A DNA stretch of 47,889 nucleotides from a virus. Where the stretch lies: positions 1-47,889 of IMG/VR virus record IMGVR_UViG_3300044295_000169; one strand, written 5' to 3'. Positions 1-47,889 of the stretch are shown one piece after another. The stretch's first letter is position 1. Each line of letters starts with the position of its first letter. The translations under genes were made by a program, and so were the position numbers. Under the pieces are notes generated by a model, which made no database searches, was not told the origin of the DNA, and saw only the letters and a program-made list of their open reading frames with translations.

Positions 1-178
1 CGACAGACGACACAGGACAGCGTCTGCTGCTGACTGCGTGTCTGTCCCTGTCTCTGACTGCCTGACAGCATCTGCTGCTGTCCTGTGTCGTCTGACAGCG
101 TCTGCTGTTGTCTGTCGCTGCTGCTGTTGTCCCTGGAAAGATCAGACAGCATCTGCAGACGACAGCAGACGCTGTCAG
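1..178. repeat. dense GACAGC/CTGCTG direct and inverted repeats
   Basis: The segment is built from reiterated units around GACAGC(G/A)TCTGCTG, at about 17, 64, 94 and 146. A perfect 18-bp inverted repeat pairs 4..21 with 77..94, and TGACAGCGTCTG at 93..104 recurs inverted at 166..177. No coding frame is supported. If the genome is circular or circularly permuted, this lies about 120 bp beyond the small-terminase gene start at the other edge, so a packaging, origin or iteron role is possible. That is inference only. Confidence 0.7.
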
Positions 179-208
179 TAGTGAACAAAAAACAATAGAA
201 GACAAAAT

Positions 209-254
209 CGTCTTGAATTATGCAAAATTAAAGATCAAGACGTCTTGAATTGTG
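209..254. promoter_or_regulatory. operator-like repeat pair with palindrome
   Basis: CGTCTTGAATTRTG occurs at 209..222 and again at 241..254, with one mismatch and a 32-bp spacing (about three helical turns). The second copy overlaps a perfect 12-bp palindrome, CAAGACGTCTTG, at 236..247. The stretch is AT-rich and lies upstream of the first rightward gene, so a regulator-binding site for that operon is likely. I see no convincing -35/-10 pair in 179..557. Confidence 0.4.
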
Positions 255-370
255 GAGTACGGGTAGGAAAAGGAATAACAGATCCGGATATCTTTTGTGT
301 ACTCGCTTAACCGAGCATTGTGTGTTCAACCAACCAACCACTAACCAGCAGCAACAACCTGTCAGATTGT

Positions 371-428
371 GGGGACTATCGATCAGCGGAACCGGCAGCC
401 GTTTGTCGATAGCCCCGTGGGATTTTTT
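371..428 (+). terminator. leader hairpin followed by T6, attenuator-like
   Basis: GGGG(A)CTATCGA at 371..382 pairs with TCGATAGCCCC at 406..416, giving 11 base pairs with one bulged A. The 23-nt loop can fold further. The T6 run of GATTTTTTGG follows about 6 nt later, as in a terminator or attenuator. It stands 130 bp before the first well-supported rightward gene. Which fold wins is not decidable by eye. Confidence 0.4.
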
Positions 429-537
429 GGAAAGAAAAAACAGGACTGTAGAAATCTTGAAAGAATTTATTCAAGTTGAGATTGACTCGTAGACGATACT
501 GGCTACACTCGACTGACCCCCGTGGGATTTTTTGGAA
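413..537 (+). repeat. two copies of a 20-bp CCCCGTGGGATTTTTTGGAA leader
   Basis: The 20-mer occurs at 413..432 and 518..537. The second copy ends 20 bp before the start codon at 558. The longer string from GGGATTTTTTGG through the following A-rich stretch (about 23 bp, from 419) recurs inside the start of the gene at 3761, where it encodes Gly-Phe-Phe-Gly-Lys-Lys-Lys. The family looks like a spreading leader or regulatory cassette. Confidence 0.6.
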
Positions 538-557
538 CTTTTCTGGAGAAGACAGCA

Positions 558-941
558 ATGGCAGCAGTCAAAGAATTGTTGATTGAGTGTGTCGAAACGT
601 ATATCGAAACAGCATTGTGGGCGACTACAGACGACAACGGTGATCCATTGGATCGTCACTACAGTCCCACTGACGTTGCATACAACGAGTTTTGCAAATT
701 GCAGGATCTTGTCTCTCAGTTCCTCAGTCACGATCAGGTGTCCCCACTTGCTCAGCAGTGGGACAGAGAGGACTATTGGCAGGCAATGCACGATTTTTTC
801 CTGACTCGTAACGGTCACGGGGCTGGATTTTGGGACGGCGGCTGGCCGGAGGCAGACGAGAAGATTCTGACGGCAGTAGCAAAGAGTTTCGGCGAGTCGC
901 AGCCGTATGTCGGTGATGATGAATCGATCTATTTCAGTTGA
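558..941 (+). CDS. conserved phage hypothetical protein (RNGHGAGFWDGGW family)
   Basis: This is a soluble 127-aa protein of unknown function. The C-terminal half carries RNGHGAGFWDGGW, then a spaced LT..AK.FGE....Y.GDD.SIY pattern, which I recognise as a signature of a small hypothetical family spread across unrelated phages. I chose ATG 558 because GGAGAAG sits 7 nt upstream. A GTG at 522 would add 12 residues read through the repeated leader and is less likely. It is the first well-supported gene of the rightward small-gene operon. No transmembrane segment or enzyme motif is visible. Confidence 0.8.
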   Translation: MAAVKELLIECVETYIETALWATTDDNGDPLDRHYSPTDVAYNEFCKLQDLVSQFLSHDQVSPLAQQWDREDYWQAMHDFFLTRNGHGAGFWDGGWPEADEKILTAVAKSFGESQPYVGDDESIYFS

Positions 942-982
942 TTGTGTTACCTTACAACCACTCCGTTGCACTGGACAAATAA

Positions 983-1285
983 ATGTCTGAGTACGAAAAA
1001 CTTATTGATTATGCAGCAGAACAAGCAAAAAACTGTACATGGGACCCTAACAAGGTCTTTTTACAGGCAAGCTACATGTGCTGGGATAACCGCCGTCGAG
1101 GGAGTGCACGCTGGTTTACTCTTGAAGAGTTGAAACATCGTAAATTCACTCTTTCCCGAACTCAATACTCAAAAGTTCTGATGATTGAGTTTACCGATGT
1201 AGTCTTACTGCCTACCTCTGATAGAGAATGGGGTTGGTTACAACTGCAGTCACATCGCGGACTTCAGCCTACTGTCCTAAATTAG
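983..1285 (+). CDS. hypothetical protein
   Basis: The 100-aa product is not recognised. It is soluble, rich in aromatic and basic residues (CWDNRRRG near residue 37), and starts 41 bp after the preceding stop. The ribosome-binding site is poor (only GGACAAA upstream of ATG 983), so expression may depend on coupling or a weak start. A 183-bp non-coding gap with a terminator follows, so this gene closes the first small transcription unit. Confidence 0.5.
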   Translation: MSEYEKLIDYAAEQAKNCTWDPNKVFLQASYMCWDNRRRGSARWFTLEELKHRKFTLSRTQYSKVLMIEFTDVVLLPTSDREWGWLQLQSHRGLQPTVLN

Positions 1286-1418
1286 TATTGAGGCGTCTGG
1301 TAAGGCACGACAGTGGATAGCTGGTCGGCCACGCAGGTTAGCGAGCTTCGATGGTTGGGACTGCCTGCATTTCTGGTGTTACCCCTTGTTCAGACAGCAG
1401 ACCCTGAATAGTATTCAC

Positions 1419-1443
1419 CCCGCTGCACAGTGCGGCGGGTTTT
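1419..1443 (+). terminator. rho-independent terminator, copy 1
   Basis: CCCGCTGC (1419..1426) pairs with GCGGCGGG (1432..1439) around the loop ACAGT, and TTTT follows. The core CGCTGCACAGTGCGGCGGG is repeated exactly at 4429..4447, again as a terminator. The rest of 1286..1468 holds nothing else I can support. Confidence 0.75.
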
Positions 1444-1468
1444 CTCTTCTGACTGAAAGTTGGGGCAA

Positions 1469-1642
1469 ATGGCAGCATCAAACGAAGTGATTCGATTCGC
1501 AGACGACGGAATCTTTTGCGTCGTGTGGGCAGATGGACAGGTAGTGCGATTCCCGACACAGCATGACCTTAACACACTGCCGGTTGGAGACGACTTGACG
1601 ACTGCAGATTTGCGGATCGTCGAAGATTGGCTGGTTAGTTGA
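1469..1642 (+). CDS. small hypothetical protein
   Basis: A 57-aa acidic protein of unknown function, with a pattern of alternating hydrophobic residues suggesting a small beta-rich fold (IRFADDGIFCVVWADGQVV near residues 6-24). I prefer ATG 1469. A TTG at 1460 in the same frame has no better ribosome-binding site. It follows the terminator at 1419..1443 and precedes the T6 leader at 1652, so it looks like a separately transcribed small gene. Confidence 0.55.
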   Translation: MAASNEVIRFADDGIFCVVWADGQVVRFPTQHDLNTLPVGDDLTTADLRIVEDWLVS

Positions 1643-1651
1643 TTGAGAAAC

Positions 1652-1677
1652 ATACCCCCTGTTCAGATTTTTTGATC
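1652..1677 (+). repeat. T6 leader element upstream of the gene at 1698
   Basis: ATACCCCCTG..CAGATTTTTTG matches the leaders before 558, 2248 and 3298. Here it is followed by TTTCTGGAGAAG, which supplies the ribosome-binding site. Confidence 0.5.
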
Positions 1678-1697
1678 ATTTTCTGGAGAAGAAAGCA

Positions 1698-2156
1698 ATG
1701 AAGTATTTTCGCAATGATTCAACCGGCCACGTTGTCCGTGCAGTATCAGGCACAGAGTCACTGTATGACGGTCCCGGATGGACAAAGGTGTCTGCAGCGA
1801 AGGGCAAGGCAGCTTGTGAACAGCAGTCATGCGATAGCCTGCTGGAATCGCTGTTTGGTGCGGCCCCCGGATCTAAACATGCACTGAGAGACGGCAAGGT
1901 TCAGTTCTGGACGATCGTTCGCAGTGTGTCTGCGTCGGGTATGTCACGGGTTATTGACGTGTACGTCATTGTTGACAATGAAATGCACTGCCTGACCTAC
2001 CATATCGCAATCGTGCTCGGCTGGAAGTTGCACAAAGACCGTGGAATGATCGTGAACGGCTGCGGCATGGATATGTGTTACCACGCTGTTGATTCCCTCT
2101 GGCGTCGTCTGGGGCTGAATGGTAAGGGTGTTGAGTTCGAAGTCCGTTCAATCTGA
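1698..2156 (+). CDS. conserved phage hypothetical protein (VRSVSASGMSR family)
   Basis: The 152-aa product belongs to a family of short phage proteins that I recognise by two blocks: VRSVSASGMSR near residue 75 and GCGMDMCY near residue 121. Its biochemical role is unknown. ATG 1698 has GGAGAAG 8 nt upstream. No transmembrane segment is visible. It lies between the 1652 leader and a hairpin at 2177, apparently as a single-gene unit of the rightward region. Confidence 0.8.
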   Translation: MKYFRNDSTGHVVRAVSGTESLYDGPGWTKVSAAKGKAACEQQSCDSLLESLFGAAPGSKHALRDGKVQFWTIVRSVSASGMSRVIDVYVIVDNEMHCLTYHIAIVLGWKLHKDRGMIVNGCGMDMCYHAVDSLWRRLGLNGKGVEFEVRSI

Positions 2157-2176
2157 TCATATCCGGGTTCGCGATA

Positions 2177-2198
2177 GACAGCCGTTGCGGCGGCTGTC
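2177..2198. other. perfect 8-bp hairpin without T tract
   Basis: GACAGCCG (2177..2184) pairs with CGGCTGTC (2191..2198) around a 6-nt loop, 21 bp after a stop codon. No U run follows, so it is a weak terminator or an RNA-stability element. The stem sequence resembles the one at 10654..10685. Confidence 0.5.
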
Positions 2199-2211
2199 AG
2201 TCCTGTATCCT

Positions 2212-2240
2212 GATACCCCTGTTGAGATTTTTTGGGAGTT
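2212..2240 (+). repeat. T6 leader element upstream of the gene at 2248
   Basis: ATACCCCTGTTGAGATTTTTTGGGAG is another copy of the recurrent leader. Its GGGAG end acts as the ribosome-binding site for ATG 2248. Confidence 0.55.
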
Positions 2241-2247
2241 GATGACG

Positions 2248-2472
2248 ATGAAAGCAACCAACGAAATCGCGAAGAGTCTGACAGACTATCGAGCACAGTT
2301 GACAGCGGAAAACTTTGATTCGCTACCGCCCGTTAAGCTGGCACAAGGCACTGAAGTTCGATGCAATGGGTTTGCTGGTGTAATCGTGCGGCACTATCAC
2401 GCAACGATTCACGAAATCCGACTGCCGGGCGGCGTAGTTGCGACTGGTGATTTTCAGTTAATCTTGGCTTGA
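2248..2472 (+). CDS. small hypothetical protein
   Basis: A 74-aa soluble protein of unknown function. The C-terminal half (residues 28-74) looks like a small beta barrel: GTEVRCNGFAGVIVRHYHA then EIRLPGGVVATGDFQLIL. I chose ATG 2248 over ATG 2242 because GGGAG lies 9 nt from the former and only 3 nt from the latter. It is preceded by the repeated T6 leader and followed 28 bp later by the tiny membrane gene at 2501. Confidence 0.65.
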   Translation: MKATNEIAKSLTDYRAQLTAENFDSLPPVKLAQGTEVRCNGFAGVIVRHYHATIHEIRLPGGVVATGDFQLILA

Positions 2473-2500
2473 TACCCCTTATGGATTTCTGAGGTGAAGT

Positions 2501-2575
2501 ATGGGAATCCTGTATGCGTGGCTGTTGGCGTTTGTGTGGGCTGTCGGCTGGTTTATCGGGAGGGCTGAACAGTGA
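2501..2575 (+). CDS. 24-aa single-pass membrane peptide
   Basis: This very short reading frame encodes a hydrophobic helix (LYAWLLAFVWAVGWFIG) ending in RAEQ. It has a good start: GAGGTGAAG directly upstream of ATG, and its stop overlaps the GTG start of the next gene (GTGA). Translation coupling and the clean transmembrane profile make it credible despite its size. Function is unknown; small phage membrane peptides often act in lysis or host interference, but nothing here proves that. Confidence 0.55.
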   Translation: MGILYAWLLAFVWAVGWFIGRAEQ

Positions 2576-2808
2576 GTAAACCAACGAATGATGAATTGAG
2601 GGCGGCGGTTGATTTGCTACGGCAAGCGGCTATGGAAGAATTGCCGTATGGGTACACGATTACGCTTTTGGCCGCAAATTACGGAATCAATCTGTCAGTG
2701 AAATGCCATAGGCCCGGAAGCGGCAATACAAGGCTTGGGTTCTACGACTGTTGGAGTCAAGCGATATCGGCGGCAGTGGCAGACGCGAAGCGGAGGGCTG
2801 AACAGTGA
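2572..2808 (+). CDS. small hypothetical protein
   Basis: A 78-aa soluble protein that starts with GTG overlapping the previous stop and ends in the same RAEQ tail, encoded by an exact 17-bp repeat of the preceding gene's 3' end (2559..2575 and 2792..2808). The repeat contains GGAGGG, so it doubles as ribosome-binding site for the next gene. The N-terminal 25 residues are probably helical (ELRAAVDLLRQAAMEEL). Function is unknown. Confidence 0.65.
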   Translation: MSKPTNDELRAAVDLLRQAAMEELPYGYTITLLAANYGINLSVKCHRPGSGNTRLGFYDCWSQAISAAVADAKRRAEQ

Positions 2809-3011
2809 AGCCGTGTTGTATCGAAACAATGGTACTGTCTGTAATCGCTACAGTGGCCTTTATCGTGCTGTCTACGGTGTTGGGCGACTATCTAGCCTAC
2901 TGGCTGAATGGAGGCCCTCAGAAGCGACGGGAGAGGCTCAGGCGTGAGGCTGCAGAGAATCAGCCGATGATCTATCATGAAAACCAACAGCACTGGAGGA
3001 AGTATGTTTGA
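2805..3011 (+). CDS. small membrane protein
   Basis: This 68-aa protein begins at GTG 2805, overlapping the preceding stop by 4 nt with GGAGGG just upstream. Residues 9-35 form one hydrophobic segment (MVLSVIATVAFIVLSTVLGDY), followed by a strongly basic cytoplasmic-type tail (KRRERLRREAAE). That makes an N-out/C-in single-pass protein likely. I do not recognise a family. Confidence 0.65.
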   Translation: MKPCCIETMVLSVIATVAFIVLSTVLGDYLAYWLNGGPQKRRERLRREAAENQPMIYHENQQHWRKYV

Positions 3012-3276
3012 CCGTGTTCCCCGTGAGAACGTGGTAACGTCAATCGTGGTACTCGATGAACCGCGATTGACTGACGGACCAGCAGCATTCTACGCCCCAC
3101 ATGATCAGGCTAACGTGGCTGCTGTGGTGGACAAGAAAGGGCCGGGGTTGCGTATTGTTGCACCCCCGCACGGGGATACGTCTTTGATCGGGAAGATCAT
3201 CAGACCCGGTTCAAAGCGTATTCTCGGGGACAAACATTTTTGGGGTACGTTTAACCAGTTGTCTACCCCCCTCTGA
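3004..3276 (+). CDS. hypothetical protein
   Basis: A 90-aa soluble protein of unknown function. ATG 3004 has GGAGGAAG 1 nt upstream of the AT-rich spacer and overlaps the previous gene by 8 nt, so it is translationally coupled. The sequence is rich in Gly and Pro (GPGLRIVAPPHGD), consistent with a small beta fold. The stop codon lies inside the next copy of the T6 leader. Confidence 0.6.
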   Translation: MFDRVPRENVVTSIVVLDEPRLTDGPAAFYAPHDQANVAAVVDKKGPGLRIVAPPHGDTSLIGKIIRPGSKRILGDKHFWGTFNQLSTPL

Positions 3277-3290
3277 GATTTTTTGGGAGT
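3264..3290 (+). repeat. T6 leader element upstream of the gene at 3298
   Basis: TACCCCCCTCTGAGATTTTTTGGGAG overlaps the end of the preceding gene. GGGAG provides the ribosome-binding site for ATG 3298. Confidence 0.55.
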
Positions 3291-3297
3291 TTGAGCG

Positions 3298-3573
3298 ATG
3301 CAAGAATTTCTGTTGATTGGTGGCAGTCGCGACGGTGAGCGGATTATGCTGGAAGTGCGTAGGGATTTACCTCCCACTATTTTAAGTCTGCCTGTTCGTC
3401 GCCCAGAAAATTCCAGCGTTTTTCCTTTCTCTAACGAAATGGAGGAACCGGAAGTTGATCATTATATGTTGCGTGCGTTCATGGGTAAACATGAGAATCA
3501 CATCGTTTACGCAATTCAAGACATGAGTGTCGATACGATTCTGGAGAAGCTGATTGATAGGTACGGGAGGTGA
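3298..3573 (+). CDS. conserved phage hypothetical protein (LIGGSRDG family)
   Basis: A 91-aa protein starting MQEFLLIGGSRDGER. The opening LIGG..DG block and a C-terminal helix ending in a short basic tail (ILEKLIDRYGR) match a widespread group of small phage proteins of unknown function. The ribosome-binding site GGGAG lies 9 nt before ATG 3298. The stop overlaps the start region of the next gene, whose ribosome-binding site (GGGAGG) is inside this frame. Confidence 0.7.
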   Translation: MQEFLLIGGSRDGERIMLEVRRDLPPTILSLPVRRPENSSVFPFSNEMEEPEVDHYMLRAFMGKHENHIVYAIQDMSVDTILEKLIDRYGR

Positions 3574-3764
3574 TGGTGGCTCAGAGACAGACAATCGAAT
3601 TGACACACAGAGACCTGCAGGGCAGTCAGGCGAAAGATCTGACGATGATCGGGGATGTATTTCTGAGAGGGAAACGTAATACTATTGAACGGTGGAACGT
3701 GACTCAGGTAAGGCAGACAGTCGGCGGGATTCAGCTTGTACTCAATCAGGAGACAGAACAATGA
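3573..3764 (+). CDS. small hypothetical protein
   Basis: A 63-aa protein of unknown function with a likely small beta-rich fold (DLTMIGDVFLRGKRN near residue 24). Three starts are possible: GTG 3570, ATG 3573 and GTG 3576. GGGAGG at 3565..3570 fits best with the downstream ones, and I report the ATG. Its stop overlaps the ATG of the following gene by 4 nt. Confidence 0.55.
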   Translation: MVAQRQTIELTHRDLQGSQAKDLTMIGDVFLRGKRNTIERWNVTQVRQTVGGIQLVLNQETEQ

Positions 3765-4423
3765 CCAACCGTATCAAGGGATTTTTTGGAAAGAAAAAAC
3801 GCAGTGATGCACCGCACAGTAAACCAGCAGAGCCGCCCATGATGGTCTCGATGGATCAGTTCATGTTTGCTGAAATGCGGGACATGATCGAGGGCTATTC
3901 CGGGAATCTGCTGGAAGACTCTGGTTGCGAGACGATCGAGGAATTCATTCACGAGTCATGCGACTGGGAGGGCGGTCTGAATGTTCCCTCAATGCTGGTT
4001 GGTCAGGTGCTAAGTGTAGAGACTCGGGAGGCTGTGTCCGATATCCGCATCAACACTTTCCAGCGGTACAAGATCGATCCGATGCAACTGCAGATGCTGA
4101 ACATGGACCCGGATTTCATTGAGTTCTGCGAAAGATATGAGGGGGATATTCGCAGCAGTCACCTGAACCTGATGCTGCAGGCTCTGAACAAGGCCACGGA
4201 CGTTATCGTCTGGCGGATGTTTAAGCCGTGTCCAGAGGCTGAGGAAAGTGCTACGCTGGTTTATTGCTGTGCTGCTGAGCAGATTCAGCGGCGACGGGAT
4301 ACGCTGGGTACGATCGTCACGTTTGGCAGCCTGCAGTCGATTGTCACCATGCCTGAGCAGTTTGTACTGCTGCTCAAGACTGGAGTGCTGCAGGCAGATG
4401 GATTGTTCTTTGAACAGGAATGA
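3761..4423 (+). CDS. hypothetical protein with basic N-terminus
   Basis: A 220-aa soluble protein, mostly acidic and helical, preceded by a basic tract GFFGKKKRS at residues 6-14. I chose ATG 3761 because AGGAG lies 9 nt upstream and it overlaps the preceding stop. Earlier in-frame starts would run through the neighbouring gene. The DNA encoding GFFGKKK is identical over about 23 bp to the leader at 419, so part of that leader has been captured as coding sequence or vice versa. I do not recognise a family. Confidence 0.7.
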   Translation: MTNRIKGFFGKKKRSDAPHSKPAEPPMMVSMDQFMFAEMRDMIEGYSGNLLEDSGCETIEEFIHESCDWEGGLNVPSMLVGQVLSVETREAVSDIRINTFQRYKIDPMQLQMLNMDPDFIEFCERYEGDIRSSHLNLMLQALNKATDVIVWRMFKPCPEAEESATLVYCCAAEQIQRRRDTLGTIVTFGSLQSIVTMPEQFVLLLKTGVLQADGLFFEQE

Positions 4424-4426
4424 TTA

Positions 4427-4453
4427 CTCGCTGCACAGTGCGGCGGGGTTTTT
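4427..4453 (+). terminator. rho-independent terminator, copy 2
   Basis: CTCGCTGC (4427..4434) pairs with GCGGCGGG (4440..4447, one G.T pair), and TTTTT ends at 4453. It follows the stop at 4423 by 3 nt and shares its stem and loop with the terminator at 1419..1443. Confidence 0.75.
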
Positions 4454-4478
4454 GATGGTGTTGTTTGGAGGTTTGATT

Positions 4479-4670
4479 ATGTCAGAAGCAGAAGTCGTAG
4501 CGTTGATGGAATCATCGAAGTCGAAGACTGAATGGGAACGCAACTGCGATCAGGTAAAGCAGCGATGCGGGGACTACCCGGAGTTCTGGTTTACAGCAAT
4601 CGTTTTGTCCGGGCTGGCGACTCGGGTTGCAGCATCGTTTGGCAGTGATGCTGGCATCCGCATTTCGTAG
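4479..4670 (+). CDS. small hypothetical protein
   Basis: A 63-aa protein with GGAGG 7 nt before ATG 4479. It sits between terminator copy 2 and the bidirectional terminator at 4701, as a single-gene unit or read-through gene. Residues 36-52 are moderately hydrophobic (WFTAIVLSGLATRVAAS) but too weak for a confident transmembrane call. No family is recognised. Confidence 0.55.
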   Translation: MSEAEVVALMESSKSKTEWERNCDQVKQRCGDYPEFWFTAIVLSGLATRVAASFGSDAGIRIS

Positions 4671-4700
4671 TCGTAACTCAGTGCTCAGTGGACGTAAAGA

Positions 4701-4736
4701 AACCCTCGGACGGGATACCCCCTCCGAGGGTTTTTT
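4701..4736. terminator. strong bidirectional terminator between convergent operons
   Basis: AACCCTCGGA (4701..4710) and TCCGAGGGTT (4723..4732) form a perfect 10-bp stem with a 12-nt loop. T6 follows on the + strand, and an AT-rich run (AAAGAAA complement) follows on the - strand. It lies between the last rightward small gene and the last leftward gene, so it can stop both. Confidence 0.85.
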
Positions 4737-4752
4737 GGTTTGAAATCTGTGC

Positions 4753-5154
4753 TCAGTAACCTAACAGTGCATCCAGATTGGCCTGATCAGTTTCTGAGGT
4801 GAAACTGATGTGCTGTCTGCAATGTGGACAGGGAATCAGGACAGGCAGGACAGGATGGACACAAGAGTTCATCTCGAAGTCTGTGTCGCTTACAGTGCCG
4901 ATGTTGATCATGCCGTCGTCATAGCAGTGCCAGCAGTTCGGACTGTCAGGGAATGGCAGCCTACGCTGGCGTGGATTTTTATGTGATCCCTGTCGGTTCA
5001 TCGCTACTACTCCATCGAAGCGTATGGTGGCCAGTTCAGCATTGGCAGCGTTAAACTGCCCTGTAGACTTGTGGGGGTTACTCATCGCCTTGCGAGCCAG
5101 AGCAGTCGCTGTCAGGCGGGGGTACTTCTTGCTTGGTGGTGGTCGCTTAACCAT
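4753..5154 (-). CDS. small protein with a C-terminal zinc-ribbon-like motif
   Basis: A 133-aa protein whose N-terminal 40 residues are basic. Two cysteine pairs follow, CWHC near residue 80 and CPHC near residue 115, spaced as in a zinc ribbon. I chose ATG 5154 because AGGAGA precedes it; the longer frame extends through the HNH gene in another frame. It overlaps the HNH gene by 8 nt and is the last gene of the leftward block. DNA or RNA binding is plausible but not shown. Confidence 0.65.
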   Translation of the reverse strand: MVKRPPPSKKYPRLTATALARKAMSNPHKSTGQFNAANAELATIRFDGVVAMNRQGSHKNPRQRRLPFPDSPNCWHCYDDGMINIGTVSDTDFEMNSCVHPVLPVLIPCPHCRQHISFTSETDQANLDALLGY

Positions 5155-5449
5155 TGGTAGGTCTCCTGAGTCCTGATTCATACAAAGTTTTCTGGCGGTG
5201 ACACTTCCTGCATAACGTCTGCAGGTTTGATTCTTCATCAGGTCCGCCTTGCCACAGCGGGATGATATGATCCACTTCGAGGTTCTGCTCGGGGTAAGGT
5301 TCCTTGCAGCTATTACAGACAAATCCATCTCTGCTCAGGATCTGGAATCGTTCCTTGGTTCGGCCCTTACGCTTAACGCCTTTTATGGGGCCTGCGATTG
5401 GTACCCGCTGGCGGTTTGGGTCTGGTATCTTCTTCATTGGAAAACGCAT
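5147..5449 (-). CDS. HNH endonuclease
   Basis: A 100-aa McrA-type HNH nuclease. C45-x2-C48 and C80-x2-C83 form the structural zinc site. D60-H61 and N75 with H84 form the beta-beta-alpha metal catalytic site (LEVDHIIPLWQGG, then ESNLQTLCRKCH). ATG 5449 has GGAAG 5 nt upstream. The first 77 nt overlap the 3' end of the AAA+ gene. HNH proteins of this size assist terminase nicking in many HK97-like phages, but this one sits with replication genes, so it could equally be a free-standing homing nuclease. Confidence 0.85.
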   Translation of the reverse strand: MRFPMKKIPDPNRQRVPIAGPIKGVKRKGRTKERFQILSRDGFVCNSCKEPYPEQNLEVDHIIPLWQGGPDEESNLQTLCRKCHRQKTLYESGLRRPTNG

Positions 5450-6716
5450 GTTCTTCCACTTTCCTGAATGCTGTCTGTACCCAGTTGGTACAGTAGATTT
5501 TGGGGACTACCCGGCCACGGTCAGGACGGCTATCGGTCGCTTCATACAGGATACCCAGTGAAGTCAGGTCGTCCATACGTCTTGTGACAGTTTCCAGCGG
5601 GATACTGGACTTCTGGGCGATCATGCTTCTGTTGAGACCCTCTGAGAGTGCCACAGAGCGTATTAGAGCGTGTTGGCGGCTGTAGGCGGTATCAAGGCCC
5701 ACCTTGACCAGCAAACGCCGTATAGGGGCTGTAATGCGATCTGTGCCGTAGACGTAGCAGAGAGTCAGAGCCAGGCGAGCCATTTGCTTGACTACTCGCG
5801 TAGACGCTTCTGGGACAGCATCATACAGCAGTTCGTTCTGACCAAACTCACGGCTGCGAGGTGCCTGAGCACGACTGCAGGCAATCATATCTCCGAGAGA
5901 TTGAATCAGGTCGATATCGTCCTGAGTGTACTTTGGCTTCAGGATGTCTTCCTGCCTGACTTTGGTATGCAGGTGAGACAGGAATCCCGCCGTGAAAGAT
6001 CTCTGGACAGGGAAACTCCGCTGGTCTCCAATCTCATTTCCTTCGCTGAGTGATCGGCCTGTTGTGTTGAAGATCGACTCGATAGCACGCTTGTTCCGAA
6101 TGACCTCGGTATCGCGTGTAGTCTCCAGTCGAACATGCAGGAAGCGTTCTCCCAGTGCTGACATGTTCATGCCATAGATTTTCTCGGTCATCCCGATGAT
6201 CATGCCGAAACTGATTCCTGAGAAGGATGCAGAGACACCGTTGCGGTAGTGGGCTTCTAGTGATCCGTCGAAGATGTCTCTAAGTTCTCCGAATACCTGG
6301 CTGATTGTCTGAGGGTTAGAGTCGAGCAGGACTGTGCCGTCCTTAACGACAACACACTTCCCTTGAAACATCGGAACAAGGTGCGTGCCCTGTCGAGATC
6401 CTGAAACCAGTCCAGTGAATTTAGACATAGCTCGGGTATGGATCTCATCGCTTCCCAGCAGTTCACAAATTGTGCTCTTGCCGGAAGAGGGTGCTCCTAC
6501 GAGGTACATCCACAGTGGATCACCTTCGAGGGCTACAGCCACATGCACAGCCATGCAGACAGCCATACAGTCTTCCAGAGACTGAGTGACTGTCATGTCC
6601 TGTCGGTAGATTTCCATCAGACGGGTGAATGAGTCGCACTGCTGAGGCTGAACGCTGATGACTTCGTTCAGATCAACTTCTGTGAGTGCAGACTGAATGA
6701 TTGCAAGTATGTTCAT
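5373..6716 (-). CDS. AAA+ replication ATPase, probable helicase
   Basis: A 447-aa P-loop ATPase. Walker A is GAPSSGKST at residues 74-82, and a hydrophobic strand ending in a charged residue (KCVVVKDG, near residue 119) may be Walker B. The last 100 residues look like a winged helix (SMIAQKSSIPLETVTRRMDDL), a common DNA-binding tail. The start ATG 6716 overlaps the primase stop (TGATG), implying coupled synthesis of a primase-helicase pair. I infer a helicase role from context. It is not a classic DnaB family protein. Confidence 0.7.
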   Translation of the reverse strand: MNILAIIQSALTEVDLNEVISVQPQQCDSFTRLMEIYRQDMTVTQSLEDCMAVCMAVHVAVALEGDPLWMYLVGAPSSGKSTICELLGSDEIHTRAMSKFTGLVSGSRQGTHLVPMFQGKCVVVKDGTVLLDSNPQTISQVFGELRDIFDGSLEAHYRNGVSASFSGISFGMIIGMTEKIYGMNMSALGERFLHVRLETTRDTEVIRNKRAIESIFNTTGRSLSEGNEIGDQRSFPVQRSFTAGFLSHLHTKVRQEDILKPKYTQDDIDLIQSLGDMIACSRAQAPRSREFGQNELLYDAVPEASTRVVKQMARLALTLCYVYGTDRITAPIRRLLVKVGLDTAYSRQHALIRSVALSEGLNRSMIAQKSSIPLETVTRRMDDLTSLGILYEATDSRPDRGRVVPKIYCTNWVQTAFRKVEEHAFSNEEDTRPKPPAGTNRRPHKRR

Positions 6717-7483
6717 CACACATCTCTCAGTGAAAGTACAAGGTCTCGGATGTCGAACTTGTCGGGGATTACAGAGTGCTCAGACAATGTGATCTTTGAC
6801 CAGTCGAGGAACTTGAGGCTGTTGACTGAAGTACCAGTGCTCTTGAGTCGGCGAGCAACAGACTGTACTCCCTGACGACCAGCATCATCATTGTCGAACA
6901 GCAGGGTTACATCTTTGTCTCGCAGGACGTGCATGTAGTTACCGCTGAAGCCTGAGCCGCAGGTTCCCAGCAGGTCGATCTTTGAGTCCTTCAGCAAATG
7001 ACGCATGACCAGATAGTCTGCATGACCTTCGGCGATGTAGATTTCTGAGGAAGAGGTAAGTTGTGACAGACCGAGCACGCTGCAGGACCACGGCTTAGGA
7101 CTGGCATAAGCAATGTTGGTTTGGACACTGTACTTGTGCAGTGCTATGAGTTTCTCATTCTGATTCCAGACTGGGAACCAGTAATACTGACCGTCGTACC
7201 TAATACCTTCTGATAACATTATGCGAGAAGATACGCCCTTCTTCTTTCTAAGGAAAGGGAGAGCATGGCTCGGTGTCAACTTCGGCAGTTCACTGTAGAA
7301 CCTCTGCATCAGTGTCAGAGCATTGCCGGACTCATGGCACTTCCAGCACTGCCAGACGTTACCCTCAGCCTTGCTGATACTGCAGTTGTCTGAGCCGCAG
7401 TACAGACACTGAATCGTGTAGTCCTGTTTGTCGGCTTCGTCTTCGTATTCTATTTCAAGATGGTCAAAGAGTTTCATATTCAT
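6716..7483 (-). CDS. DNA primase (zinc-binding plus TOPRIM)
   Basis: A 255-aa TOPRIM primase that makes RNA primers for replication. The N-terminal zinc module has C26-x2-C29 and C46-x2-C49. The TOPRIM fold shows the catalytic glutamate in IYIAEGHAD (E152) and the acidic DND motif in LLFDNDDAGRQG (D197, D199). It is shorter than DnaG because the helicase-interacting C-terminal domain is missing; that job may fall to the neighbouring AAA+ protein. Start ATG 7483 overlaps the previous stop (ATGA). The DNA at 7042 carries one of the repeated TTTCTGAGGAAGAG motifs. Confidence 0.88.
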   Translation of the reverse strand: MNMKLFDHLEIEYEDEADKQDYTIQCLYCGSDNCSISKAEGNVWQCWKCHESGNALTLMQRFYSELPKLTPSHALPFLRKKKGVSSRIMLSEGIRYDGQYYWFPVWNQNEKLIALHKYSVQTNIAYASPKPWSCSVLGLSQLTSSSEIYIAEGHADYLVMRHLLKDSKIDLLGTCGSGFSGNYMHVLRDKDVTLLFDNDDAGRQGVQSVARRLKSTGTSVNSLKFLDWSKITLSEHSVIPDKFDIRDLVLSLRDV

Positions 7484-7734
7484 CGCTCTGCTTGTTGGAT
7501 CGTGAAAAAATTTATGTTTTCGACAAGGATAAATGTTTCTGGTGTTCCGTGCAGTCTTACAACACTGGAAGTATTGCGAAACAACCCGCGACGGTAAAAC
7601 TTGTTTATGGCCTCTGTCAAATTCTGTCGTACACTGTCTGGGTCTGTAGTCTCAATAGTAATCGTCATGCCCGCTTTTAGATAAATGGTACATTTGTAGT
7701 TGTTCGTCTTTTCCGTGGTTAATTGCTCACTCAT
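7480..7734 (-). CDS. small hypothetical protein between polymerase and primase
   Basis: An 84-aa protein of unknown function with AGAGGTGG as ribosome-binding site 3 nt before the ACT spacer of ATG 7734. It overlaps the primase gene by 4 nt and follows the polymerase gene after 21 bp, so it is co-transcribed with the replisome. Alternating charged and hydrophobic stretches suggest a compact alpha/beta fold (KCTIYLKAGMTITIETTD). It may be a replisome accessory factor; nothing in the sequence proves this. Confidence 0.65.
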   Translation of the reverse strand: MSEQLTTEKTNNYKCTIYLKAGMTITIETTDPDSVRQNLTEAINKFYRRGLFRNTSSVVRLHGTPETFILVENINFFTIQQAER

Positions 7735-7755
7735 AGTCCACCTCTTTCAGCATAT

Positions 7756-9831
7756 TCATCTCCTGATCTTTACTGACTTGTTCCAACCATTTATCACCAG
7801 TTCTGGATCTACAGGGGCTTCTACCCCGTAGTCCAGTGCTGCACGCTCCATACAGTCTACCAGTCCCCAGACGTGCTTCTTCGGGAACTTAACAGGCATC
7901 TCGAATACCAGTTCGTCATGGCACTGCAATGCGACTCTTCCCGCAGGGTAGTTCTGGAGAAGATAATCGTAACAGTAACGCATGGCTCGTTTGACTATGA
8001 CACCCTCGGTTCCCTGTACGATGTAATTGACCCCGGCGTGGCCCTTGAACTCATCACGACCTGACCACTGATTGAATGCGATGTCCAGGTGCAGGGGATA
8101 ACCTGATCCGGTTGGTCCTGTACCCTCAGTACCACTTCGCCCTGCTGTGTAGACGATGCCAGTTTCCGCAATCTCTCGCTTCGTTTTTTCGATGAAAGCA
8201 TGGGCGTTCGGGAATAGTTTAAGGACTGTACCCCACAGCCCAGGGACACCCGCAGTCTGCTCGATCTTCTTCGGACTGGCACCGAAGATGAACCCGAAGT
8301 TGACGTTCTTTGCGATGCGTCGTTGAGCCTTGGAAGGAGAGTCACTATCTGAAATGCCAAAGATCCTACGGGCCGTGAAGTCATGTGCATCCCATCCACG
8401 TCTGAAAGCATCGATCATCTCCTGTTCGTTCGTGACAACAGCAAAGATACGCAACTGCAACTGAGAGTAGTCACAGTCTAACCACCAGTAGCCCGGAGGC
8501 GGACCAAACACGCTACGCATACTCGGACTGTGCTTGAGCCACTTCGCGATTTCTGGGTGGTCATCTTCATAGGGGTTCCCAGCTTTCTGCACCTGCTGCA
8601 GATTCGGATTGTTGCCTGACATGCGTGTTGTCTTCGTGCCAGTCACTTTGAATGACGGGTAGATAACACCACTGTCGGTACGGTTTTCTGAGTAGGAAGT
8701 CAGGTACTCCAGTTTCTTCGTGTACTTTCTGAGGGAAAGGAACTGGGCGAGGAACTTGTACTCAGGGCTGCCGGGCTGTGCTTCATCATGCAGACGTACC
8801 AGTGTCTCTGCATCGACTGAGGGTTCCTGCTTCTTCTTTGTTACTTTGACCTGACTCATGTTCCAGTTGTCATAGAACAGCCAGCGAAGGTCTGCGTCGT
8901 TGAACTCTTCGAGTCCGCTGATCTCCTTACAAGACTCTGTGAGTTGTTCAATCAGTCTCTCGCAGGACTCGATAGCACCCTGCAACTTAGCCTTATGGAC
9001 CCAGACACCAGTGTTTTCAATACCCCACATGACAGGCATGATCTGACGATTCACGTTCAGACATTCCATGACTTTCTCGCTCGGCTGAGACGTAAGCATG
9101 TGCGGGTCATGCTCCATCATCCGGGCTTGGGTATCATCCTGTACTCCAGCCATCAGGAAGCGTGCAAGATTATGGGTGTTAGTCACGTCTGCTTTGAGGT
9201 ACTTTGCGAGCACTCCACTGAGGAGAGTATCCGGGAGTTTCGGGCGAGCAGACGCCGGTATGCTTCGCAGAACTGCTCGGGGTAGCCAGTAGTCCAGTCG
9301 AGCGAATTCAGTAGATTTGCCACACCCTCGCATTCCGGGATGTCCGCTTTGGTATTCGGCAATGCTCCACTGTCTGTTTTCTGGGAGGGACTTGTTGTGC
9401 TTGCGGATGTGTCGTCTGCAGGCATTGACGGTATCGATAAGTTCACGTTCCTCTCCATACTTGTTGCCAAAGTATTTGAGTACAAGAGCATCGAGACCTT
9501 GACGGTCGATGTTGTTGAACAGGTGAGCGAGGTGCATTGTATCAAGCACCTTGTCCCAGAACTCAGGACAGTTTGGTTCTTCCCAATCGAGGATACCAGC
9601 CTCACACAGAGCCTTAACGTCAAACATGGCGTTATGGAACACCAGCATGTTTGCAGCAGAGACAACCACCTTGATGTTCTGTGAGAACTCACCGACACGT
9701 TTACGAGTCACGGGATCAACAGGTAACTCTTCTGCTCGGTAGGTACTGCCGTCGAACATTCCAATGGCAAAGACTGTGGACCAGCCAGCACGCAGATGAA
9801 GTCCTGTTGTTTCGGTGTCGATTACCAGCAT
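7756..9831 (-). CDS. polA: family A DNA polymerase with 3'-5' exonuclease
   Basis: A 691-aa replicative DNA polymerase. Exonuclease residues are intact: D5 and E7 in DTETTG, H66-N67...D71, and Y211-x3-D215. Polymerase motif A is DCDYSQLQLR (D454). Motif B has R504, K508 and F512 before GFIFG, so the nucleotide-selecting position is Phe, as in E. coli Pol I rather than the Tyr of T7. Motif C is QCHDELVF (H638, D639, E640). No 5'-nuclease domain is present. ATG 9831 has GAGGTGA upstream. With the primase and AAA+ genes it forms the replisome. Confidence 0.95.
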   Translation of the reverse strand: MLVIDTETTGLHLRAGWSTVFAIGMFDGSTYRAEELPVDPVTRKRVGEFSQNIKVVVSAANMLVFHNAMFDVKALCEAGILDWEEPNCPEFWDKVLDTMHLAHLFNNIDRQGLDALVLKYFGNKYGEERELIDTVNACRRHIRKHNKSLPENRQWSIAEYQSGHPGMRGCGKSTEFARLDYWLPRAVLRSIPASARPKLPDTLLSGVLAKYLKADVTNTHNLARFLMAGVQDDTQARMMEHDPHMLTSQPSEKVMECLNVNRQIMPVMWGIENTGVWVHKAKLQGAIESCERLIEQLTESCKEISGLEEFNDADLRWLFYDNWNMSQVKVTKKKQEPSVDAETLVRLHDEAQPGSPEYKFLAQFLSLRKYTKKLEYLTSYSENRTDSGVIYPSFKVTGTKTTRMSGNNPNLQQVQKAGNPYEDDHPEIAKWLKHSPSMRSVFGPPPGYWWLDCDYSQLQLRIFAVVTNEQEMIDAFRRGWDAHDFTARRIFGISDSDSPSKAQRRIAKNVNFGFIFGASPKKIEQTAGVPGLWGTVLKLFPNAHAFIEKTKREIAETGIVYTAGRSGTEGTGPTGSGYPLHLDIAFNQWSGRDEFKGHAGVNYIVQGTEGVIVKRAMRYCYDYLLQNYPAGRVALQCHDELVFEMPVKFPKKHVWGLVDCMERAALDYGVEAPVDPELVINGWNKSVKIRR

Positions 9832-9834
9832 ACG

Positions 9835-10632
9835 TCACCTCTTATTGTTCTTGTAGATGATTATCGCACAGCAAATCAACAGAAACACTATCCATGTTGC
9901 AGGCTCTGGTACTGCCTGAGAGAACACCCGTTGTCCGACGTAGCTGTCGGCACTTGTCAGCAATACCTCGCCGATCGTGAATGACGCTGGCGTCCCTGCT
10001 GGCGGCGACTGGTTAAACATTGTGAAACTGATCCATCCCGTGCCGCTGTACAGAGTGTCTATTTCATCGCCGTCGTACTGATCAGCATGACTGCTCCAAA
10101 CGAACGGCAGGTATATTGCAGAGTGCCCGATTGGAATTTGTGTGTCTGCTCGTAAGTACCCGGTACTGACCAATGATGCCACAGATCCTGTGAACCGATC
10201 GCCGTACAGTCCTGTTTGCAGGTATCCGTTTGAGTCAGCATAAAACTGCAGGCTCTGCTGCGTTGAGCCGCCGTATCGTTCAGTGTAGCCGCCAAACTCG
10301 ACACCGGGACCATCACCCCACGATGTTGCAGGTTGCCAGAAGTATAACCACCCGAGCGGCCTCCCTTTACCTGTCAGGTTGATGCCGACTTCATCCACCA
10401 ATCCGTAACTTTCGTGGTAGACAGTGGCATCAATGTAATCAATCTCGATGATCAGATCCCCATAAGCGTTCCTGTCGGCTAGCACCACAATGGTAATGAA
10501 CGCGATAATGCACATCCATTCCAGCAGCCCGAGTCCCCACGTATCACTGCCAAGCAACACCGCATGTATCATTCGCTCGTTCTGCCGCCGGAGTTCGCGG
10601 GGTGTCTTTGGATCTCGATAACGCCTGCCCAT
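9835..10632 (-). CDS. secreted PEP-CTERM-anchored surface protein
   Basis: A 265-aa exported protein with a C-terminal exosortase signal: VPEPAT at residues 241-246, a hydrophobic helix (WIVFLLICCAIIIY) and a basic end (KNNKR). The N-terminus has a basic tail then a membrane helix at about 34-52. That helix fits a prepilin-like pattern, with G33 followed by Glu at +5 (LGLLEWM). The middle 180 residues are beta-rich and unrecognised, like the jelly-roll domains of many host PEP-CTERM proteins. It sits between polymerase and the ssDNA-binding-like gene, an odd place for a surface protein. A hairpin precedes its start. It probably needs a host exosortase. Confidence 0.75.
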   Translation of the reverse strand: MGRRYRDPKTPRELRRQNERMIHAVLLGSDTWGLGLLEWMCIIAFITIVVLADRNAYGDLIIEIDYIDATVYHESYGLVDEVGINLTGKGRPLGWLYFWQPATSWGDGPGVEFGGYTERYGGSTQQSLQFYADSNGYLQTGLYGDRFTGSVASLVSTGYLRADTQIPIGHSAIYLPFVWSSHADQYDGDEIDTLYSGTGWISFTMFNQSPPAGTPASFTIGEVLLTSADSYVGQRVFSQAVPEPATWIVFLLICCAIIIYKNNKR

Positions 10633-10653
10633 AATGCAACATCTCCAGAAGAA

Positions 10654-10685
10654 GACAGCCGTGTAGATTGCTCCACACGGCTGTC
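10654..10685 (-). other. perfect 11-bp hairpin between genes
   Basis: GACAGCCGTGT (10654..10664) and ACACGGCTGTC (10675..10685) form a perfect stem with a 10-nt loop, 22 bp before the PEP-CTERM start. On the transcript the downstream side is UCUUCU rather than a U tract, so it could attenuate transcription or limit translation of the surface-protein gene. The stem resembles 2177..2198. Confidence 0.6.
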
Positions 10686-10710
10686 AGACGGGGGTGGAAC
10701 CAACTGACGA

Positions 10711-11571
10711 TCAAGGCAGAGTCACAGACAGGTACGGTACAGTCAGAGACTTACCCGCCCTTTCGATTGTCAGAGTCTGCTTCTTGTCGTCAGCGGCTGT
10801 AACCTTGTAGGTCAGAGCCTTGGGAGACTTCGGGGCCTGGTACTGGACTTCGTAGTCCACCCAGTCAGACGGGGAGTAGTCTGCATGAACAGGTGTATCC
10901 TGCTCTGTCTCAGGCTCTCCAGAATCGTCTGTAACGCTGTCGAGGTCTTCCCCGGTAGGATCGTCCAATTCCGCATTCCATTCGTCTCCTGCAGGCTCTG
11001 GAGCGGCTTTAACGACGTTTTTGGGAGTCCGCTTCGTTGCGGGCTTGGCCGGAGCAGGTTCAACAGCCGGTTCAGGTTCTGAGGTGGGATCTTCATCGCC
11101 CCAGTTCATGCCGAGAATGTTGTAGTACCGCTTGTTCGGGTCATTCTTGCCCGGAACCACACGCATCTTGAACTGCTGATTGATGCAGCCTTTCAGGGCC
11201 GTGTCGATCTCAGGGATCTCCAGTTCCGCCGTATCGATGGACATACGCTGCAGGTCACGCATCAGGTTTTCGAGACACTGCTCAGGAGTGCGGCGATCGT
11301 CGCCTGACAGATTGTGCAGCACGTTCATGCTGGCCCCATTGTGAGGTGCCTGATGGGGCACGCTGCCGTCACACTTGAACTGCAGAATGAAATACTGGGC
11401 ACCGTCTTTCAGCACAACCTTCGGACCAACAAACGTCACAACGTATTCGCCCGGAGGTCCGGCAAAGTCCCGGACAGCCTGAGCTTTCTTCGCGACCGCG
11501 GCGTGCTTTGCAAGAGCCTTGTTCTGCTTCAGCAGAGCAGCCAGCCCGAGGTTCTGAGTATTGTCAACCAT
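10711..11571 (-). CDS. ssDNA-binding-like replication/recombination protein
   Basis: A 286-aa protein I place, tentatively, in the group of phage ssDNA-binding or recombination accessory proteins. Residues 40-155 are a beta-rich core (EYVVTFVGPKVVLKDGAQYFILQFK..., then KRYYNILGMNWG). A Pro/Ala/Lys linker and an acidic stretch rich in Asp and Glu (residues 195-230) follow, and the last 45 residues resemble a second small beta domain. An acidic tail is typical of ssDNA-binding proteins. The recombination genes upstream support the role. The family assignment is inferred, not motif-proven. Confidence 0.55.
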   Translation of the reverse strand: MVDNTQNLGLAALLKQNKALAKHAAVAKKAQAVRDFAGPPGEYVVTFVGPKVVLKDGAQYFILQFKCDGSVPHQAPHNGASMNVLHNLSGDDRRTPEQCLENLMRDLQRMSIDTAELEIPEIDTALKGCINQQFKMRVVPGKNDPNKRYYNILGMNWGDEDPTSEPEPAVEPAPAKPATKRTPKNVVKAAPEPAGDEWNAELDDPTGEDLDSVTDDSGEPETEQDTPVHADYSPSDWVDYEVQYQAPKSPKALTYKVTAADDKKQTLTIERAGKSLTVPYLSVTLP

Positions 11572-11619
11572 TGGAACACCTTTCTGAACTTGAAATGAAA
11601 CGGACAGTTGTGAGAGTTA

Positions 11620-12531
11620 TCAAGCGATGCCGAGCACGCCCTGCAGAACCTTGTAGGTTTCTGAGGGAGAAGTACCGCAGTCCAGTTCTTCGGACTCGCC
11701 GCACCAGGACTTTGCGATGTAGTAGGTATTCGGTGCCACGCCGATGAATCGACGATCTCCGACTGCCTTACGCTTCTTGGTCTTTTCGTCATTCAGTACG
11801 CTGACTGTGCGACCGAGGTACACGATTGCGTGAACATCTTTTTTCGTGTAGTTGAAGATGCCTTTCGTCAACTGCGGCTGATACTGATCGTAATCAGGAC
11901 CGACAGGGTTGGCGACCGTCTTGGTTGTGCTGTGACTGATCAGCACGATGTTGAGACCTTTCGCGACGATCTCCAGACACAGAGGCATGAAGATTCCGGA
12001 CCAGAACACTTCAGCAGCTTTGCTGTAACCTCGCTGGAAGTCGTTGAAGTCCTTGCTGGTCATGTCGCCGTTGAACAGGACTGAGGCACAGTGCTGGAAA
12101 CAGATGTCCTGCAAGCCGCTCGTGCTATCAATCACCAGTGTCTTGTACTGGTGTTTGCTGTCACGGAAGCGAGTCATTGCGGACATCAGTTTCTTCCAGC
12201 CGGGGTGCCCAGTACCTCGCGGAATGCTGTTCTGGTCGAACAGAGGATCGAGGTCAATCACCTGCACAGATGGAGGGATTGCTCTACGCTGTTTGTGAAT
12301 GTGGACACCCTGCTCGCCACTGGTCGCAATGAACAGAGGTGCGGGGAACTGTGCGGCGAGAGTTGTCTTCCCCTCACCAGCTTCTGAGTAGAGAAGAATG
12401 AATCGACCGTGAGTTGGGGACTCATCGATCAAGTCATCAAACGGATTCTCACCTGCTCGCAGTCGTGGCGTAGCAGGCGGTGCAGCGGGACTCGCTGGCT
12501 TTGTTGGACGTGGTGCAGGTCGAACACTCAT
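11620..12531 (-). CDS. Sak4-like RecA-fold ATPase
   Basis: A 303-aa P-loop ATPase of the short RecA/Sak4 type used by phages for single-strand annealing or exchange. Walker A is SEAGEGKTT (residues 49-57) and Walker B is TLVIDSTSG near residue 135. The RecA-like core continues with a strand LNIVLISHS near residue 205. The first 30 residues are a Pro/Ala-rich tail. The neighbours (nuclease, resolvase-like protein, ssDNA-binding-like protein) make up a recombination cassette. Overlap with the upstream nuclease gene is 4 nt, so the two are translationally coupled. Confidence 0.8.
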   Translation of the reverse strand: MSVRPAPRPTKPASPAAPPATPRLRAGENPFDDLIDESPTHGRFILLYSEAGEGKTTLAAQFPAPLFIATSGEQGVHIHKQRRAIPPSVQVIDLDPLFDQNSIPRGTGHPGWKKLMSAMTRFRDSKHQYKTLVIDSTSGLQDICFQHCASVLFNGDMTSKDFNDFQRGYSKAAEVFWSGIFMPLCLEIVAKGLNIVLISHSTTKTVANPVGPDYDQYQPQLTKGIFNYTKKDVHAIVYLGRTVSVLNDEKTKKRKAVGDRRFIGVAPNTYYIAKSWCGESEELDCGTSPSETYKVLQGVLGIA

Positions 12532-13496
12532 CGGGATTTCTTTCTAAGACCAAAGGTACTGCCGGACATGCGGAAGTTACGGTAACGCTCAGCCGTCCCT
12601 TCCATGAATGGATTGTAAAGACCGTAAGGCATCATGAAGTGGGTTTTGTTGACGACTCCTTGCTTTGAGGGGAGGGACATGTACTCGTACCAGTCGAGGA
12701 AACATTCCAGCATGGGGTAGAGACATGCGTGTAAGAAACGATTGAACCGTACTTCGTCTGGGTTGATGAAATAACGAAAGAAATGGTAGGGCCGGTTCCC
12801 GTCGATTGCTTCGCAGAGTCTGAGGGCAAAGTCCTTATCAGTCTCTTTGCTGCGTCTTGCTGGACCTCTGTATGCGAAGCCTGCTGGTCGTCGCATGTGT
12901 TGGTACCAGACTGTTGATGGGAGTTTACCGTGCTGTGCTTTGTGGAACAGGCAATACATATTGACCTGAAGATTGAGATCAATCTCTTCAGCCAGTTTTG
13001 TCTCATCCCATTCCCCTCGACACTTGTTTTCCATCAGGCAATCATCACCTTCACCGTCCACATAACCGTGAAGTTTGATCGATCTGCCGGAGGGTAATTC
13101 CAGCATCATCTCGTGATGTCGTTCTGAGTGTTTGATACCGTAGGTATCGAGGTCTTTCGCATAGAGGCTAATCCATGTGTTGACCATCTGTGTTGCCAAC
13201 TTTGTCCAGAAACTGATTTCCTCTGTCTCAGAGTACAGAGCAATATGTTTCTCAAACTCGTTGGCTATCAGCTTACCGGCACCTCGGGCTTGTCGGGTCT
13301 TGATGAACCCTTCAATGCCTGCTTGTACCAGTGTCCCAAACTGCATGTTCTTGTTCCAGGGTTCCACCGCTTCAAGATCTCTGAGGTAGGAACACTCGAA
13401 CGCAACTCTGTCAACCAGCCACAACTCCAGCCCGCTTACGCTTAGGCCGTTTATCACTGGGTTCCACAGTTGCCTCAGCGACTGTGACTTCGCCAT
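12528..13496 (-). CDS. PD-(D/E)XK exonuclease (Cas4/RecB type)
   Basis: A 322-aa nuclease of the RecB/Cas4 family. The catalytic block is HGYVDGEGDDCLMENKC (D147, E156, K158), and the Q-x3-Y helix is LQVNMY (Q177, Y181). These are the standard motif II, III and QxxxY residues. With the coupled Sak4-like ATPase it is likely to resect DNA ends for annealing-based recombination. The start overlaps the upstream resolvase-like gene by 86 nt. The next in-frame Met is far downstream, so the overlap seems real. Confidence 0.82.
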   Translation of the reverse strand: MAKSQSLRQLWNPVINGLSVSGLELWLVDRVAFECSYLRDLEAVEPWNKNMQFGTLVQAGIEGFIKTRQARGAGKLIANEFEKHIALYSETEEISFWTKLATQMVNTWISLYAKDLDTYGIKHSERHHEMMLELPSGRSIKLHGYVDGEGDDCLMENKCRGEWDETKLAEEIDLNLQVNMYCLFHKAQHGKLPSTVWYQHMRRPAGFAYRGPARRSKETDKDFALRLCEAIDGNRPYHFFRYFINPDEVRFNRFLHACLYPMLECFLDWYEYMSLPSKQGVVNKTHFMMPYGLYNPFMEGTAERYRNFRMSGSTFGLRKKSR

Positions 13497-13806
13497 TCTT
13501 CACCATTCTGCAGAATTCAGGCAGGTCTTTGAGTGCCAACACAACCATTGTGTTAGCCCGGTCGTCAAACTCCCCGATGAACAAAACGGCAGTCTTCTTT
13601 TCGACTTTCGCTTTCTGCCGTTCCTCGCCGAGTAGTTGTCTCAGTGTCTTGTGGTTGTGTCGCGTGTACTTGCAGGAGATGAACAACTTCGGGTGAGTGC
13701 TGTCACTCCGAGTCAACTTGCTGTTGCCTCCGCTCAGTGAATTTCTGAGGGAGGAAAACATCCCTGCGACGTATCGCTCAAATCGTTTCCAAGGTGCGTC
13801 TGCCAT
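13411..13806 (-). CDS. Hjc-like Holliday-junction resolvase, tentative
   Basis: A 131-aa protein resembling archaeal-type Hjc and phage resolvases: a basic N-terminal helix (WKRFERYVAGMF), a glycine loop, then TRSDSTHPKLFISCKYTRH. The D and K of the nuclease core are visible, but the usual acidic residue of the E-x-K motif is Ser here, so catalysis may use a shifted residue or be lost. I chose ATG 13806 because AGAAAGG precedes it. A role in resolving replication or recombination intermediates fits the neighbouring genes. Confidence 0.55.
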   Translation of the reverse strand: MADAPWKRFERYVAGMFSSLRNSLSGGNSKLTRSDSTHPKLFISCKYTRHNHKTLRQLLGEERQKAKVEKKTAVLFIGEFDDRANTMVVLALKDLPEFCRMVKNGEVTVAEATVEPSDKRPKRKRAGVVAG

Positions 13807-13990
13807 GACATAAACCTTTCTGTGTATTACGGGCACGGACTTGTTAAGAGGGGCCTAACAGCGGTCGTCTCTTATGCGTGTCTTTGTCCCGTGGAGATGG
13901 AAGTGCTGCGATGACGACCACAGACACAACCGTAAAGCACCCTGCGGCTAAGAGACCTACCATTGCAGGAATGCTGGTGCTTTCAACAAA

Positions 13991-14064
13991 GGATGACCCC
14001 CGGAGTCGAACCGGGGACCGTAGGGCAGGAGTATTGGAGGCTCCTACGGCGTTCCCACGTCATC
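13991..14064 (-). tRNA. tRNA-like element, probable tRNA-Trp (CCA), odd D-arm
   Basis: The 74-nt minus-strand element lies in the 264-bp gene-free gap 13807..14070. GATGAC at the 5' end pairs with GTCATC near the 3' end (the seventh pair is G.G). A perfect T-arm follows, CCCGG/CCGGG around TTCGACT. CT-CCA-AT sits in a loop closed by AGGAG/CTCCT, so CCA is the likely anticodon with U33 and A37. No normal D-stem can be formed, and CCGTAGG can pair with CCTACGG instead. It may be a degenerate tRNA, an atypical one, or a tRNA-mimicking RNA. Confidence 0.45.
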
Positions 14065-14070
14065 TATGGA

Positions 14071-15300
14071 TCAGAGATCTTCGCCGTCTGGATCGAACCC
14101 GCCATCGTCGTCAGGCAGAGTAGCGACTGCACGTTTCTTTGCAGGCCGTTTCTTTGCAGGCCGGACGGGAACAACTTCCGGTTCTGGTTCGGGTTGTGGT
14201 GGCGTTTCTTTCGCTGCTGCAGCATCAGCCTTGATGCGTGCAGCATTCTCCAGACACATTGTATGCCAGCCGTCCAGACCAATCGGGCATTCTGTCCAGT
14301 TCTCACGTTCCTTGTTGGACAGTTTGATGTCCGAGGGCTTCTTACCCTTGTCTGTGTCGCCATGATAAGTGGCACTCAGCAGGTTCAGAGCCTTGATGAA
14401 TGGACCCATGATCTCGCGGTCGCGGTCCTTGCTGCCACCCTCGCTGAACAATGTGTTCCAGTAGCCGGAGACTGCATGGCAGACGCTGCCCTTGCTGCAG
14501 TCCTTACCGTTGGCCAGCTTCTCGACAAACACGGTGAACGCATGAGTCAGGTCAGCATCAACCTTGACGACATCTGATTCCAGAGGCTCGACCGTGTCGA
14601 TAGACCATGCGTAACCGAGAGCGGCGATGTAGGCCAGACTGATCTTCAGTCCGCCGTATCCGCCGTCGTTGTCTTTCGCATCGAGAACGATTGTGACGAA
14701 CTTTGCAAGGTTCTTGTGGACTTCAAGGAAACGCAGCATCTCGCTGTGCAGGAACTTCACTGCATCGCTGACAGTCTGCCCACCTTCAAGCAGCCAGACC
14801 AGACGGGCAGCAGTCGCCAGACATGTCACCCATTTCTTGCGACGGCTTGCAGTCTTGTTCCAGTCAGCGGAAATGAGTTCATCGATCAGCGGACTGCGGA
14901 ACAGAACGTCGGCGTGATTACGGCCCTTGCCAGTGTCTACGCTGTCGGCGGTTTCTGGATCGACACCTGAGACAATAACGCAATCGAATTCAGACTGAGC
15001 ATCCGGCCATACCTGACCAGACTCAAGAGCCTGCTGAGCCATCAGGAAACCGTGCAGGCGGTGCTGTCCACTGACGCACTGACCTTCGGTATCAAAGATC
15101 AAAGGTTCGCCGTTCAGCTTCCACTTGCCACGCAGAAACTCGTTGGCGTAAATTGCTGCCAGACCCTTGCTGAATGGGCGGTTACGCTTGTTGTGGTCAG
15201 CAACTACGCCAGCGGCGAATGCTTTGGTCACGCAAGCTACGCGACTCGCGATTGTGGATTGGGGCTTCTTGCACTTCTTCAACAGATTCTCGAACGACAT
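14071..15300 (-). CDS. ParB-like nuclease-domain protein
   Basis: A 409-aa protein with an N-terminal ParB-type core: a short helix-rich segment, then FDTEGQCVSGQHRLHGF, with the GQHRL motif at 78-82. The rest is helical, with a low-complexity tail of Lys-Pro-Ala repeats (PAKKRPAKKR) encoded by a direct repeat at about 14134..14163, then an Asp-rich end. ATG 15300 has GGAG 9 nt upstream. ParB-like phage proteins can bind DNA or hydrolyse nucleotides. It lies between the modification cluster and the recombination genes. Confidence 0.75.
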   Translation of the reverse strand: MSFENLLKKCKKPQSTIASRVACVTKAFAAGVVADHNKRNRPFSKGLAAIYANEFLRGKWKLNGEPLIFDTEGQCVSGQHRLHGFLMAQQALESGQVWPDAQSEFDCVIVSGVDPETADSVDTGKGRNHADVLFRSPLIDELISADWNKTASRRKKWVTCLATAARLVWLLEGGQTVSDAVKFLHSEMLRFLEVHKNLAKFVTIVLDAKDNDGGYGGLKISLAYIAALGYAWSIDTVEPLESDVVKVDADLTHAFTVFVEKLANGKDCSKGSVCHAVSGYWNTLFSEGGSKDRDREIMGPFIKALNLLSATYHGDTDKGKKPSDIKLSNKERENWTECPIGLDGWHTMCLENAARIKADAAAAKETPPQPEPEPEVVPVRPAKKRPAKKRAVATLPDDDGGFDPDGEDL

Positions 15301-15328
15301 GGGGGTGAACTCCACTAAAGAAACTGAA

Positions 15329-15379
15329 ACGATCCTGCGGCTGATTGCCTTGTGGGGGCAGTCTAGCAAGCAGGATCGT
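15329..15379 (-). terminator. long hairpin between modification cluster and ParB-like gene
   Basis: ACGATCCTGC (15329..15338) and GCAGGATCGT (15370..15379) pair perfectly. Inside, GATTGCC and GGCAGTC extend the stem. In the leftward transcript it is followed by UUUCAGUUUCUUU, which is terminator-like. It falls in the 108-bp gap after the glycosyltransferase stop and just before the ParB-like start. Confidence 0.6.
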
Positions 15380-15408
15380 CATGTCAAACGCAAATCTTGA
15401 AATTTGTT

Positions 15409-16194
15409 TCAGAATTTCTCCGATTCATAGGATTTGGTTTCTTGACGGGTTTTCATCATGTCCCTTAGAGCCTTGCCCCGGATAGCAGCATTCGGGTTGA
15501 CTTCGCCGTCCAAAGTCATTGTGACTCGCCCACACCAGTTGCGACCGTCCTGTCCGAGATGCAGTACCTCGAAGGGTGGTCTCAGCTTTTCTGCGGGGGA
15601 CCATTTCTGCTGGAAGAATGAGTCACCGCCGCCTGCATGTTTCCAGTTTGTCTGGTGCCACGGTGCAGGGCCAAGGTGCCAGTCAGAGCCGTGGAATATC
15701 TGGGTGTAACCAGCCCATTCGACTTGCTGGCGATGCAGTGGAAACTGTTTCCAGTAAGGTTCCTGGGGAAGATGATCGGGTACATCGACCATCATGCGGC
15801 GAAGCGGGGTGTACAGGAATCCCGGACGCATCTGCATTGCAAGAGGTTTAGATGCGTCGAATGTATATCCCGTGCGGTCAGGAATTGCGAAAGACCAGTC
15901 GATAAACTGCGGCCAACAGATATCAGCATCCATGATGCAGATCCAGCCGTCACGCCCAACACGGTCGAAGGTTTCCTCCAATGCGAGGTACTTGTTGAAG
16001 TACGCTCCATTCAAGTAGAACGCATCGGTGTAATGACAGTGTACCTCGTTCTTCTCGCAGACGTAGGGTGTCTGTCGGTCCTTGCGAGTCGTGATGACGT
16101 GGATCTCAGAGAAGTGATGTTTGTTGACAGGCAGAGTTCTGGAAAGGAAATCAGCATACTCTACACACACGATGAACGCTTTTAACGGGGTCAT
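15409..16194 (-). CDS. GT-A-fold glycosyltransferase-like protein
   Basis: A 261-aa protein with the GT-A signature: a beta-alpha N-terminus (KAFIVCVEYADFL), then WICIMDADICWP with the metal-binding DAD at 89-91. The C-terminal third carries an H-rich block (GSDWHLGPAPWHQTNW) and LHLGQDGRNWCGR, typical of GT-A acceptor regions. It would transfer a nucleotide-sugar unit to a phage or host acceptor in the cytoplasm; the acceptor is unknown. The start lies 1 nt after the radical SAM stop, so the genes are coupled. Confidence 0.68.
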   Translation of the reverse strand: MTPLKAFIVCVEYADFLSRTLPVNKHHFSEIHVITTRKDRQTPYVCEKNEVHCHYTDAFYLNGAYFNKYLALEETFDRVGRDGWICIMDADICWPQFIDWSFAIPDRTGYTFDASKPLAMQMRPGFLYTPLRRMMVDVPDHLPQEPYWKQFPLHRQQVEWAGYTQIFHGSDWHLGPAPWHQTNWKHAGGGDSFFQQKWSPAEKLRPPFEVLHLGQDGRNWCGRVTMTLDGEVNPNAAIRGKALRDMMKTRQETKSYESEKF

Positions 16195-16195
16195 G

Positions 16196-17128
16196 TCAGG
16201 TTCCTAAATACTTAATGACAGGACGGTCGGTTGAATGGACTTCTTCTTCAGTGCTCAGAATTTGCAGGAGTCCATTTTTCATTTGCAGGTGGCTGTACTG
16301 CTGGGTTACATGAGTTACATTGTCGTGCTGGGCATGAGAGCCGTGACCCTTGAGGGGCACTAAACAGTTGTGACAGTGCTGGCGAACCTGCGGAGCAAAC
16401 TCTGTCATTGACTTCTTCCACCATGCAGTACCGAAGTCGTCATTTGCTACGATCGGGATGCCGGTGTCAGGATACTCTGGATCGTGCTGATTGAGGATAG
16501 CTTGACTGCCTGCAATCTCGCAGAAGAACCCACGCACCTGACCACGGAACTCACAAATCATTGCAGACCAATGTTGATTGATATCGCACTGGCTGATCAA
16601 TTCCCATCGACGTTCCTCGGGGATACCGAGGTCGATCATAGAGCCGTGAACCGGGGAGTGTCGGCTGTCTGTCTGATTACCAAACGGCTTTGACTCTGGC
16701 CACGATGCCTTGAACTCATCGTAGGCTGCTTGGTTCAGGTGACAGTTCAGGTTGCTCATGTTCGGGTTGAATGTCTCCCGCATGATGCTACCTTTACCGC
16801 GAGGATTGTTACACCAGATACCGCACTGCTCCTTCGGGAAGTAGTTTCTGAGGATGGAACAGATGTCGGCGAATTGCGGGTGTAATGCAGGGTTGCCTCC
16901 GAAGATCCCGATCAGTCCCCAGTAGCCTCTCATTGACTTCAGGGCAATCTCAAAGTTCTCCAGTGACATGAACGTGGACTTGCCACGGAACTGACTGCCT
17001 TGCGTGCAGTTACTGCAAGCGAGGTCGCAGGCTCGTGTCAGGTGGATCTGCATGACCCCTTCACGAAACTTGCCCGGTCGCCGTTGGTTGGGGGCTACCA
17101 TTCGAGACAGACATTCTTGCTCTTGCAT
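16196..17128 (-). CDS. radical SAM enzyme
   Basis: A 310-aa radical SAM protein. The iron-sulfur motif is C34-x3-C38-x2-C41 (CDLACSNC), preceded by MQIHLTRA. FGGNPALHP at 76-84 is the SAM-binding GGE-like block, with Asn in place of the usual Glu. Later cysteines (CDINQHW, MICEF, FFCEI, CHNC) suggest an auxiliary SPASM-like cluster. I chose ATG 17128; a start at 17053 would avoid the 68-nt overlap with the upstream gene. It lies between glycosyltransferase genes, so modifying sugars, peptides or nucleobases is plausible. Substrate unknown. Confidence 0.8.
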   Translation of the reverse strand: MQEQECLSRMVAPNQRRPGKFREGVMQIHLTRACDLACSNCTQGSQFRGKSTFMSLENFEIALKSMRGYWGLIGIFGGNPALHPQFADICSILRNYFPKEQCGIWCNNPRGKGSIMRETFNPNMSNLNCHLNQAAYDEFKASWPESKPFGNQTDSRHSPVHGSMIDLGIPEERRWELISQCDINQHWSAMICEFRGQVRGFFCEIAGSQAILNQHDPEYPDTGIPIVANDDFGTAWWKKSMTEFAPQVRQHCHNCLVPLKGHGSHAQHDNVTHVTQQYSHLQMKNGLLQILSTEEEVHSTDRPVIKYLGT

Positions 17129-18167
17129 TGTACTCGATCCTTTTATCTTCGAGAGCATTGGCGAGGTGGGTACTGACAGTAACGTAGTTGTACCGAAACT
17201 GAGCTTTGAAAGCGAAGTCATGCTGACGTTCAAGGTCGTAGTTTGCGACTGCTTCTTCAAGCGTACATCGCAGCAGGTTCATGTTGATGTCAGGATGGAC
17301 TCGAATCAGATTACCGTCGATCTCTGGTAGAACTTCATCGGTCGGTAGGTCTGTAACCACCTGACAGCCTGCAGCAGTAGCCTCAATGATCTTTCTGAGG
17401 GCGTAACCGTACCGACTGCTGGTGCATACTGCGACCTTGAAGTTTGACAGGAACTGCATGTAGTCTGGCGTGCAGCAGCCTTTACGATGGTAGCCCGGAT
17501 GGTTGAGCCACGTCATACCCAGTTTGGTCTGGAACTGACGCATACGCTGTCTGAGAGGATATGCCGCAGACACTGCTCCAGACATCACTACCTTGTCTCG
17601 GTACTTGTTCCATTCTGGAACGTGATCAAGGTCGAGACTGTGGTAAGTCCGAATCAGATCCTGCTCACGGACGTAAGGTGCAATACGCTTTACGATCCTC
17701 GGGTGGTAGTACACGATCCATGCGTGGCAGGCCATGTCGATAGCAGCCTGACGATGGTACAGAGGATTCTGGTGAGCATCCTTCAGGATAGTGACGTTCA
17801 GACTGTTGTGATACTGCAGGGCCTGAATGTTCTCGAAGCGGGCTTCTGGCTCTCTGAAGTTTCCCGGCTGAACATCCCATTCGCGAATGTCCTGCACGAC
17901 AACGACACTGGGGTTTGTGTGCTCGATGATCTTGCGGACATTTGTTTGTGGGTAGTCAAGGTTGTACCCGCAGTGTCTGTAGCCTTGGCACGCCAGACCG
18001 TTAGTGATTTGCCAACCTTCATCGGTCATGTGTCGTTTCATCGACTCGACACCGAGCACGACTCTTTCAGCACTGCTGTTCGGCGTGAATGCAGGTCTTG
18101 GCAGTTCCTGACAAGTCTGCGTAGGCTTCAGTTGGTTCAATGTCTCTTGGACCGTGCGGGGGTGCAT
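17061..18167 (-). CDS. GT-B-type glycosyltransferase
   Basis: A 368-aa protein resembling GT4-like transferases. The C-terminal half has the nucleotide-sugar block YALRKIIEATAAGCQVV followed by PTDEVLPEIDGNLIRV, the usual place of the conserved E-x7-E pair. A Rossmann-like strand is near residue 88 (NPSVVVVQDIREW). ATG 18167 has GAGG 7 nt upstream. The 3' end overlaps the radical SAM gene by 68 nt. The repeated genome motif at 17392 falls in this nucleotide-sugar block. Confidence 0.68.
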   Translation of the reverse strand: MHPRTVQETLNQLKPTQTCQELPRPAFTPNSSAERVVLGVESMKRHMTDEGWQITNGLACQGYRHCGYNLDYPQTNVRKIIEHTNPSVVVVQDIREWDVQPGNFREPEARFENIQALQYHNSLNVTILKDAHQNPLYHRQAAIDMACHAWIVYYHPRIVKRIAPYVREQDLIRTYHSLDLDHVPEWNKYRDKVVMSGAVSAAYPLRQRMRQFQTKLGMTWLNHPGYHRKGCCTPDYMQFLSNFKVAVCTSSRYGYALRKIIEATAAGCQVVTDLPTDEVLPEIDGNLIRVHPDINMNLLRCTLEEAVANYDLERQHDFAFKAQFRYNYVTVSTHLANALEDKRIEYNARARMSVSNGSPQPTATGQVS

Positions 18168-18175
18168 GGCTATCC

Positions 18176-19516
18176 TCAGAGTAGGGTTAGGGCATCGAAA
18201 TCTTCTCCCGGAAATGTCAAAGCCTGGGGATGTCTTCGGTTTCCCATTGAAGACTTTTCCCCTGTGTGCTGAAGCAGACTGGGAGCGTGAACGTATTCAG
18301 TATAGCCAGACTGGTTCATGGATTCAACTACAGCCCCGTCAAGCGAGTGGTGGCCCCTTTGAGAATCCATACGTCGAGTGATCATGTGAGGGCATGACAG
18401 CAAGGCTATGCAGGCATCGTGAGGGAAGATCAAACCGACAGCACCTCGGCCTAACTGGTGGCTGCGGGTATTGTCTGGAGCGATAGCATAGGCTGCCTCA
18501 ACCCAGCCCTTGCGGTCCTTCACAACCTGTTCGTTCTCCATGAACGTGAACAGATTGAAGTACGCTTTGTCTGGTTTGTTGCATCGCTCGAAGTACGCTT
18601 TCAGATTCTTGACGGCTATGAAGTCATCCTGAAAAATCGCGTAGTATTCTGCCCACGGATCTCTGTTGTAGAGTTCCAGCAGGGTCAGGTGCCAGTGACT
18701 GAACGTGCGGATGTTGGCCCCTCTGAAATGAACGCGACTGTAATTGCATACGTCACCGTAGTTGACCCACGGACCATCGACGAACAGTTCTGGATCAGGG
18801 AAGCCTGCATCAAACAGACTGTTCATTGTTGGCTGTAAGGTTGTTTCGAATCGAGATTGAACCGTAGTCACAGCGTACTGCCAACGGCCTTTGACATAAG
18901 GTACATCAGTCTGTGGACGGTCGTGTCCCTTGTTCCACTGATTTACCAGTCTGGTTAATACGTCTTCGTGTCCGGGATCGCAGAGAACCCTGCGATGACT
19001 GGATGGTGTCGGTCTGAGTCCGAAGTACAGGGACTTGACTTGAGGCTTAGCCCACGCTTCAAACTCTTTGACCTCGCCGTCATGGACACAACCGCAGACG
19101 TATCGAGATGCAGGCACCACAACAGTAGGTTGCTCGAACGGTGCGGGTTCCTGCTTTCCTGACAGTATTGAGGATGCCCAGTCTCCCAGACGGTTCAACT
19201 TCTGTACTCGCTCATCACAGTTACAGGGAGCACCGAGCCATCCGCTGACTCTTTCCTCTGTAATGCCAACTGAAGACAGAGCCTGCTTTATTCTGTCTCC
19301 GAGTCCGGGTGACTCCCGGTAAGTTTCTGAGGAAGAGACTGTACCGCCATACTCCTGAATGATCAGGCGGAGTTGATGCAGGTCGTCTCCAGTTGCGGTG
19401 GTGACAATACGGCGAGACCCATCAGCAGATCGACTGCCGAGGGTTGCCATTGGATTATCACACACGAACTGTTGAGCAAGAATCTCAGGGAGTTTGCCGA
19501 GGGGGGTGGCAGCCAT
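18176..19516 (-). CDS. two-domain glycosyltransferase
   Basis: A 446-aa protein. The N-terminal ~150 residues hold a small domain with CNCDERVQKLNRLG, a C-x-C pattern I have seen fused to glycosyltransferases in phages. The C-terminal ~250 residues are GT-A-like: IFQDDFIAVKN carries the acidic pair, and HAPSLLQHTGEKSSMGN is the usual end block. ATG 19516 has AAGGG 8 nt upstream; a TTG at 19531 is possible but less likely. It opens the modification cluster directly after a cysteine-rich virion gene. Confidence 0.65.
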   Translation of the reverse strand: MAATPLGKLPEILAQQFVCDNPMATLGSRSADGSRRIVTTATGDDLHQLRLIIQEYGGTVSSSETYRESPGLGDRIKQALSSVGITEERVSGWLGAPCNCDERVQKLNRLGDWASSILSGKQEPAPFEQPTVVVPASRYVCGCVHDGEVKEFEAWAKPQVKSLYFGLRPTPSSHRRVLCDPGHEDVLTRLVNQWNKGHDRPQTDVPYVKGRWQYAVTTVQSRFETTLQPTMNSLFDAGFPDPELFVDGPWVNYGDVCNYSRVHFRGANIRTFSHWHLTLLELYNRDPWAEYYAIFQDDFIAVKNLKAYFERCNKPDKAYFNLFTFMENEQVVKDRKGWVEAAYAIAPDNTRSHQLGRGAVGLIFPHDACIALLSCPHMITRRMDSQRGHHSLDGAVVESMNQSGYTEYVHAPSLLQHTGEKSSMGNRRHPQALTFPGEDFDALTLL

Positions 19517-19517
19517 T

Positions 19518-20312
19518 TTATAGCCCTTCAATAGTCATGTCGTAGTATGGTAAAAATTGGTCTCTTGGAATGTACCTTAGACCTCCATTGCTTACTACTT
19601 TTCTCCAAGGAAAGTATGAGCCACCTTTGCATACCTTATATCTTAGAGACGTCGGTATGGAGCCAAAATAGCCGAAGTCCCACTCCTCACTTTCTAGCTG
19701 TCCTGTACTCCAGTTTATAGTTTTTCTAAATAATCTGAAATAGTTTCCGTAATTTGTTTGATTTCCATTCCAGTCAAGTGTCCAGTGGGGGTATCGCGAA
19801 TCTGTTTCGCAAGTATCGCCTACAGGCTGGTATCTTGGTGCCCTCTCTTTGCTGTCCCAGTAGGGACTGCATCTTCCTTCAGGCCGGGCGTATAAATAGT
19901 ATGTTCCTGCAAACGGGCACCCACCTGCTGGCGGTTGGAATATAGGATTCGTAGTAACCGTCAGTTTCCATATTTTCGTATATGTATCAGCCCATATCCC
20001 TGTGTATCCAGGGTAAGTGTCCGTGTAGTCGCCGTACAGAGTTTGACAAGTGCAAACTTTCTCACTGTTATCGCCGATGAATCGACACGCATCCGGTTGT
20101 GTAGGATTTCCTACAATGAGCGGTGGGGCTTTGACTTTTACGCAATTTCCGTCTGAGTATTTAGGCTTAACACATACAGGACATCCCTCAGTGTCGCCAA
20201 CTGGGTAAAATGTGTTGTTGCATCTCGGCCTGAAATCTTCAGCCGCTACTTTCCAAGTTCTGCACATTACAGGACCGGAAGGGTTTCCGGGTTCTACTAC
20301 TGTCGTTGTCAT
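19518..20312 (-). CDS. cysteine-rich hypothetical virion protein
   Basis: A 264-aa protein with about 13 cysteines, many in pairs (CPVC, CTC, CRF, CPF, CKGG), plus many Tyr, Trp and Gly. This suggests a disulfide- or zinc-stabilised beta fold. I do not recognise a family. It overlaps the upstream tail gene by 4 nt (ATGA) and precedes the glycosyltransferase cluster. It reads more AT-rich than its neighbours, which hints at separate origin. A tail-tip or decoration role is inferred from position only. Confidence 0.55.
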   Translation of the reverse strand: MTTTVVEPGNPSGPVMCRTWKVAAEDFRPRCNNTFYPVGDTEGCPVCVKPKYSDGNCVKVKAPPLIVGNPTQPDACRFIGDNSEKVCTCQTLYGDYTDTYPGYTGIWADTYTKIWKLTVTTNPIFQPPAGGCPFAGTYYLYARPEGRCSPYWDSKERAPRYQPVGDTCETDSRYPHWTLDWNGNQTNYGNYFRLFRKTINWSTGQLESEEWDFGYFGSIPTSLRYKVCKGGSYFPWRKVVSNGGLRYIPRDQFLPYYDMTIEGL

Positions 20313-21424
20313 TCAAACTGCCCTCCAGTTCCTGCTCCGGGGGATGTCCCTGTTCCTTGTCCGGGAGTTGTGCCTGTTCCTGGACCTGCTTGACCGTCAT
20401 TGTAACCTATCGAGTATCCGTCTTTGTATCCCTGATAGAAACCTTCCTCGTAGTCTGACCACATGAAGGTTCCTGTACCTGTACCAGTTCCGGTCATGTC
20501 TCCATAGGTTCCAGTTGCAGGCTCAAGGTTCGTGCCTGTTCCGAACTGCTGGTACTGACCAGTTCCCGATGCTGTACCTGTAGGACCAGCGAAGATTACT
20601 CTGTCGTCATACGGATTACCAGCAGCCCCGTCGATGTACCCATTGGTATATCCGTACTGGAATCCTACTGTACTTCCTGTGTTGACTGGTTGTTGAGGCA
20701 CAGTTCCTTGAACGCACACTTGAAGAATAGCATCTAGACAGCAATCACCTGACGCTGGATCTGGCCACGTCATTGTTATTTCACCGTCCATCACGGTCGC
20801 TGTGGTTGCATCGCTACCATCAGGATACTCAGCTTCGAGGTAGTCTCCAATGTCGAATACCCACATTTGACGTATCGGGTCCCAGACAACGTCAAAATCA
20901 ATAGGCGGGAGCACAATAACTCCGTACTGTTGGGGCCACCTCTGTTCTCCTAAACTAACTCTCCACTCATCAAATGTTTCAATACCATGAAGAATCATAT
21001 CTCCATTATCAAAACATTCGCAAGGACATACATCACTGGGACTGTTCTGTCCGCCACCTGAATGCAGGGGAATGTATTCACTGCCTGCACGCTTCACCCA
21101 GATGTAGTCGCCAGTCTTTGCACTGAACGACGTGGATCGGTTGGTGATCTTCTCCCGGTTCTCTGCAGTGTCAGGGGCTACTTCACGGTCCAGCGTATCC
21201 TCAGCAGGGATCTTGTACCGGACGATCAGACCGTCAGCCTGAGTGTACCCAGTCTCCGGGTTTGTCGCTGCAGGAAGATCGGCCAGCATCTTCACATAGT
21301 ACATATCAGCGGACGTTGTATAACGCCGCTGTATGTTTTCTGGGGAAGAGGTAGGTTGCTGGCCGAATACTTTGCGGTGTATCTCGCGAGCATCTTCAAT
21401 GCTGAATACGCCGAAACGGTTCAT
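20309..21424 (-). CDS. tail-tip/structural protein with Gly-Tyr repeats
   Basis: A 371-aa probable virion protein. The first 230 residues are mixed alpha/beta (with CPCECFD near 131). The rest is low-complexity: two Y-x2-G-Y repeat blocks (YGYTNGYIDGAAG near 254 and GFYQGYKDGYSIGYNDG near 325) separated by Gly-Thr runs (GTGTGTGT). Such elastic repeats are common in tail appendages. It lies downstream of the tape-measure gene between two unrecognised proteins, overlapping each by 4 nt. Confidence 0.6.
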   Translation of the reverse strand: MNRFGVFSIEDAREIHRKVFGQQPTSSPENIQRRYTTSADMYYVKMLADLPAATNPETGYTQADGLIVRYKIPAEDTLDREVAPDTAENREKITNRSTSFSAKTGDYIWVKRAGSEYIPLHSGGGQNSPSDVCPCECFDNGDMILHGIETFDEWRVSLGEQRWPQQYGVIVLPPIDFDVVWDPIRQMWVFDIGDYLEAEYPDGSDATTATVMDGEITMTWPDPASGDCCLDAILQVCVQGTVPQQPVNTGSTVGFQYGYTNGYIDGAAGNPYDDRVIFAGPTGTASGTGQYQQFGTGTNLEPATGTYGDMTGTGTGTGTFMWSDYEEGFYQGYKDGYSIGYNDGQAGPGTGTTPGQGTGTSPGAGTGGQFE

Positions 21425-22542
21425 GGTATTACCAGATTGTTGTTTGATACGAAGGTATGCAGGTTAGCCTCAACAGGCAACTCAGGATCGATGTAGGCAA
21501 AGTCTGTTTGTGGATCTGCGGTTTGAAGGTCTGCGAATGGGAAACCCTGACCGAAAGGAGTCAGCGGCCACGGTTCTTGAGCAAAGTCTCCCCTGCCGTT
21601 GATCGGAATCGGCAGCAGTACGTTTAAGAGGGGAGGGGATGTATTCGGAGCGAGCAGCCCGAGGGTATGCTTAGAAACTCTTCGATGAGCATCTCGGAAG
21701 TACCCTTGGTCTCCTACAAACACCGGACGGCGATCGATTACGAATACAGCAGTCAAAGTAACGAAGTGATGCTCTGTCTGAGTTCCTGAGCCTGACTGAC
21801 CTGCGGGGGTTCCAATGTTGACTACTCGACGGTTCTCAGTAACCCCGATCCGTTCACAGAGAACGTGTCGAGGGGCAGCGTTCTTGAATGTGTTGATCTG
21901 AGCAGAGTTGATCTTGCCGATGTACTGATTGATGTTGCTGTAGTCGAACCCGGCGTATTGTTTGTTCCATGTGAACGTATGAACTTCCAGTTCCAGTGGT
22001 ATCTCAATACCTTCAGTGATGGGCAGTCCGTTCGGATGTAACAGTACGTCACCGTTTGCATCGTGATACTTTGTGACAGTAACAGTGCGAGTGTCAGCAC
22101 TCCATACTACAGGCTCATCCCAAGGATAGACAATGACTTCCTTTTCTTCGGGAGTCCCGCCTGTACCAGTTTCCCTCAGCTTGTCTCTGGTGCCTCTGTT
22201 GCCCCTACCACGGTCTTCTCCGGGGAACAGGTCACGCAGCCATTGGCCGGTCTCGTAGGTGACTGCAACACGCCAGAACGGCCTGCCAGCATTCTGATCT
22301 TCCTTGACGCCACTGCATTCTTTCAGCAGCAGGTCTGGCCTGCCGGGGTAATGACTGAGGCCGATAGTGAATGTTGGCTCTGCCTGCTGATTGAATGACG
22401 GAAGGTAGTATTGTACGTCCGTAGAGTCTTCGAGAGGGCTGGTCATGCGAACCAGCCATTCGACATTCAAGGACACAGTACCCCACGATGCAGACAGCAC
22501 TTCTGTATCGAGGGGTACGCCGATAATTTCTTCGAGAGCCAT
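21421..22542 (-). CDS. tail protein downstream of the tape measure
   Basis: A 373-aa protein of unknown family, beta-rich with no membrane segment. Position directly after the tape-measure gene (1-nt overlap) is where distal tail or tail-tip proteins are encoded in siphoviruses, so I call it a tail component by synteny. Segments such as LHPNGLPITEG and VFTWN-like strands look like a beta-sandwich. No catalytic motif is visible. Confidence 0.55.
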   Translation of the reverse strand: MALEEIIGVPLDTEVLSASWGTVSLNVEWLVRMTSPLEDSTDVQYYLPSFNQQAEPTFTIGLSHYPGRPDLLLKECSGVKEDQNAGRPFWRVAVTYETGQWLRDLFPGEDRGRGNRGTRDKLRETGTGGTPEEKEVIVYPWDEPVVWSADTRTVTVTKYHDANGDVLLHPNGLPITEGIEIPLELEVHTFTWNKQYAGFDYSNINQYIGKINSAQINTFKNAAPRHVLCERIGVTENRRVVNIGTPAGQSGSGTQTEHHFVTLTAVFVIDRRPVFVGDQGYFRDAHRRVSKHTLGLLAPNTSPPLLNVLLPIPINGRGDFAQEPWPLTPFGQGFPFADLQTADPQTDFAYIDPELPVEANLHTFVSNNNLVIP

Positions 22543-25265
22543 TACGGTACGCCTTGAAAGAATACGTTGCCATTAGCGATAGCATCTCTGATCTGCTGTA
22601 ACAGTGCTCGCTGTGCCTCAAGTTGAGGATCAGGTTTCTTGTTGGCTGCCTGTATTGCCTGCTTGAGAGCGTCAGCCTGAGCCTTGAATGCGTCTTTCTC
22701 CAGAGCACCTTGAATGACAGGGGCCTGTGTAGCCTTATCCATTTCTTTCTGCAACTGATCTGCTTTGGCTTGCAAGAATTGCAGGCCGAGAGCCTGTCCT
22801 TGCCCTGCAGCGAGCATTCCTTGAAGTCCCAGACCGGCCATAGCCATTGGATCAAATCCAATGAACTCATTCATTTCTCGTTGAAGTTCAGCAGTACGCC
22901 TCTGCTCTTCCGTCATCTTCATAGCTTCAAGGGCCATGCGACGGCGAATTTGTTCTTCAACGATGATGCCCTCAATTTTACTTCTTTGAACCTTTTCAGC
23001 CTGTTCTTCTAAGTTCCTCATCTCTTTCTGTATCTCAAGACGCCGTTCTTCCAATTTCTGCAATGCTTCCCCGTTAGCCTTAGTGTCCCCTTGCAACTTC
23101 AACTTTTCTTCATTGATAGATACCATTTCATCTCTAAGTTCTCTCAGCTTTGCTTGATCCTCAGTCTGCATGAGGAACCCAGTGTTGAAGATAGCCTGAA
23201 GACTATCGAGGGCTGTTGGATCGTTGATCAAGTTCTGGAGGTCAGCAAACGCTCCCCCTGTTGTAAAATCTTCTGTTAGCAGGTTTTGCTGCATCTGGTA
23301 CCCGAGAGAGTTAAGCACTCTCAAGGCGTCGATCATCTTTTCCACTTCACCGCGACGTGCAGCATTGAAAGCATCGCCCAATGCTTTCTCCATATCGGTG
23401 CCCATAGCAGCAGCCATTTCGTTACCGCTGTTTCGCAACGAATGAATCAACTGACGCAACTCGGCTTCGGCATCTTTACCGCCAATGGTATTCAGCAGCA
23501 TTTCTGAGCCGAGTCGTGTTGTCTTGGCTTCTTCCTGTTGCATTCTCCGTTTGATATTGTCCTGCTGCTCCAGCAAGAGTACACGCTTCTGGTCGTGAGA
23601 TTCCATGTCTTTGATGTTGGCAATCTCACGATGTTGCTGCTGAATCTGTTCTCTACGATCCTGAGCAGCACGCAAGCGGTCGAATCCATGCTCTGCATCT
23701 TTGAGAGCATCTGTAAGACTGCGAGTATCTCGTTCTGCTCGGTTCAACCAACTGAACGCTGCACCGACAGCGATCACGGCTGCTGGCAGACCGAGAACCA
23801 CAGCCATGAACTTTCCTGCGGTCATGCCGAGGATAGTCATACCCTCAGATGCCTGCAGTGCTCCGCGAGCAACCATTGTCAAGTTGTTGGACGCACCGAG
23901 GATACCAGAACGAATGTCTCCGAATGCAACACCCTGAATGAAGTCTTCAATCGCAAACGATGCCTGAGCCATCATGCCTGTAGCAGCACCTGAGCCACCA
24001 CGAGAGGAGTTCATTATCTTGACAGATTCTGCTACCGCTCTGTTGTATTGTTCCTGAGTGAGATAGTTTTTACCTGTTGCTTTGTTGACATTGTTCAACA
24101 GGCGTGTGTAGTCGGCCACACGTTGATTGTGTGCTTCTTGAGCAGTAGCAGTTCTGCGTATGACTTGCTCTGCAAGTTTTGCATCTTCATCTGGCTTACG
24201 TTTGTTCTTCAGTAGATCAAGTTCTTCTCTCTGGTGCTGCAGAAGTATCCTTCGCTGAATAGCCTGCTGTTTGAGAGAAACACCAGCGGCATTCATCGCC
24301 TTATTTAATTCGGCAAGTTCTCTTTTGTGATTGGCCGTAAGCTGATTTATCTTGGCCTGTTCATTGCCGGTACTCGCCAGTATCTGCCTGATCTTGTCGA
24401 TTGCCTGTTGCTTACCTTTTGGATTTACAATTCCTGCATCTACTGCAGATTTCTTACTCAGAGCATCGAACTGTGCTTGAGTAATGAGATTCATTTCCAA
24501 AAGAGACTGGTATCTCTGAACTCGTTTGTTGTGTAAATCTTGAGCCGTGGATAGACCGGCAATCAGACGGGTAGCCTCTGCTGTATTTGCATTGCCCTCT
24601 CTGTCCAAAGCATTGTTGAGTTTAGCGACCCTGAGCCGTTCTTCTTTGGCAGCGAGCAGTAGTATTTCGTTTTCACGTTCTGCACGCTGATCCCGAAGAC
24701 GGGCTTTTGTTAAACCGAGGGAAGCTGCTTCTTCGTCGGCAAGTTGTGCTTTGAGAGCCTGATATCCTTGATCTGCATTCAAAGCAGGGATATCAGATGT
24801 TGCACGAAAGATTTCTTGTGGAAGAGGCTGGCCTTGAATACGCAGCATTTCCTGCTGATTGCGGGAATTCATTTCCTGCATTCTGCGGTTATGCTCAGCC
24901 TGTTCTTTCTCGATACGAGCGTACTCTTCTTTCAGTTTCGCAAAGTTTTCTTCACGAATCAATTCTTCCATCGTAGCAGCGTCTTCGGCTGCTCGTTGCC
25001 TCTGGCGGGCCATCTCACGGTCGTTGGTTGCGTTATCGCGGGCTGTTCGCCGTTGAGCCTCAACGATCTCATTTGACCCGAGACCAAGACGGTTGATTAC
25101 GCTCTGTTCAAAGTTTTGCTGTTGGAATGCCTTAGACATTCCTTCAACCATTTTACCTGCCCAGTAAGATGCACGGGTGCCCGCACGTTTCAAGCCAGAC
25201 TCAAGCGTAGCATCGTCAACTGCAATGCCTACGCTGATAGCATGAATGCTCTGTCCAAGGCTCAT
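22542..25265 (-). CDS. tail tape-measure protein
   Basis: A 907-aa tape-measure protein, the largest simple gene of the tail module. Residues 30-420 are almost entirely heptad-rich coiled coil (long Glu/Arg/Gln/Lys stretches). Around 440-510 there is a Gly/Ala-rich membrane-like region (FMAVVLGLPAAVIAVGAAFSW), then more coiled coil. At roughly 0.15 nm per residue it predicts a tail near 135 nm. It follows the frameshifting chaperone pair (4-nt overlap), as in lambda-like phages. A second repeat of ALQARAEREN-like heptads is seen in the middle. Confidence 0.9.
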   Translation of the reverse strand: MSLGQSIHAISVGIAVDDATLESGLKRAGTRASYWAGKMVEGMSKAFQQQNFEQSVINRLGLGSNEIVEAQRRTARDNATNDREMARQRQRAAEDAATMEELIREENFAKLKEEYARIEKEQAEHNRRMQEMNSRNQQEMLRIQGQPLPQEIFRATSDIPALNADQGYQALKAQLADEEAASLGLTKARLRDQRAERENEILLLAAKEERLRVAKLNNALDREGNANTAEATRLIAGLSTAQDLHNKRVQRYQSLLEMNLITQAQFDALSKKSAVDAGIVNPKGKQQAIDKIRQILASTGNEQAKINQLTANHKRELAELNKAMNAAGVSLKQQAIQRRILLQHQREELDLLKNKRKPDEDAKLAEQVIRRTATAQEAHNQRVADYTRLLNNVNKATGKNYLTQEQYNRAVAESVKIMNSSRGGSGAATGMMAQASFAIEDFIQGVAFGDIRSGILGASNNLTMVARGALQASEGMTILGMTAGKFMAVVLGLPAAVIAVGAAFSWLNRAERDTRSLTDALKDAEHGFDRLRAAQDRREQIQQQHREIANIKDMESHDQKRVLLLEQQDNIKRRMQQEEAKTTRLGSEMLLNTIGGKDAEAELRQLIHSLRNSGNEMAAAMGTDMEKALGDAFNAARRGEVEKMIDALRVLNSLGYQMQQNLLTEDFTTGGAFADLQNLINDPTALDSLQAIFNTGFLMQTEDQAKLRELRDEMVSINEEKLKLQGDTKANGEALQKLEERRLEIQKEMRNLEEQAEKVQRSKIEGIIVEEQIRRRMALEAMKMTEEQRRTAELQREMNEFIGFDPMAMAGLGLQGMLAAGQGQALGLQFLQAKADQLQKEMDKATQAPVIQGALEKDAFKAQADALKQAIQAANKKPDPQLEAQRALLQQIRDAIANGNVFFQGVP

Positions 25266-26025
25266 TTCGACATCCCTTTCACAGCCTCTACGATAGCCAT
25301 AAACCCGCTACGGATAGCCGCAACGGGTTTCAGTGCTTTCGTCAGAACTTTGAACGCATAGTCTGGCTGAACAGTCCACTGCTTCACTTGATGCGGAACA
25401 AGGCTGTTCTTTCTGGAAGCCGAATTGTAATCAAAGGCCACTTTCATAGCCATAAGATCGTCTGTCATACCCCACCTGTAATGCTGCCAGAACTGGCGGT
25501 GTTGACAGAATTCTGAATACGGCATTCCTTCGATCTCTGATTTGTACTTACCCCAACGACTACAGAGGAACAGTACGAACCACTGTTCATCATCGGGGGT
25601 TATCAGTTTTTTGCCGGTTCCTTGTCCGGCCATACCTGGCGAACAAGTTCCACCAGTTCCTCGGTCTGAGTCACGCCGATGGAGTCCATAAACACATCGA
25701 CAATACGAGTCAGGTAAGGGGTATCGAATGCTTCGAGTACCTGTCTCGCCGTGTCGGTTTCTGAGAAGGAAAGTGGCCATGCCGCAGCATCAGACTCATG
25801 CAGGCTGTTGGCGTATTGGGCCAGAAATGGCCGCTCCCCGTCGAACAGACAGATCAGGTTACGCAGCCCGGTAAAGTACCGTGCATCGATCTGATCTTCC
25901 TTCAGCTTGGGGAACTCTTTGAGTGCCTGCAGGAACGCAGTCACAAGTCCTGTAGACGGCTCTACAACGAATGCGTTGTTGTTGCCGGGCAGGGCCACTT
26001 TCTTCAATGGATTGAACTTGATCAT
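25262..26025 (-). CDS. tail assembly chaperone GT fusion via -1 frameshift
   Basis: The longer product of the chaperone pair, read as 26025..25606 and then, after a one-base slip back, 25606..25262, for about 254 aa in total. The T part (LITPDDEQWFVLF...) is helical and lies in the -1 frame exactly at the slippery A AAA AAC. In lambda-like phages GT binds the tape-measure protein during tail assembly, and here the tape measure overlaps the end of T by 4 nt. The frame relationship was checked on the minus strand: G codons start at positions divisible by 3, T codons one base earlier. Confidence 0.78.
25568..25612 (-). promoter_or_regulatory. -1 programmed frameshift site with downstream stem-loop
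   Basis: On the minus strand the heptamer A AAA AAC (25612..25606) is followed directly by TGA (25605..25603). Seventeen nt beyond the heptamer, GAACAGT (25588..25582) pairs with ACTGTTC (25574..25568) around a 7-nt loop, which could pause the ribosome. This is the canonical layout of lambda-type G/GT frameshifting. Confidence 0.8.
25603..26025 (-). CDS. tail assembly chaperone G
   Basis: The 140-aa in-frame product of the chaperone gene, ending EPAKN at the stop that follows the slippery site directly. It is helical and acidic overall (ALKEFPKLKEDQ, VELVRQVWPDKE) as expected of G-type chaperones, which stay free or are diluted with the frameshifted GT. It lies between the tail-tube gene and the tape-measure gene, the standard position. 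No family-specific motif beyond position and frameshift is claimed. Confidence 0.75.
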   Translation of the reverse strand: MIKFNPLKKVALPGNNNAFVVEPSTGLVTAFLQALKEFPKLKEDQIDARYFTGLRNLICLFDGERPFLAQYANSLHESDAAAWPLSFSETDTARQVLEAFDTPYLTRIVDVFMDSIGVTQTEELVELVRQVWPDKEPAKN

Positions 26026-26065
26026 TACTTACTCCGGGGGTGAAAAGTTGGGGGTGGAATCTGAA

Positions 26066-26575
26066 TCAGACTGGGGCAGTAACAGTGATCGAGTTGATGC
26101 GGTACACCAACTCAGCCGTAGACCGAGCACCAGCACCGTCAACCAGAACAGTACCTGCAGGCTTGAACGAGTTACAGAAGCCGTTCAGGGTCAGGATAGG
26201 CCCAGTGGTTTCTGCCCCGTCTGCCGGGAAGTATATTTTCAAGTCGCCAGTACGCCCGTCCATGAATGCAGCCAGTTCACGCCCACCGTAGGCATCATTG
26301 GGGTCCCAGTCCACGGTAAACGTAACCGTGCCGAGGTCCACGATCTTACCAGAGCGGAACTTGCGAATCAAATTACCCCACGCATCCAGCGTCGTGTTGC
26401 TGCAAGTAATCTCAGTCTCGCCACGAGTGAAACCGGACCATGTAGGTCCGTCTGTCACGCAGGCATAGACGTTGCTGGAATTGTTGACAGGATCAGGAGC
26501 AGGTCCAGAACCAGTCGGGGCAGTTGTCTGGGCGAAGAACTGAATACGGATGCGGCTTGTATCGCGATTGGCCAT
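26066..26575 (-). CDS. major tail (tube) protein
   Basis: A 169-aa beta-rich protein with the size and layout of HK97/lambda gpV-like tail-tube proteins: a polar N-terminus, several strands (TVTFTVDWDPND, DLKIYFPADGAET) and a final strand block. It precedes the chaperone pair, as tube genes do. GGAGTG lies 7 nt before ATG 26575. The assignment rests on position and general fold. No single diagnostic motif is present. Confidence 0.65.
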   Translation of the reverse strand: MANRDTSRIRIQFFAQTTAPTGSGPAPDPVNNSSNVYACVTDGPTWSGFTRGETEITCSNTTLDAWGNLIRKFRSGKIVDLGTVTFTVDWDPNDAYGGRELAAFMDGRTGDLKIYFPADGAETTGPILTLNGFCNSFKPAGTVLVDGAGARSTAELVYRINSITVTAPV

Positions 26576-26585
26576 TGGGGCACTC

Positions 26586-27053
26586 CTATGTGCTTGCTTT
26601 ACCAGAGAAGGACATCATCAACACAGCAAGGTCGGGGGTAGACTGTGCAGTCTTTAGAACTGCACCCTCTTCAACAGACTCCATACGGATGTAGTTGAAG
26701 AAGACTCCAGTTCCCTGCACGTTATGAGACGTTAAGATCGTTCGCCGTCCGCTTACCGTTGGTTGCAAGACATTGAGCACTGACGCCTGCAGAGACTTAC
26801 GTTGTGCATTGTCATGATGAACTACGGACACGTCAAGTAAGAAGTCTACCGATTCGCGTCCATTCGGTTCTGAATATCCTTCCGAGCAGAGAGCCGGAGT
26901 CATATTCGACACGTCAAAGAAGACGTAGCCCTTGGGCATCTTCGTGAGATCTTCTGCGGGAAGAAACTCAGACTTGTAAACAGGAACACCTGCGGGCATT
27001 CCTGCAGACAGGATCTTCATGATTGCATTGTCGATGTTGTATGGAGCACTCAT
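26586..27053 (-). CDS. tail terminator-like protein
   Basis: A 155-aa protein just upstream of the tail-tube gene in transcription order. Size and position fit lambda gpU-type tail terminators, which cap the tube before head joining. Mixed alpha/beta pattern, no catalytic motif. It overlaps the gp10-like gene by 4 nt (ATGA), so the head-tail joining genes are translated in a coupled run. Confidence 0.55.
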   Translation of the reverse strand: MSAPYNIDNAIMKILSAGMPAGVPVYKSEFLPAEDLTKMPKGYVFFDVSNMTPALCSEGYSEPNGRESVDFLLDVSVVHHDNAQRKSLQASVLNVLQPTVSGRRTILTSHNVQGTGVFFNYIRMESVEEGAVLKTAQSTPDLAVLMMSFSGKAST

Positions 27054-27736
27054 GCGTATCTCCTGAAGTGCTCAACCATTTTCTGCTCGAAGATTGTGAT
27101 CATCTCAGTACGTTTGGCAGCGATAGTCTGTTCAACAAACTTGTGTCCATCGAACCGGATACCATTACGATTGAACCCATACTCAGACAAGTGCCAATAC
27201 TTGTTTGGTACACGCTTCCTGAACTTGCCCGAAGCACTGCTCTTGTAGCCACGTCGATAGTACGACTGCACCTCAGTGTTGCGGGCAAACTTCTTTGTGA
27301 ACATGACTTTGCCGGTCTTCCTGTTGATACCTCGCGGTACACCGAAAGCCAGTGAAGTACGGCGAGACTTGTAGACTCCCATGCGACCGTCTTTGTCCCG
27401 TGCTCGGAATTCTGGGAAAGCAGTGGACTGGGTGTTTACGACAGCCTCAACGTACTTTCGATTCACGCTCACGATGCCATACATGACATGGCGGTTCTTG
27501 GCGGACAAGCGAACCTTCATGTCCAAGGCTCGCCTGGATGCTCCAGAACTCTGACGGCTCTCAGTCGGCAGTTGTTTGAGCAGCAGGGACAGGTGAGCAC
27601 GAGCCGGGAACATGGCTGATCGGATTGCCTGACGTACAATATGCTTTCGCGTCTTCGCAACAAGATCAACAAAGCCGTTGCGGATCTCTTGCGGGACGGT
27701 GAATTTTACAGTCAGGATTCCTCGGTTCTTGGCCAT
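27050..27736 (-). CDS. HK97 gp10-like head-tail joining protein
   Basis: A 228-aa basic protein that resembles the HK97 gp10 group of tail-completion or head-tail joining proteins in size and position, though longer than the ~140-aa norm. The surplus is a Lys/Arg-rich segment around residues 120-190 (GKVMFTKKFARN, RRGYKSSASGKFRKR). It is preceded by the head-closure gene with a TAATG overlap. No catalytic motif is visible. Confidence 0.55.
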   Translation of the reverse strand: MAKNRGILTVKFTVPQEIRNGFVDLVAKTRKHIVRQAIRSAMFPARAHLSLLLKQLPTESRQSSGASRRALDMKVRLSAKNRHVMYGIVSVNRKYVEAVVNTQSTAFPEFRARDKDGRMGVYKSRRTSLAFGVPRGINRKTGKVMFTKKFARNTEVQSYYRRGYKSSASGKFRKRVPNKYWHLSEYGFNRNGIRFDGHKFVEQTIAAKRTEMITIFEQKMVEHFRRYA

Positions 27737-28131
27737 TAGTAAATGGTGCTCAGTACCTGAGTGGTGATGGTCTGTGTCACGTTGTCCACAATACGAATCT
27801 GGATCTTTTGTCGGCTACCCCACTGGTCAGTCGCGTTACCCTGTACCGCATAGACTTTCTGGAGGGAAGGGATGACTGCAAACATCCCGGCGGTTACAGT
27901 CGATGCAGGTTTACACCACTGGCCCAGCAAAAGGAACGTCTGCTCGTTTACAACTCGACCAGCCTCAGAGATCTCCTTCGGTGCAAGCGGTAACTCCATC
28001 GCGAATGGACCGCGATAGTGCATGACGAATTCCTGCTTCAGTTCTCCAGACGCATCTGGGACTGAAGTAGGAATCCAGAACTCGACAGTGTGCCGAAGGT
28101 TCGGTCGTTGTCTGCGGCGGTACTTGTTCAT
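27736..28131 (-). CDS. head closure/head-tail adaptor protein
   Basis: A 131-aa protein opening with a basic tail (MNKYRRRQRPNLRHTVEFW) and continuing as beta-strands, as expected of SPP1 gp16/HK97 head-tail adaptors that plug the connector. It sits between the connector and the gp10-like gene and overlaps each by 1-4 nt, so it is translated in a coupled run. The call is by synteny and fold type. Confidence 0.6.
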   Translation of the reverse strand: MNKYRRRQRPNLRHTVEFWIPTSVPDASGELKQEFVMHYRGPFAMELPLAPKEISEAGRVVNEQTFLLLGQWCKPASTVTAGMFAVIPSLQKVYAVQGNATDQWGSRQKIQIRIVDNVTQTITTQVLSTIY

Positions 28132-28790
28132 CCGCGACCTACTTTCTTCCAGTCTTCAGCAACGTACTGGATCGCACGCATACTGTTGAGCAGGTTCAAG
28201 TCACGCAACTGACAGTAGCCCTGCGGCAACTCCATCATTTTGCTCTCTGAGACTGCATCGCGGTACTCGAACAGATGGTATGCCAGAATCTTCAGAGCAC
28301 GGACTGTAGGCTTCGGAATGGCTTCGTAGGATGCGTAGCCGGTCCTGTAGGTGATTGTGACAGGGTAGGGCTGGTCTGTGTCAATCCCTGACAGTAATGC
28401 GGTCCAGTCAGCCGTCCAGAGCCTTGTAGGTTCCTGGGAGTAGACTGTGTAGCCTGAAGCAGAGACTGAGCCGGTAGTTCCGTCTGACTTTGCGTAGGTG
28501 AACGTGATCAGACTGGAGACAGAACCGAAGGGCAGGAATACAAGCCGATCCGCTGCAGTGAATGCTTCGTATGGGAGTACAAGGGTGGCTGTTTTGCGGA
28601 GGATGAAACGCCACTGTTCCCGTTCGCATATTGCGATAGCTTCATGCAGCAGATCGGTCAAATCAACAGGCAGGTCTGTGTCTGGTGTCTCTGGATCGAA
28701 TCCGAGGTTCTGCTTGACAGACCTCAAGAACGCTTCGGTGATCAGCGTTGCAGGGGCATCTTCAGATGATAGATCGATTGAGAGGGGCAT
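28128..28790 (-). CDS. head-tail connector protein (gp6-like)
   Basis: A 220-aa protein of the HK97 gp6-type connector group. The N-terminal half has the usual helix-strand mix (ITEAFLRSVKQNLGF, EAIAICEREQWRFILRK), and the last third is helical (TVRALKILAYHLFEYRD). ATG 28790 has GGAGG 7 nt upstream, just after a terminator. That placement gives the neck and tail genes a lower transcript level than the capsid gene unless the terminator leaks. Confidence 0.7.
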   Translation of the reverse strand: MPLSIDLSSEDAPATLITEAFLRSVKQNLGFDPETPDTDLPVDLTDLLHEAIAICEREQWRFILRKTATLVLPYEAFTAADRLVFLPFGSVSSLITFTYAKSDGTTGSVSASGYTVYSQEPTRLWTADWTALLSGIDTDQPYPVTITYRTGYASYEAIPKPTVRALKILAYHLFEYRDAVSESKMMELPQGYCQLRDLNLLNSMRAIQYVAEDWKKVGRG

Positions 28791-28802
28791 CGCTTGGACC
28801 TC

Positions 28803-28846
28803 CAAAAACAAACCGCAGCACAGCCACCCCCGTACCTGTACTGCGG
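28803..28846 (-). terminator. rho-independent terminator after the capsid-associated gene
   Basis: CCGCAGTACAG and CTGTGCTGCGG (minus strand, arms at 28836..28846 and 28813..28823) form an 11-bp stem with one G.T pair, followed by TTTGTTTTTGG. The tail-gene ribosome-binding site follows immediately, so it likely attenuates rather than ends transcription. The remaining 28847..28974 holds nothing else I can support. Confidence 0.75.
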
Positions 28847-28974
28847 CTGTTCGCCGAAGCGACTCGAAACTCGCTCTTGATGGGCGTCACCGCAAAGCGG
28901 GAGAGGCCCAGCGAGTGTGTTAGGAAAGGTGGCCGCAGGCAATCTTGCGGAATGGCTACGGCCACCTCGGGGTA

Positions 28975-29409
28975 TCAGGCAGTAACGCCAGTTCCGGTGG
29001 GGGTCAGATCTTTACGCTGGTAGAACGTGAGAGCCTGCACCGCAGCCTTGACCGTATTGGTGTTCGTGCCAGTCAGTCGGAACACGACAGTCTTGAACGA
29101 CACGCCAGCAGCATCTTCGGCGAAGCTGATTTCTTCCGAATCAACTTCGACAGAGACATTTGCACTTCCAGCAGAGCCGAACGCACACGTCTTGATGGTG
29201 GTAAAGCCAGAGGTGCCAGCAGCCGAGGTAGAACCTGCAACGGTGACAGTCAGAGTGCCGGTCAAAACCATGTCGTTCAGCACGATCATGGCCTTGTCGA
29301 TGGGTTCGGTAAACACATGTGCGTTACCGATAGAGCCATTCATCGTCAGAGTGCCGAGAGCCTTGACCAGACTCTTGCTCGACAGATGAGAAAACTTCTG
29401 CGTAGCCAT
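28975..29409 (-). CDS. probable capsid decoration protein
   Basis: A 144-aa soluble, beta-rich protein, rich in Thr, Ser, Ala and Val (GSTSAAGTSGFTTIK, TGTNTNTVKAAV). It lies between the major capsid and connector genes, the usual site of head decoration or minor capsid genes. ATG 29409 has AAAGGA 8 nt upstream. Its own gap-flanked position suggests independent dosage. The assignment is by context. Confidence 0.5.
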   Translation of the reverse strand: MATQKFSHLSSKSLVKALGTLTMNGSIGNAHVFTEPIDKAMIVLNDMVLTGTLTVTVAGSTSAAGTSGFTTIKTCAFGSAGSANVSVEVDSEEISFAEDAAGVSFKTVVFRLTGTNTNTVKAAVQALTFYQRKDLTPTGTGVTA

Positions 29410-29452
29410 ATTGAAAATCCTTTGCGGAGAAAAGCAGAGAAGAGATCAAACG

Positions 29453-29492
29453 GGAGGGGCGGAGAGAGAAGCGTTAAACTCCCCGCCCCTCC
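29453..29492 (-). other. GC-rich hairpin downstream of the capsid gene
   Basis: GGAGGGGCGG (29453..29462) and CCGCCCCTCC (29483..29492) form a perfect 10-bp stem with a 20-nt loop, 13 bp after the capsid stop. In the leftward transcript it ends in CGUUUGAUCUCUUC, a weak U tract. It may protect the capsid mRNA or partly terminate. Confidence 0.55.
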
Positions 29493-29504
29493 GACCTGCA
29501 TGAA

Positions 29505-30968
29505 TCAGGCAGTGTCTTTGCTGAGCACCACGAACGGTGACAGCGTGAGACCAGCCTTGCGAGGAGTCAGCGTGGACTTCCACCACGGGCGGGCGTCGTC
29601 GAATGCTGAGAACAGGAACACTTCCTCACGCTCAAGGAATCGAACATGGATCGAGCGGCTGACGTTCTGAGTGCCACGTTCGCCGAACAGTACCTGAGTC
29701 GGGTTGACGCAAGCGAGGAAGTTGTCGTTCCATTCGCTGATGACGTTCCCGTCCTGACCGCTGGTGATGCCGTTCATGAACTCGGTCCAGATTACAGGAC
29801 GCCCCAGAATCGTGTCGGGCTTGCCTGCATCGGTCGAGGGGTAGAACAACTTCGTGATGCCTGCATTGTTCGGAGATTCGACAACTGCAGTCGTCAGCAC
29901 GGCGTACAGGTCCAGAGAGCACAGCCATACTGCATTCTCATAACCCCAGACACGCTGACGCATCTTCAGCAGGTTCAGACCGCTGACGATCAGACTCGTG
30001 GACTGGCCAGTCTCTCGCTTGACGGTCAGCAGAGCAGCATTGTTGCTGTTCAGCATACCGAGAGGGCGACCAATGCCGTTGCCGTTCAGGAGTTCGTCCA
30101 GACGGTAAGCAGCGGCTTCCTGACGCATACCCTGTTCAATCAGGGCAGCAATCGAGATCGGGCTGTCAGCCATCAACTGATTTGTCACGGCAGCAGCACC
30201 GTTGACTTCGTGAACCTTCAGGCTGACCATCTCCATCGCAGACTTCGACATCTCAGGTGCCGCAGTTTCCTTACCGCGATAGACACGGAACCCGCCAGTC
30301 ACGCTGGTACGGTGGTCCTTGTCAACTCGGCACGGAATGTCAACAACCGGAGCAGTCATCGGAACGCGAGTCATGAGATTGAAGATCGGATTGATCTCGG
30401 TTTCAATCTGCATGATGTCCGGCAGGAACCCGCGAGGAACCATCAGACCCTGGGCTTCCCAGTTGGCCTTGCTGAATTCGTCGCTGCCAATCGCGTCCAT
30501 CGTCAAACGACGCAGGCGAGGATCGGTGACTTCACGGTCCTTGAACGAGTTCACGACGGCATTCAGGTAATCAGTCTGATTGCGGAACCCGTACTTCTCC
30601 TTGTCGTCTTCCCATGCCGGACGGGTGCTGATCCCGCCGCTGAGGTTCACGATGCCAGAAGCAGACTGAGCAATGCGGCTGACAGCATTGAGAGCATCTC
30701 GACGCTCGCGAAGACCAACCGCAGTACGGCTGATTGCATTCACGACGGCTTCGAGACGATCCACTGCATCACCGTACTCAGCGGTTTCTGCGGGAGTGAT
30801 CTTGTCACCCTTCGCGTCAAATGCCTCAGTCTTGGTCATGAGCTTTGTTCGCTCATCGGCAAGCTGATTGGCGGTCATGTTCAGAACATCGGCGTTCTTG
30901 ACAGCGGTGTCGTTGTAAACAAGGGCAGTGACAGCAGCAGCAAAAACTCGCAGTTTGGCGAATGCCAT
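29505..30968 (-). CDS. HK97-fold major capsid protein
   Basis: A 487-aa capsid precursor. Residues 1-110 are helical and charged (MTANQLADERTKLMTKTEAF..., RERRDALNAVSRIAQ), like an HK97 delta domain that the protease removes. The remainder has the HK97 pattern of strands and an extended loop (AGLMVPRGFLPDI, DIPCRVDKDHRTS, FLEREEVFLFSAFDDARPW). ATG 30968 has GGAGG 7 nt upstream. Position after the protease and portal genes confirms the call. Confidence 0.88.
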   Translation of the reverse strand: MAFAKLRVFAAAVTALVYNDTAVKNADVLNMTANQLADERTKLMTKTEAFDAKGDKITPAETAEYGDAVDRLEAVVNAISRTAVGLRERRDALNAVSRIAQSASGIVNLSGGISTRPAWEDDKEKYGFRNQTDYLNAVVNSFKDREVTDPRLRRLTMDAIGSDEFSKANWEAQGLMVPRGFLPDIMQIETEINPIFNLMTRVPMTAPVVDIPCRVDKDHRTSVTGGFRVYRGKETAAPEMSKSAMEMVSLKVHEVNGAAAVTNQLMADSPISIAALIEQGMRQEAAAYRLDELLNGNGIGRPLGMLNSNNAALLTVKRETGQSTSLIVSGLNLLKMRQRVWGYENAVWLCSLDLYAVLTTAVVESPNNAGITKLFYPSTDAGKPDTILGRPVIWTEFMNGITSGQDGNVISEWNDNFLACVNPTQVLFGERGTQNVSRSIHVRFLEREEVFLFSAFDDARPWWKSTLTPRKAGLTLSPFVVLSKDTA

Positions 30969-31038
30969 GATAAATCCTCCAGTGAAAATGTGGTGCATTC
31001 GGCTGCTGCTTATGCGTTGCGTGACAGAGCCGGATTCA

Positions 31039-31066
31039 AGTTAAAGTACAGCGGGCTGGTCGTCAA
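31039..31066 (-). promoter_or_regulatory. possible capsid-gene promoter
   Basis: On the minus strand TTGACG (31066..31061) and TTAACT (31044..31039) are 16 bp apart, in the 101-bp gap before the capsid gene. The -35 sits just after the protease stop. Matches are 5 of 6 and 3 of 6, so this is only suggestive. Confidence 0.3.
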
Positions 31067-31069
31067 GAA

Positions 31070-31780
31070 CTAACCCATAGAATTTCTACGAATGTTCAAA
31101 ACTCGGCGGCGAATCTCAGACAGTTCTGGACGATCGACAATAGCTTTGTTAAGAGCATCCGCAGGGATGTTCAAACAGTTCAAGATCTTCGTGTCAGGGC
31201 GACCATCTCGAACTGTATTGAACAATCCCTGCTTGACTGATTCCTGAGCGGACATGTAAGTCTCTTTGTCCATTAGGTCTTTCACCTCAGTGTCCTTCAT
31301 GGGAGTTCTGGAGGTGAAGATATTTACGATTGAATCGCGGTGAGCAACCCAGCGAGCAGCAGCATTCTGTGCAGACTTCTCGCTGTCGATTCGCTCGTAC
31401 ATGTACGGGTTGTGCATCATGAACAATGCACCGTTTGTAATCTGCCTGTCTGATCCGGCCAGAGCCAGCCAGCCTGCAGAACTGAAAGCGTATCCATCGA
31501 CGATGGTTGTCACCTTGCCCTGATGCTCCAGCAATCGATTGTACATTGCCAGAGCAGCACCAACTTCACCACCCTGACTGTTGATGCGGACGGTGATGTC
31601 ACCTGTGACGTTACGCAGGAAGTTCATGACATCGTTGGGAGTAACAGAGGTATCACTCTCACCCCACTTCGTCGGCATGATGTAATCGTAGATCTCCAGT
31701 TCGTTCGCACTGTTGAACGATACCCGAGTCTCCAGCATCTGATCGCCAGAGGGAAGTTGCTTACGATTCAGAACCAACAT
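31070..31780 (-). CDS. head maturation protease, ClpP-like
   Basis: A 236-aa serine protease of the ClpP/S14-type prohead family. The oxyanion loop is INSQGGEVG at about 66-74. The catalytic Ser lies in DGYAFSSAGW (about residue 100), the His in FMMHNP (H123), and the third acid probably in MDKETYMS. It would trim the capsid N-terminal domain after shell assembly. ATG 31780 has GGAGG 5 nt upstream. The gene overlaps the portal stop by 20 nt. Confidence 0.88.
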   Translation of the reverse strand: MLVLNRKQLPSGDQMLETRVSFNSANELEIYDYIMPTKWGESDTSVTPNDVMNFLRNVTGDITVRINSQGGEVGAALAMYNRLLEHQGKVTTIVDGYAFSSAGWLALAGSDRQITNGALFMMHNPYMYERIDSEKSAQNAAARWVAHRDSIVNIFTSRTPMKDTEVKDLMDKETYMSAQESVKQGLFNTVRDGRPDTKILNCLNIPADALNKAIVDRPELSEIRRRVLNIRRNSMG

Positions 31781-33569
31781 CCAACACCTCCGGGCATTTC
31801 TGGGAAGAGATCCAAGTAGCAATCAGGTTGTTGACATCCACGTCATCGATCAGATCGGTCCAGACACTCAACTGTTCGTTAAGCATCTGACTGAAGCGAC
31901 TGTCGGCTGCGTAGAACTCTGCGACGGCAGCATCATAGTCGTTAGGTCGAGTAGACTTCTTCTGGTCCAATACTCGCGACTCGTACTGCTTTAGCCCGTT
32001 GATGACATTATTGAAAGCAACTCTCACGGCATTATTAGCCTTGCGAAGTCGCTTGTCAATGTTGTCCTTGCTCGGGCTGTTGTCCATATCTTTCTGTGTG
32101 GTTGCACCGGGGGCTTCAGGTGTAGCCACGGGCTTGACCATGCCGTCGTTCATCTTACGCTGTCCGTCTTTCTGCAGATCGAGCATCTCCAGATTCGACT
32201 CAGCGGTCTTGTTGGATATCTCAGCCTGCTCCTGAAGCAGCAGGGAGTGCTCTACGGTCATCAGATTGACAGGGACGTACCTCGGGTCAGCCGCAGCATC
32301 GGAGGGGTTGATATACAACCCCAGCAACTGACGGGCCTCAATACGATTGATGACTCCGATCTCGAACAGCTTACGCAGCGAGTCAGAGAATCTGTCAATC
32401 ACGTTGCGGTACAGGTACATCTTCTCAAACTCGAACCTGTACAGCATCTGTGATGGAAGCGGCAGTAACTCAGTCTTGAACTGAGCAGAGAGCCTGTCGA
32501 GGAATGGGCCGATACCAGTCTGTACAAACAGACTGATCACGCCAGACAGATCGACATCGCCAGCCTTGGTACCCATGTAACTGTGCAGGAGTACCGGAGG
32601 GATGTTGAATCCTCGGGCCACGTCTTCGACACTGAATGCACGAGTCTCGATGAACTGCAGATGCTGGAACGGAATACCCATGTGGACTGGCTTCAGTCCC
32701 TGCTCCAGAATACGAGTCTTGAAGATCGACTCCAGCGGAGCGTTAGGGTCTTCCTCGAAGTTGGCTTCCAGACGCTTCAGGACTTCAGGGGCCAGCCTGT
32801 TGTCTGTAGTCAGGAACATTTGGTTAGCGATACCACGAGTGTAGAAGTTCCGACCGAACTGTTCACTCGCGGAATACAGGTCCACAGTCATCTGGGAGTT
32901 GCCAATGAATCCTTCACCTCGGAAGTAATCGGCATCCAGCACTGAGGATTTGAAGTGACACATAGCCTCTTTGGGCAGGTACAGAGGCTGTGTGTCTTTG
33001 TCTCGGTATGTTGCACCCGTGTCAATGCGGTACAGGATCTCGCCAGCCACTGCACGGCGAGGGGGAGATGTATCAAGCATCTCATCACCGCGAGCACGCT
33101 TGATGTTCATCCTCGGAATTCTGGAGGGATGCACATAGTACAGGCGGGATGTCCGGCCCTGCATGTCCAGTTCACGGATGAAGTAGCAGTTCCCGTCCAT
33201 CAGTACGTCGTAGATGATGTTCAAGAGAGCATCATCCGCACTGAGTTCTGGGTTGAAGTAGTGCTGGAACAGTCTTGATGCTGGATGGCTCGTAGTCTCG
33301 ATGATACGAGTAGACTGCTGAGTCATCTGGTCCACAGCATACATACGACGGGGCAGTGCGACAGCCATCCCGGTATAGACCTGAACGGCACATCGCACTG
33401 CAGACAGACGCAGGGCCACGTCTGTCCTGTCTGCAAACATCTGTTCATGACGGATCGTACCCCACAAGTTTGCCCACGACATTGTGGCCGCATTCATGGC
33501 GTAGTCAATCAACGTGCCTATTGCGGCATGGGGGCGGGCAGCAACAGGTTTCTTGAACAGATTGAGCAT
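31761..33569 (-). CDS. portal protein
   Basis: A 602-aa portal protein forming the dodecameric gate at one capsid vertex. The HK97-type pattern is seen: RFAVRCAVQVYTGMAVA-like N-terminal helix, GRTSRLYYVHPSRI, EGFIGNSQMT near residue 219, and a C-terminal helix-rich tail after residue 450 with many Lys, Glu and Gln. It overlaps the terminase stop by 1 nt (ATG 33569) and the protease start by 20 nt, as expected in a packed head operon. Confidence 0.88.
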   Translation of the reverse strand: MLNLFKKPVAARPHAAIGTLIDYAMNAATMSWANLWGTIRHEQMFADRTDVALRLSAVRCAVQVYTGMAVALPRRMYAVDQMTQQSTRIIETTSHPASRLFQHYFNPELSADDALLNIIYDVLMDGNCYFIRELDMQGRTSRLYYVHPSRIPRMNIKRARGDEMLDTSPPRRAVAGEILYRIDTGATYRDKDTQPLYLPKEAMCHFKSSVLDADYFRGEGFIGNSQMTVDLYSASEQFGRNFYTRGIANQMFLTTDNRLAPEVLKRLEANFEEDPNAPLESIFKTRILEQGLKPVHMGIPFQHLQFIETRAFSVEDVARGFNIPPVLLHSYMGTKAGDVDLSGVISLFVQTGIGPFLDRLSAQFKTELLPLPSQMLYRFEFEKMYLYRNVIDRFSDSLRKLFEIGVINRIEARQLLGLYINPSDAAADPRYVPVNLMTVEHSLLLQEQAEISNKTAESNLEMLDLQKDGQRKMNDGMVKPVATPEAPGATTQKDMDNSPSKDNIDKRLRKANNAVRVAFNNVINGLKQYESRVLDQKKSTRPNDYDAAVAEFYAADSRFSQMLNEQLSVWTDLIDDVDVNNLIATWISSQKCPEVLDVGSES

Positions 33570-36556
33570 TATTTCAAACCCCGGATATCGGTGATTGTCT
33601 CTATCTCAGGATACAGCGACCCGCCCAGAGCCATCAAAGAGGCAACTATACCGTCGATCTTGTTTGTTGATTTTTGCTTGTCAGGACGCCTTTGTCCATC
33701 ATGATTTGTCATGATCGTTACATTTCCGGCTTCCCACTCCAGTACCGGGTTGCCCCCGTGATACAGACACTTATCGATTGCCATAGACTCCAGTTTGCGG
33801 ACAGGCTCGTTCATACCGGGGAAGTTTTGCGGATATGCTCGGGCTGGGTATCCGAAGTCTTTCAATCGAACATAGATCACACGCATCGCAAAACGGTCGA
33901 AGCAAATCTCACGAAGACCCTCAAAATGAGTGAAGATGCCAGGATACGATGCGTCTCCCAGCATAGTCTTGACAATGGATTCATCGTCTGTCGTTTCAAG
34001 TGGTGCAGTGGAGTTGAGTAACCCCGCTTCCCACCAACGAGCGTAAGGTAGTCCCTGTTCTTGTGACCTTCGGTATATGGATGCTGCCGGGCACCAGTGC
34101 CATGTGAGCAGCGTTTGTTTGGTAGGGAACCACAGCGATAACGCTGCAAGGTCTTGAACGATTGAGTTGTCGAACCCTGCATAGCATTCCTCGTATCGAA
34201 GTTCTTCACACTTGGCTATAAACCATGACCAGTACAATCCTTGGTTAGCAATCTGAACATCAACTGAGGTTGTGTCGAAGTTCCGATCGCAAGCGATGTT
34301 GTTCCAGTATGGGTGTTCTGACATCCAGTTCTTGATATCAACGACTGACATCATCTCGACTGAATCAGGATCAGGATTACCATTTGCCCAAACGTGCGGA
34401 GGAATCCAGGCTGTCTCAGTCTTTGTTTTGATGTTCAGGTGCAGTCGCAGGAACCTGTTGAGTTCTGCAGGGTTGTCCTGTACTGACCTTACCATTTCCT
34501 CAAAGTATTCTCTGGTGATCGACTTCCCGTAGTTCGGGTTGGCTCGACTCCAGATTGTCGGGTTACGGAAGTCATCAGTTACATTGGCTTCGTAGATTAC
34601 TGGGAGGAAGGTAGGTGCCCACTGCTTCCCTGAAGCAATCATCTTGGCCTTGCTGTACATCTCATTGCAGACACTGGGACGGTCATAGTCTGCTGTGGTT
34701 GTGTAAACGATCAGAGGCTGCCTGCGAGCCGCAGTACCAGTCTTCATCACGTCTACGAGTTCACTGTTCGGATGAGCGTGTACTTCGTCAACGTACACAA
34801 AGTTAGGGCTGAGTCCGTGTTTCGTGTCGGCCACACTGGACAACACTTTGAAGCTGGCACCGTCTGTATGCTCGAATGACTTGGTTGATCTGTAGACTCG
34901 TTTCTCCTTGAGTCTGCTGATCAACCGGGGGTTGTTCTCGATCATGTACTGGCTGTGCCTGAAGTTCACAGTCGCCTGATCACTGTCAGCAGCACAACAG
35001 AAATTCTGACTACGCTTCTCACTGTCCACGAAGAACATTATGAGAGTAATGATTGCTCCGAAAGCAGTCGTGTTGTGTGTTGTCAGGTATTGCTCTCCAA
35101 ACAGGTATGTGCCGGAAGGAGCATCGACTTGGATGCAAACCATCTCGGTAGGTGTCGTAGGTTCAATGCTGACAATGTGGTTGCTTTTACTCCTTCCTCT
35201 GGAGGTTTTCATCCTGTTCAGTTTTCTGGGAAGAGTGAACACTGGATGTTCATCTCGACCAGCAGCAAACTGAATTTGATAGTACGAGTTTGTTTGTCCA
35301 GTCTGACAAGTCTTGCGTATAGAATTCAAAGTTGCTTTGAGGCCGAGCGAGTAGCACAATCGAAAAATACCGTCTGCCAGCGTCTTGTTTTTCTGAGAGA
35401 TAGAGATGTCTGTTCCACGCAGGCTGATGAAGCCATCGGTATCCATCAACCCTTGAAGCAACCTCAGTCTCTGGTTTCTTGATGCGGTAAAGTATTCCTC
35501 GGGAATGTGCTTGTTGTTCTTCAAATTTGTGTCGTATAACTTTGATCCAGCAATCTCAGGCAGGGTAACAGTCCAGCAAGTCTTTCGACGTATTTTCTTG
35601 TAGCCCTTCCAGTGATCGATATCCTCATCTCCTACTGACAAGTATGGACCAGCAGAACTTCCATCTCCGAGCCAGGCACCGAGGATGTAAGGGTCTATCG
35701 GTAGATTTGCTTCTTCACATTCAATTCCAGAGTGCATCGGGATACTGAATGTCTTTCCGTTTCCGCAGTCTACGCCAGTATCGAACAGTTGCTGTGTTGT
35801 CCATACATCTTCATAGGTGCTTTCACTTGTTTTGTTGGAGACAGTTTTGACGCCTGCTTTTCTGTTTACCTTGGCAGTCTTGTTGTTTTTGTCTGGGTGT
35901 TGCTTTCTTGAGATCACATGCCACTGATGGTCAGCACCAGCCAAAGCTACTTGACCGCTGGAGAAAATAACCTTGTATGCTTTCTCAGGAACTCTTCTGT
36001 CAGCAACAAAAACGACGCTACAAGGCTTACCGTCTTTGTCAAAGACAGTGTCTCCAACTTTCAAGTCTCCGATAGTTGTAAAGCCGCTTGGTGTTGGTAT
36101 CAACGTGCCAACGTCAAGTTCTTTACCGTTCTTCCTGGGCACATATATGAAGCATTCTCTGTACCGCCGTAAGCCTGTCTCGACAGACTTCCAACAGAAC
36201 AAGTTTGCGTATATGGCCGACTGCCAAAGTTCTGGGATGAAAGATTGACCCGTCAGTTCACCTTCAGGATAGACACACTCGTTCACAATGAATGCGATGA
36301 TTCGATCCCATTCAGTCGCGTCGAAGTAGTATCCCTCTGCTGAAGCAAACGGGTCATAATCAGGCAACATCTTTAGCAGGCTGACTGGAGATCGTTCAGT
36401 CCACTTCCAACCAATCATCCGGCCCCTCTCAAAGATCGTGTCAGGAACACGAATCTTCTTTGGTCCGGCTTTCAGTTTTCCAGTGGGCTGCCCGTCTTTA
36501 ATCTCCTGCTGCTTGATGAAACTCTGATATGCAGGTAACTCAAGTTCGATGGTCAT
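33569..36556 (-). CDS. terminase large subunit interrupted by an intein
   Basis: A 995-aa precursor. Without its 350-residue intein the packaging motor is 645 aa, a normal Terminase_1-type size. The ATPase Walker A reads VPRKNGK then TTAFGA, split by the intein between Lys145 and Thr496. The nuclease half is intact: GFDNSIVQDLAALSLW and CFDRFAM give the metal-binding acids, and HGGNPVLEW with STNKIDGIVASLMALGG closes the domain. Processing must excise the intein for the Walker A lysine to sit beside TT. The gene heads the structural run. Confidence 0.93.
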   Translation of the reverse strand: MTIELELPAYQSFIKQQEIKDGQPTGKLKAGPKKIRVPDTIFERGRMIGWKWTERSPVSLLKMLPDYDPFASAEGYYFDATEWDRIIAFIVNECVYPEGELTGQSFIPELWQSAIYANLFCWKSVETGLRRYRECFIYVPRKNGKELDVGTLIPTPSGFTTIGDLKVGDTVFDKDGKPCSVVFVADRRVPEKAYKVIFSSGQVALAGADHQWHVISRKQHPDKNNKTAKVNRKAGVKTVSNKTSESTYEDVWTTQQLFDTGVDCGNGKTFSIPMHSGIECEEANLPIDPYILGAWLGDGSSAGPYLSVGDEDIDHWKGYKKIRRKTCWTVTLPEIAGSKLYDTNLKNNKHIPEEYFTASRNQRLRLLQGLMDTDGFISLRGTDISISQKNKTLADGIFRLCYSLGLKATLNSIRKTCQTGQTNSYYQIQFAAGRDEHPVFTLPRKLNRMKTSRGRSKSNHIVSIEPTTPTEMVCIQVDAPSGTYLFGEQYLTTHNTTAFGAIITLIMFFVDSEKRSQNFCCAADSDQATVNFRHSQYMIENNPRLISRLKEKRVYRSTKSFEHTDGASFKVLSSVADTKHGLSPNFVYVDEVHAHPNSELVDVMKTGTAARRQPLIVYTTTADYDRPSVCNEMYSKAKMIASGKQWAPTFLPVIYEANVTDDFRNPTIWSRANPNYGKSITREYFEEMVRSVQDNPAELNRFLRLHLNIKTKTETAWIPPHVWANGNPDPDSVEMMSVVDIKNWMSEHPYWNNIACDRNFDTTSVDVQIANQGLYWSWFIAKCEELRYEECYAGFDNSIVQDLAALSLWFPTKQTLLTWHWCPAASIYRRSQEQGLPYARWWEAGLLNSTAPLETTDDESIVKTMLGDASYPGIFTHFEGLREICFDRFAMRVIYVRLKDFGYPARAYPQNFPGMNEPVRKLESMAIDKCLYHGGNPVLEWEAGNVTIMTNHDGQRRPDKQKSTNKIDGIVASLMALGGSLYPEIETITDIRGLK
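35072..36121 (-). mobile_element. class 3-like intein with LAGLIDADG homing endonuclease
   Basis: The intein is 350 residues, ELDVG...LTTHN, followed by the +1 residue Thr. Position 1 is Glu, not Cys or Ser. The Trp-Cys-Thr triad of class 3 inteins is present: W67 in DHQWHV (with H65), C329 in EMVCIQVD, and T348 before H349-N350. The endonuclease motifs are PYILGAWLGDGS (D153) and LLQGLMDTDGF (D229). It sits in the Walker A motif, so it can spread by cutting intein-less terminase genes. Confidence 0.85.
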
Positions 36557-36571
36557 GGGGGTGTATGACCT

Positions 36572-38131
36572 TCAGTTGTCAAATTGCACTTCCGTAGAAG
36601 ACTCGAACGACATGACATCTGTACCAGTACCCGGCCATGTGAACTTCAGCACGGCATTGTACTTGTATCCGAGTTTCCCCTTGGAAGTTTCTGAGGAAGA
36701 AAGCTGTACCAGTGCGTAGGGTGCTCCAGACGTACCAGTCCCAGCAGGGTCAACGACTGTGGCCGTACCAGTGATAATCTTGTTAGGATCAGTCTCACGA
36801 GCACGGGAAATGGTGAATGTTACAGAAGCATCTGCGAAAAGCAAGGAACCTGTACTGCTGATCGGATTACCGTCTGTGTCTACAATCGGCAGTTGTATTG
36901 CCCGACCATTGGCTGTGGTGTATGAGTCTCCGATTGTCAGACTGCTCGGGAAGCCTGTAATAGTTCCTGGCTCAAGTACAGCCCCTGCCAGCAATGGACC
37001 GATAGCCCCTGCTCCACTGATCAGATCAGTCTTACCTTGTATCAGATCCAACTGATCGAGAATCAATATCTGATTGCCCAGTGTTGCAGATCCGCCACCA
37101 GCACCTGCAGGACCATTCTCCAGCATGTTGACAGTAAACTGCCATACTGCACCATCTTGTACCAACCCGGTGTTGAGTCTGTCAGTTACAGTCTTGATTG
37201 CTGCAATCTCAGTATCGATGTACTGGATTATCGTTGTTTGATTCGCTAACGTCGCCAGTCCACCCTGGATCTTCGTGACTGCAGAACTCGCTAGGGCGTC
37301 CGCCGTAATTGCATCCGTTTGGAAAGCGTGAACGTCTGCCGCGATATGCGGCGTGTTTCCGCCAGTCAAAAACACCTGATTGTTGCTGTTTGTGCTTCGG
37401 ACAATCCTTGCCCCGAAACTGCCTGCAGTCGTGTAGCTCGCCAGCAGTGCATCCCAGACTGCGGCGGCTGTTTCGCCTCCGTTCAATGGTGTAACATACG
37501 ACGATGCCGCAAGACGACTCAGGACGTTCGTGTTGACCGTCCCGAGGTTTGTGTTGATCGTGCCGATCGTTGCGTTATCAGGTGCGGTGTAGCCGCTCGT
37601 CGCGAGTCGGCTGGACACAGTCACATCTATCCGGCCCAACTCAGTCGCAAGTTCAGTGCGAACACCGCCCGCCGTGAGTGTCGATCGGCTGCTGACCGTT
37701 GCATCAATCCGGTTTAGCTCGGTTGTCAATTCCGTCCGCACGCCTCCGGCTGTCAGTGTCGAAATCGCCCCCGCCAGTGCGCTGATCGATCCCGTAGCCG
37801 CTGGCAATCCTCCGCTGGTGTTGACTGCGTTGCTGAACAGCGCATCGTACACCGTAGGCTGACAGATATCCCAGCGGAACACCGGCATGGCATAGCTTGC
37901 GTTGTTCGTCGATATCGTCAGCCGTCCGATTGTGTCCGTGTTGCCTGTCGTGAGTGTAATTGCATAGTGTCCGTTGTGGGAATGGCTGATTGTGTTCCCT
38001 GACAACGCCGCGGACGTGCCGTTTTTGGTCAGCGTGAAATCGCCGATCACAGCAGTGGTGACAGCCACGCCAGAGGCGTCCAGAACGGGACCGACCAAGA
38101 CAACCGCAGACGTTGACTGTTTCAAAAACAT
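36572..38131 (-). CDS. tail-associated structural protein with tandem repeats
   Basis: A 519-aa beta-rich protein starting MFLKQSTSAVVLVGP, a beginning I recognise from phage virion proteins, followed by HNGHYAITLTTGNTDTIGRL. Two 26-residue units (STLTAGGVRTEL...RIDATVSSR) lie in tandem near residues 125-176. The last 150 residues resemble a beta domain (GTATVVDPAGTGTSGAPY). It probably forms part of a fibre or baseplate appendage. It precedes the terminase gene by 15 bp in transcription order. Confidence 0.65.
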   Translation of the reverse strand: MFLKQSTSAVVLVGPVLDASGVAVTTAVIGDFTLTKNGTSAALSGNTISHSHNGHYAITLTTGNTDTIGRLTISTNNASYAMPVFRWDICQPTVYDALFSNAVNTSGGLPAATGSISALAGAISTLTAGGVRTELTTELNRIDATVSSRSTLTAGGVRTELATELGRIDVTVSSRLATSGYTAPDNATIGTINTNLGTVNTNVLSRLAASSYVTPLNGGETAAAVWDALLASYTTAGSFGARIVRSTNSNNQVFLTGGNTPHIAADVHAFQTDAITADALASSAVTKIQGGLATLANQTTIIQYIDTEIAAIKTVTDRLNTGLVQDGAVWQFTVNMLENGPAGAGGGSATLGNQILILDQLDLIQGKTDLISGAGAIGPLLAGAVLEPGTITGFPSSLTIGDSYTTANGRAIQLPIVDTDGNPISSTGSLLFADASVTFTISRARETDPNKIITGTATVVDPAGTGTSGAPYALVQLSSSETSKGKLGYKYNAVLKFTWPGTGTDVMSFESSTEVQFDN

Positions 38132-38132
38132 T

Positions 38133-38873
38133 TCACACCATCCCCGTCAAAAGTCGTCGCCGTCGTGCCCCAGTGCTCGGAACAAACCCATAGATCCGCC
38201 GCCGTGTTTGTCCTGTCAGTTCGCGGCCAATGTAGCCGTTGCCGCGTCGGTATATCTCAGCAAACTCCGGGGCTGTCAGTGCTCGCCGCCAGATTGCACG
38301 TTCACCGATTGACCCCGGCAGCCACTCACTACTGCCGGAGTATCCGCCCCAATCCAGTGTGTTCGCAAATGTCGGCCCTGTGTTGCTTGTGCGCGTCACG
38401 TCCAACCGGCCATTCAGGTAGATATCGAGGCTCGTGCCCCGCCGACACCAGCCGACGTGATTCCACACGTTGTAGGTCATTGACGTTGCGCCTACAACGG
38501 CGGTGGCACTGGTTGCAAAATATATGCCCTGATTGACCACAGCAGCACCGACGTTGCCAGCATACCACAGCATTCCGTTACTCCAGTTGCTCTGGCATAC
38601 TACACCGTACCCTGATCGCACCAGTACCCACGCCGCAAACGTCATATCTCCGAGACCAATGATTGCCCTCGGACTGCCTGTCGCATAGTCGTTGCTGCCG
38701 TCGTGGCGATTCGTGCGACCGCTAACACCACGCACGGAAGCCGGCTCCCATGCCGTTGACTGATCGAAATTTGTCAGCGTAGAGTGCGCACTGTTCACCA
38801 GATCCGGCAACAGTAAACCAGACCCACGCACGGAAGGCGACCAGCAGCCGACTATGCCATCTGTGATTGCCAT
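38133..38873 (-). CDS. LamG-like carbohydrate-binding tail protein
   Basis: A 246-aa protein with a concanavalin/LamG jelly-roll: MTFAAWVLVRSG near residue 78, MTYNVWNHVGWCRRG near 133, and IYLNGRLDVTRTSN then GSIGERAIWRRAL near 190. These are the usual LamG order and spacing. The C-terminal 30 residues are strongly basic. It likely binds surface glycans and is a candidate receptor-binding protein. Start ATG 38873 overlaps the upstream stop (TGATG). Confidence 0.75.
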   Translation of the reverse strand: MAITDGIVGCWSPSVRGSGLLLPDLVNSAHSTLTNFDQSTAWEPASVRGVSGRTNRHDGSNDYATGSPRAIIGLGDMTFAAWVLVRSGYGVVCQSNWSNGMLWYAGNVGAAVVNQGIYFATSATAVVGATSMTYNVWNHVGWCRRGTSLDIYLNGRLDVTRTSNTGPTFANTLDWGGYSGSSEWLPGSIGERAIWRRALTAPEFAEIYRRGNGYIGRELTGQTRRRIYGFVPSTGARRRRLLTGMV

Positions 38874-39373
38874 CACTGCACCTGCGGGTAAACGCCCTGA
38901 TACCTGAATTCGTGATTGCCTGCCGTTGCGTTGAGTGCCGCCACAGTATTATGAACCACGAACAAAATAAACTTGCTTGGCAACACACCGCCAAAGACTT
39001 GTTTCGCTGAGATCCCAGTAAACCAGTACGTTCGGTCGCTGGTGTTGTTCGTGCTCATCGTCGCGACTGACTTGCAGATCACGTTTTTGATATCGCTGGA
39101 TGTGATAGTCTTAGTGCCTGTCGTACCGTTGAACACGTCCGGCCAGCCGCTCGAATTCCATGCGACCGCCCAAACCTCAATCGACCTTGCCGTAGTCGGT
39201 GACGTGCCCGTAGTGACTTTGCCAGACAGAATGAAATCTTCAAAGCCGTCCGTCGTGTTGTCGATTACGGCTGTTTCCAATCCGGCCAGCAAATTCGTGT
39301 CACTGAGAAGACCTGCAACTCCTGCGGTGATTGTGCTGGTGGCACCATATTTCCAAAGGATGTTGTTGGGCAT
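38873..39373 (-). CDS. structural hypothetical protein
   Basis: A 166-aa beta-rich protein with many Thr, Ser and Gly (SSDIKNVICKSVATMSTNNTSD). No family is recognised. I chose ATG 39373 because it overlaps the upstream stop (TAATG); longer starts read through that gene. It lies in the run of putative receptor-binding genes, so an appendage component is likely. Confidence 0.6.
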   Translation of the reverse strand: MPNNILWKYGATSTITAGVAGLLSDTNLLAGLETAVIDNTTDGFEDFILSGKVTTGTSPTTARSIEVWAVAWNSSGWPDVFNGTTGTKTITSSDIKNVICKSVATMSTNNTSDRTYWFTGISAKQVFGGVLPSKFILFVVHNTVAALNATAGNHEFRYQGVYPQVQ

Positions 39374-39837
39374 TACACACCTGCCAATCTGCGACGTGAG
39401 TTGATAACCGCACCAATGCCAACCTCGCCGATTTTCATCACGTTCACCCACAACTCTGTGGCATCGGCCAGTGCATCGATTGCCGCCACGTCGTTTGCAT
39501 CCAGCAGGCTATGTTGAATCAATACAGGGGCATTCTGTGCAAGTGATGGTTCATCCAGATCAACTGGAAAATTTGCTTGAACCATATCAACTAGCGTGAT
39601 CGCCTGTTTGTACGGCGGGTCAGGACTTTCGTAGTTATTCGCTATTCGCCGCAACTCAGACCATCGACCGCGAGTTGCTAAAACTTTCCAGATTTCCTGC
39701 CCTGGGACTGGCCTCCGAATGGAGACTGTTTTCTCCATGATCGCATCGGCTGCTTCTTGGTCAGTCATGCCCGCATACTGGGGCAACGATAACTCGGCAT
39801 CCAGTGCCTGCTCGCCTGTCAATGGTGCGTCTGTCAT
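39373..39837 (-). CDS. hypothetical tail-associated protein
   Basis: A 154-aa mostly helical acidic protein with a segment ELSLPQYAGMTDQEAADAI (residues 15-33) that I recognise from other phage genomes near tail fibres. Function is unknown. It shares 1 nt with both neighbours, so translation is coupled through 40139..38133. Confidence 0.6.
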   Translation of the reverse strand: MTDAPLTGEQALDAELSLPQYAGMTDQEAADAIMEKTVSIRRPVPGQEIWKVLATRGRWSELRRIANNYESPDPPYKQAITLVDMVQANFPVDLDEPSLAQNAPVLIQHSLLDANDVAAIDALADATELWVNVMKIGEVGIGAVINSRRRLAGV

Positions 39838-40139
39838 CAGTCTTCAATCCCTTGCTTCGGTATCCCAACATGGTCTCTGAGATCAGTCAGAACCATCACC
39901 ATCGTATTCAGGTTAGAACTTACCACTGCTCGAACACGATCAAAGTTTGTTCCGTTCACCGATAACCCATTGTTCTTCCGGCAGTCCAGCAGGGCGAAGA
40001 TTCGGTCTCTCAAAACTGCTTCTGCTCTCTCCACTTCGTAGATCGCTGCATCGACTGCGTTCATCAGTTCCTGACAGGGTTCTGGTGAAGATGAGTCGCC
40101 GTCCGGACGGAAGATCGACAGAGGCGGATTCTGCGACAT
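39837..40139 (-). CDS. small hypothetical protein
   Basis: A 100-aa helical protein (IYEVERAEAVLRDRIFALLD, NTMVMVLTDLRDHVG). It overlaps by 200 nt in another frame with the membrane gene 39940..40395. Of the two readings I consider this one better in amino-acid composition, while the membrane gene is better at its N-terminal half. Unknown function. Confidence 0.6.
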   Translation of the reverse strand: MSQNPPLSIFRPDGDSSSPEPCQELMNAVDAAIYEVERAEAVLRDRIFALLDCRKNNGLSVNGTNFDRVRAVVSSNLNTMVMVLTDLRDHVGIPKQGIED

Positions 40140-40395
40140 ACTGTAACTCCTGATTGACGGGGGTTGACTTTACTCGGGCTGCCTGCAGGTTGTCAGCCAC
40201 AACGATGCTGTAACGACCGTACCCACTCCAGATGATTAGTGGGAGTAACAGAAGAGACTTGTAGAGGAATCCATCCCACTTACAGCGAGCCTTGCCGCTG
40301 CGAATCTCTTGATGGATGTAGACTCCGATGGCGAAGCAGAGCCATGTCAATATCAGCGTGACTCGGTAAATCGTGTGGAGGTTCACGGTTTCCAT
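39940..40395 (-). CDS. small membrane protein, holin-like
   Basis: A 151-aa protein with two hydrophobic helices near residues 9-28 (YRVTLILTWLCFAIGVYI) and 43-57 (LYKSLLLLPLIIWSGYG). Two helices and small size fit a class II holin, but the C-terminal ~65 residues read out of frame through 39837..40139 and are low quality. ATG 40395 has a poor ribosome-binding site. It overlaps the membrane gene 40383..40592 by 13 nt. Confidence 0.45.
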   Translation of the reverse strand: METVNLHTIYRVTLILTWLCFAIGVYIHQEIRSGKARCKWDGFLYKSLLLLPLIIWSGYGRYSIVVADNLQAARVKSTPVNQELQYVAESASVDLPSGRRLIFTRTLSGTDERSRCSDLRSGESRSSFERPNLRPAGLPEEQWVIGERNKL

Positions 40396-40592
40396 AACAG
40401 ACTGATTCCCCAGCAAGTTCCAACAAAAAACACCAGCCACGCAAACGCTCTTACAACCAGTCGCCACTCTGGTATCGTAGCCTGAATCAATGTCTGAGCA
40501 GTTTTCTGGTCAGCCTGTAGCCTCTGGCCACCAACTTCGACGTTGAGGGCTGGCCGATTATCCTGCTGATCGTCGAAGTGTCCATCGGTCAT
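40383..40592 (-). CDS. small single-pass membrane protein
   Basis: A 69-aa protein with an acidic N-terminus and one membrane helix near residues 47-66 (VRAFAWLVFFVGTCWGISLLW) close to the C-terminus. Together with the following two-helix gene it looks like a holin/antiholin or spanin-type pair next to a peptidase, which suggests a lysis cassette. That function is inferred from context. Confidence 0.5.
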   Translation of the reverse strand: MTDGHFDDQQDNRPALNVEVGGQRLQADQKTAQTLIQATIPEWRLVVRAFAWLVFFVGTCWGISLLWKP

Positions 40593-40642
40593 CGGCCTAT
40601 TCCGGCTGAATCCTGTCGTTTAAGGGTAATCCCGCAGTATTG

Positions 40643-41098
40643 TTACTGGCTGAATCCCATGTCCGCAAGCATTATTTTCCATTCTCCGGGAGCATATCCA
40701 ACTTTGACTCGCTGGATGCCTGCTTTATCCTTGTACCGGAATGCTGGAATCTGATTCGGAGCACCAGCCCAGCGGACCCATTTGACCTCAACTGGGAGAT
40801 CCTTACCCTGAATGTCAGCCTTGAATCTCTGACAAGGACCGCACCAGTCCGCAGAACTGACTTCCAGTGTTGGTCGCTGAAGAGTTTCTGAGGAAGAGGT
40901 ATAGTCTCTGATCTCAGGCAGGGCAGGGGCCGCAGATCGCTCTACAGTCAATCTCCAGGCTTCCAGCGACTCAAGACGCAGTACAACGTCTCCGAGCGTT
41001 ACAGGCGGTTCTTCATCGGCTGTGCTGGCCGATATGGTGAGACCAGCGATGAACATCCAAAACAATGATCCCAGTATCAGAAGCCAAAAGCGTTTCAT
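40643..41098 (-). CDS. exported thioredoxin-like protein
   Basis: A 151-aa protein with a signal peptide (KRFWLLILGSLFWMFIAGL, then a likely cut after TISAS). The mature part is thioredoxin-like with the active-site pair C86-G-P-C89 (ADWCGPCQRFKADI). It would act as a thiol-disulfide exchanger outside the cytoplasmic membrane. ATG 41098 has GGAGG 6 nt upstream and overlaps the peptidase stop. The reason a phage exports a thioredoxin is not clear; assisting disulfide folding of its Cys-rich proteins is one option. Confidence 0.75.
   Translation of the reverse strand: MKRFWLLILGSLFWMFIAGLTISASTADEEPPVTLGDVVLRLESLEAWRLTVERSAAPALPEIRDYTSSSETLQRPTLEVSSADWCGPCQRFKADIQGKDLPVEVKWVRWAGAPNQIPAFRYKDKAGIQRVKVGYAPGEWKIMLADMGFSQ
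40885..40900 (+). repeat. representative copy of the strand-biased TTTCTGAGGAAGAG motif
   Basis: The + strand reads TTTCTGAGGAAGAGGT here, identical to the copy at 7042. Related copies start at 539, 1680, 2486, 4791, 8685, 8726, 9378, 11658, 13742, 16845, 17392, 19324, 21337, 25758, 27856, 31797, 35223, 36688, 42562, 44941, 47215 and 47551. Most lie inside leftward genes, in two different reading frames. Confidence 0.65.
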
Positions 41099-41958
41099 AG
41101 GTATCCTCCCCCTGAAAGTGTTCGTTTGTGCCATCGCTCGACAGGCTTGTCGGGCATCAGAATGTAACCACCGAAAGGTGCAAACGGCTCGCTGCGAGAT
41201 TGCAGCTTGTCATACACCTGTCGAGTCATGTAGTAGAACCCGTCTCCATGCGAGTTCCAGACTTTCAAATACCACTGTCCAGCAATGAACTCCGCCCAGA
41301 CAATCTCAGTCGCATGACCACCACGACCACTAGGCACGGTGTTCATTAGTTTGCGGCCATTGAGTGTTCCCCAGTTGCAGGGCCACTGAGTACCGATATG
41401 GCCAGTTGCCCCTGCAGGCAGAGCAGCAAGCAGATTATCAAAGTCAGGCAGTGGTCCAAACTCAGTAACAAAGCCGTCTTCAATCTCCACCTTAGTTGCT
41501 CTGGAGATGAGACTGCGGTATGACCGCTCGTATGTCGAGTACGGCCAGTTACTTTCCAGTGGGAGTCCCGGCTTGACACCCGGTATAGAATGGTTGCCAG
41601 TCAGCAGGCGAACACCAGAACCGATGCTTGTTCCTTCATCACGGCCCACCTGATTCTGCGACATCAGAGCCTCTGACATGTTGTAGGCGTACATGTCGGC
41701 ATACTGAACCATCTCGCCTGTAACGTGCCACCTGCGAGCCTCAGCACCATTGGTAAGTGACTGACCCTGACAGGAACCCCAGTTGCCCTGATTCTGAATG
41801 CGAAGAAACTTGCAGGGATCTTTACTTGGATCTTTGAGCACTGCTTCCCAGCCCGTGAAGTCAGAGGCCCTGACAGACTTGACTTTCACTGACTGACTGA
41901 GAACACGGATTTCTTCCGATGTGGGCATTTTCAGCCCATTACCTTCAGTTACGGGCAT
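41095..41958 (-). CDS. papain-like (C1) cysteine peptidase
   Basis: A 287-aa protein with the C1A triad in the right order: Q57 and C63 in NQGNWGSCQG, H215 in RGGHATEIVW, and N235 in KVWNSHGDG. The Q-to-C spacing of six equals that of papain. No signal peptide is visible. Placed between exported proteins it may be an endolysin-like or virion-processing peptidase; cleaving a host protein is also possible. ATG 41958 has AGGAGA 8 nt upstream. The stop overlaps the thioredoxin gene by 4 nt. Confidence 0.78.
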   Translation of the reverse strand: MPVTEGNGLKMPTSEEIRVLSQSVKVKSVRASDFTGWEAVLKDPSKDPCKFLRIQNQGNWGSCQGQSLTNGAEARRWHVTGEMVQYADMYAYNMSEALMSQNQVGRDEGTSIGSGVRLLTGNHSIPGVKPGLPLESNWPYSTYERSYRSLISRATKVEIEDGFVTEFGPLPDFDNLLAALPAGATGHIGTQWPCNWGTLNGRKLMNTVPSGRGGHATEIVWAEFIAGQWYLKVWNSHGDGFYYMTRQVYDKLQSRSEPFAPFGGYILMPDKPVERWHKRTLSGGGYL

Positions 41959-42631
41959 CGTAGTATCTCCTGATGTAGTCAGCGTGTTTCTCAGGAGTCC
42001 AGTTCTCAGCACCGAATGCGAGTTCTTCCTTGGTTAGTAACTGTGCCCAGTTCGATGCACGAACTTGGTACCAGTTGGTCTTGAACCACTGGGTAGCGTC
42101 TTCCTCACTCTTGATGTCTCCAGCCTTGAGACGGGCCGACAGAGTCCTTTGCAGGTTCCTCCAGTCGGCCTTGTCCCGGTCAAACAGCAGATCAATCTCA
42201 TCTTTGACGACCGGGGGATCGACATTGATGGGATCAACCTTAACTGTATCGATGACTTTCAGTTTCTTGCGTGTTACCTGAGTCTGTCTGGTTACAGGCT
42301 CTGGACGGATCAGTAACGTGACTTCTCCGACAGCAATACCCTCAACCAGATACCCGTTTGGTTTCTCAACAAAACGAGTCTCAGCACGCTGTAACCCACC
42401 AGCAAAACGACTACGGATGATTGTTCCTGCTGTAACTTCTGTGATGTTGACAATACCCTCCGGTACTGCATCGATCACCAGAGCACTATCCGACTGGATC
42501 AAGTACAGTTGCTCAGTGTCGAATGTCTCGACAGGCTGCACAACCGGCTTTACCGGAGGTATTTCTGAGGAAGGAAAGTCAATAGTGGCCGGTTCGTCGA
42601 ACAGGCACAGAAACAGCAGTAACAGTCGCAT
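41945..42631 (-). CDS. exported hypothetical protein
   Basis: A 228-aa protein with a short hydrophobic N-terminus (MRLLLLFLCLFDEP), probably a weak signal peptide. The mature part is beta-rich with Pro-rich linkers (IPPVKPVVQPVE, DPPVVKDE) and a helical C-terminus. Function is unknown. Ribosome-binding site is weak. It overlaps the peptidase start by 14 nt and follows the membrane gene upstream by 3 bp. Confidence 0.5.
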   Translation of the reverse strand: MRLLLLFLCLFDEPATIDFPSSEIPPVKPVVQPVETFDTEQLYLIQSDSALVIDAVPEGIVNITEVTAGTIIRSRFAGGLQRAETRFVEKPNGYLVEGIAVGEVTLLIRPEPVTRQTQVTRKKLKVIDTVKVDPINVDPPVVKDEIDLLFDRDKADWRNLQRTLSARLKAGDIKSEEDATQWFKTNWYQVRASNWAQLLTKEELAFGAENWTPEKHADYIRRYYDARN

Positions 42632-42634
42632 ATA

Positions 42635-43096
42635 TCACGCTTTCGTCTGAGAGGAAACCAGTGCAGTAGCCTCTTCGGGGGTGAGACTAAGGAAGTGATC
42701 GATCGAATGAGCAGCCAGTTCAGAAGCAGATTCCTGCGTCAGTGAGTACATGCCGTAGTCAACTGGAGGTCCACCACGCCTGTAAGCACGCTCGGCATCA
42801 CGACACTTTGCCCTTGACTGAGCAACGATGTCCTTTGCCCAGTCACGACGCTGAGCCAGAGCATTCTTTTCATGCTGCTCGCGGACCATTGCCTGAACCT
42901 GATCAGGCGGAGTCTCTTTACGCTTCTTGCACATTCCAAACAGCGGAATGATTGCACTGATCAGACCGATGATCAGGGTGGGGTCAAACTTGACCTTACG
43001 TTCCTTGCCACTACTGACATAGGAACCTGTGAGGTTGCTTCCGCCACACTTGCGGGCTACAGCTTGTGCAAACGATGTTGCCGGTGCGATACTCAT
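42635..43096 (-). CDS. membrane-associated hypothetical protein
   Basis: A 153-aa protein with one hydrophobic segment near residues 38-55 (PTLIIGLISAIIPLFGMC) followed by a basic and then coiled-coil-like C-terminal region. ATG 43096 has GGAG 10 nt upstream. It is the first gene after the leftward promoter region. Function is unknown. Confidence 0.5.
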   Translation of the reverse strand: MSIAPATSFAQAVARKCGGSNLTGSYVSSGKERKVKFDPTLIIGLISAIIPLFGMCKKRKETPPDQVQAMVREQHEKNALAQRRDWAKDIVAQSRAKCRDAERAYRRGGPPVDYGMYSLTQESASELAAHSIDHFLSLTPEEATALVSSQTKA

Positions 43097-43154
43097 GACA
43101 GTTACTCCAAAAATCGAGGGTGACTGGAGCACAGTGCTGACAGTCTTCAAGTAG

Positions 43155-43200
43155 AGACTATCAAAGTTGCTGAGTATGTCAATAGATTGCTGAGTGTAAT
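43155..43200 (-). promoter_or_regulatory. leftward promoter with tandem TTGCTGAGT repeats
   Basis: On the minus strand TTGACA (43182..43177) and TAGTCT (43160..43155) are 16 bp apart, upstream of the gene at 43096. TTGCTGAGT occurs at 43167..43175 and 43187..43195, exactly 20 bp apart and flanking the -35. This fits a regulator bound on one DNA face. Confidence 0.5.
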
Positions 43201-43211
43201 AGACTCAAGCA

Positions 43212-43519
43212 GGGATGGATTTCATCCCAAACCCCCCTCCCCCTTTCCCTTGTCGGGAAGGTTCTGCGGAGGGACTTCATCCCAGTGTTTCTTCGGATCT
43301 TTGTTTAGGGACGCTCCTGCTGGCAAACACTCGCCACCCCATCGTCCTGCACTATCGGGTACCTCGTGCAGAGGTGATTCAGGCGGTATGGTAGCCGTAA
43401 TCCTGCCCCTGTCAAGTCAGATTACCCAGAATACGCTGCCAGAGGCTCTGAGGCTTCGCTGGAGGCCCTCAAATACGCTGGATGACCTGAGAGTCGTCTT
43501 TCCCCGCTGGAGGCTCTCA
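43212..43519. repeat. divergent intergenic region with short repeats
   Basis: GGGATG (43212..43217) pairs with CATCCC (43223..43228) to form a small hairpin, and a similar ACTTCATCCCA recurs at about 43274. GCTGGAGGC(C/T)CTCA occurs at 43458..43471 and 43506..43519. No gene is supported in the 555-bp gap 43097..43651 apart from the control elements listed. Confidence 0.4.
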
Positions 43520-43536
43520 GACGGGCTGTAATGCGT

Positions 43537-43560
43537 TTGTAGTGTACAAGTAGTGTACAA
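43537..43560 (+). promoter_or_regulatory. tandem operator TAGTGTACAA x2
   Basis: TAGTGTACAA lies at 43540..43549 and 43551..43560, 11 bp apart. TTGTAGTGTACAA (43537..43549) is also an imperfect palindrome. It sits 90 bp before the regulator gene, so it is a likely autoregulatory operator. Confidence 0.5.
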
Positions 43561-43590
43561 TTATTTTGTAGAAATCTTGCAAAGGTTTCA

Positions 43591-43618
43591 TTGACCTTGT
43601 CGATAATGTTGATAGGAT
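43591..43618 (+). promoter_or_regulatory. rightward promoter
   Basis: TTGACC (43591..43596) and TAGGAT (43613..43618) with a 16-bp spacer lie 34 bp before ATG 43652. Matches to the sigma-70 consensus are 5 of 6 and 4 of 6. Confidence 0.45.
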
Positions 43619-43651
43619 TCCCGCAGTCCAAGTCATTCACAGGAGAAACCG

Positions 43652-43852
43652 ATGGGAAAGAAAACGAAGATCAACGGAATCAGCGGGTCTGCTGAATTTT
43701 GGGCTGAGGTAGACAGGCGAGCGAAAGAGTCAGGTCAGACCCGATCTGCTCTGATTGTCGAAGAGTTGGCAACACTCTGGAAGTTGCCGGGTCTTGTTAC
43801 AGGTCCAGTTGGCAGGCCGAAGCGAAAGGTGGTGAAGCGTGTCACATGTTGA
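43652..43852 (+). CDS. ribbon-helix-helix-like regulator
   Basis: A 66-aa basic protein with the CopG/Arc layout: a strand-like N-terminus (TKINGISGSAEFW), then two helices (AEVDRRAKESGQTRSALIVEELATLW) with the turn at SGQTRS, and a basic tail. Such proteins bind tandem operators as dimers. It is the first gene of the rightward operon and sits just after the repeated TAGTGTACAA operator, so autoregulation and control of the leftward promoter are plausible. GGAGAAA lies 4 nt before ATG 43652. Confidence 0.65.
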   Translation: MGKKTKINGISGSAEFWAEVDRRAKESGQTRSALIVEELATLWKLPGLVTGPVGRPKRKVVKRVTC

Positions 43853-44372
43853 GATTGATTGCGATGGCAAGTACGTTACCAAAGAGTCTGGGCGGTACAT
43901 TCCGCCAAAGCTGGTTTCTGGTAAGAAGTATTGGCTACTCGTGAGAGGGGCTGATGACAGCGAAGTTTTATCTTTTTATTGGGACCCGCGACACAAGGTA
44001 CCGCGAGACGAGGTAGTCAAGGTCTTGTACGTCGGCTCTCTCAACGAGCATGAAGTGTTTTTGAAAGACAGTGACAAATCTCAGGCCGTACTACTGACAG
44101 ACGGTGACATCAGGAACTTCAGAGTTGCTGCAGCGTACAAGCAGGTGACGTATGTTCTGTGTGCTAACGTGTTCAACGTCAACTACTCTGTCAAACCGAC
44201 TTTGGTAAGCACAGAACTGTCAGCATCGGAGCAAGTGAAAAAACAGGCTCAGTATACTGACGTGACTTGCAGCACTGTACTGCAATGGTATCCCTCTGGT
44301 AACATACCGGAAGGATGGACTCCGCTGGAGTCTAATGAGAAAACACGAAGTACAGTCGAGGTTGACACATGA
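43839..44372 (+). CDS. hypothetical protein
   Basis: A 177-aa protein starting with GTG 43839 inside the regulator gene (14-nt overlap) with AGGTGGTGAAGC before it. Beta-strand-rich, no membrane segment. No family is recognised. Overlap with both neighbours indicates coupled translation. Confidence 0.6.
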   Translation: MSHVEIDCDGKYVTKESGRYIPPKLVSGKKYWLLVRGADDSEVLSFYWDPRHKVPRDEVVKVLYVGSLNEHEVFLKDSDKSQAVLLTDGDIRNFRVAAAYKQVTYVLCANVFNVNYSVKPTLVSTELSASEQVKKQAQYTDVTCSTVLQWYPSGNIPEGWTPLESNEKTRSTVEVDT

Positions 44373-44605
44373 GCGATAACTGCCCCCGGTGCGGTTCATT
44401 ACCACGAAGACATCATGTAGGGTTTCACTGCGGTACTGAAGTCGCAGACGATGGAGCAGTGATTCAAAGCGATGGGTGCAGAAGCACCGCCCAGCGGAGG
44501 GCTATCCCGCAGACCGTAGAGGCTCTCAGAGAGGTTCTGAGAGTGAAGCAGGTACCTGCTGAGTTAAAGAAGTGTATTGAAGCGTTGATTGGAGAGTTGT
44601 CATGA
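44369..44605 (+). CDS. small zinc-finger-like protein
   Basis: A 78-aa protein with C5-x2-C8 (CPRC) and a following H-x-C cluster (HHVGFHCG) near 15-22 in the N-terminal third, as in a small treble-clef or zinc ribbon. The rest is helical and ends in a hydrophobic helix. It overlaps both neighbours by 4 nt. A nucleic-acid-binding function is possible but unproven. Confidence 0.55.
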   Translation: MSDNCPRCGSLPRRHHVGFHCGTEVADDGAVIQSDGCRSTAQRRAIPQTVEALREVLRVKQVPAELKKCIEALIGELS

Positions 44606-44940
44606 GTGGTCGTCCAAAGGGTGCTGGTAACACGGTTAAGGCAATCCTGACTGTGAATGCGTGGTACAGTGTTGCTGACAATCGGAAGTTCGCAGAGTCC
44701 AATACTCGCAGTGTTGTGCTGCGGACTGTTCGGGCTGCGAATCCTGATATGCGTATCGGGACCAGTGTTCTGATGCACGTCGAAGATCAGATCGGACTGA
44801 AGCGATGTCGTGGCAATGTCAAGTACGCCGATGCTCGTAAAGACCGGGCTGTTATCATTGCTCGGGAACTGCTGTCTGTTATCCAGAACCTCGGTATGAC
44901 AGCATCTACTGAGTTGCTGGACATCGTTAAGCACAAGTGA
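44602..44940 (+). CDS. hypothetical basic protein
   Basis: A 112-aa basic protein. The N-terminus SGRPKGAG resembles DNA-interacting tails. The middle is helical (RSVVLRTVRAANPDMRIG) and the end is a helix. Start ATG 44602 overlaps the previous stop. No family is recognised; a DNA-associated role would fit its position after two possible DNA-binding genes. Confidence 0.55.
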   Translation: MSGRPKGAGNTVKAILTVNAWYSVADNRKFAESNTRSVVLRTVRAANPDMRIGTSVLMHVEDQIGLKRCRGNVKYADARKDRAVIIARELLSVIQNLGMTASTELLDIVKHK

Positions 44941-44995
44941 TTTCTGAGGGGAAGACAGGGTAGTACAGCCCCAGTGTAACAGCCGGGGTTCTTTT
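44941..44995 (+). other. intergenic copy of TTTCTGAGG motif and weak hairpin
   Basis: TTTCTGAGGGGAAG starts directly after the stop at 44940. CCCC (about 44970) can pair with GGGG (about 44986) and TTCTTTT follows, giving a weak terminator. The next ribosome-binding site, GGGGTAAGG, precedes ATG 45008. Confidence 0.35.
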
Positions 44996-45007
44996 ATGGG
45001 GTAAGGT

Positions 45008-45337
45008 ATGTCAGAGAGAACATGTGGTAATTGCAGGTTCAGTACGTGGGTAAGTGAGAGAGGCGGACTACAGTGTCAGCGTAACCCGCCTGAGTATTAT
45101 GCTATACAACGTCGTGATCATATTTCACACGGGTTCTTCTTTCCTACAGTCGATGCTGATGACTCGTGCGGGGAATGGAAGGACGATAGCACGTCACCAG
45201 AAACGGAAGCCCGTCAGGATCTCCGGCAACAGTTGGTTGTGGCTATGGTGGCTGCTGGTTCAAATATGGAATCTAGAGCGTTGTGGGAAGAAGCATCACG
45301 CATTGCAGATTGTGACCCGGAGGTAAACAATGAGTGA
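45008..45337 (+). CDS. Cys-rich conserved phage protein
   Basis: A 109-aa protein with four cysteines in the pattern CGNCRF (residues 6-11), LQCQRNPP (about 23) and DDSCGEWK (about 54), a pattern shared by small phage and plasmid proteins that likely bind zinc. The C-terminal 45 residues are helical. GTAAGG precedes ATG 45008. Overlap with the next gene is 8 nt. Function unknown. Confidence 0.6.
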   Translation: MSERTCGNCRFSTWVSERGGLQCQRNPPEYYAIQRRDHISHGFFFPTVDADDSCGEWKDDSTSPETEARQDLRQQLVVAMVAAGSNMESRALWEEASRIADCDPEVNNE

Positions 45338-45497
45338 CATTGCATACTGGTGTCTGGTAGTGGCTTGTGCAGCGGTAGTAATTCCTGTACTCGTGATGGT
45401 ATGGTTGACCTGCTGGATTGCTGATGAAGATGAGCAGGAGAGACAGGCACGGCATATTGAGTGGATGGAAAATCAAGATGGGGAGGGCTGGGAATGA
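45330..45497 (+). CDS. small membrane protein
   Basis: A 55-aa protein with a membrane helix at residues 9-30 (LVVACAAVVIPVLVMVWLTC) followed by an acidic tail. It overlaps its neighbours by 8 and 4 nt with GGAGG upstream of ATG 45330. Function unknown. It resembles the small membrane peptides at 2501 and 2805 in layout. Confidence 0.55.
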   Translation: MSDIAYWCLVVACAAVVIPVLVMVWLTCWIADEDEQERQARHIEWMENQDGEGWE

Positions 45498-45724
45498 CTG
45501 AGCAGAACGAACACTGGGTTGAGCATTGGCAGCATCGGTGTGATGAGTTGCAGGAGAAACTGGACAGACTGCAGGCAATCATTCAGCGACTGCAGACCCT
45601 GCAACCATCAGAGGTTACGCCGGAGGAACTGCAGGCGGTCAACGACGAACTGCCGGAGATGCTGATTAGTAGGCGTTACATCGCGGCAGTCTGCCGTGGG
45701 ATGCTGAAGGGAGGTGAACAATGA
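45494..45724 (+). CDS. coiled-coil hypothetical protein
   Basis: A 76-aa protein. Residues 9-45 form a heptad coiled coil (HWQHRCDELQEKLDRLQAII), and the C-terminal helix ends near the thyX start. ATG 45494 has GGGAGGG upstream; the longer frame from 45461 reads through the previous gene. It overlaps thyX by 4 nt. Function unknown. Confidence 0.55.
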   Translation: MTEQNEHWVEHWQHRCDELQEKLDRLQAIIQRLQTLQPSEVTPEELQAVNDELPEMLISRRYIAAVCRGMLKGGEQ

Positions 45725-46536
45725 CTGAGGTAAAGGTACTCGACAAAGGCTTTGTCAGGCTCGTGGACATCATGGGCAATGACAGCAGCATCGTACAGGC
45801 TGCTCGTGTCAGCTATGGGGAAGGAACAAAGACTGTCAGCGATGACAGGACTCTGATCCGGTATCTCATGCGACACAGACATACTACTCCCTTCGAGATG
45901 GTGGAACTCAAGTTCCATGTCAAGGTGCCTATGGACTGCTGGAGACAGTGGGTGAGGCACCGGACAGCCAACATCAACGAGGTGAGTACAAGGTACTCTG
46001 AGGTCAAGGAAGAGTTCTATTGCCGTGAGGCTGAAGAGTACAGACTGCAGAGCAAGGGCAACAAGCAGGGTAGTGGGGAAGAGATTCCTTACTCTACTGC
46101 TCACAGGTTGAATGCTGCTGTCATAGGGGCTATGGATGACTGTGTCCATGCCTACAAATTGCTGATTGAGGAAGGTGTTGCTCGGGAACAGGCTCGGGCA
46201 GTGTTGCCTCTGTCAACGTACACGGAAGCGTACTGGAAGATTGACCTGCACAATCTGCTTCACTTCCTTGAACTCAGAATGTCTGACAAGGCACAGTATG
46301 AGATCAGGATGTATGCTCAGGCTATCGGGCAGGTTGTATCAGGTCTTCTCCCAGAAACCTGGTCGGCATTTGAAGATTACAGACTCAATGCTGTGACGTT
46401 CACAGCAATCGATATCAAGGCTCTGAAGGGTGAGATGACTATAAAGTCTATTCGAGAGTATGATGAGTTTGTAGAGAAACTGAAGAAGTGTGGACTTGAG
46501 TACCTTGCACTTGGATACCTTGGAGGTGTCGAATGA
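45721..46536 (+). CDS. thyX: flavin-dependent thymidylate synthase
   Basis: A 271-aa ThyX. The signature RHR-x7-S is RHRTANINEVS (R79, H80, R81, S89), followed by TRYSE. FAD- and dUMP-binding regions show the usual R-rich helix (LMRHRHTTPFEM) and ARAVLPLSTYTE. The enzyme makes dTMP from dUMP with methylene-tetrahydrofolate and NADPH. It probably raises dTTP for phage replication and is coupled to both neighbours by overlap. Confidence 0.95.
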   Translation: MTEVKVLDKGFVRLVDIMGNDSSIVQAARVSYGEGTKTVSDDRTLIRYLMRHRHTTPFEMVELKFHVKVPMDCWRQWVRHRTANINEVSTRYSEVKEEFYCREAEEYRLQSKGNKQGSGEEIPYSTAHRLNAAVIGAMDDCVHAYKLLIEEGVAREQARAVLPLSTYTEAYWKIDLHNLLHFLELRMSDKAQYEIRMYAQAIGQVVSGLLPETWSAFEDYRLNAVTFTAIDIKALKGEMTIKSIREYDEFVEKLKKCGLEYLALGYLGGVE

Positions 46537-47045
46537 GTAACGAGTTGATTGGGGATCTGTTGTCTGTCGGCGGCAAAGTACAGGAAGAACGCGACCGGCT
46601 GGCGGTTGAACTGCAGGAGTCAGAGCGGCTGCGGCAGGAGGCGTTTGCGACGTGCGAGACGATGCGGCAGGAGGCGTTTGCGACGTGCGAGACGATGCGG
46701 CAGCAGGTGGCGGCACTGCAGGCACAACTGGACGCAGCAGCAGTCACGCCAGCAGAGCTAGACGATGTAGGGCCTTTGGGGTGTAACATTGCACTCAAAC
46801 TGGAGAACGATGAACTGAAGAAGCAGCAAGAAACACTGCGAGGGTTGGTGGAAGAACTGAAAAAGCAGATTGAGAAAGACAGGGCTGATTACTCGGCTGC
46901 TGCGAGACAGGCTCTCGTGAAGCATGAGGCTACCAAAGGTCTTCTGCAGGAAGCAGAGGCTGAGCGTGTTAAACAGAAAGAACTGCTGGGAGTGTACAAG
47001 TCTATGCAGAGACTGATTGACGCATACTTCCTGAATGATGTCTGA
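46533..47045 (+). CDS. coiled-coil protein with an internal duplication
   Basis: A 170-aa almost fully helical protein with two tandem 11-residue units, RQEAFATCETM (residues 33-54), then a long heptad tail (LRGLVEELKKQIEKDRAD). It ends with a short hydrophobic-aromatic stretch. The start overlaps thyX by 4 nt. It closes the rightward operon and meets the leftward genes head-on one base apart, with no clear terminator in between. No enzymatic motif is visible. Confidence 0.6.
   Translation: MSNELIGDLLSVGGKVQEERDRLAVELQESERLRQEAFATCETMRQEAFATCETMRQQVAALQAQLDAAAVTPAELDDVGPLGCNIALKLENDELKKQQETLRGLVEELKKQIEKDRADYSAAARQALVKHEATKGLLQEAEAERVKQKELLGVYKSMQRLIDAYFLNDV
46631..46696 (+). repeat. tandem 33-bp duplication inside the coiled-coil gene
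   Basis: The 33-bp unit starting GCGGCAGGAGGCGTTTGCG occurs twice, at 46631..46663 and 46664..46696, with no difference. It encodes RQEAFATCETM twice, keeps the heptads in phase, and ends in a partial third unit RQQ. Perfect identity suggests a recent event. Confidence 0.9.
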
Positions 47046-47276
47046 TTAAAGCGTCCTGATGTACCATCGCCCGCCACGGATCTTAATACCTCCAACAACG
47101 GATGCACGGTCTGTGGCGGGTTCTCTTGTACTGGTCCAGTCGTTGTGATTCCCGCCATAGCCTGTAATCTGACTGATCTCCTGATGAATCAGTTCCTTTA
47201 CCTCCAGACGGAATTTCTGGGAAGAGAGTATCAGGTCTCTGATACGGCGACGATGGGCTGGCGTGAGAGTAGTCAT
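47046..47276 (-). CDS. small hypothetical protein downstream of terS
   Basis: A 76-aa protein, helical and basic at the N-terminus (HRRRIRDLILSSQKFRLEVKELIHQEI) and polar at the end. It overlaps the small-terminase stop by 4 nt (ATGA), so it is coupled to packaging. Function unknown. The motif TTTCTGGGAAGAGAG at 47215 lies inside it. Confidence 0.55.
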   Translation of the reverse strand: MTTLTPAHRRRIRDLILSSQKFRLEVKELIHQEISQITGYGGNHNDWTSTREPATDRASVVGGIKIRGGRWYIRTL

Positions 47277-47767
47277 CGGAAGTAGGTTATCCCTTTGAGT
47301 TCGCTGTTGCGTACTTCAAGGACTTCAGCCGCTGAAGCCTCTGGATTGACCAGATAGACGATGTCTCGCGGTGACATCCCCAGTTTCTCGATCAGCTTAA
47401 GCAACTTACCTTGTGCTCGGTCGGCAATGACTGCATTCGGATTGACGAACGATCCGATGAAACTTCCTTCATCATCGTACTTGTCATAGGTCAATCCGTT
47501 CTTGTCGAGGTTAGTTCGACACTTGTGGAGCAGAGTTGCCGTCTCAACCATTTCTGAGATGAGAAGAGTGTAGGTCGGACTGAGGCACTTGCGGTGCTCC
47601 ATGTCAGTCACGATGAATTGCCACAACTCCAGTTTAGTCTTGTCCTCAGAAATCCTCGATGGGACAGGCATCTGATCAGCAGTGCAGATCTCAACATCTG
47701 GATCTGGCATTGACCGATGAGAGAAGAACGATAACTCTGCTGCAGTACGTCGTTTGGGCCGGGCCAT
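47273..47767 (-). CDS. terminase small subunit, P27 family
   Basis: A 164-aa small terminase of the P27-type group. Typical features are a basic N-terminus (MARPKRRTAAE), helical segments (LELWQFIVTDM, LLISEMVETATLLHKCR), the GSFVNPNAVIADRAQGKLLKLIEKLGMSPRD block, and a final tail. It recognises packaging-start DNA and recruits the large subunit. GGGAATC precedes ATG 47767. It is more than 10 kb from terL, which is unusual. The 122-bp stretch after it (47768..47889) holds no gene I can support. Confidence 0.78.
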   Translation of the reverse strand: MARPKRRTAAELSFFSHRSMPDPDVEICTADQMPVPSRISEDKTKLELWQFIVTDMEHRKCLSPTYTLLISEMVETATLLHKCRTNLDKNGLTYDKYDDEGSFIGSFVNPNAVIADRAQGKLLKLIEKLGMSPRDIVYLVNPEASAAEVLEVRNSELKGITYFR

Positions 47768-47889
47768 GATGATTCCCTATTGATATGGGACGGGGGATAC
47801 ACGCTTTGTCGCAAAGATGCCCTGGAATGTCAAGATAATCCATACAACATACCCGGAACCTCCCCGAAACAACAGGTTTTACGTTACTG

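What the first reader, a model, noticed from the sequence alone, without database searches (positions are those of the whole stretch)
9835..10632. Phage-encoded PEP-CTERM surface protein
PEP-CTERM tails are host exosortase substrates and rarely appear in phages. The gene lies inside the replisome cluster, has a membrane helix with a prepilin-like Glu5 at its N-terminus, and a hairpin precedes its start. A phage protein displayed on the host surface could block superinfection or alter adhesion. Its function is unknown.
Basis: partly seen in the sequence, partly recalled or inferred. Interest (0 to 1): 0.82.

Follow-up and report, generated by a model that had tools for sequence, protein, structure and literature searches.

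The report
Phage cargo gene with surface-sorting tail
An uncultured phage carries, in a spot among its DNA-copying genes where relatives carry other cargo or nothing, an orphan gene whose protein ends in the tag bacteria use to send proteins to their surface, so the phage may be borrowing the host's sorting enzyme to change the surface of the infected cell.

Summary
The gene is real and where stated (9835-10632, minus strand, 265 aa). It has a transmembrane segment near each end, and its last 25 residues (VPEPATWIVFLLICCAIIIYKNNKR) match the PEP-CTERM model TIGR02595 end to end: 18.2 bits in the genome search (cut-off 16), 15.4 in hmmscan, so borderline. The passenger has no detectable relative in viral contigs, bacterial genomes, plasmids or phage records.

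The main new result is the gene's location. In the phage's relatives the gap between the SSB-like gene and the DNA polymerase is an exchangeable cargo slot. The two nearest relatives have a DNA methyltransferase there, with clean breakpoints. Seventeen others have nothing. The rest have HNH endonucleases, a tRNA-Gln, or small ORFs. Only the window has the PEP-CTERM gene.

The hairpin terminates the upstream SSB-like gene and is also present in relatives without this gene. The Glu5 prepilin motif has no support from profiles. PEP-CTERM proteins also occur in unrelated viral contigs, one beside terminase and portal genes.

Surface display by a host exosortase is the most likely mechanism, but it is inferred. 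The host is unknown, the phage encodes no recognisable exosortase, and superinfection exclusion is untested.

The parts
9835..10632 (-). PEP-CTERM-tailed orphan gene, 265 aa
   Evidence: ORF; coding frame has the best codon score of the six frames; TIGR02595 match
9838..9912 (-). PEP-CTERM tail, aa 241-265: VPEP, hydrophobic helix, basic end YKNNKR
   Evidence: TIGR02595 1-24/24, 18.2 bits, over the cut-off of 16; helix 244-264 in the model
10477..10533 (-). N-terminal transmembrane segment, aa 34-52, after an Arg-rich cytoplasmic leader (aa 1-33: 8 basic, 4 acidic); likely signal anchor or signal peptide
   Evidence: hydropathy and charges; single-sequence model has a helix at 11-57
9838..10640 (-). 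exchanged cassette: the segment that differs completely from the nearest relative; backbone is shared up to 10641 and again from 9837
   Evidence: blastn breakpoints; methyltransferase in the same slot of L001 and L160
10654..10685 (-). terminator-like hairpin after the SSB-like gene; part of the shared backbone, not of this gene
7756..9831 (-). DNA polymerase (PolA type with exonuclease part), downstream neighbour; 3 nt after the stop codon. Codons AAG AGG TGA at the end of the cargo gene look like its ribosome-binding site
   Evidence: phrog_17 E 1.9e-85; sequence
10711..11571 (-). upstream neighbour, ssDNA-binding-like by position; no family match
   Evidence: no PHROG or Pfam match; conserved next to the Sak4-like gene and pol in the relatives
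11620..12531 (-). Sak4-like recombinase
   Evidence: phrog_124 E 6.6e-25

Best explanation
The gene is accessory cargo that occupies, in place of another cargo gene, a variable slot between the SSB-like gene and the DNA polymerase. Shown: the slot, its turnover in relatives, the clean exchange, the two membrane segments and the PEP-CTERM tail. Inferred: the gene is expressed with the polymerase during infection (it has no promoter-like site of its own). The protein goes through Sec with its Arg-rich N-terminus inside, and its acidic, beta-rich passenger crosses to the periplasm. The VPEP helix holds it in the inner membrane. A host exosortase then cuts at the PEP motif and passes the passenger to the outer surface or to the exopolysaccharide. 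The most likely benefit is to change the infected cell's surface, for example by masking receptors or by promoting aggregation.
For: Full-length TIGR02595 match over the cut-off in the expected tripartite form defined by Haft et al. 2006 (PMC1569441). 29 of 200,000 shuffles and 0 of 2,175 family frames match the pattern. Charge pattern: leader 8 basic to 4 acidic, passenger 7 basic to 21 acidic, basic C-terminus. An orphan passenger is typical of PEP-CTERM proteins, fewer than 10% of which matched a Pfam family. The slot holds a methyltransferase in L001 and L160, HNH genes in four relatives, tRNA-Gln in two, small ORFs in three, and is empty in 17. No promoter-like site was found between 9600 and 11700. 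PEP-CTERM proteins occur in other viral contigs.
Against: The PEP-CTERM score is borderline: 15.4 against 16 in hmmscan and 11.7 against 20.7 in Pfam. The host is unknown, so an exosortase is not shown; the phage itself has no recognisable one. The N-terminus is long and Arg-rich before its hydrophobic part and may not be cut like a normal signal peptide. There are no homologues, so selection on the tail cannot be tested. Function on the surface is untested.
Confidence: 0.5

Rival explanations
1. Ordinary two-ended inner-membrane protein: both hydrophobic segments anchor it and the passenger stays in the periplasm. VPEP is coincidence, or a relic of a host gene that no sorting enzyme reads. 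It could act as a superinfection-exclusion or envelope-stress protein without reaching the surface.
For: Borderline PEP-CTERM scores; strong first hydrophobic segment with no clear peptidase site; no exosortase shown for the host. Small ORFs with hydrophobic stretches fill the same slot in L134 and L154.
Against: The motif, helix and basic end are all present in order and close to the C-terminus, rare by shuffling, and the match covers all 24 model positions.
Confidence: 0.32
2. Prepilin-like protein processed at Gly33 by a prepilin peptidase.
For: Gly33 and Glu38 are spaced as in type IV prepilins and a hydrophobic stretch follows.
Against: No prepilin model in Pfam or NCBIfam at E up to 10; the leader ends in ...GSDTWG with an acidic residue and no basic stretch at the cut; pilins do not normally carry a C-terminal membrane helix.
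Confidence: 0.04
3. Lysis accessory (spanin-like or holin-like) protein.
For: A membrane segment at each end and a periplasmic middle.
Against: No lipobox for a one-piece spanin; too large for a typical holin; located in the replication module; present in one phage of the family only.
Confidence: 0.05
4. Open frame that is not expressed, or decayed cargo.
For: No homologue anywhere, so no comparative proof of coding.
Against: 282-codon open frame, best codon score of six frames and phage-like GC3, ribosome-binding site in place, stop codon fitted to the polymerase start.
Confidence: 0.05

Closest known systems
PEP-CTERM/exosortase (EpsH) protein sorting, TIGR02595 / PF07589
   Same: C-terminal PEP motif, hydrophobic helix and basic end; N-terminal export segment; orphan passenger
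   Different: Carried by a phage; single copy; Arg-rich 33-residue leader instead of a short signal peptide; tail ends in YKNNKR rather than an Arg run; no exosortase in the record
PEP-CTERM proteins in other viral contigs (L115 in a terminase/portal/head cluster; L054 next to RecT; L060 with a matrixin-like part; L050 between HNH genes)
   Same: Same kind of tail inside phage-like gene neighbourhoods
   Different: Unrelated passengers and phages; different places in the genome
Phage accessory genes (morons) and homing-endonuclease insertion sites
   Same: Single gene fitted neatly between conserved genes; HNH genes use the same slot in relatives; presence varies between close relatives
   Different: Seems to rely on its neighbours' transcription and carries no promoter-like site of its own, unlike classic morons; no function shown

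Membership tests
PEP-CTERM protein (TIGR02595) | Near-invariant Pro-Glu-Pro at the start of a 24-residue C-terminal region | tested here: met
   VPEP at aa 241-244; model positions 1-24; 18.2 bits over cut-off 16, but 15.4 and below Pfam's cut-off
PEP-CTERM protein (TIGR02595) | Hydrophobic helix after PEP, then a basic end at the C-terminus | tested here: met
   aa 247-260 hydrophobic, end YKNNKR with three basic residues; helix 244-264 in the model
PEP-CTERM protein (TIGR02595) | N-terminal signal peptide | tested here: inconclusive
   Hydrophobic segment aa 34-52 with possible cleavage sites (VLA|D, AYG|D) but a long leader; no signal-peptide predictor available
PEP-CTERM protein (TIGR02595) | No other membrane segment between signal and tail | tested here: met
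   Only two hydrophobic segments over threshold
PEP-CTERM protein (TIGR02595) | Exosortase in the same cell | not testable with these tools
   Host unknown; the phage and five relatives encode none (PF09721)
Type IV prepilin | Match to a prepilin N-methylation model | tested here: not met
   Absent from Pfam and NCBIfam results at E up to 10
Type IV prepilin | Basic leader ending in Gly, Glu at +5, hydrophobic stretch | tested here: inconclusive
   Gly33 and Glu38 present, leader end is GSDTWG
Phage accessory cargo gene (moron-like) | Present or absent between otherwise conserved neighbours in close relatives | tested here: met
   Absent from 27 related loci with the slot intact plus L160; clean breakpoints
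Phage accessory cargo gene (moron-like) | Own promoter and terminator | tested here: not met
   No promoter-like site in 9600-11700; the only terminator-like site is upstream and belongs to the backbone

The most novel reading that the evidence does not exclude
Phages of exosortase-bearing bacteria carry exchangeable cargo that uses the host's exosortase to display phage-made proteins on the infected cell, a protein-sorting route that I did not find described for phages in the held literature.
Probability: 0.4. Interest if true: 0.65.

Novelty: new variant of a known kind. Interest (0 to 1): 0.42.

Why it matters
If true, phages use the exosortase pathway to remodel the surface of cells they infect. 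That would give a testable function to PEP-CTERM proteins found in other viral contigs, and would hint that such phages infect Gram-negative, exopolysaccharide-producing bacteria. The variable slot next to the polymerase is itself useful: it marks a place where this uncultured phage family keeps exchangeable accessory genes.

Tried and rejected
Homologue searches with the whole protein in viral contigs, genome contigs, phage records, plasmids and the Protein Data Bank gave nothing usable. A single-sequence structure prediction was poor (mean pLDDT 40.7), so no fold search was run. Host identification failed: the only hit of the polymerase profile in 84,980 genomes was a 29% identical stretch in a Nitrospirota MAG contig, and the capsid and portal proteins have only distant named relatives with mixed hosts. 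Rfam found nothing around the gene. Comparison with the other viral PEP-CTERM proteins showed only weak similarity around the tail. Papers with PEP-CTERM or exosortase and phage or virus gave no description of a phage-encoded PEP-CTERM protein. The nearest was a TIGR03118 (putative exosortase-interaction domain) group among horizontally acquired genes in hot-spring viruses (PMC11003980), which I did not examine further. A dockerin-like look of the L115 protein was not confirmed by Pfam and is not claimed.

Full report
What was checked. The ORF at 9835-10632 on the minus strand encodes 265 aa and starts at an ATG with a ribosome-binding site (GGAG, 10643-10646). The intended frame has the best codon score of the six and GC3 of 0.586, within the range of the other genes. 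The window is an IMG/VR virus record of 47,889 bases.

The PEP-CTERM tail. The C-terminus AVPEPATWIVFLLICCAIIIYKNNKR matches all 24 positions of TIGR02595: 15.4 bits in hmmscan (cut-off 16, E 0.025 against 18,950 models) and 18.2 bits in the search of the whole record. Pfam's PF07589 gives 11.7 bits, below its cut-off. So the match is borderline by score but complete in form. Shuffling the last 45 residues recreated the three-part pattern in 29 of 200,000 trials, and none of 2,175 frames from related phages had it. Of 16 virus records searched with TIGR02595, 14 belong to related phages and none of those matched; only the window and the unrelated L115 record did. The tripartite definition, the usual signal peptide and the usual lack of homology of the passenger come from Haft et al. 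2006 (PMC1569441).

Topology. There are two hydrophobic segments, aa 34-52 and aa 241-260. The first 33 residues hold 8 basic and 4 acidic residues, the passenger 7 basic and 21 acidic, and the last six residues three basic ones. By the positive-inside rule both ends are inside and the passenger is outside (inference). The passenger is beta-rich in a low-confidence model. The Gly33/Glu38 spacing exists, but no prepilin model was reported and the sequence before the supposed cut (GSDTWG) is not typical.

The slot. The polymerase profile brought 29 related loci (L127-L155; the contigs of L001-L005 are among them) in viral contigs. The window and 27 of these have the SSB-like gene and the polymerase start intact. 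Seventeen relatives have only 64-125 bp between them. The others carry an N6/N4 DNA methyltransferase (L127 = L001), HNH endonucleases (L136, L138, L139, L155), tRNA-Gln (L141, L153), a tRNA-like gene plus a 68-aa ORF (L154), a 76-aa hydrophobic ORF (L134) or a 67-aa ORF (L130). L136 was the HNH gene checked by profile; the others were read by similarity of sequence. Several of these contigs are near-identical, so the counts are not independent events. L133 keeps a 15-codon stretch (VPYNKHRRLIWKHVK) that looks like the end of an HNH gene, as if one had been lost. A second close relative, L160, found by its hairpin sequence, also has the methyltransferase.

The exchange. Window and L001 align at 94-95% next to the slot. 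Shared sequence runs to 10641, just after the ribosome-binding site, and resumes at 9837, the first base of the stop codon TGA; everything between differs. The methyltransferase is not elsewhere in the window. The last codons of the cargo gene (AAG AGG TGA) sit where the polymerase's ribosome-binding site is expected. This is a gene-for-gene replacement that preserves the polymerase's translation signals. Which of the two genes was there first is not known.

The hairpin. The structure at 10654-10685 (14 pairs, z -5.2) follows the SSB-like gene. It is identical in L001 and L160 and replaced by a different stem followed by a T-rich stretch in most other relatives, empty or filled. It is the terminator-like element of the upstream gene or a leader of the polymerase message, not part of the cargo gene. 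No promoter-like site was found between 9600 and 11700, so the gene is probably expressed with its neighbours (inference).

How unusual it is. Some contigs may contain host DNA. L115 is a clear phage case: its PEP-CTERM protein (19.9 bits, over the cut-off) lies among terminase, portal and head genes. L054 (overlapping a RecT-like gene), L060 (matrixin-like part, near an endolysin-like gene) and L050 (between HNH genes) are likely further cases. So phages do carry PEP-CTERM proteins repeatedly. No description of this was found in the held papers, which is not proof that none exists.

Mechanism and limits. The supported part is a cargo gene in a hotspot, encoding an exported, C-terminally anchored protein with a PEP-CTERM tail. 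The step from there to surface display needs an exosortase in the host, which is unknown; the phage encodes none that PF09721 recognises. The benefit (receptor masking, aggregation, superinfection exclusion) is inference. Full-chain confidence is 0.5, with a plain inner-membrane anchor as the main rival at 0.32.

Noticed in passing
window 7480-7734 (-): An 84-aa ORF with low GC (0.41) lies between pol and the primase gene in the window; in L001 the two neighbours are almost contiguous. The other side of pol also seems to accept cargo.
   Followed up: partly
window 33569-36556 (-): The terminase large subunit is 995 aa, with terminase matches on both sides of an insertion at about residues 142-503 that looks like an intein.
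   Followed up: no
window 15409-19531 (-): A cluster with a radical SAM gene (PF04055) and proteins that look like glycosyltransferases but match no Pfam family.
   Followed up: no
window 45721-46536 (+): ThyX-type thymidylate synthase (PF02511), one of the few plus-strand genes.
   Followed up: no
L060:6973-7713 (-): A viral contig encodes a protein with an N-terminal hydrophobic segment, a HEIGHAFGIAH zinc-protease motif and a PEP-CTERM tail.
   Followed up: partly
L138 1826-2000, L154 5533-5673: Similar tRNA-like sequences follow the SSB-like gene; ARAGORN and Rfam call a tRNA only in L154 (four-base anticodon gacg).
   Followed up: partly
L133:5957-6004 (+): Fifteen codons resembling the C-terminus of the HNH genes of L136, L138 and L155 remain before pol, as if an HNH gene had been deleted.
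   Followed up: partly
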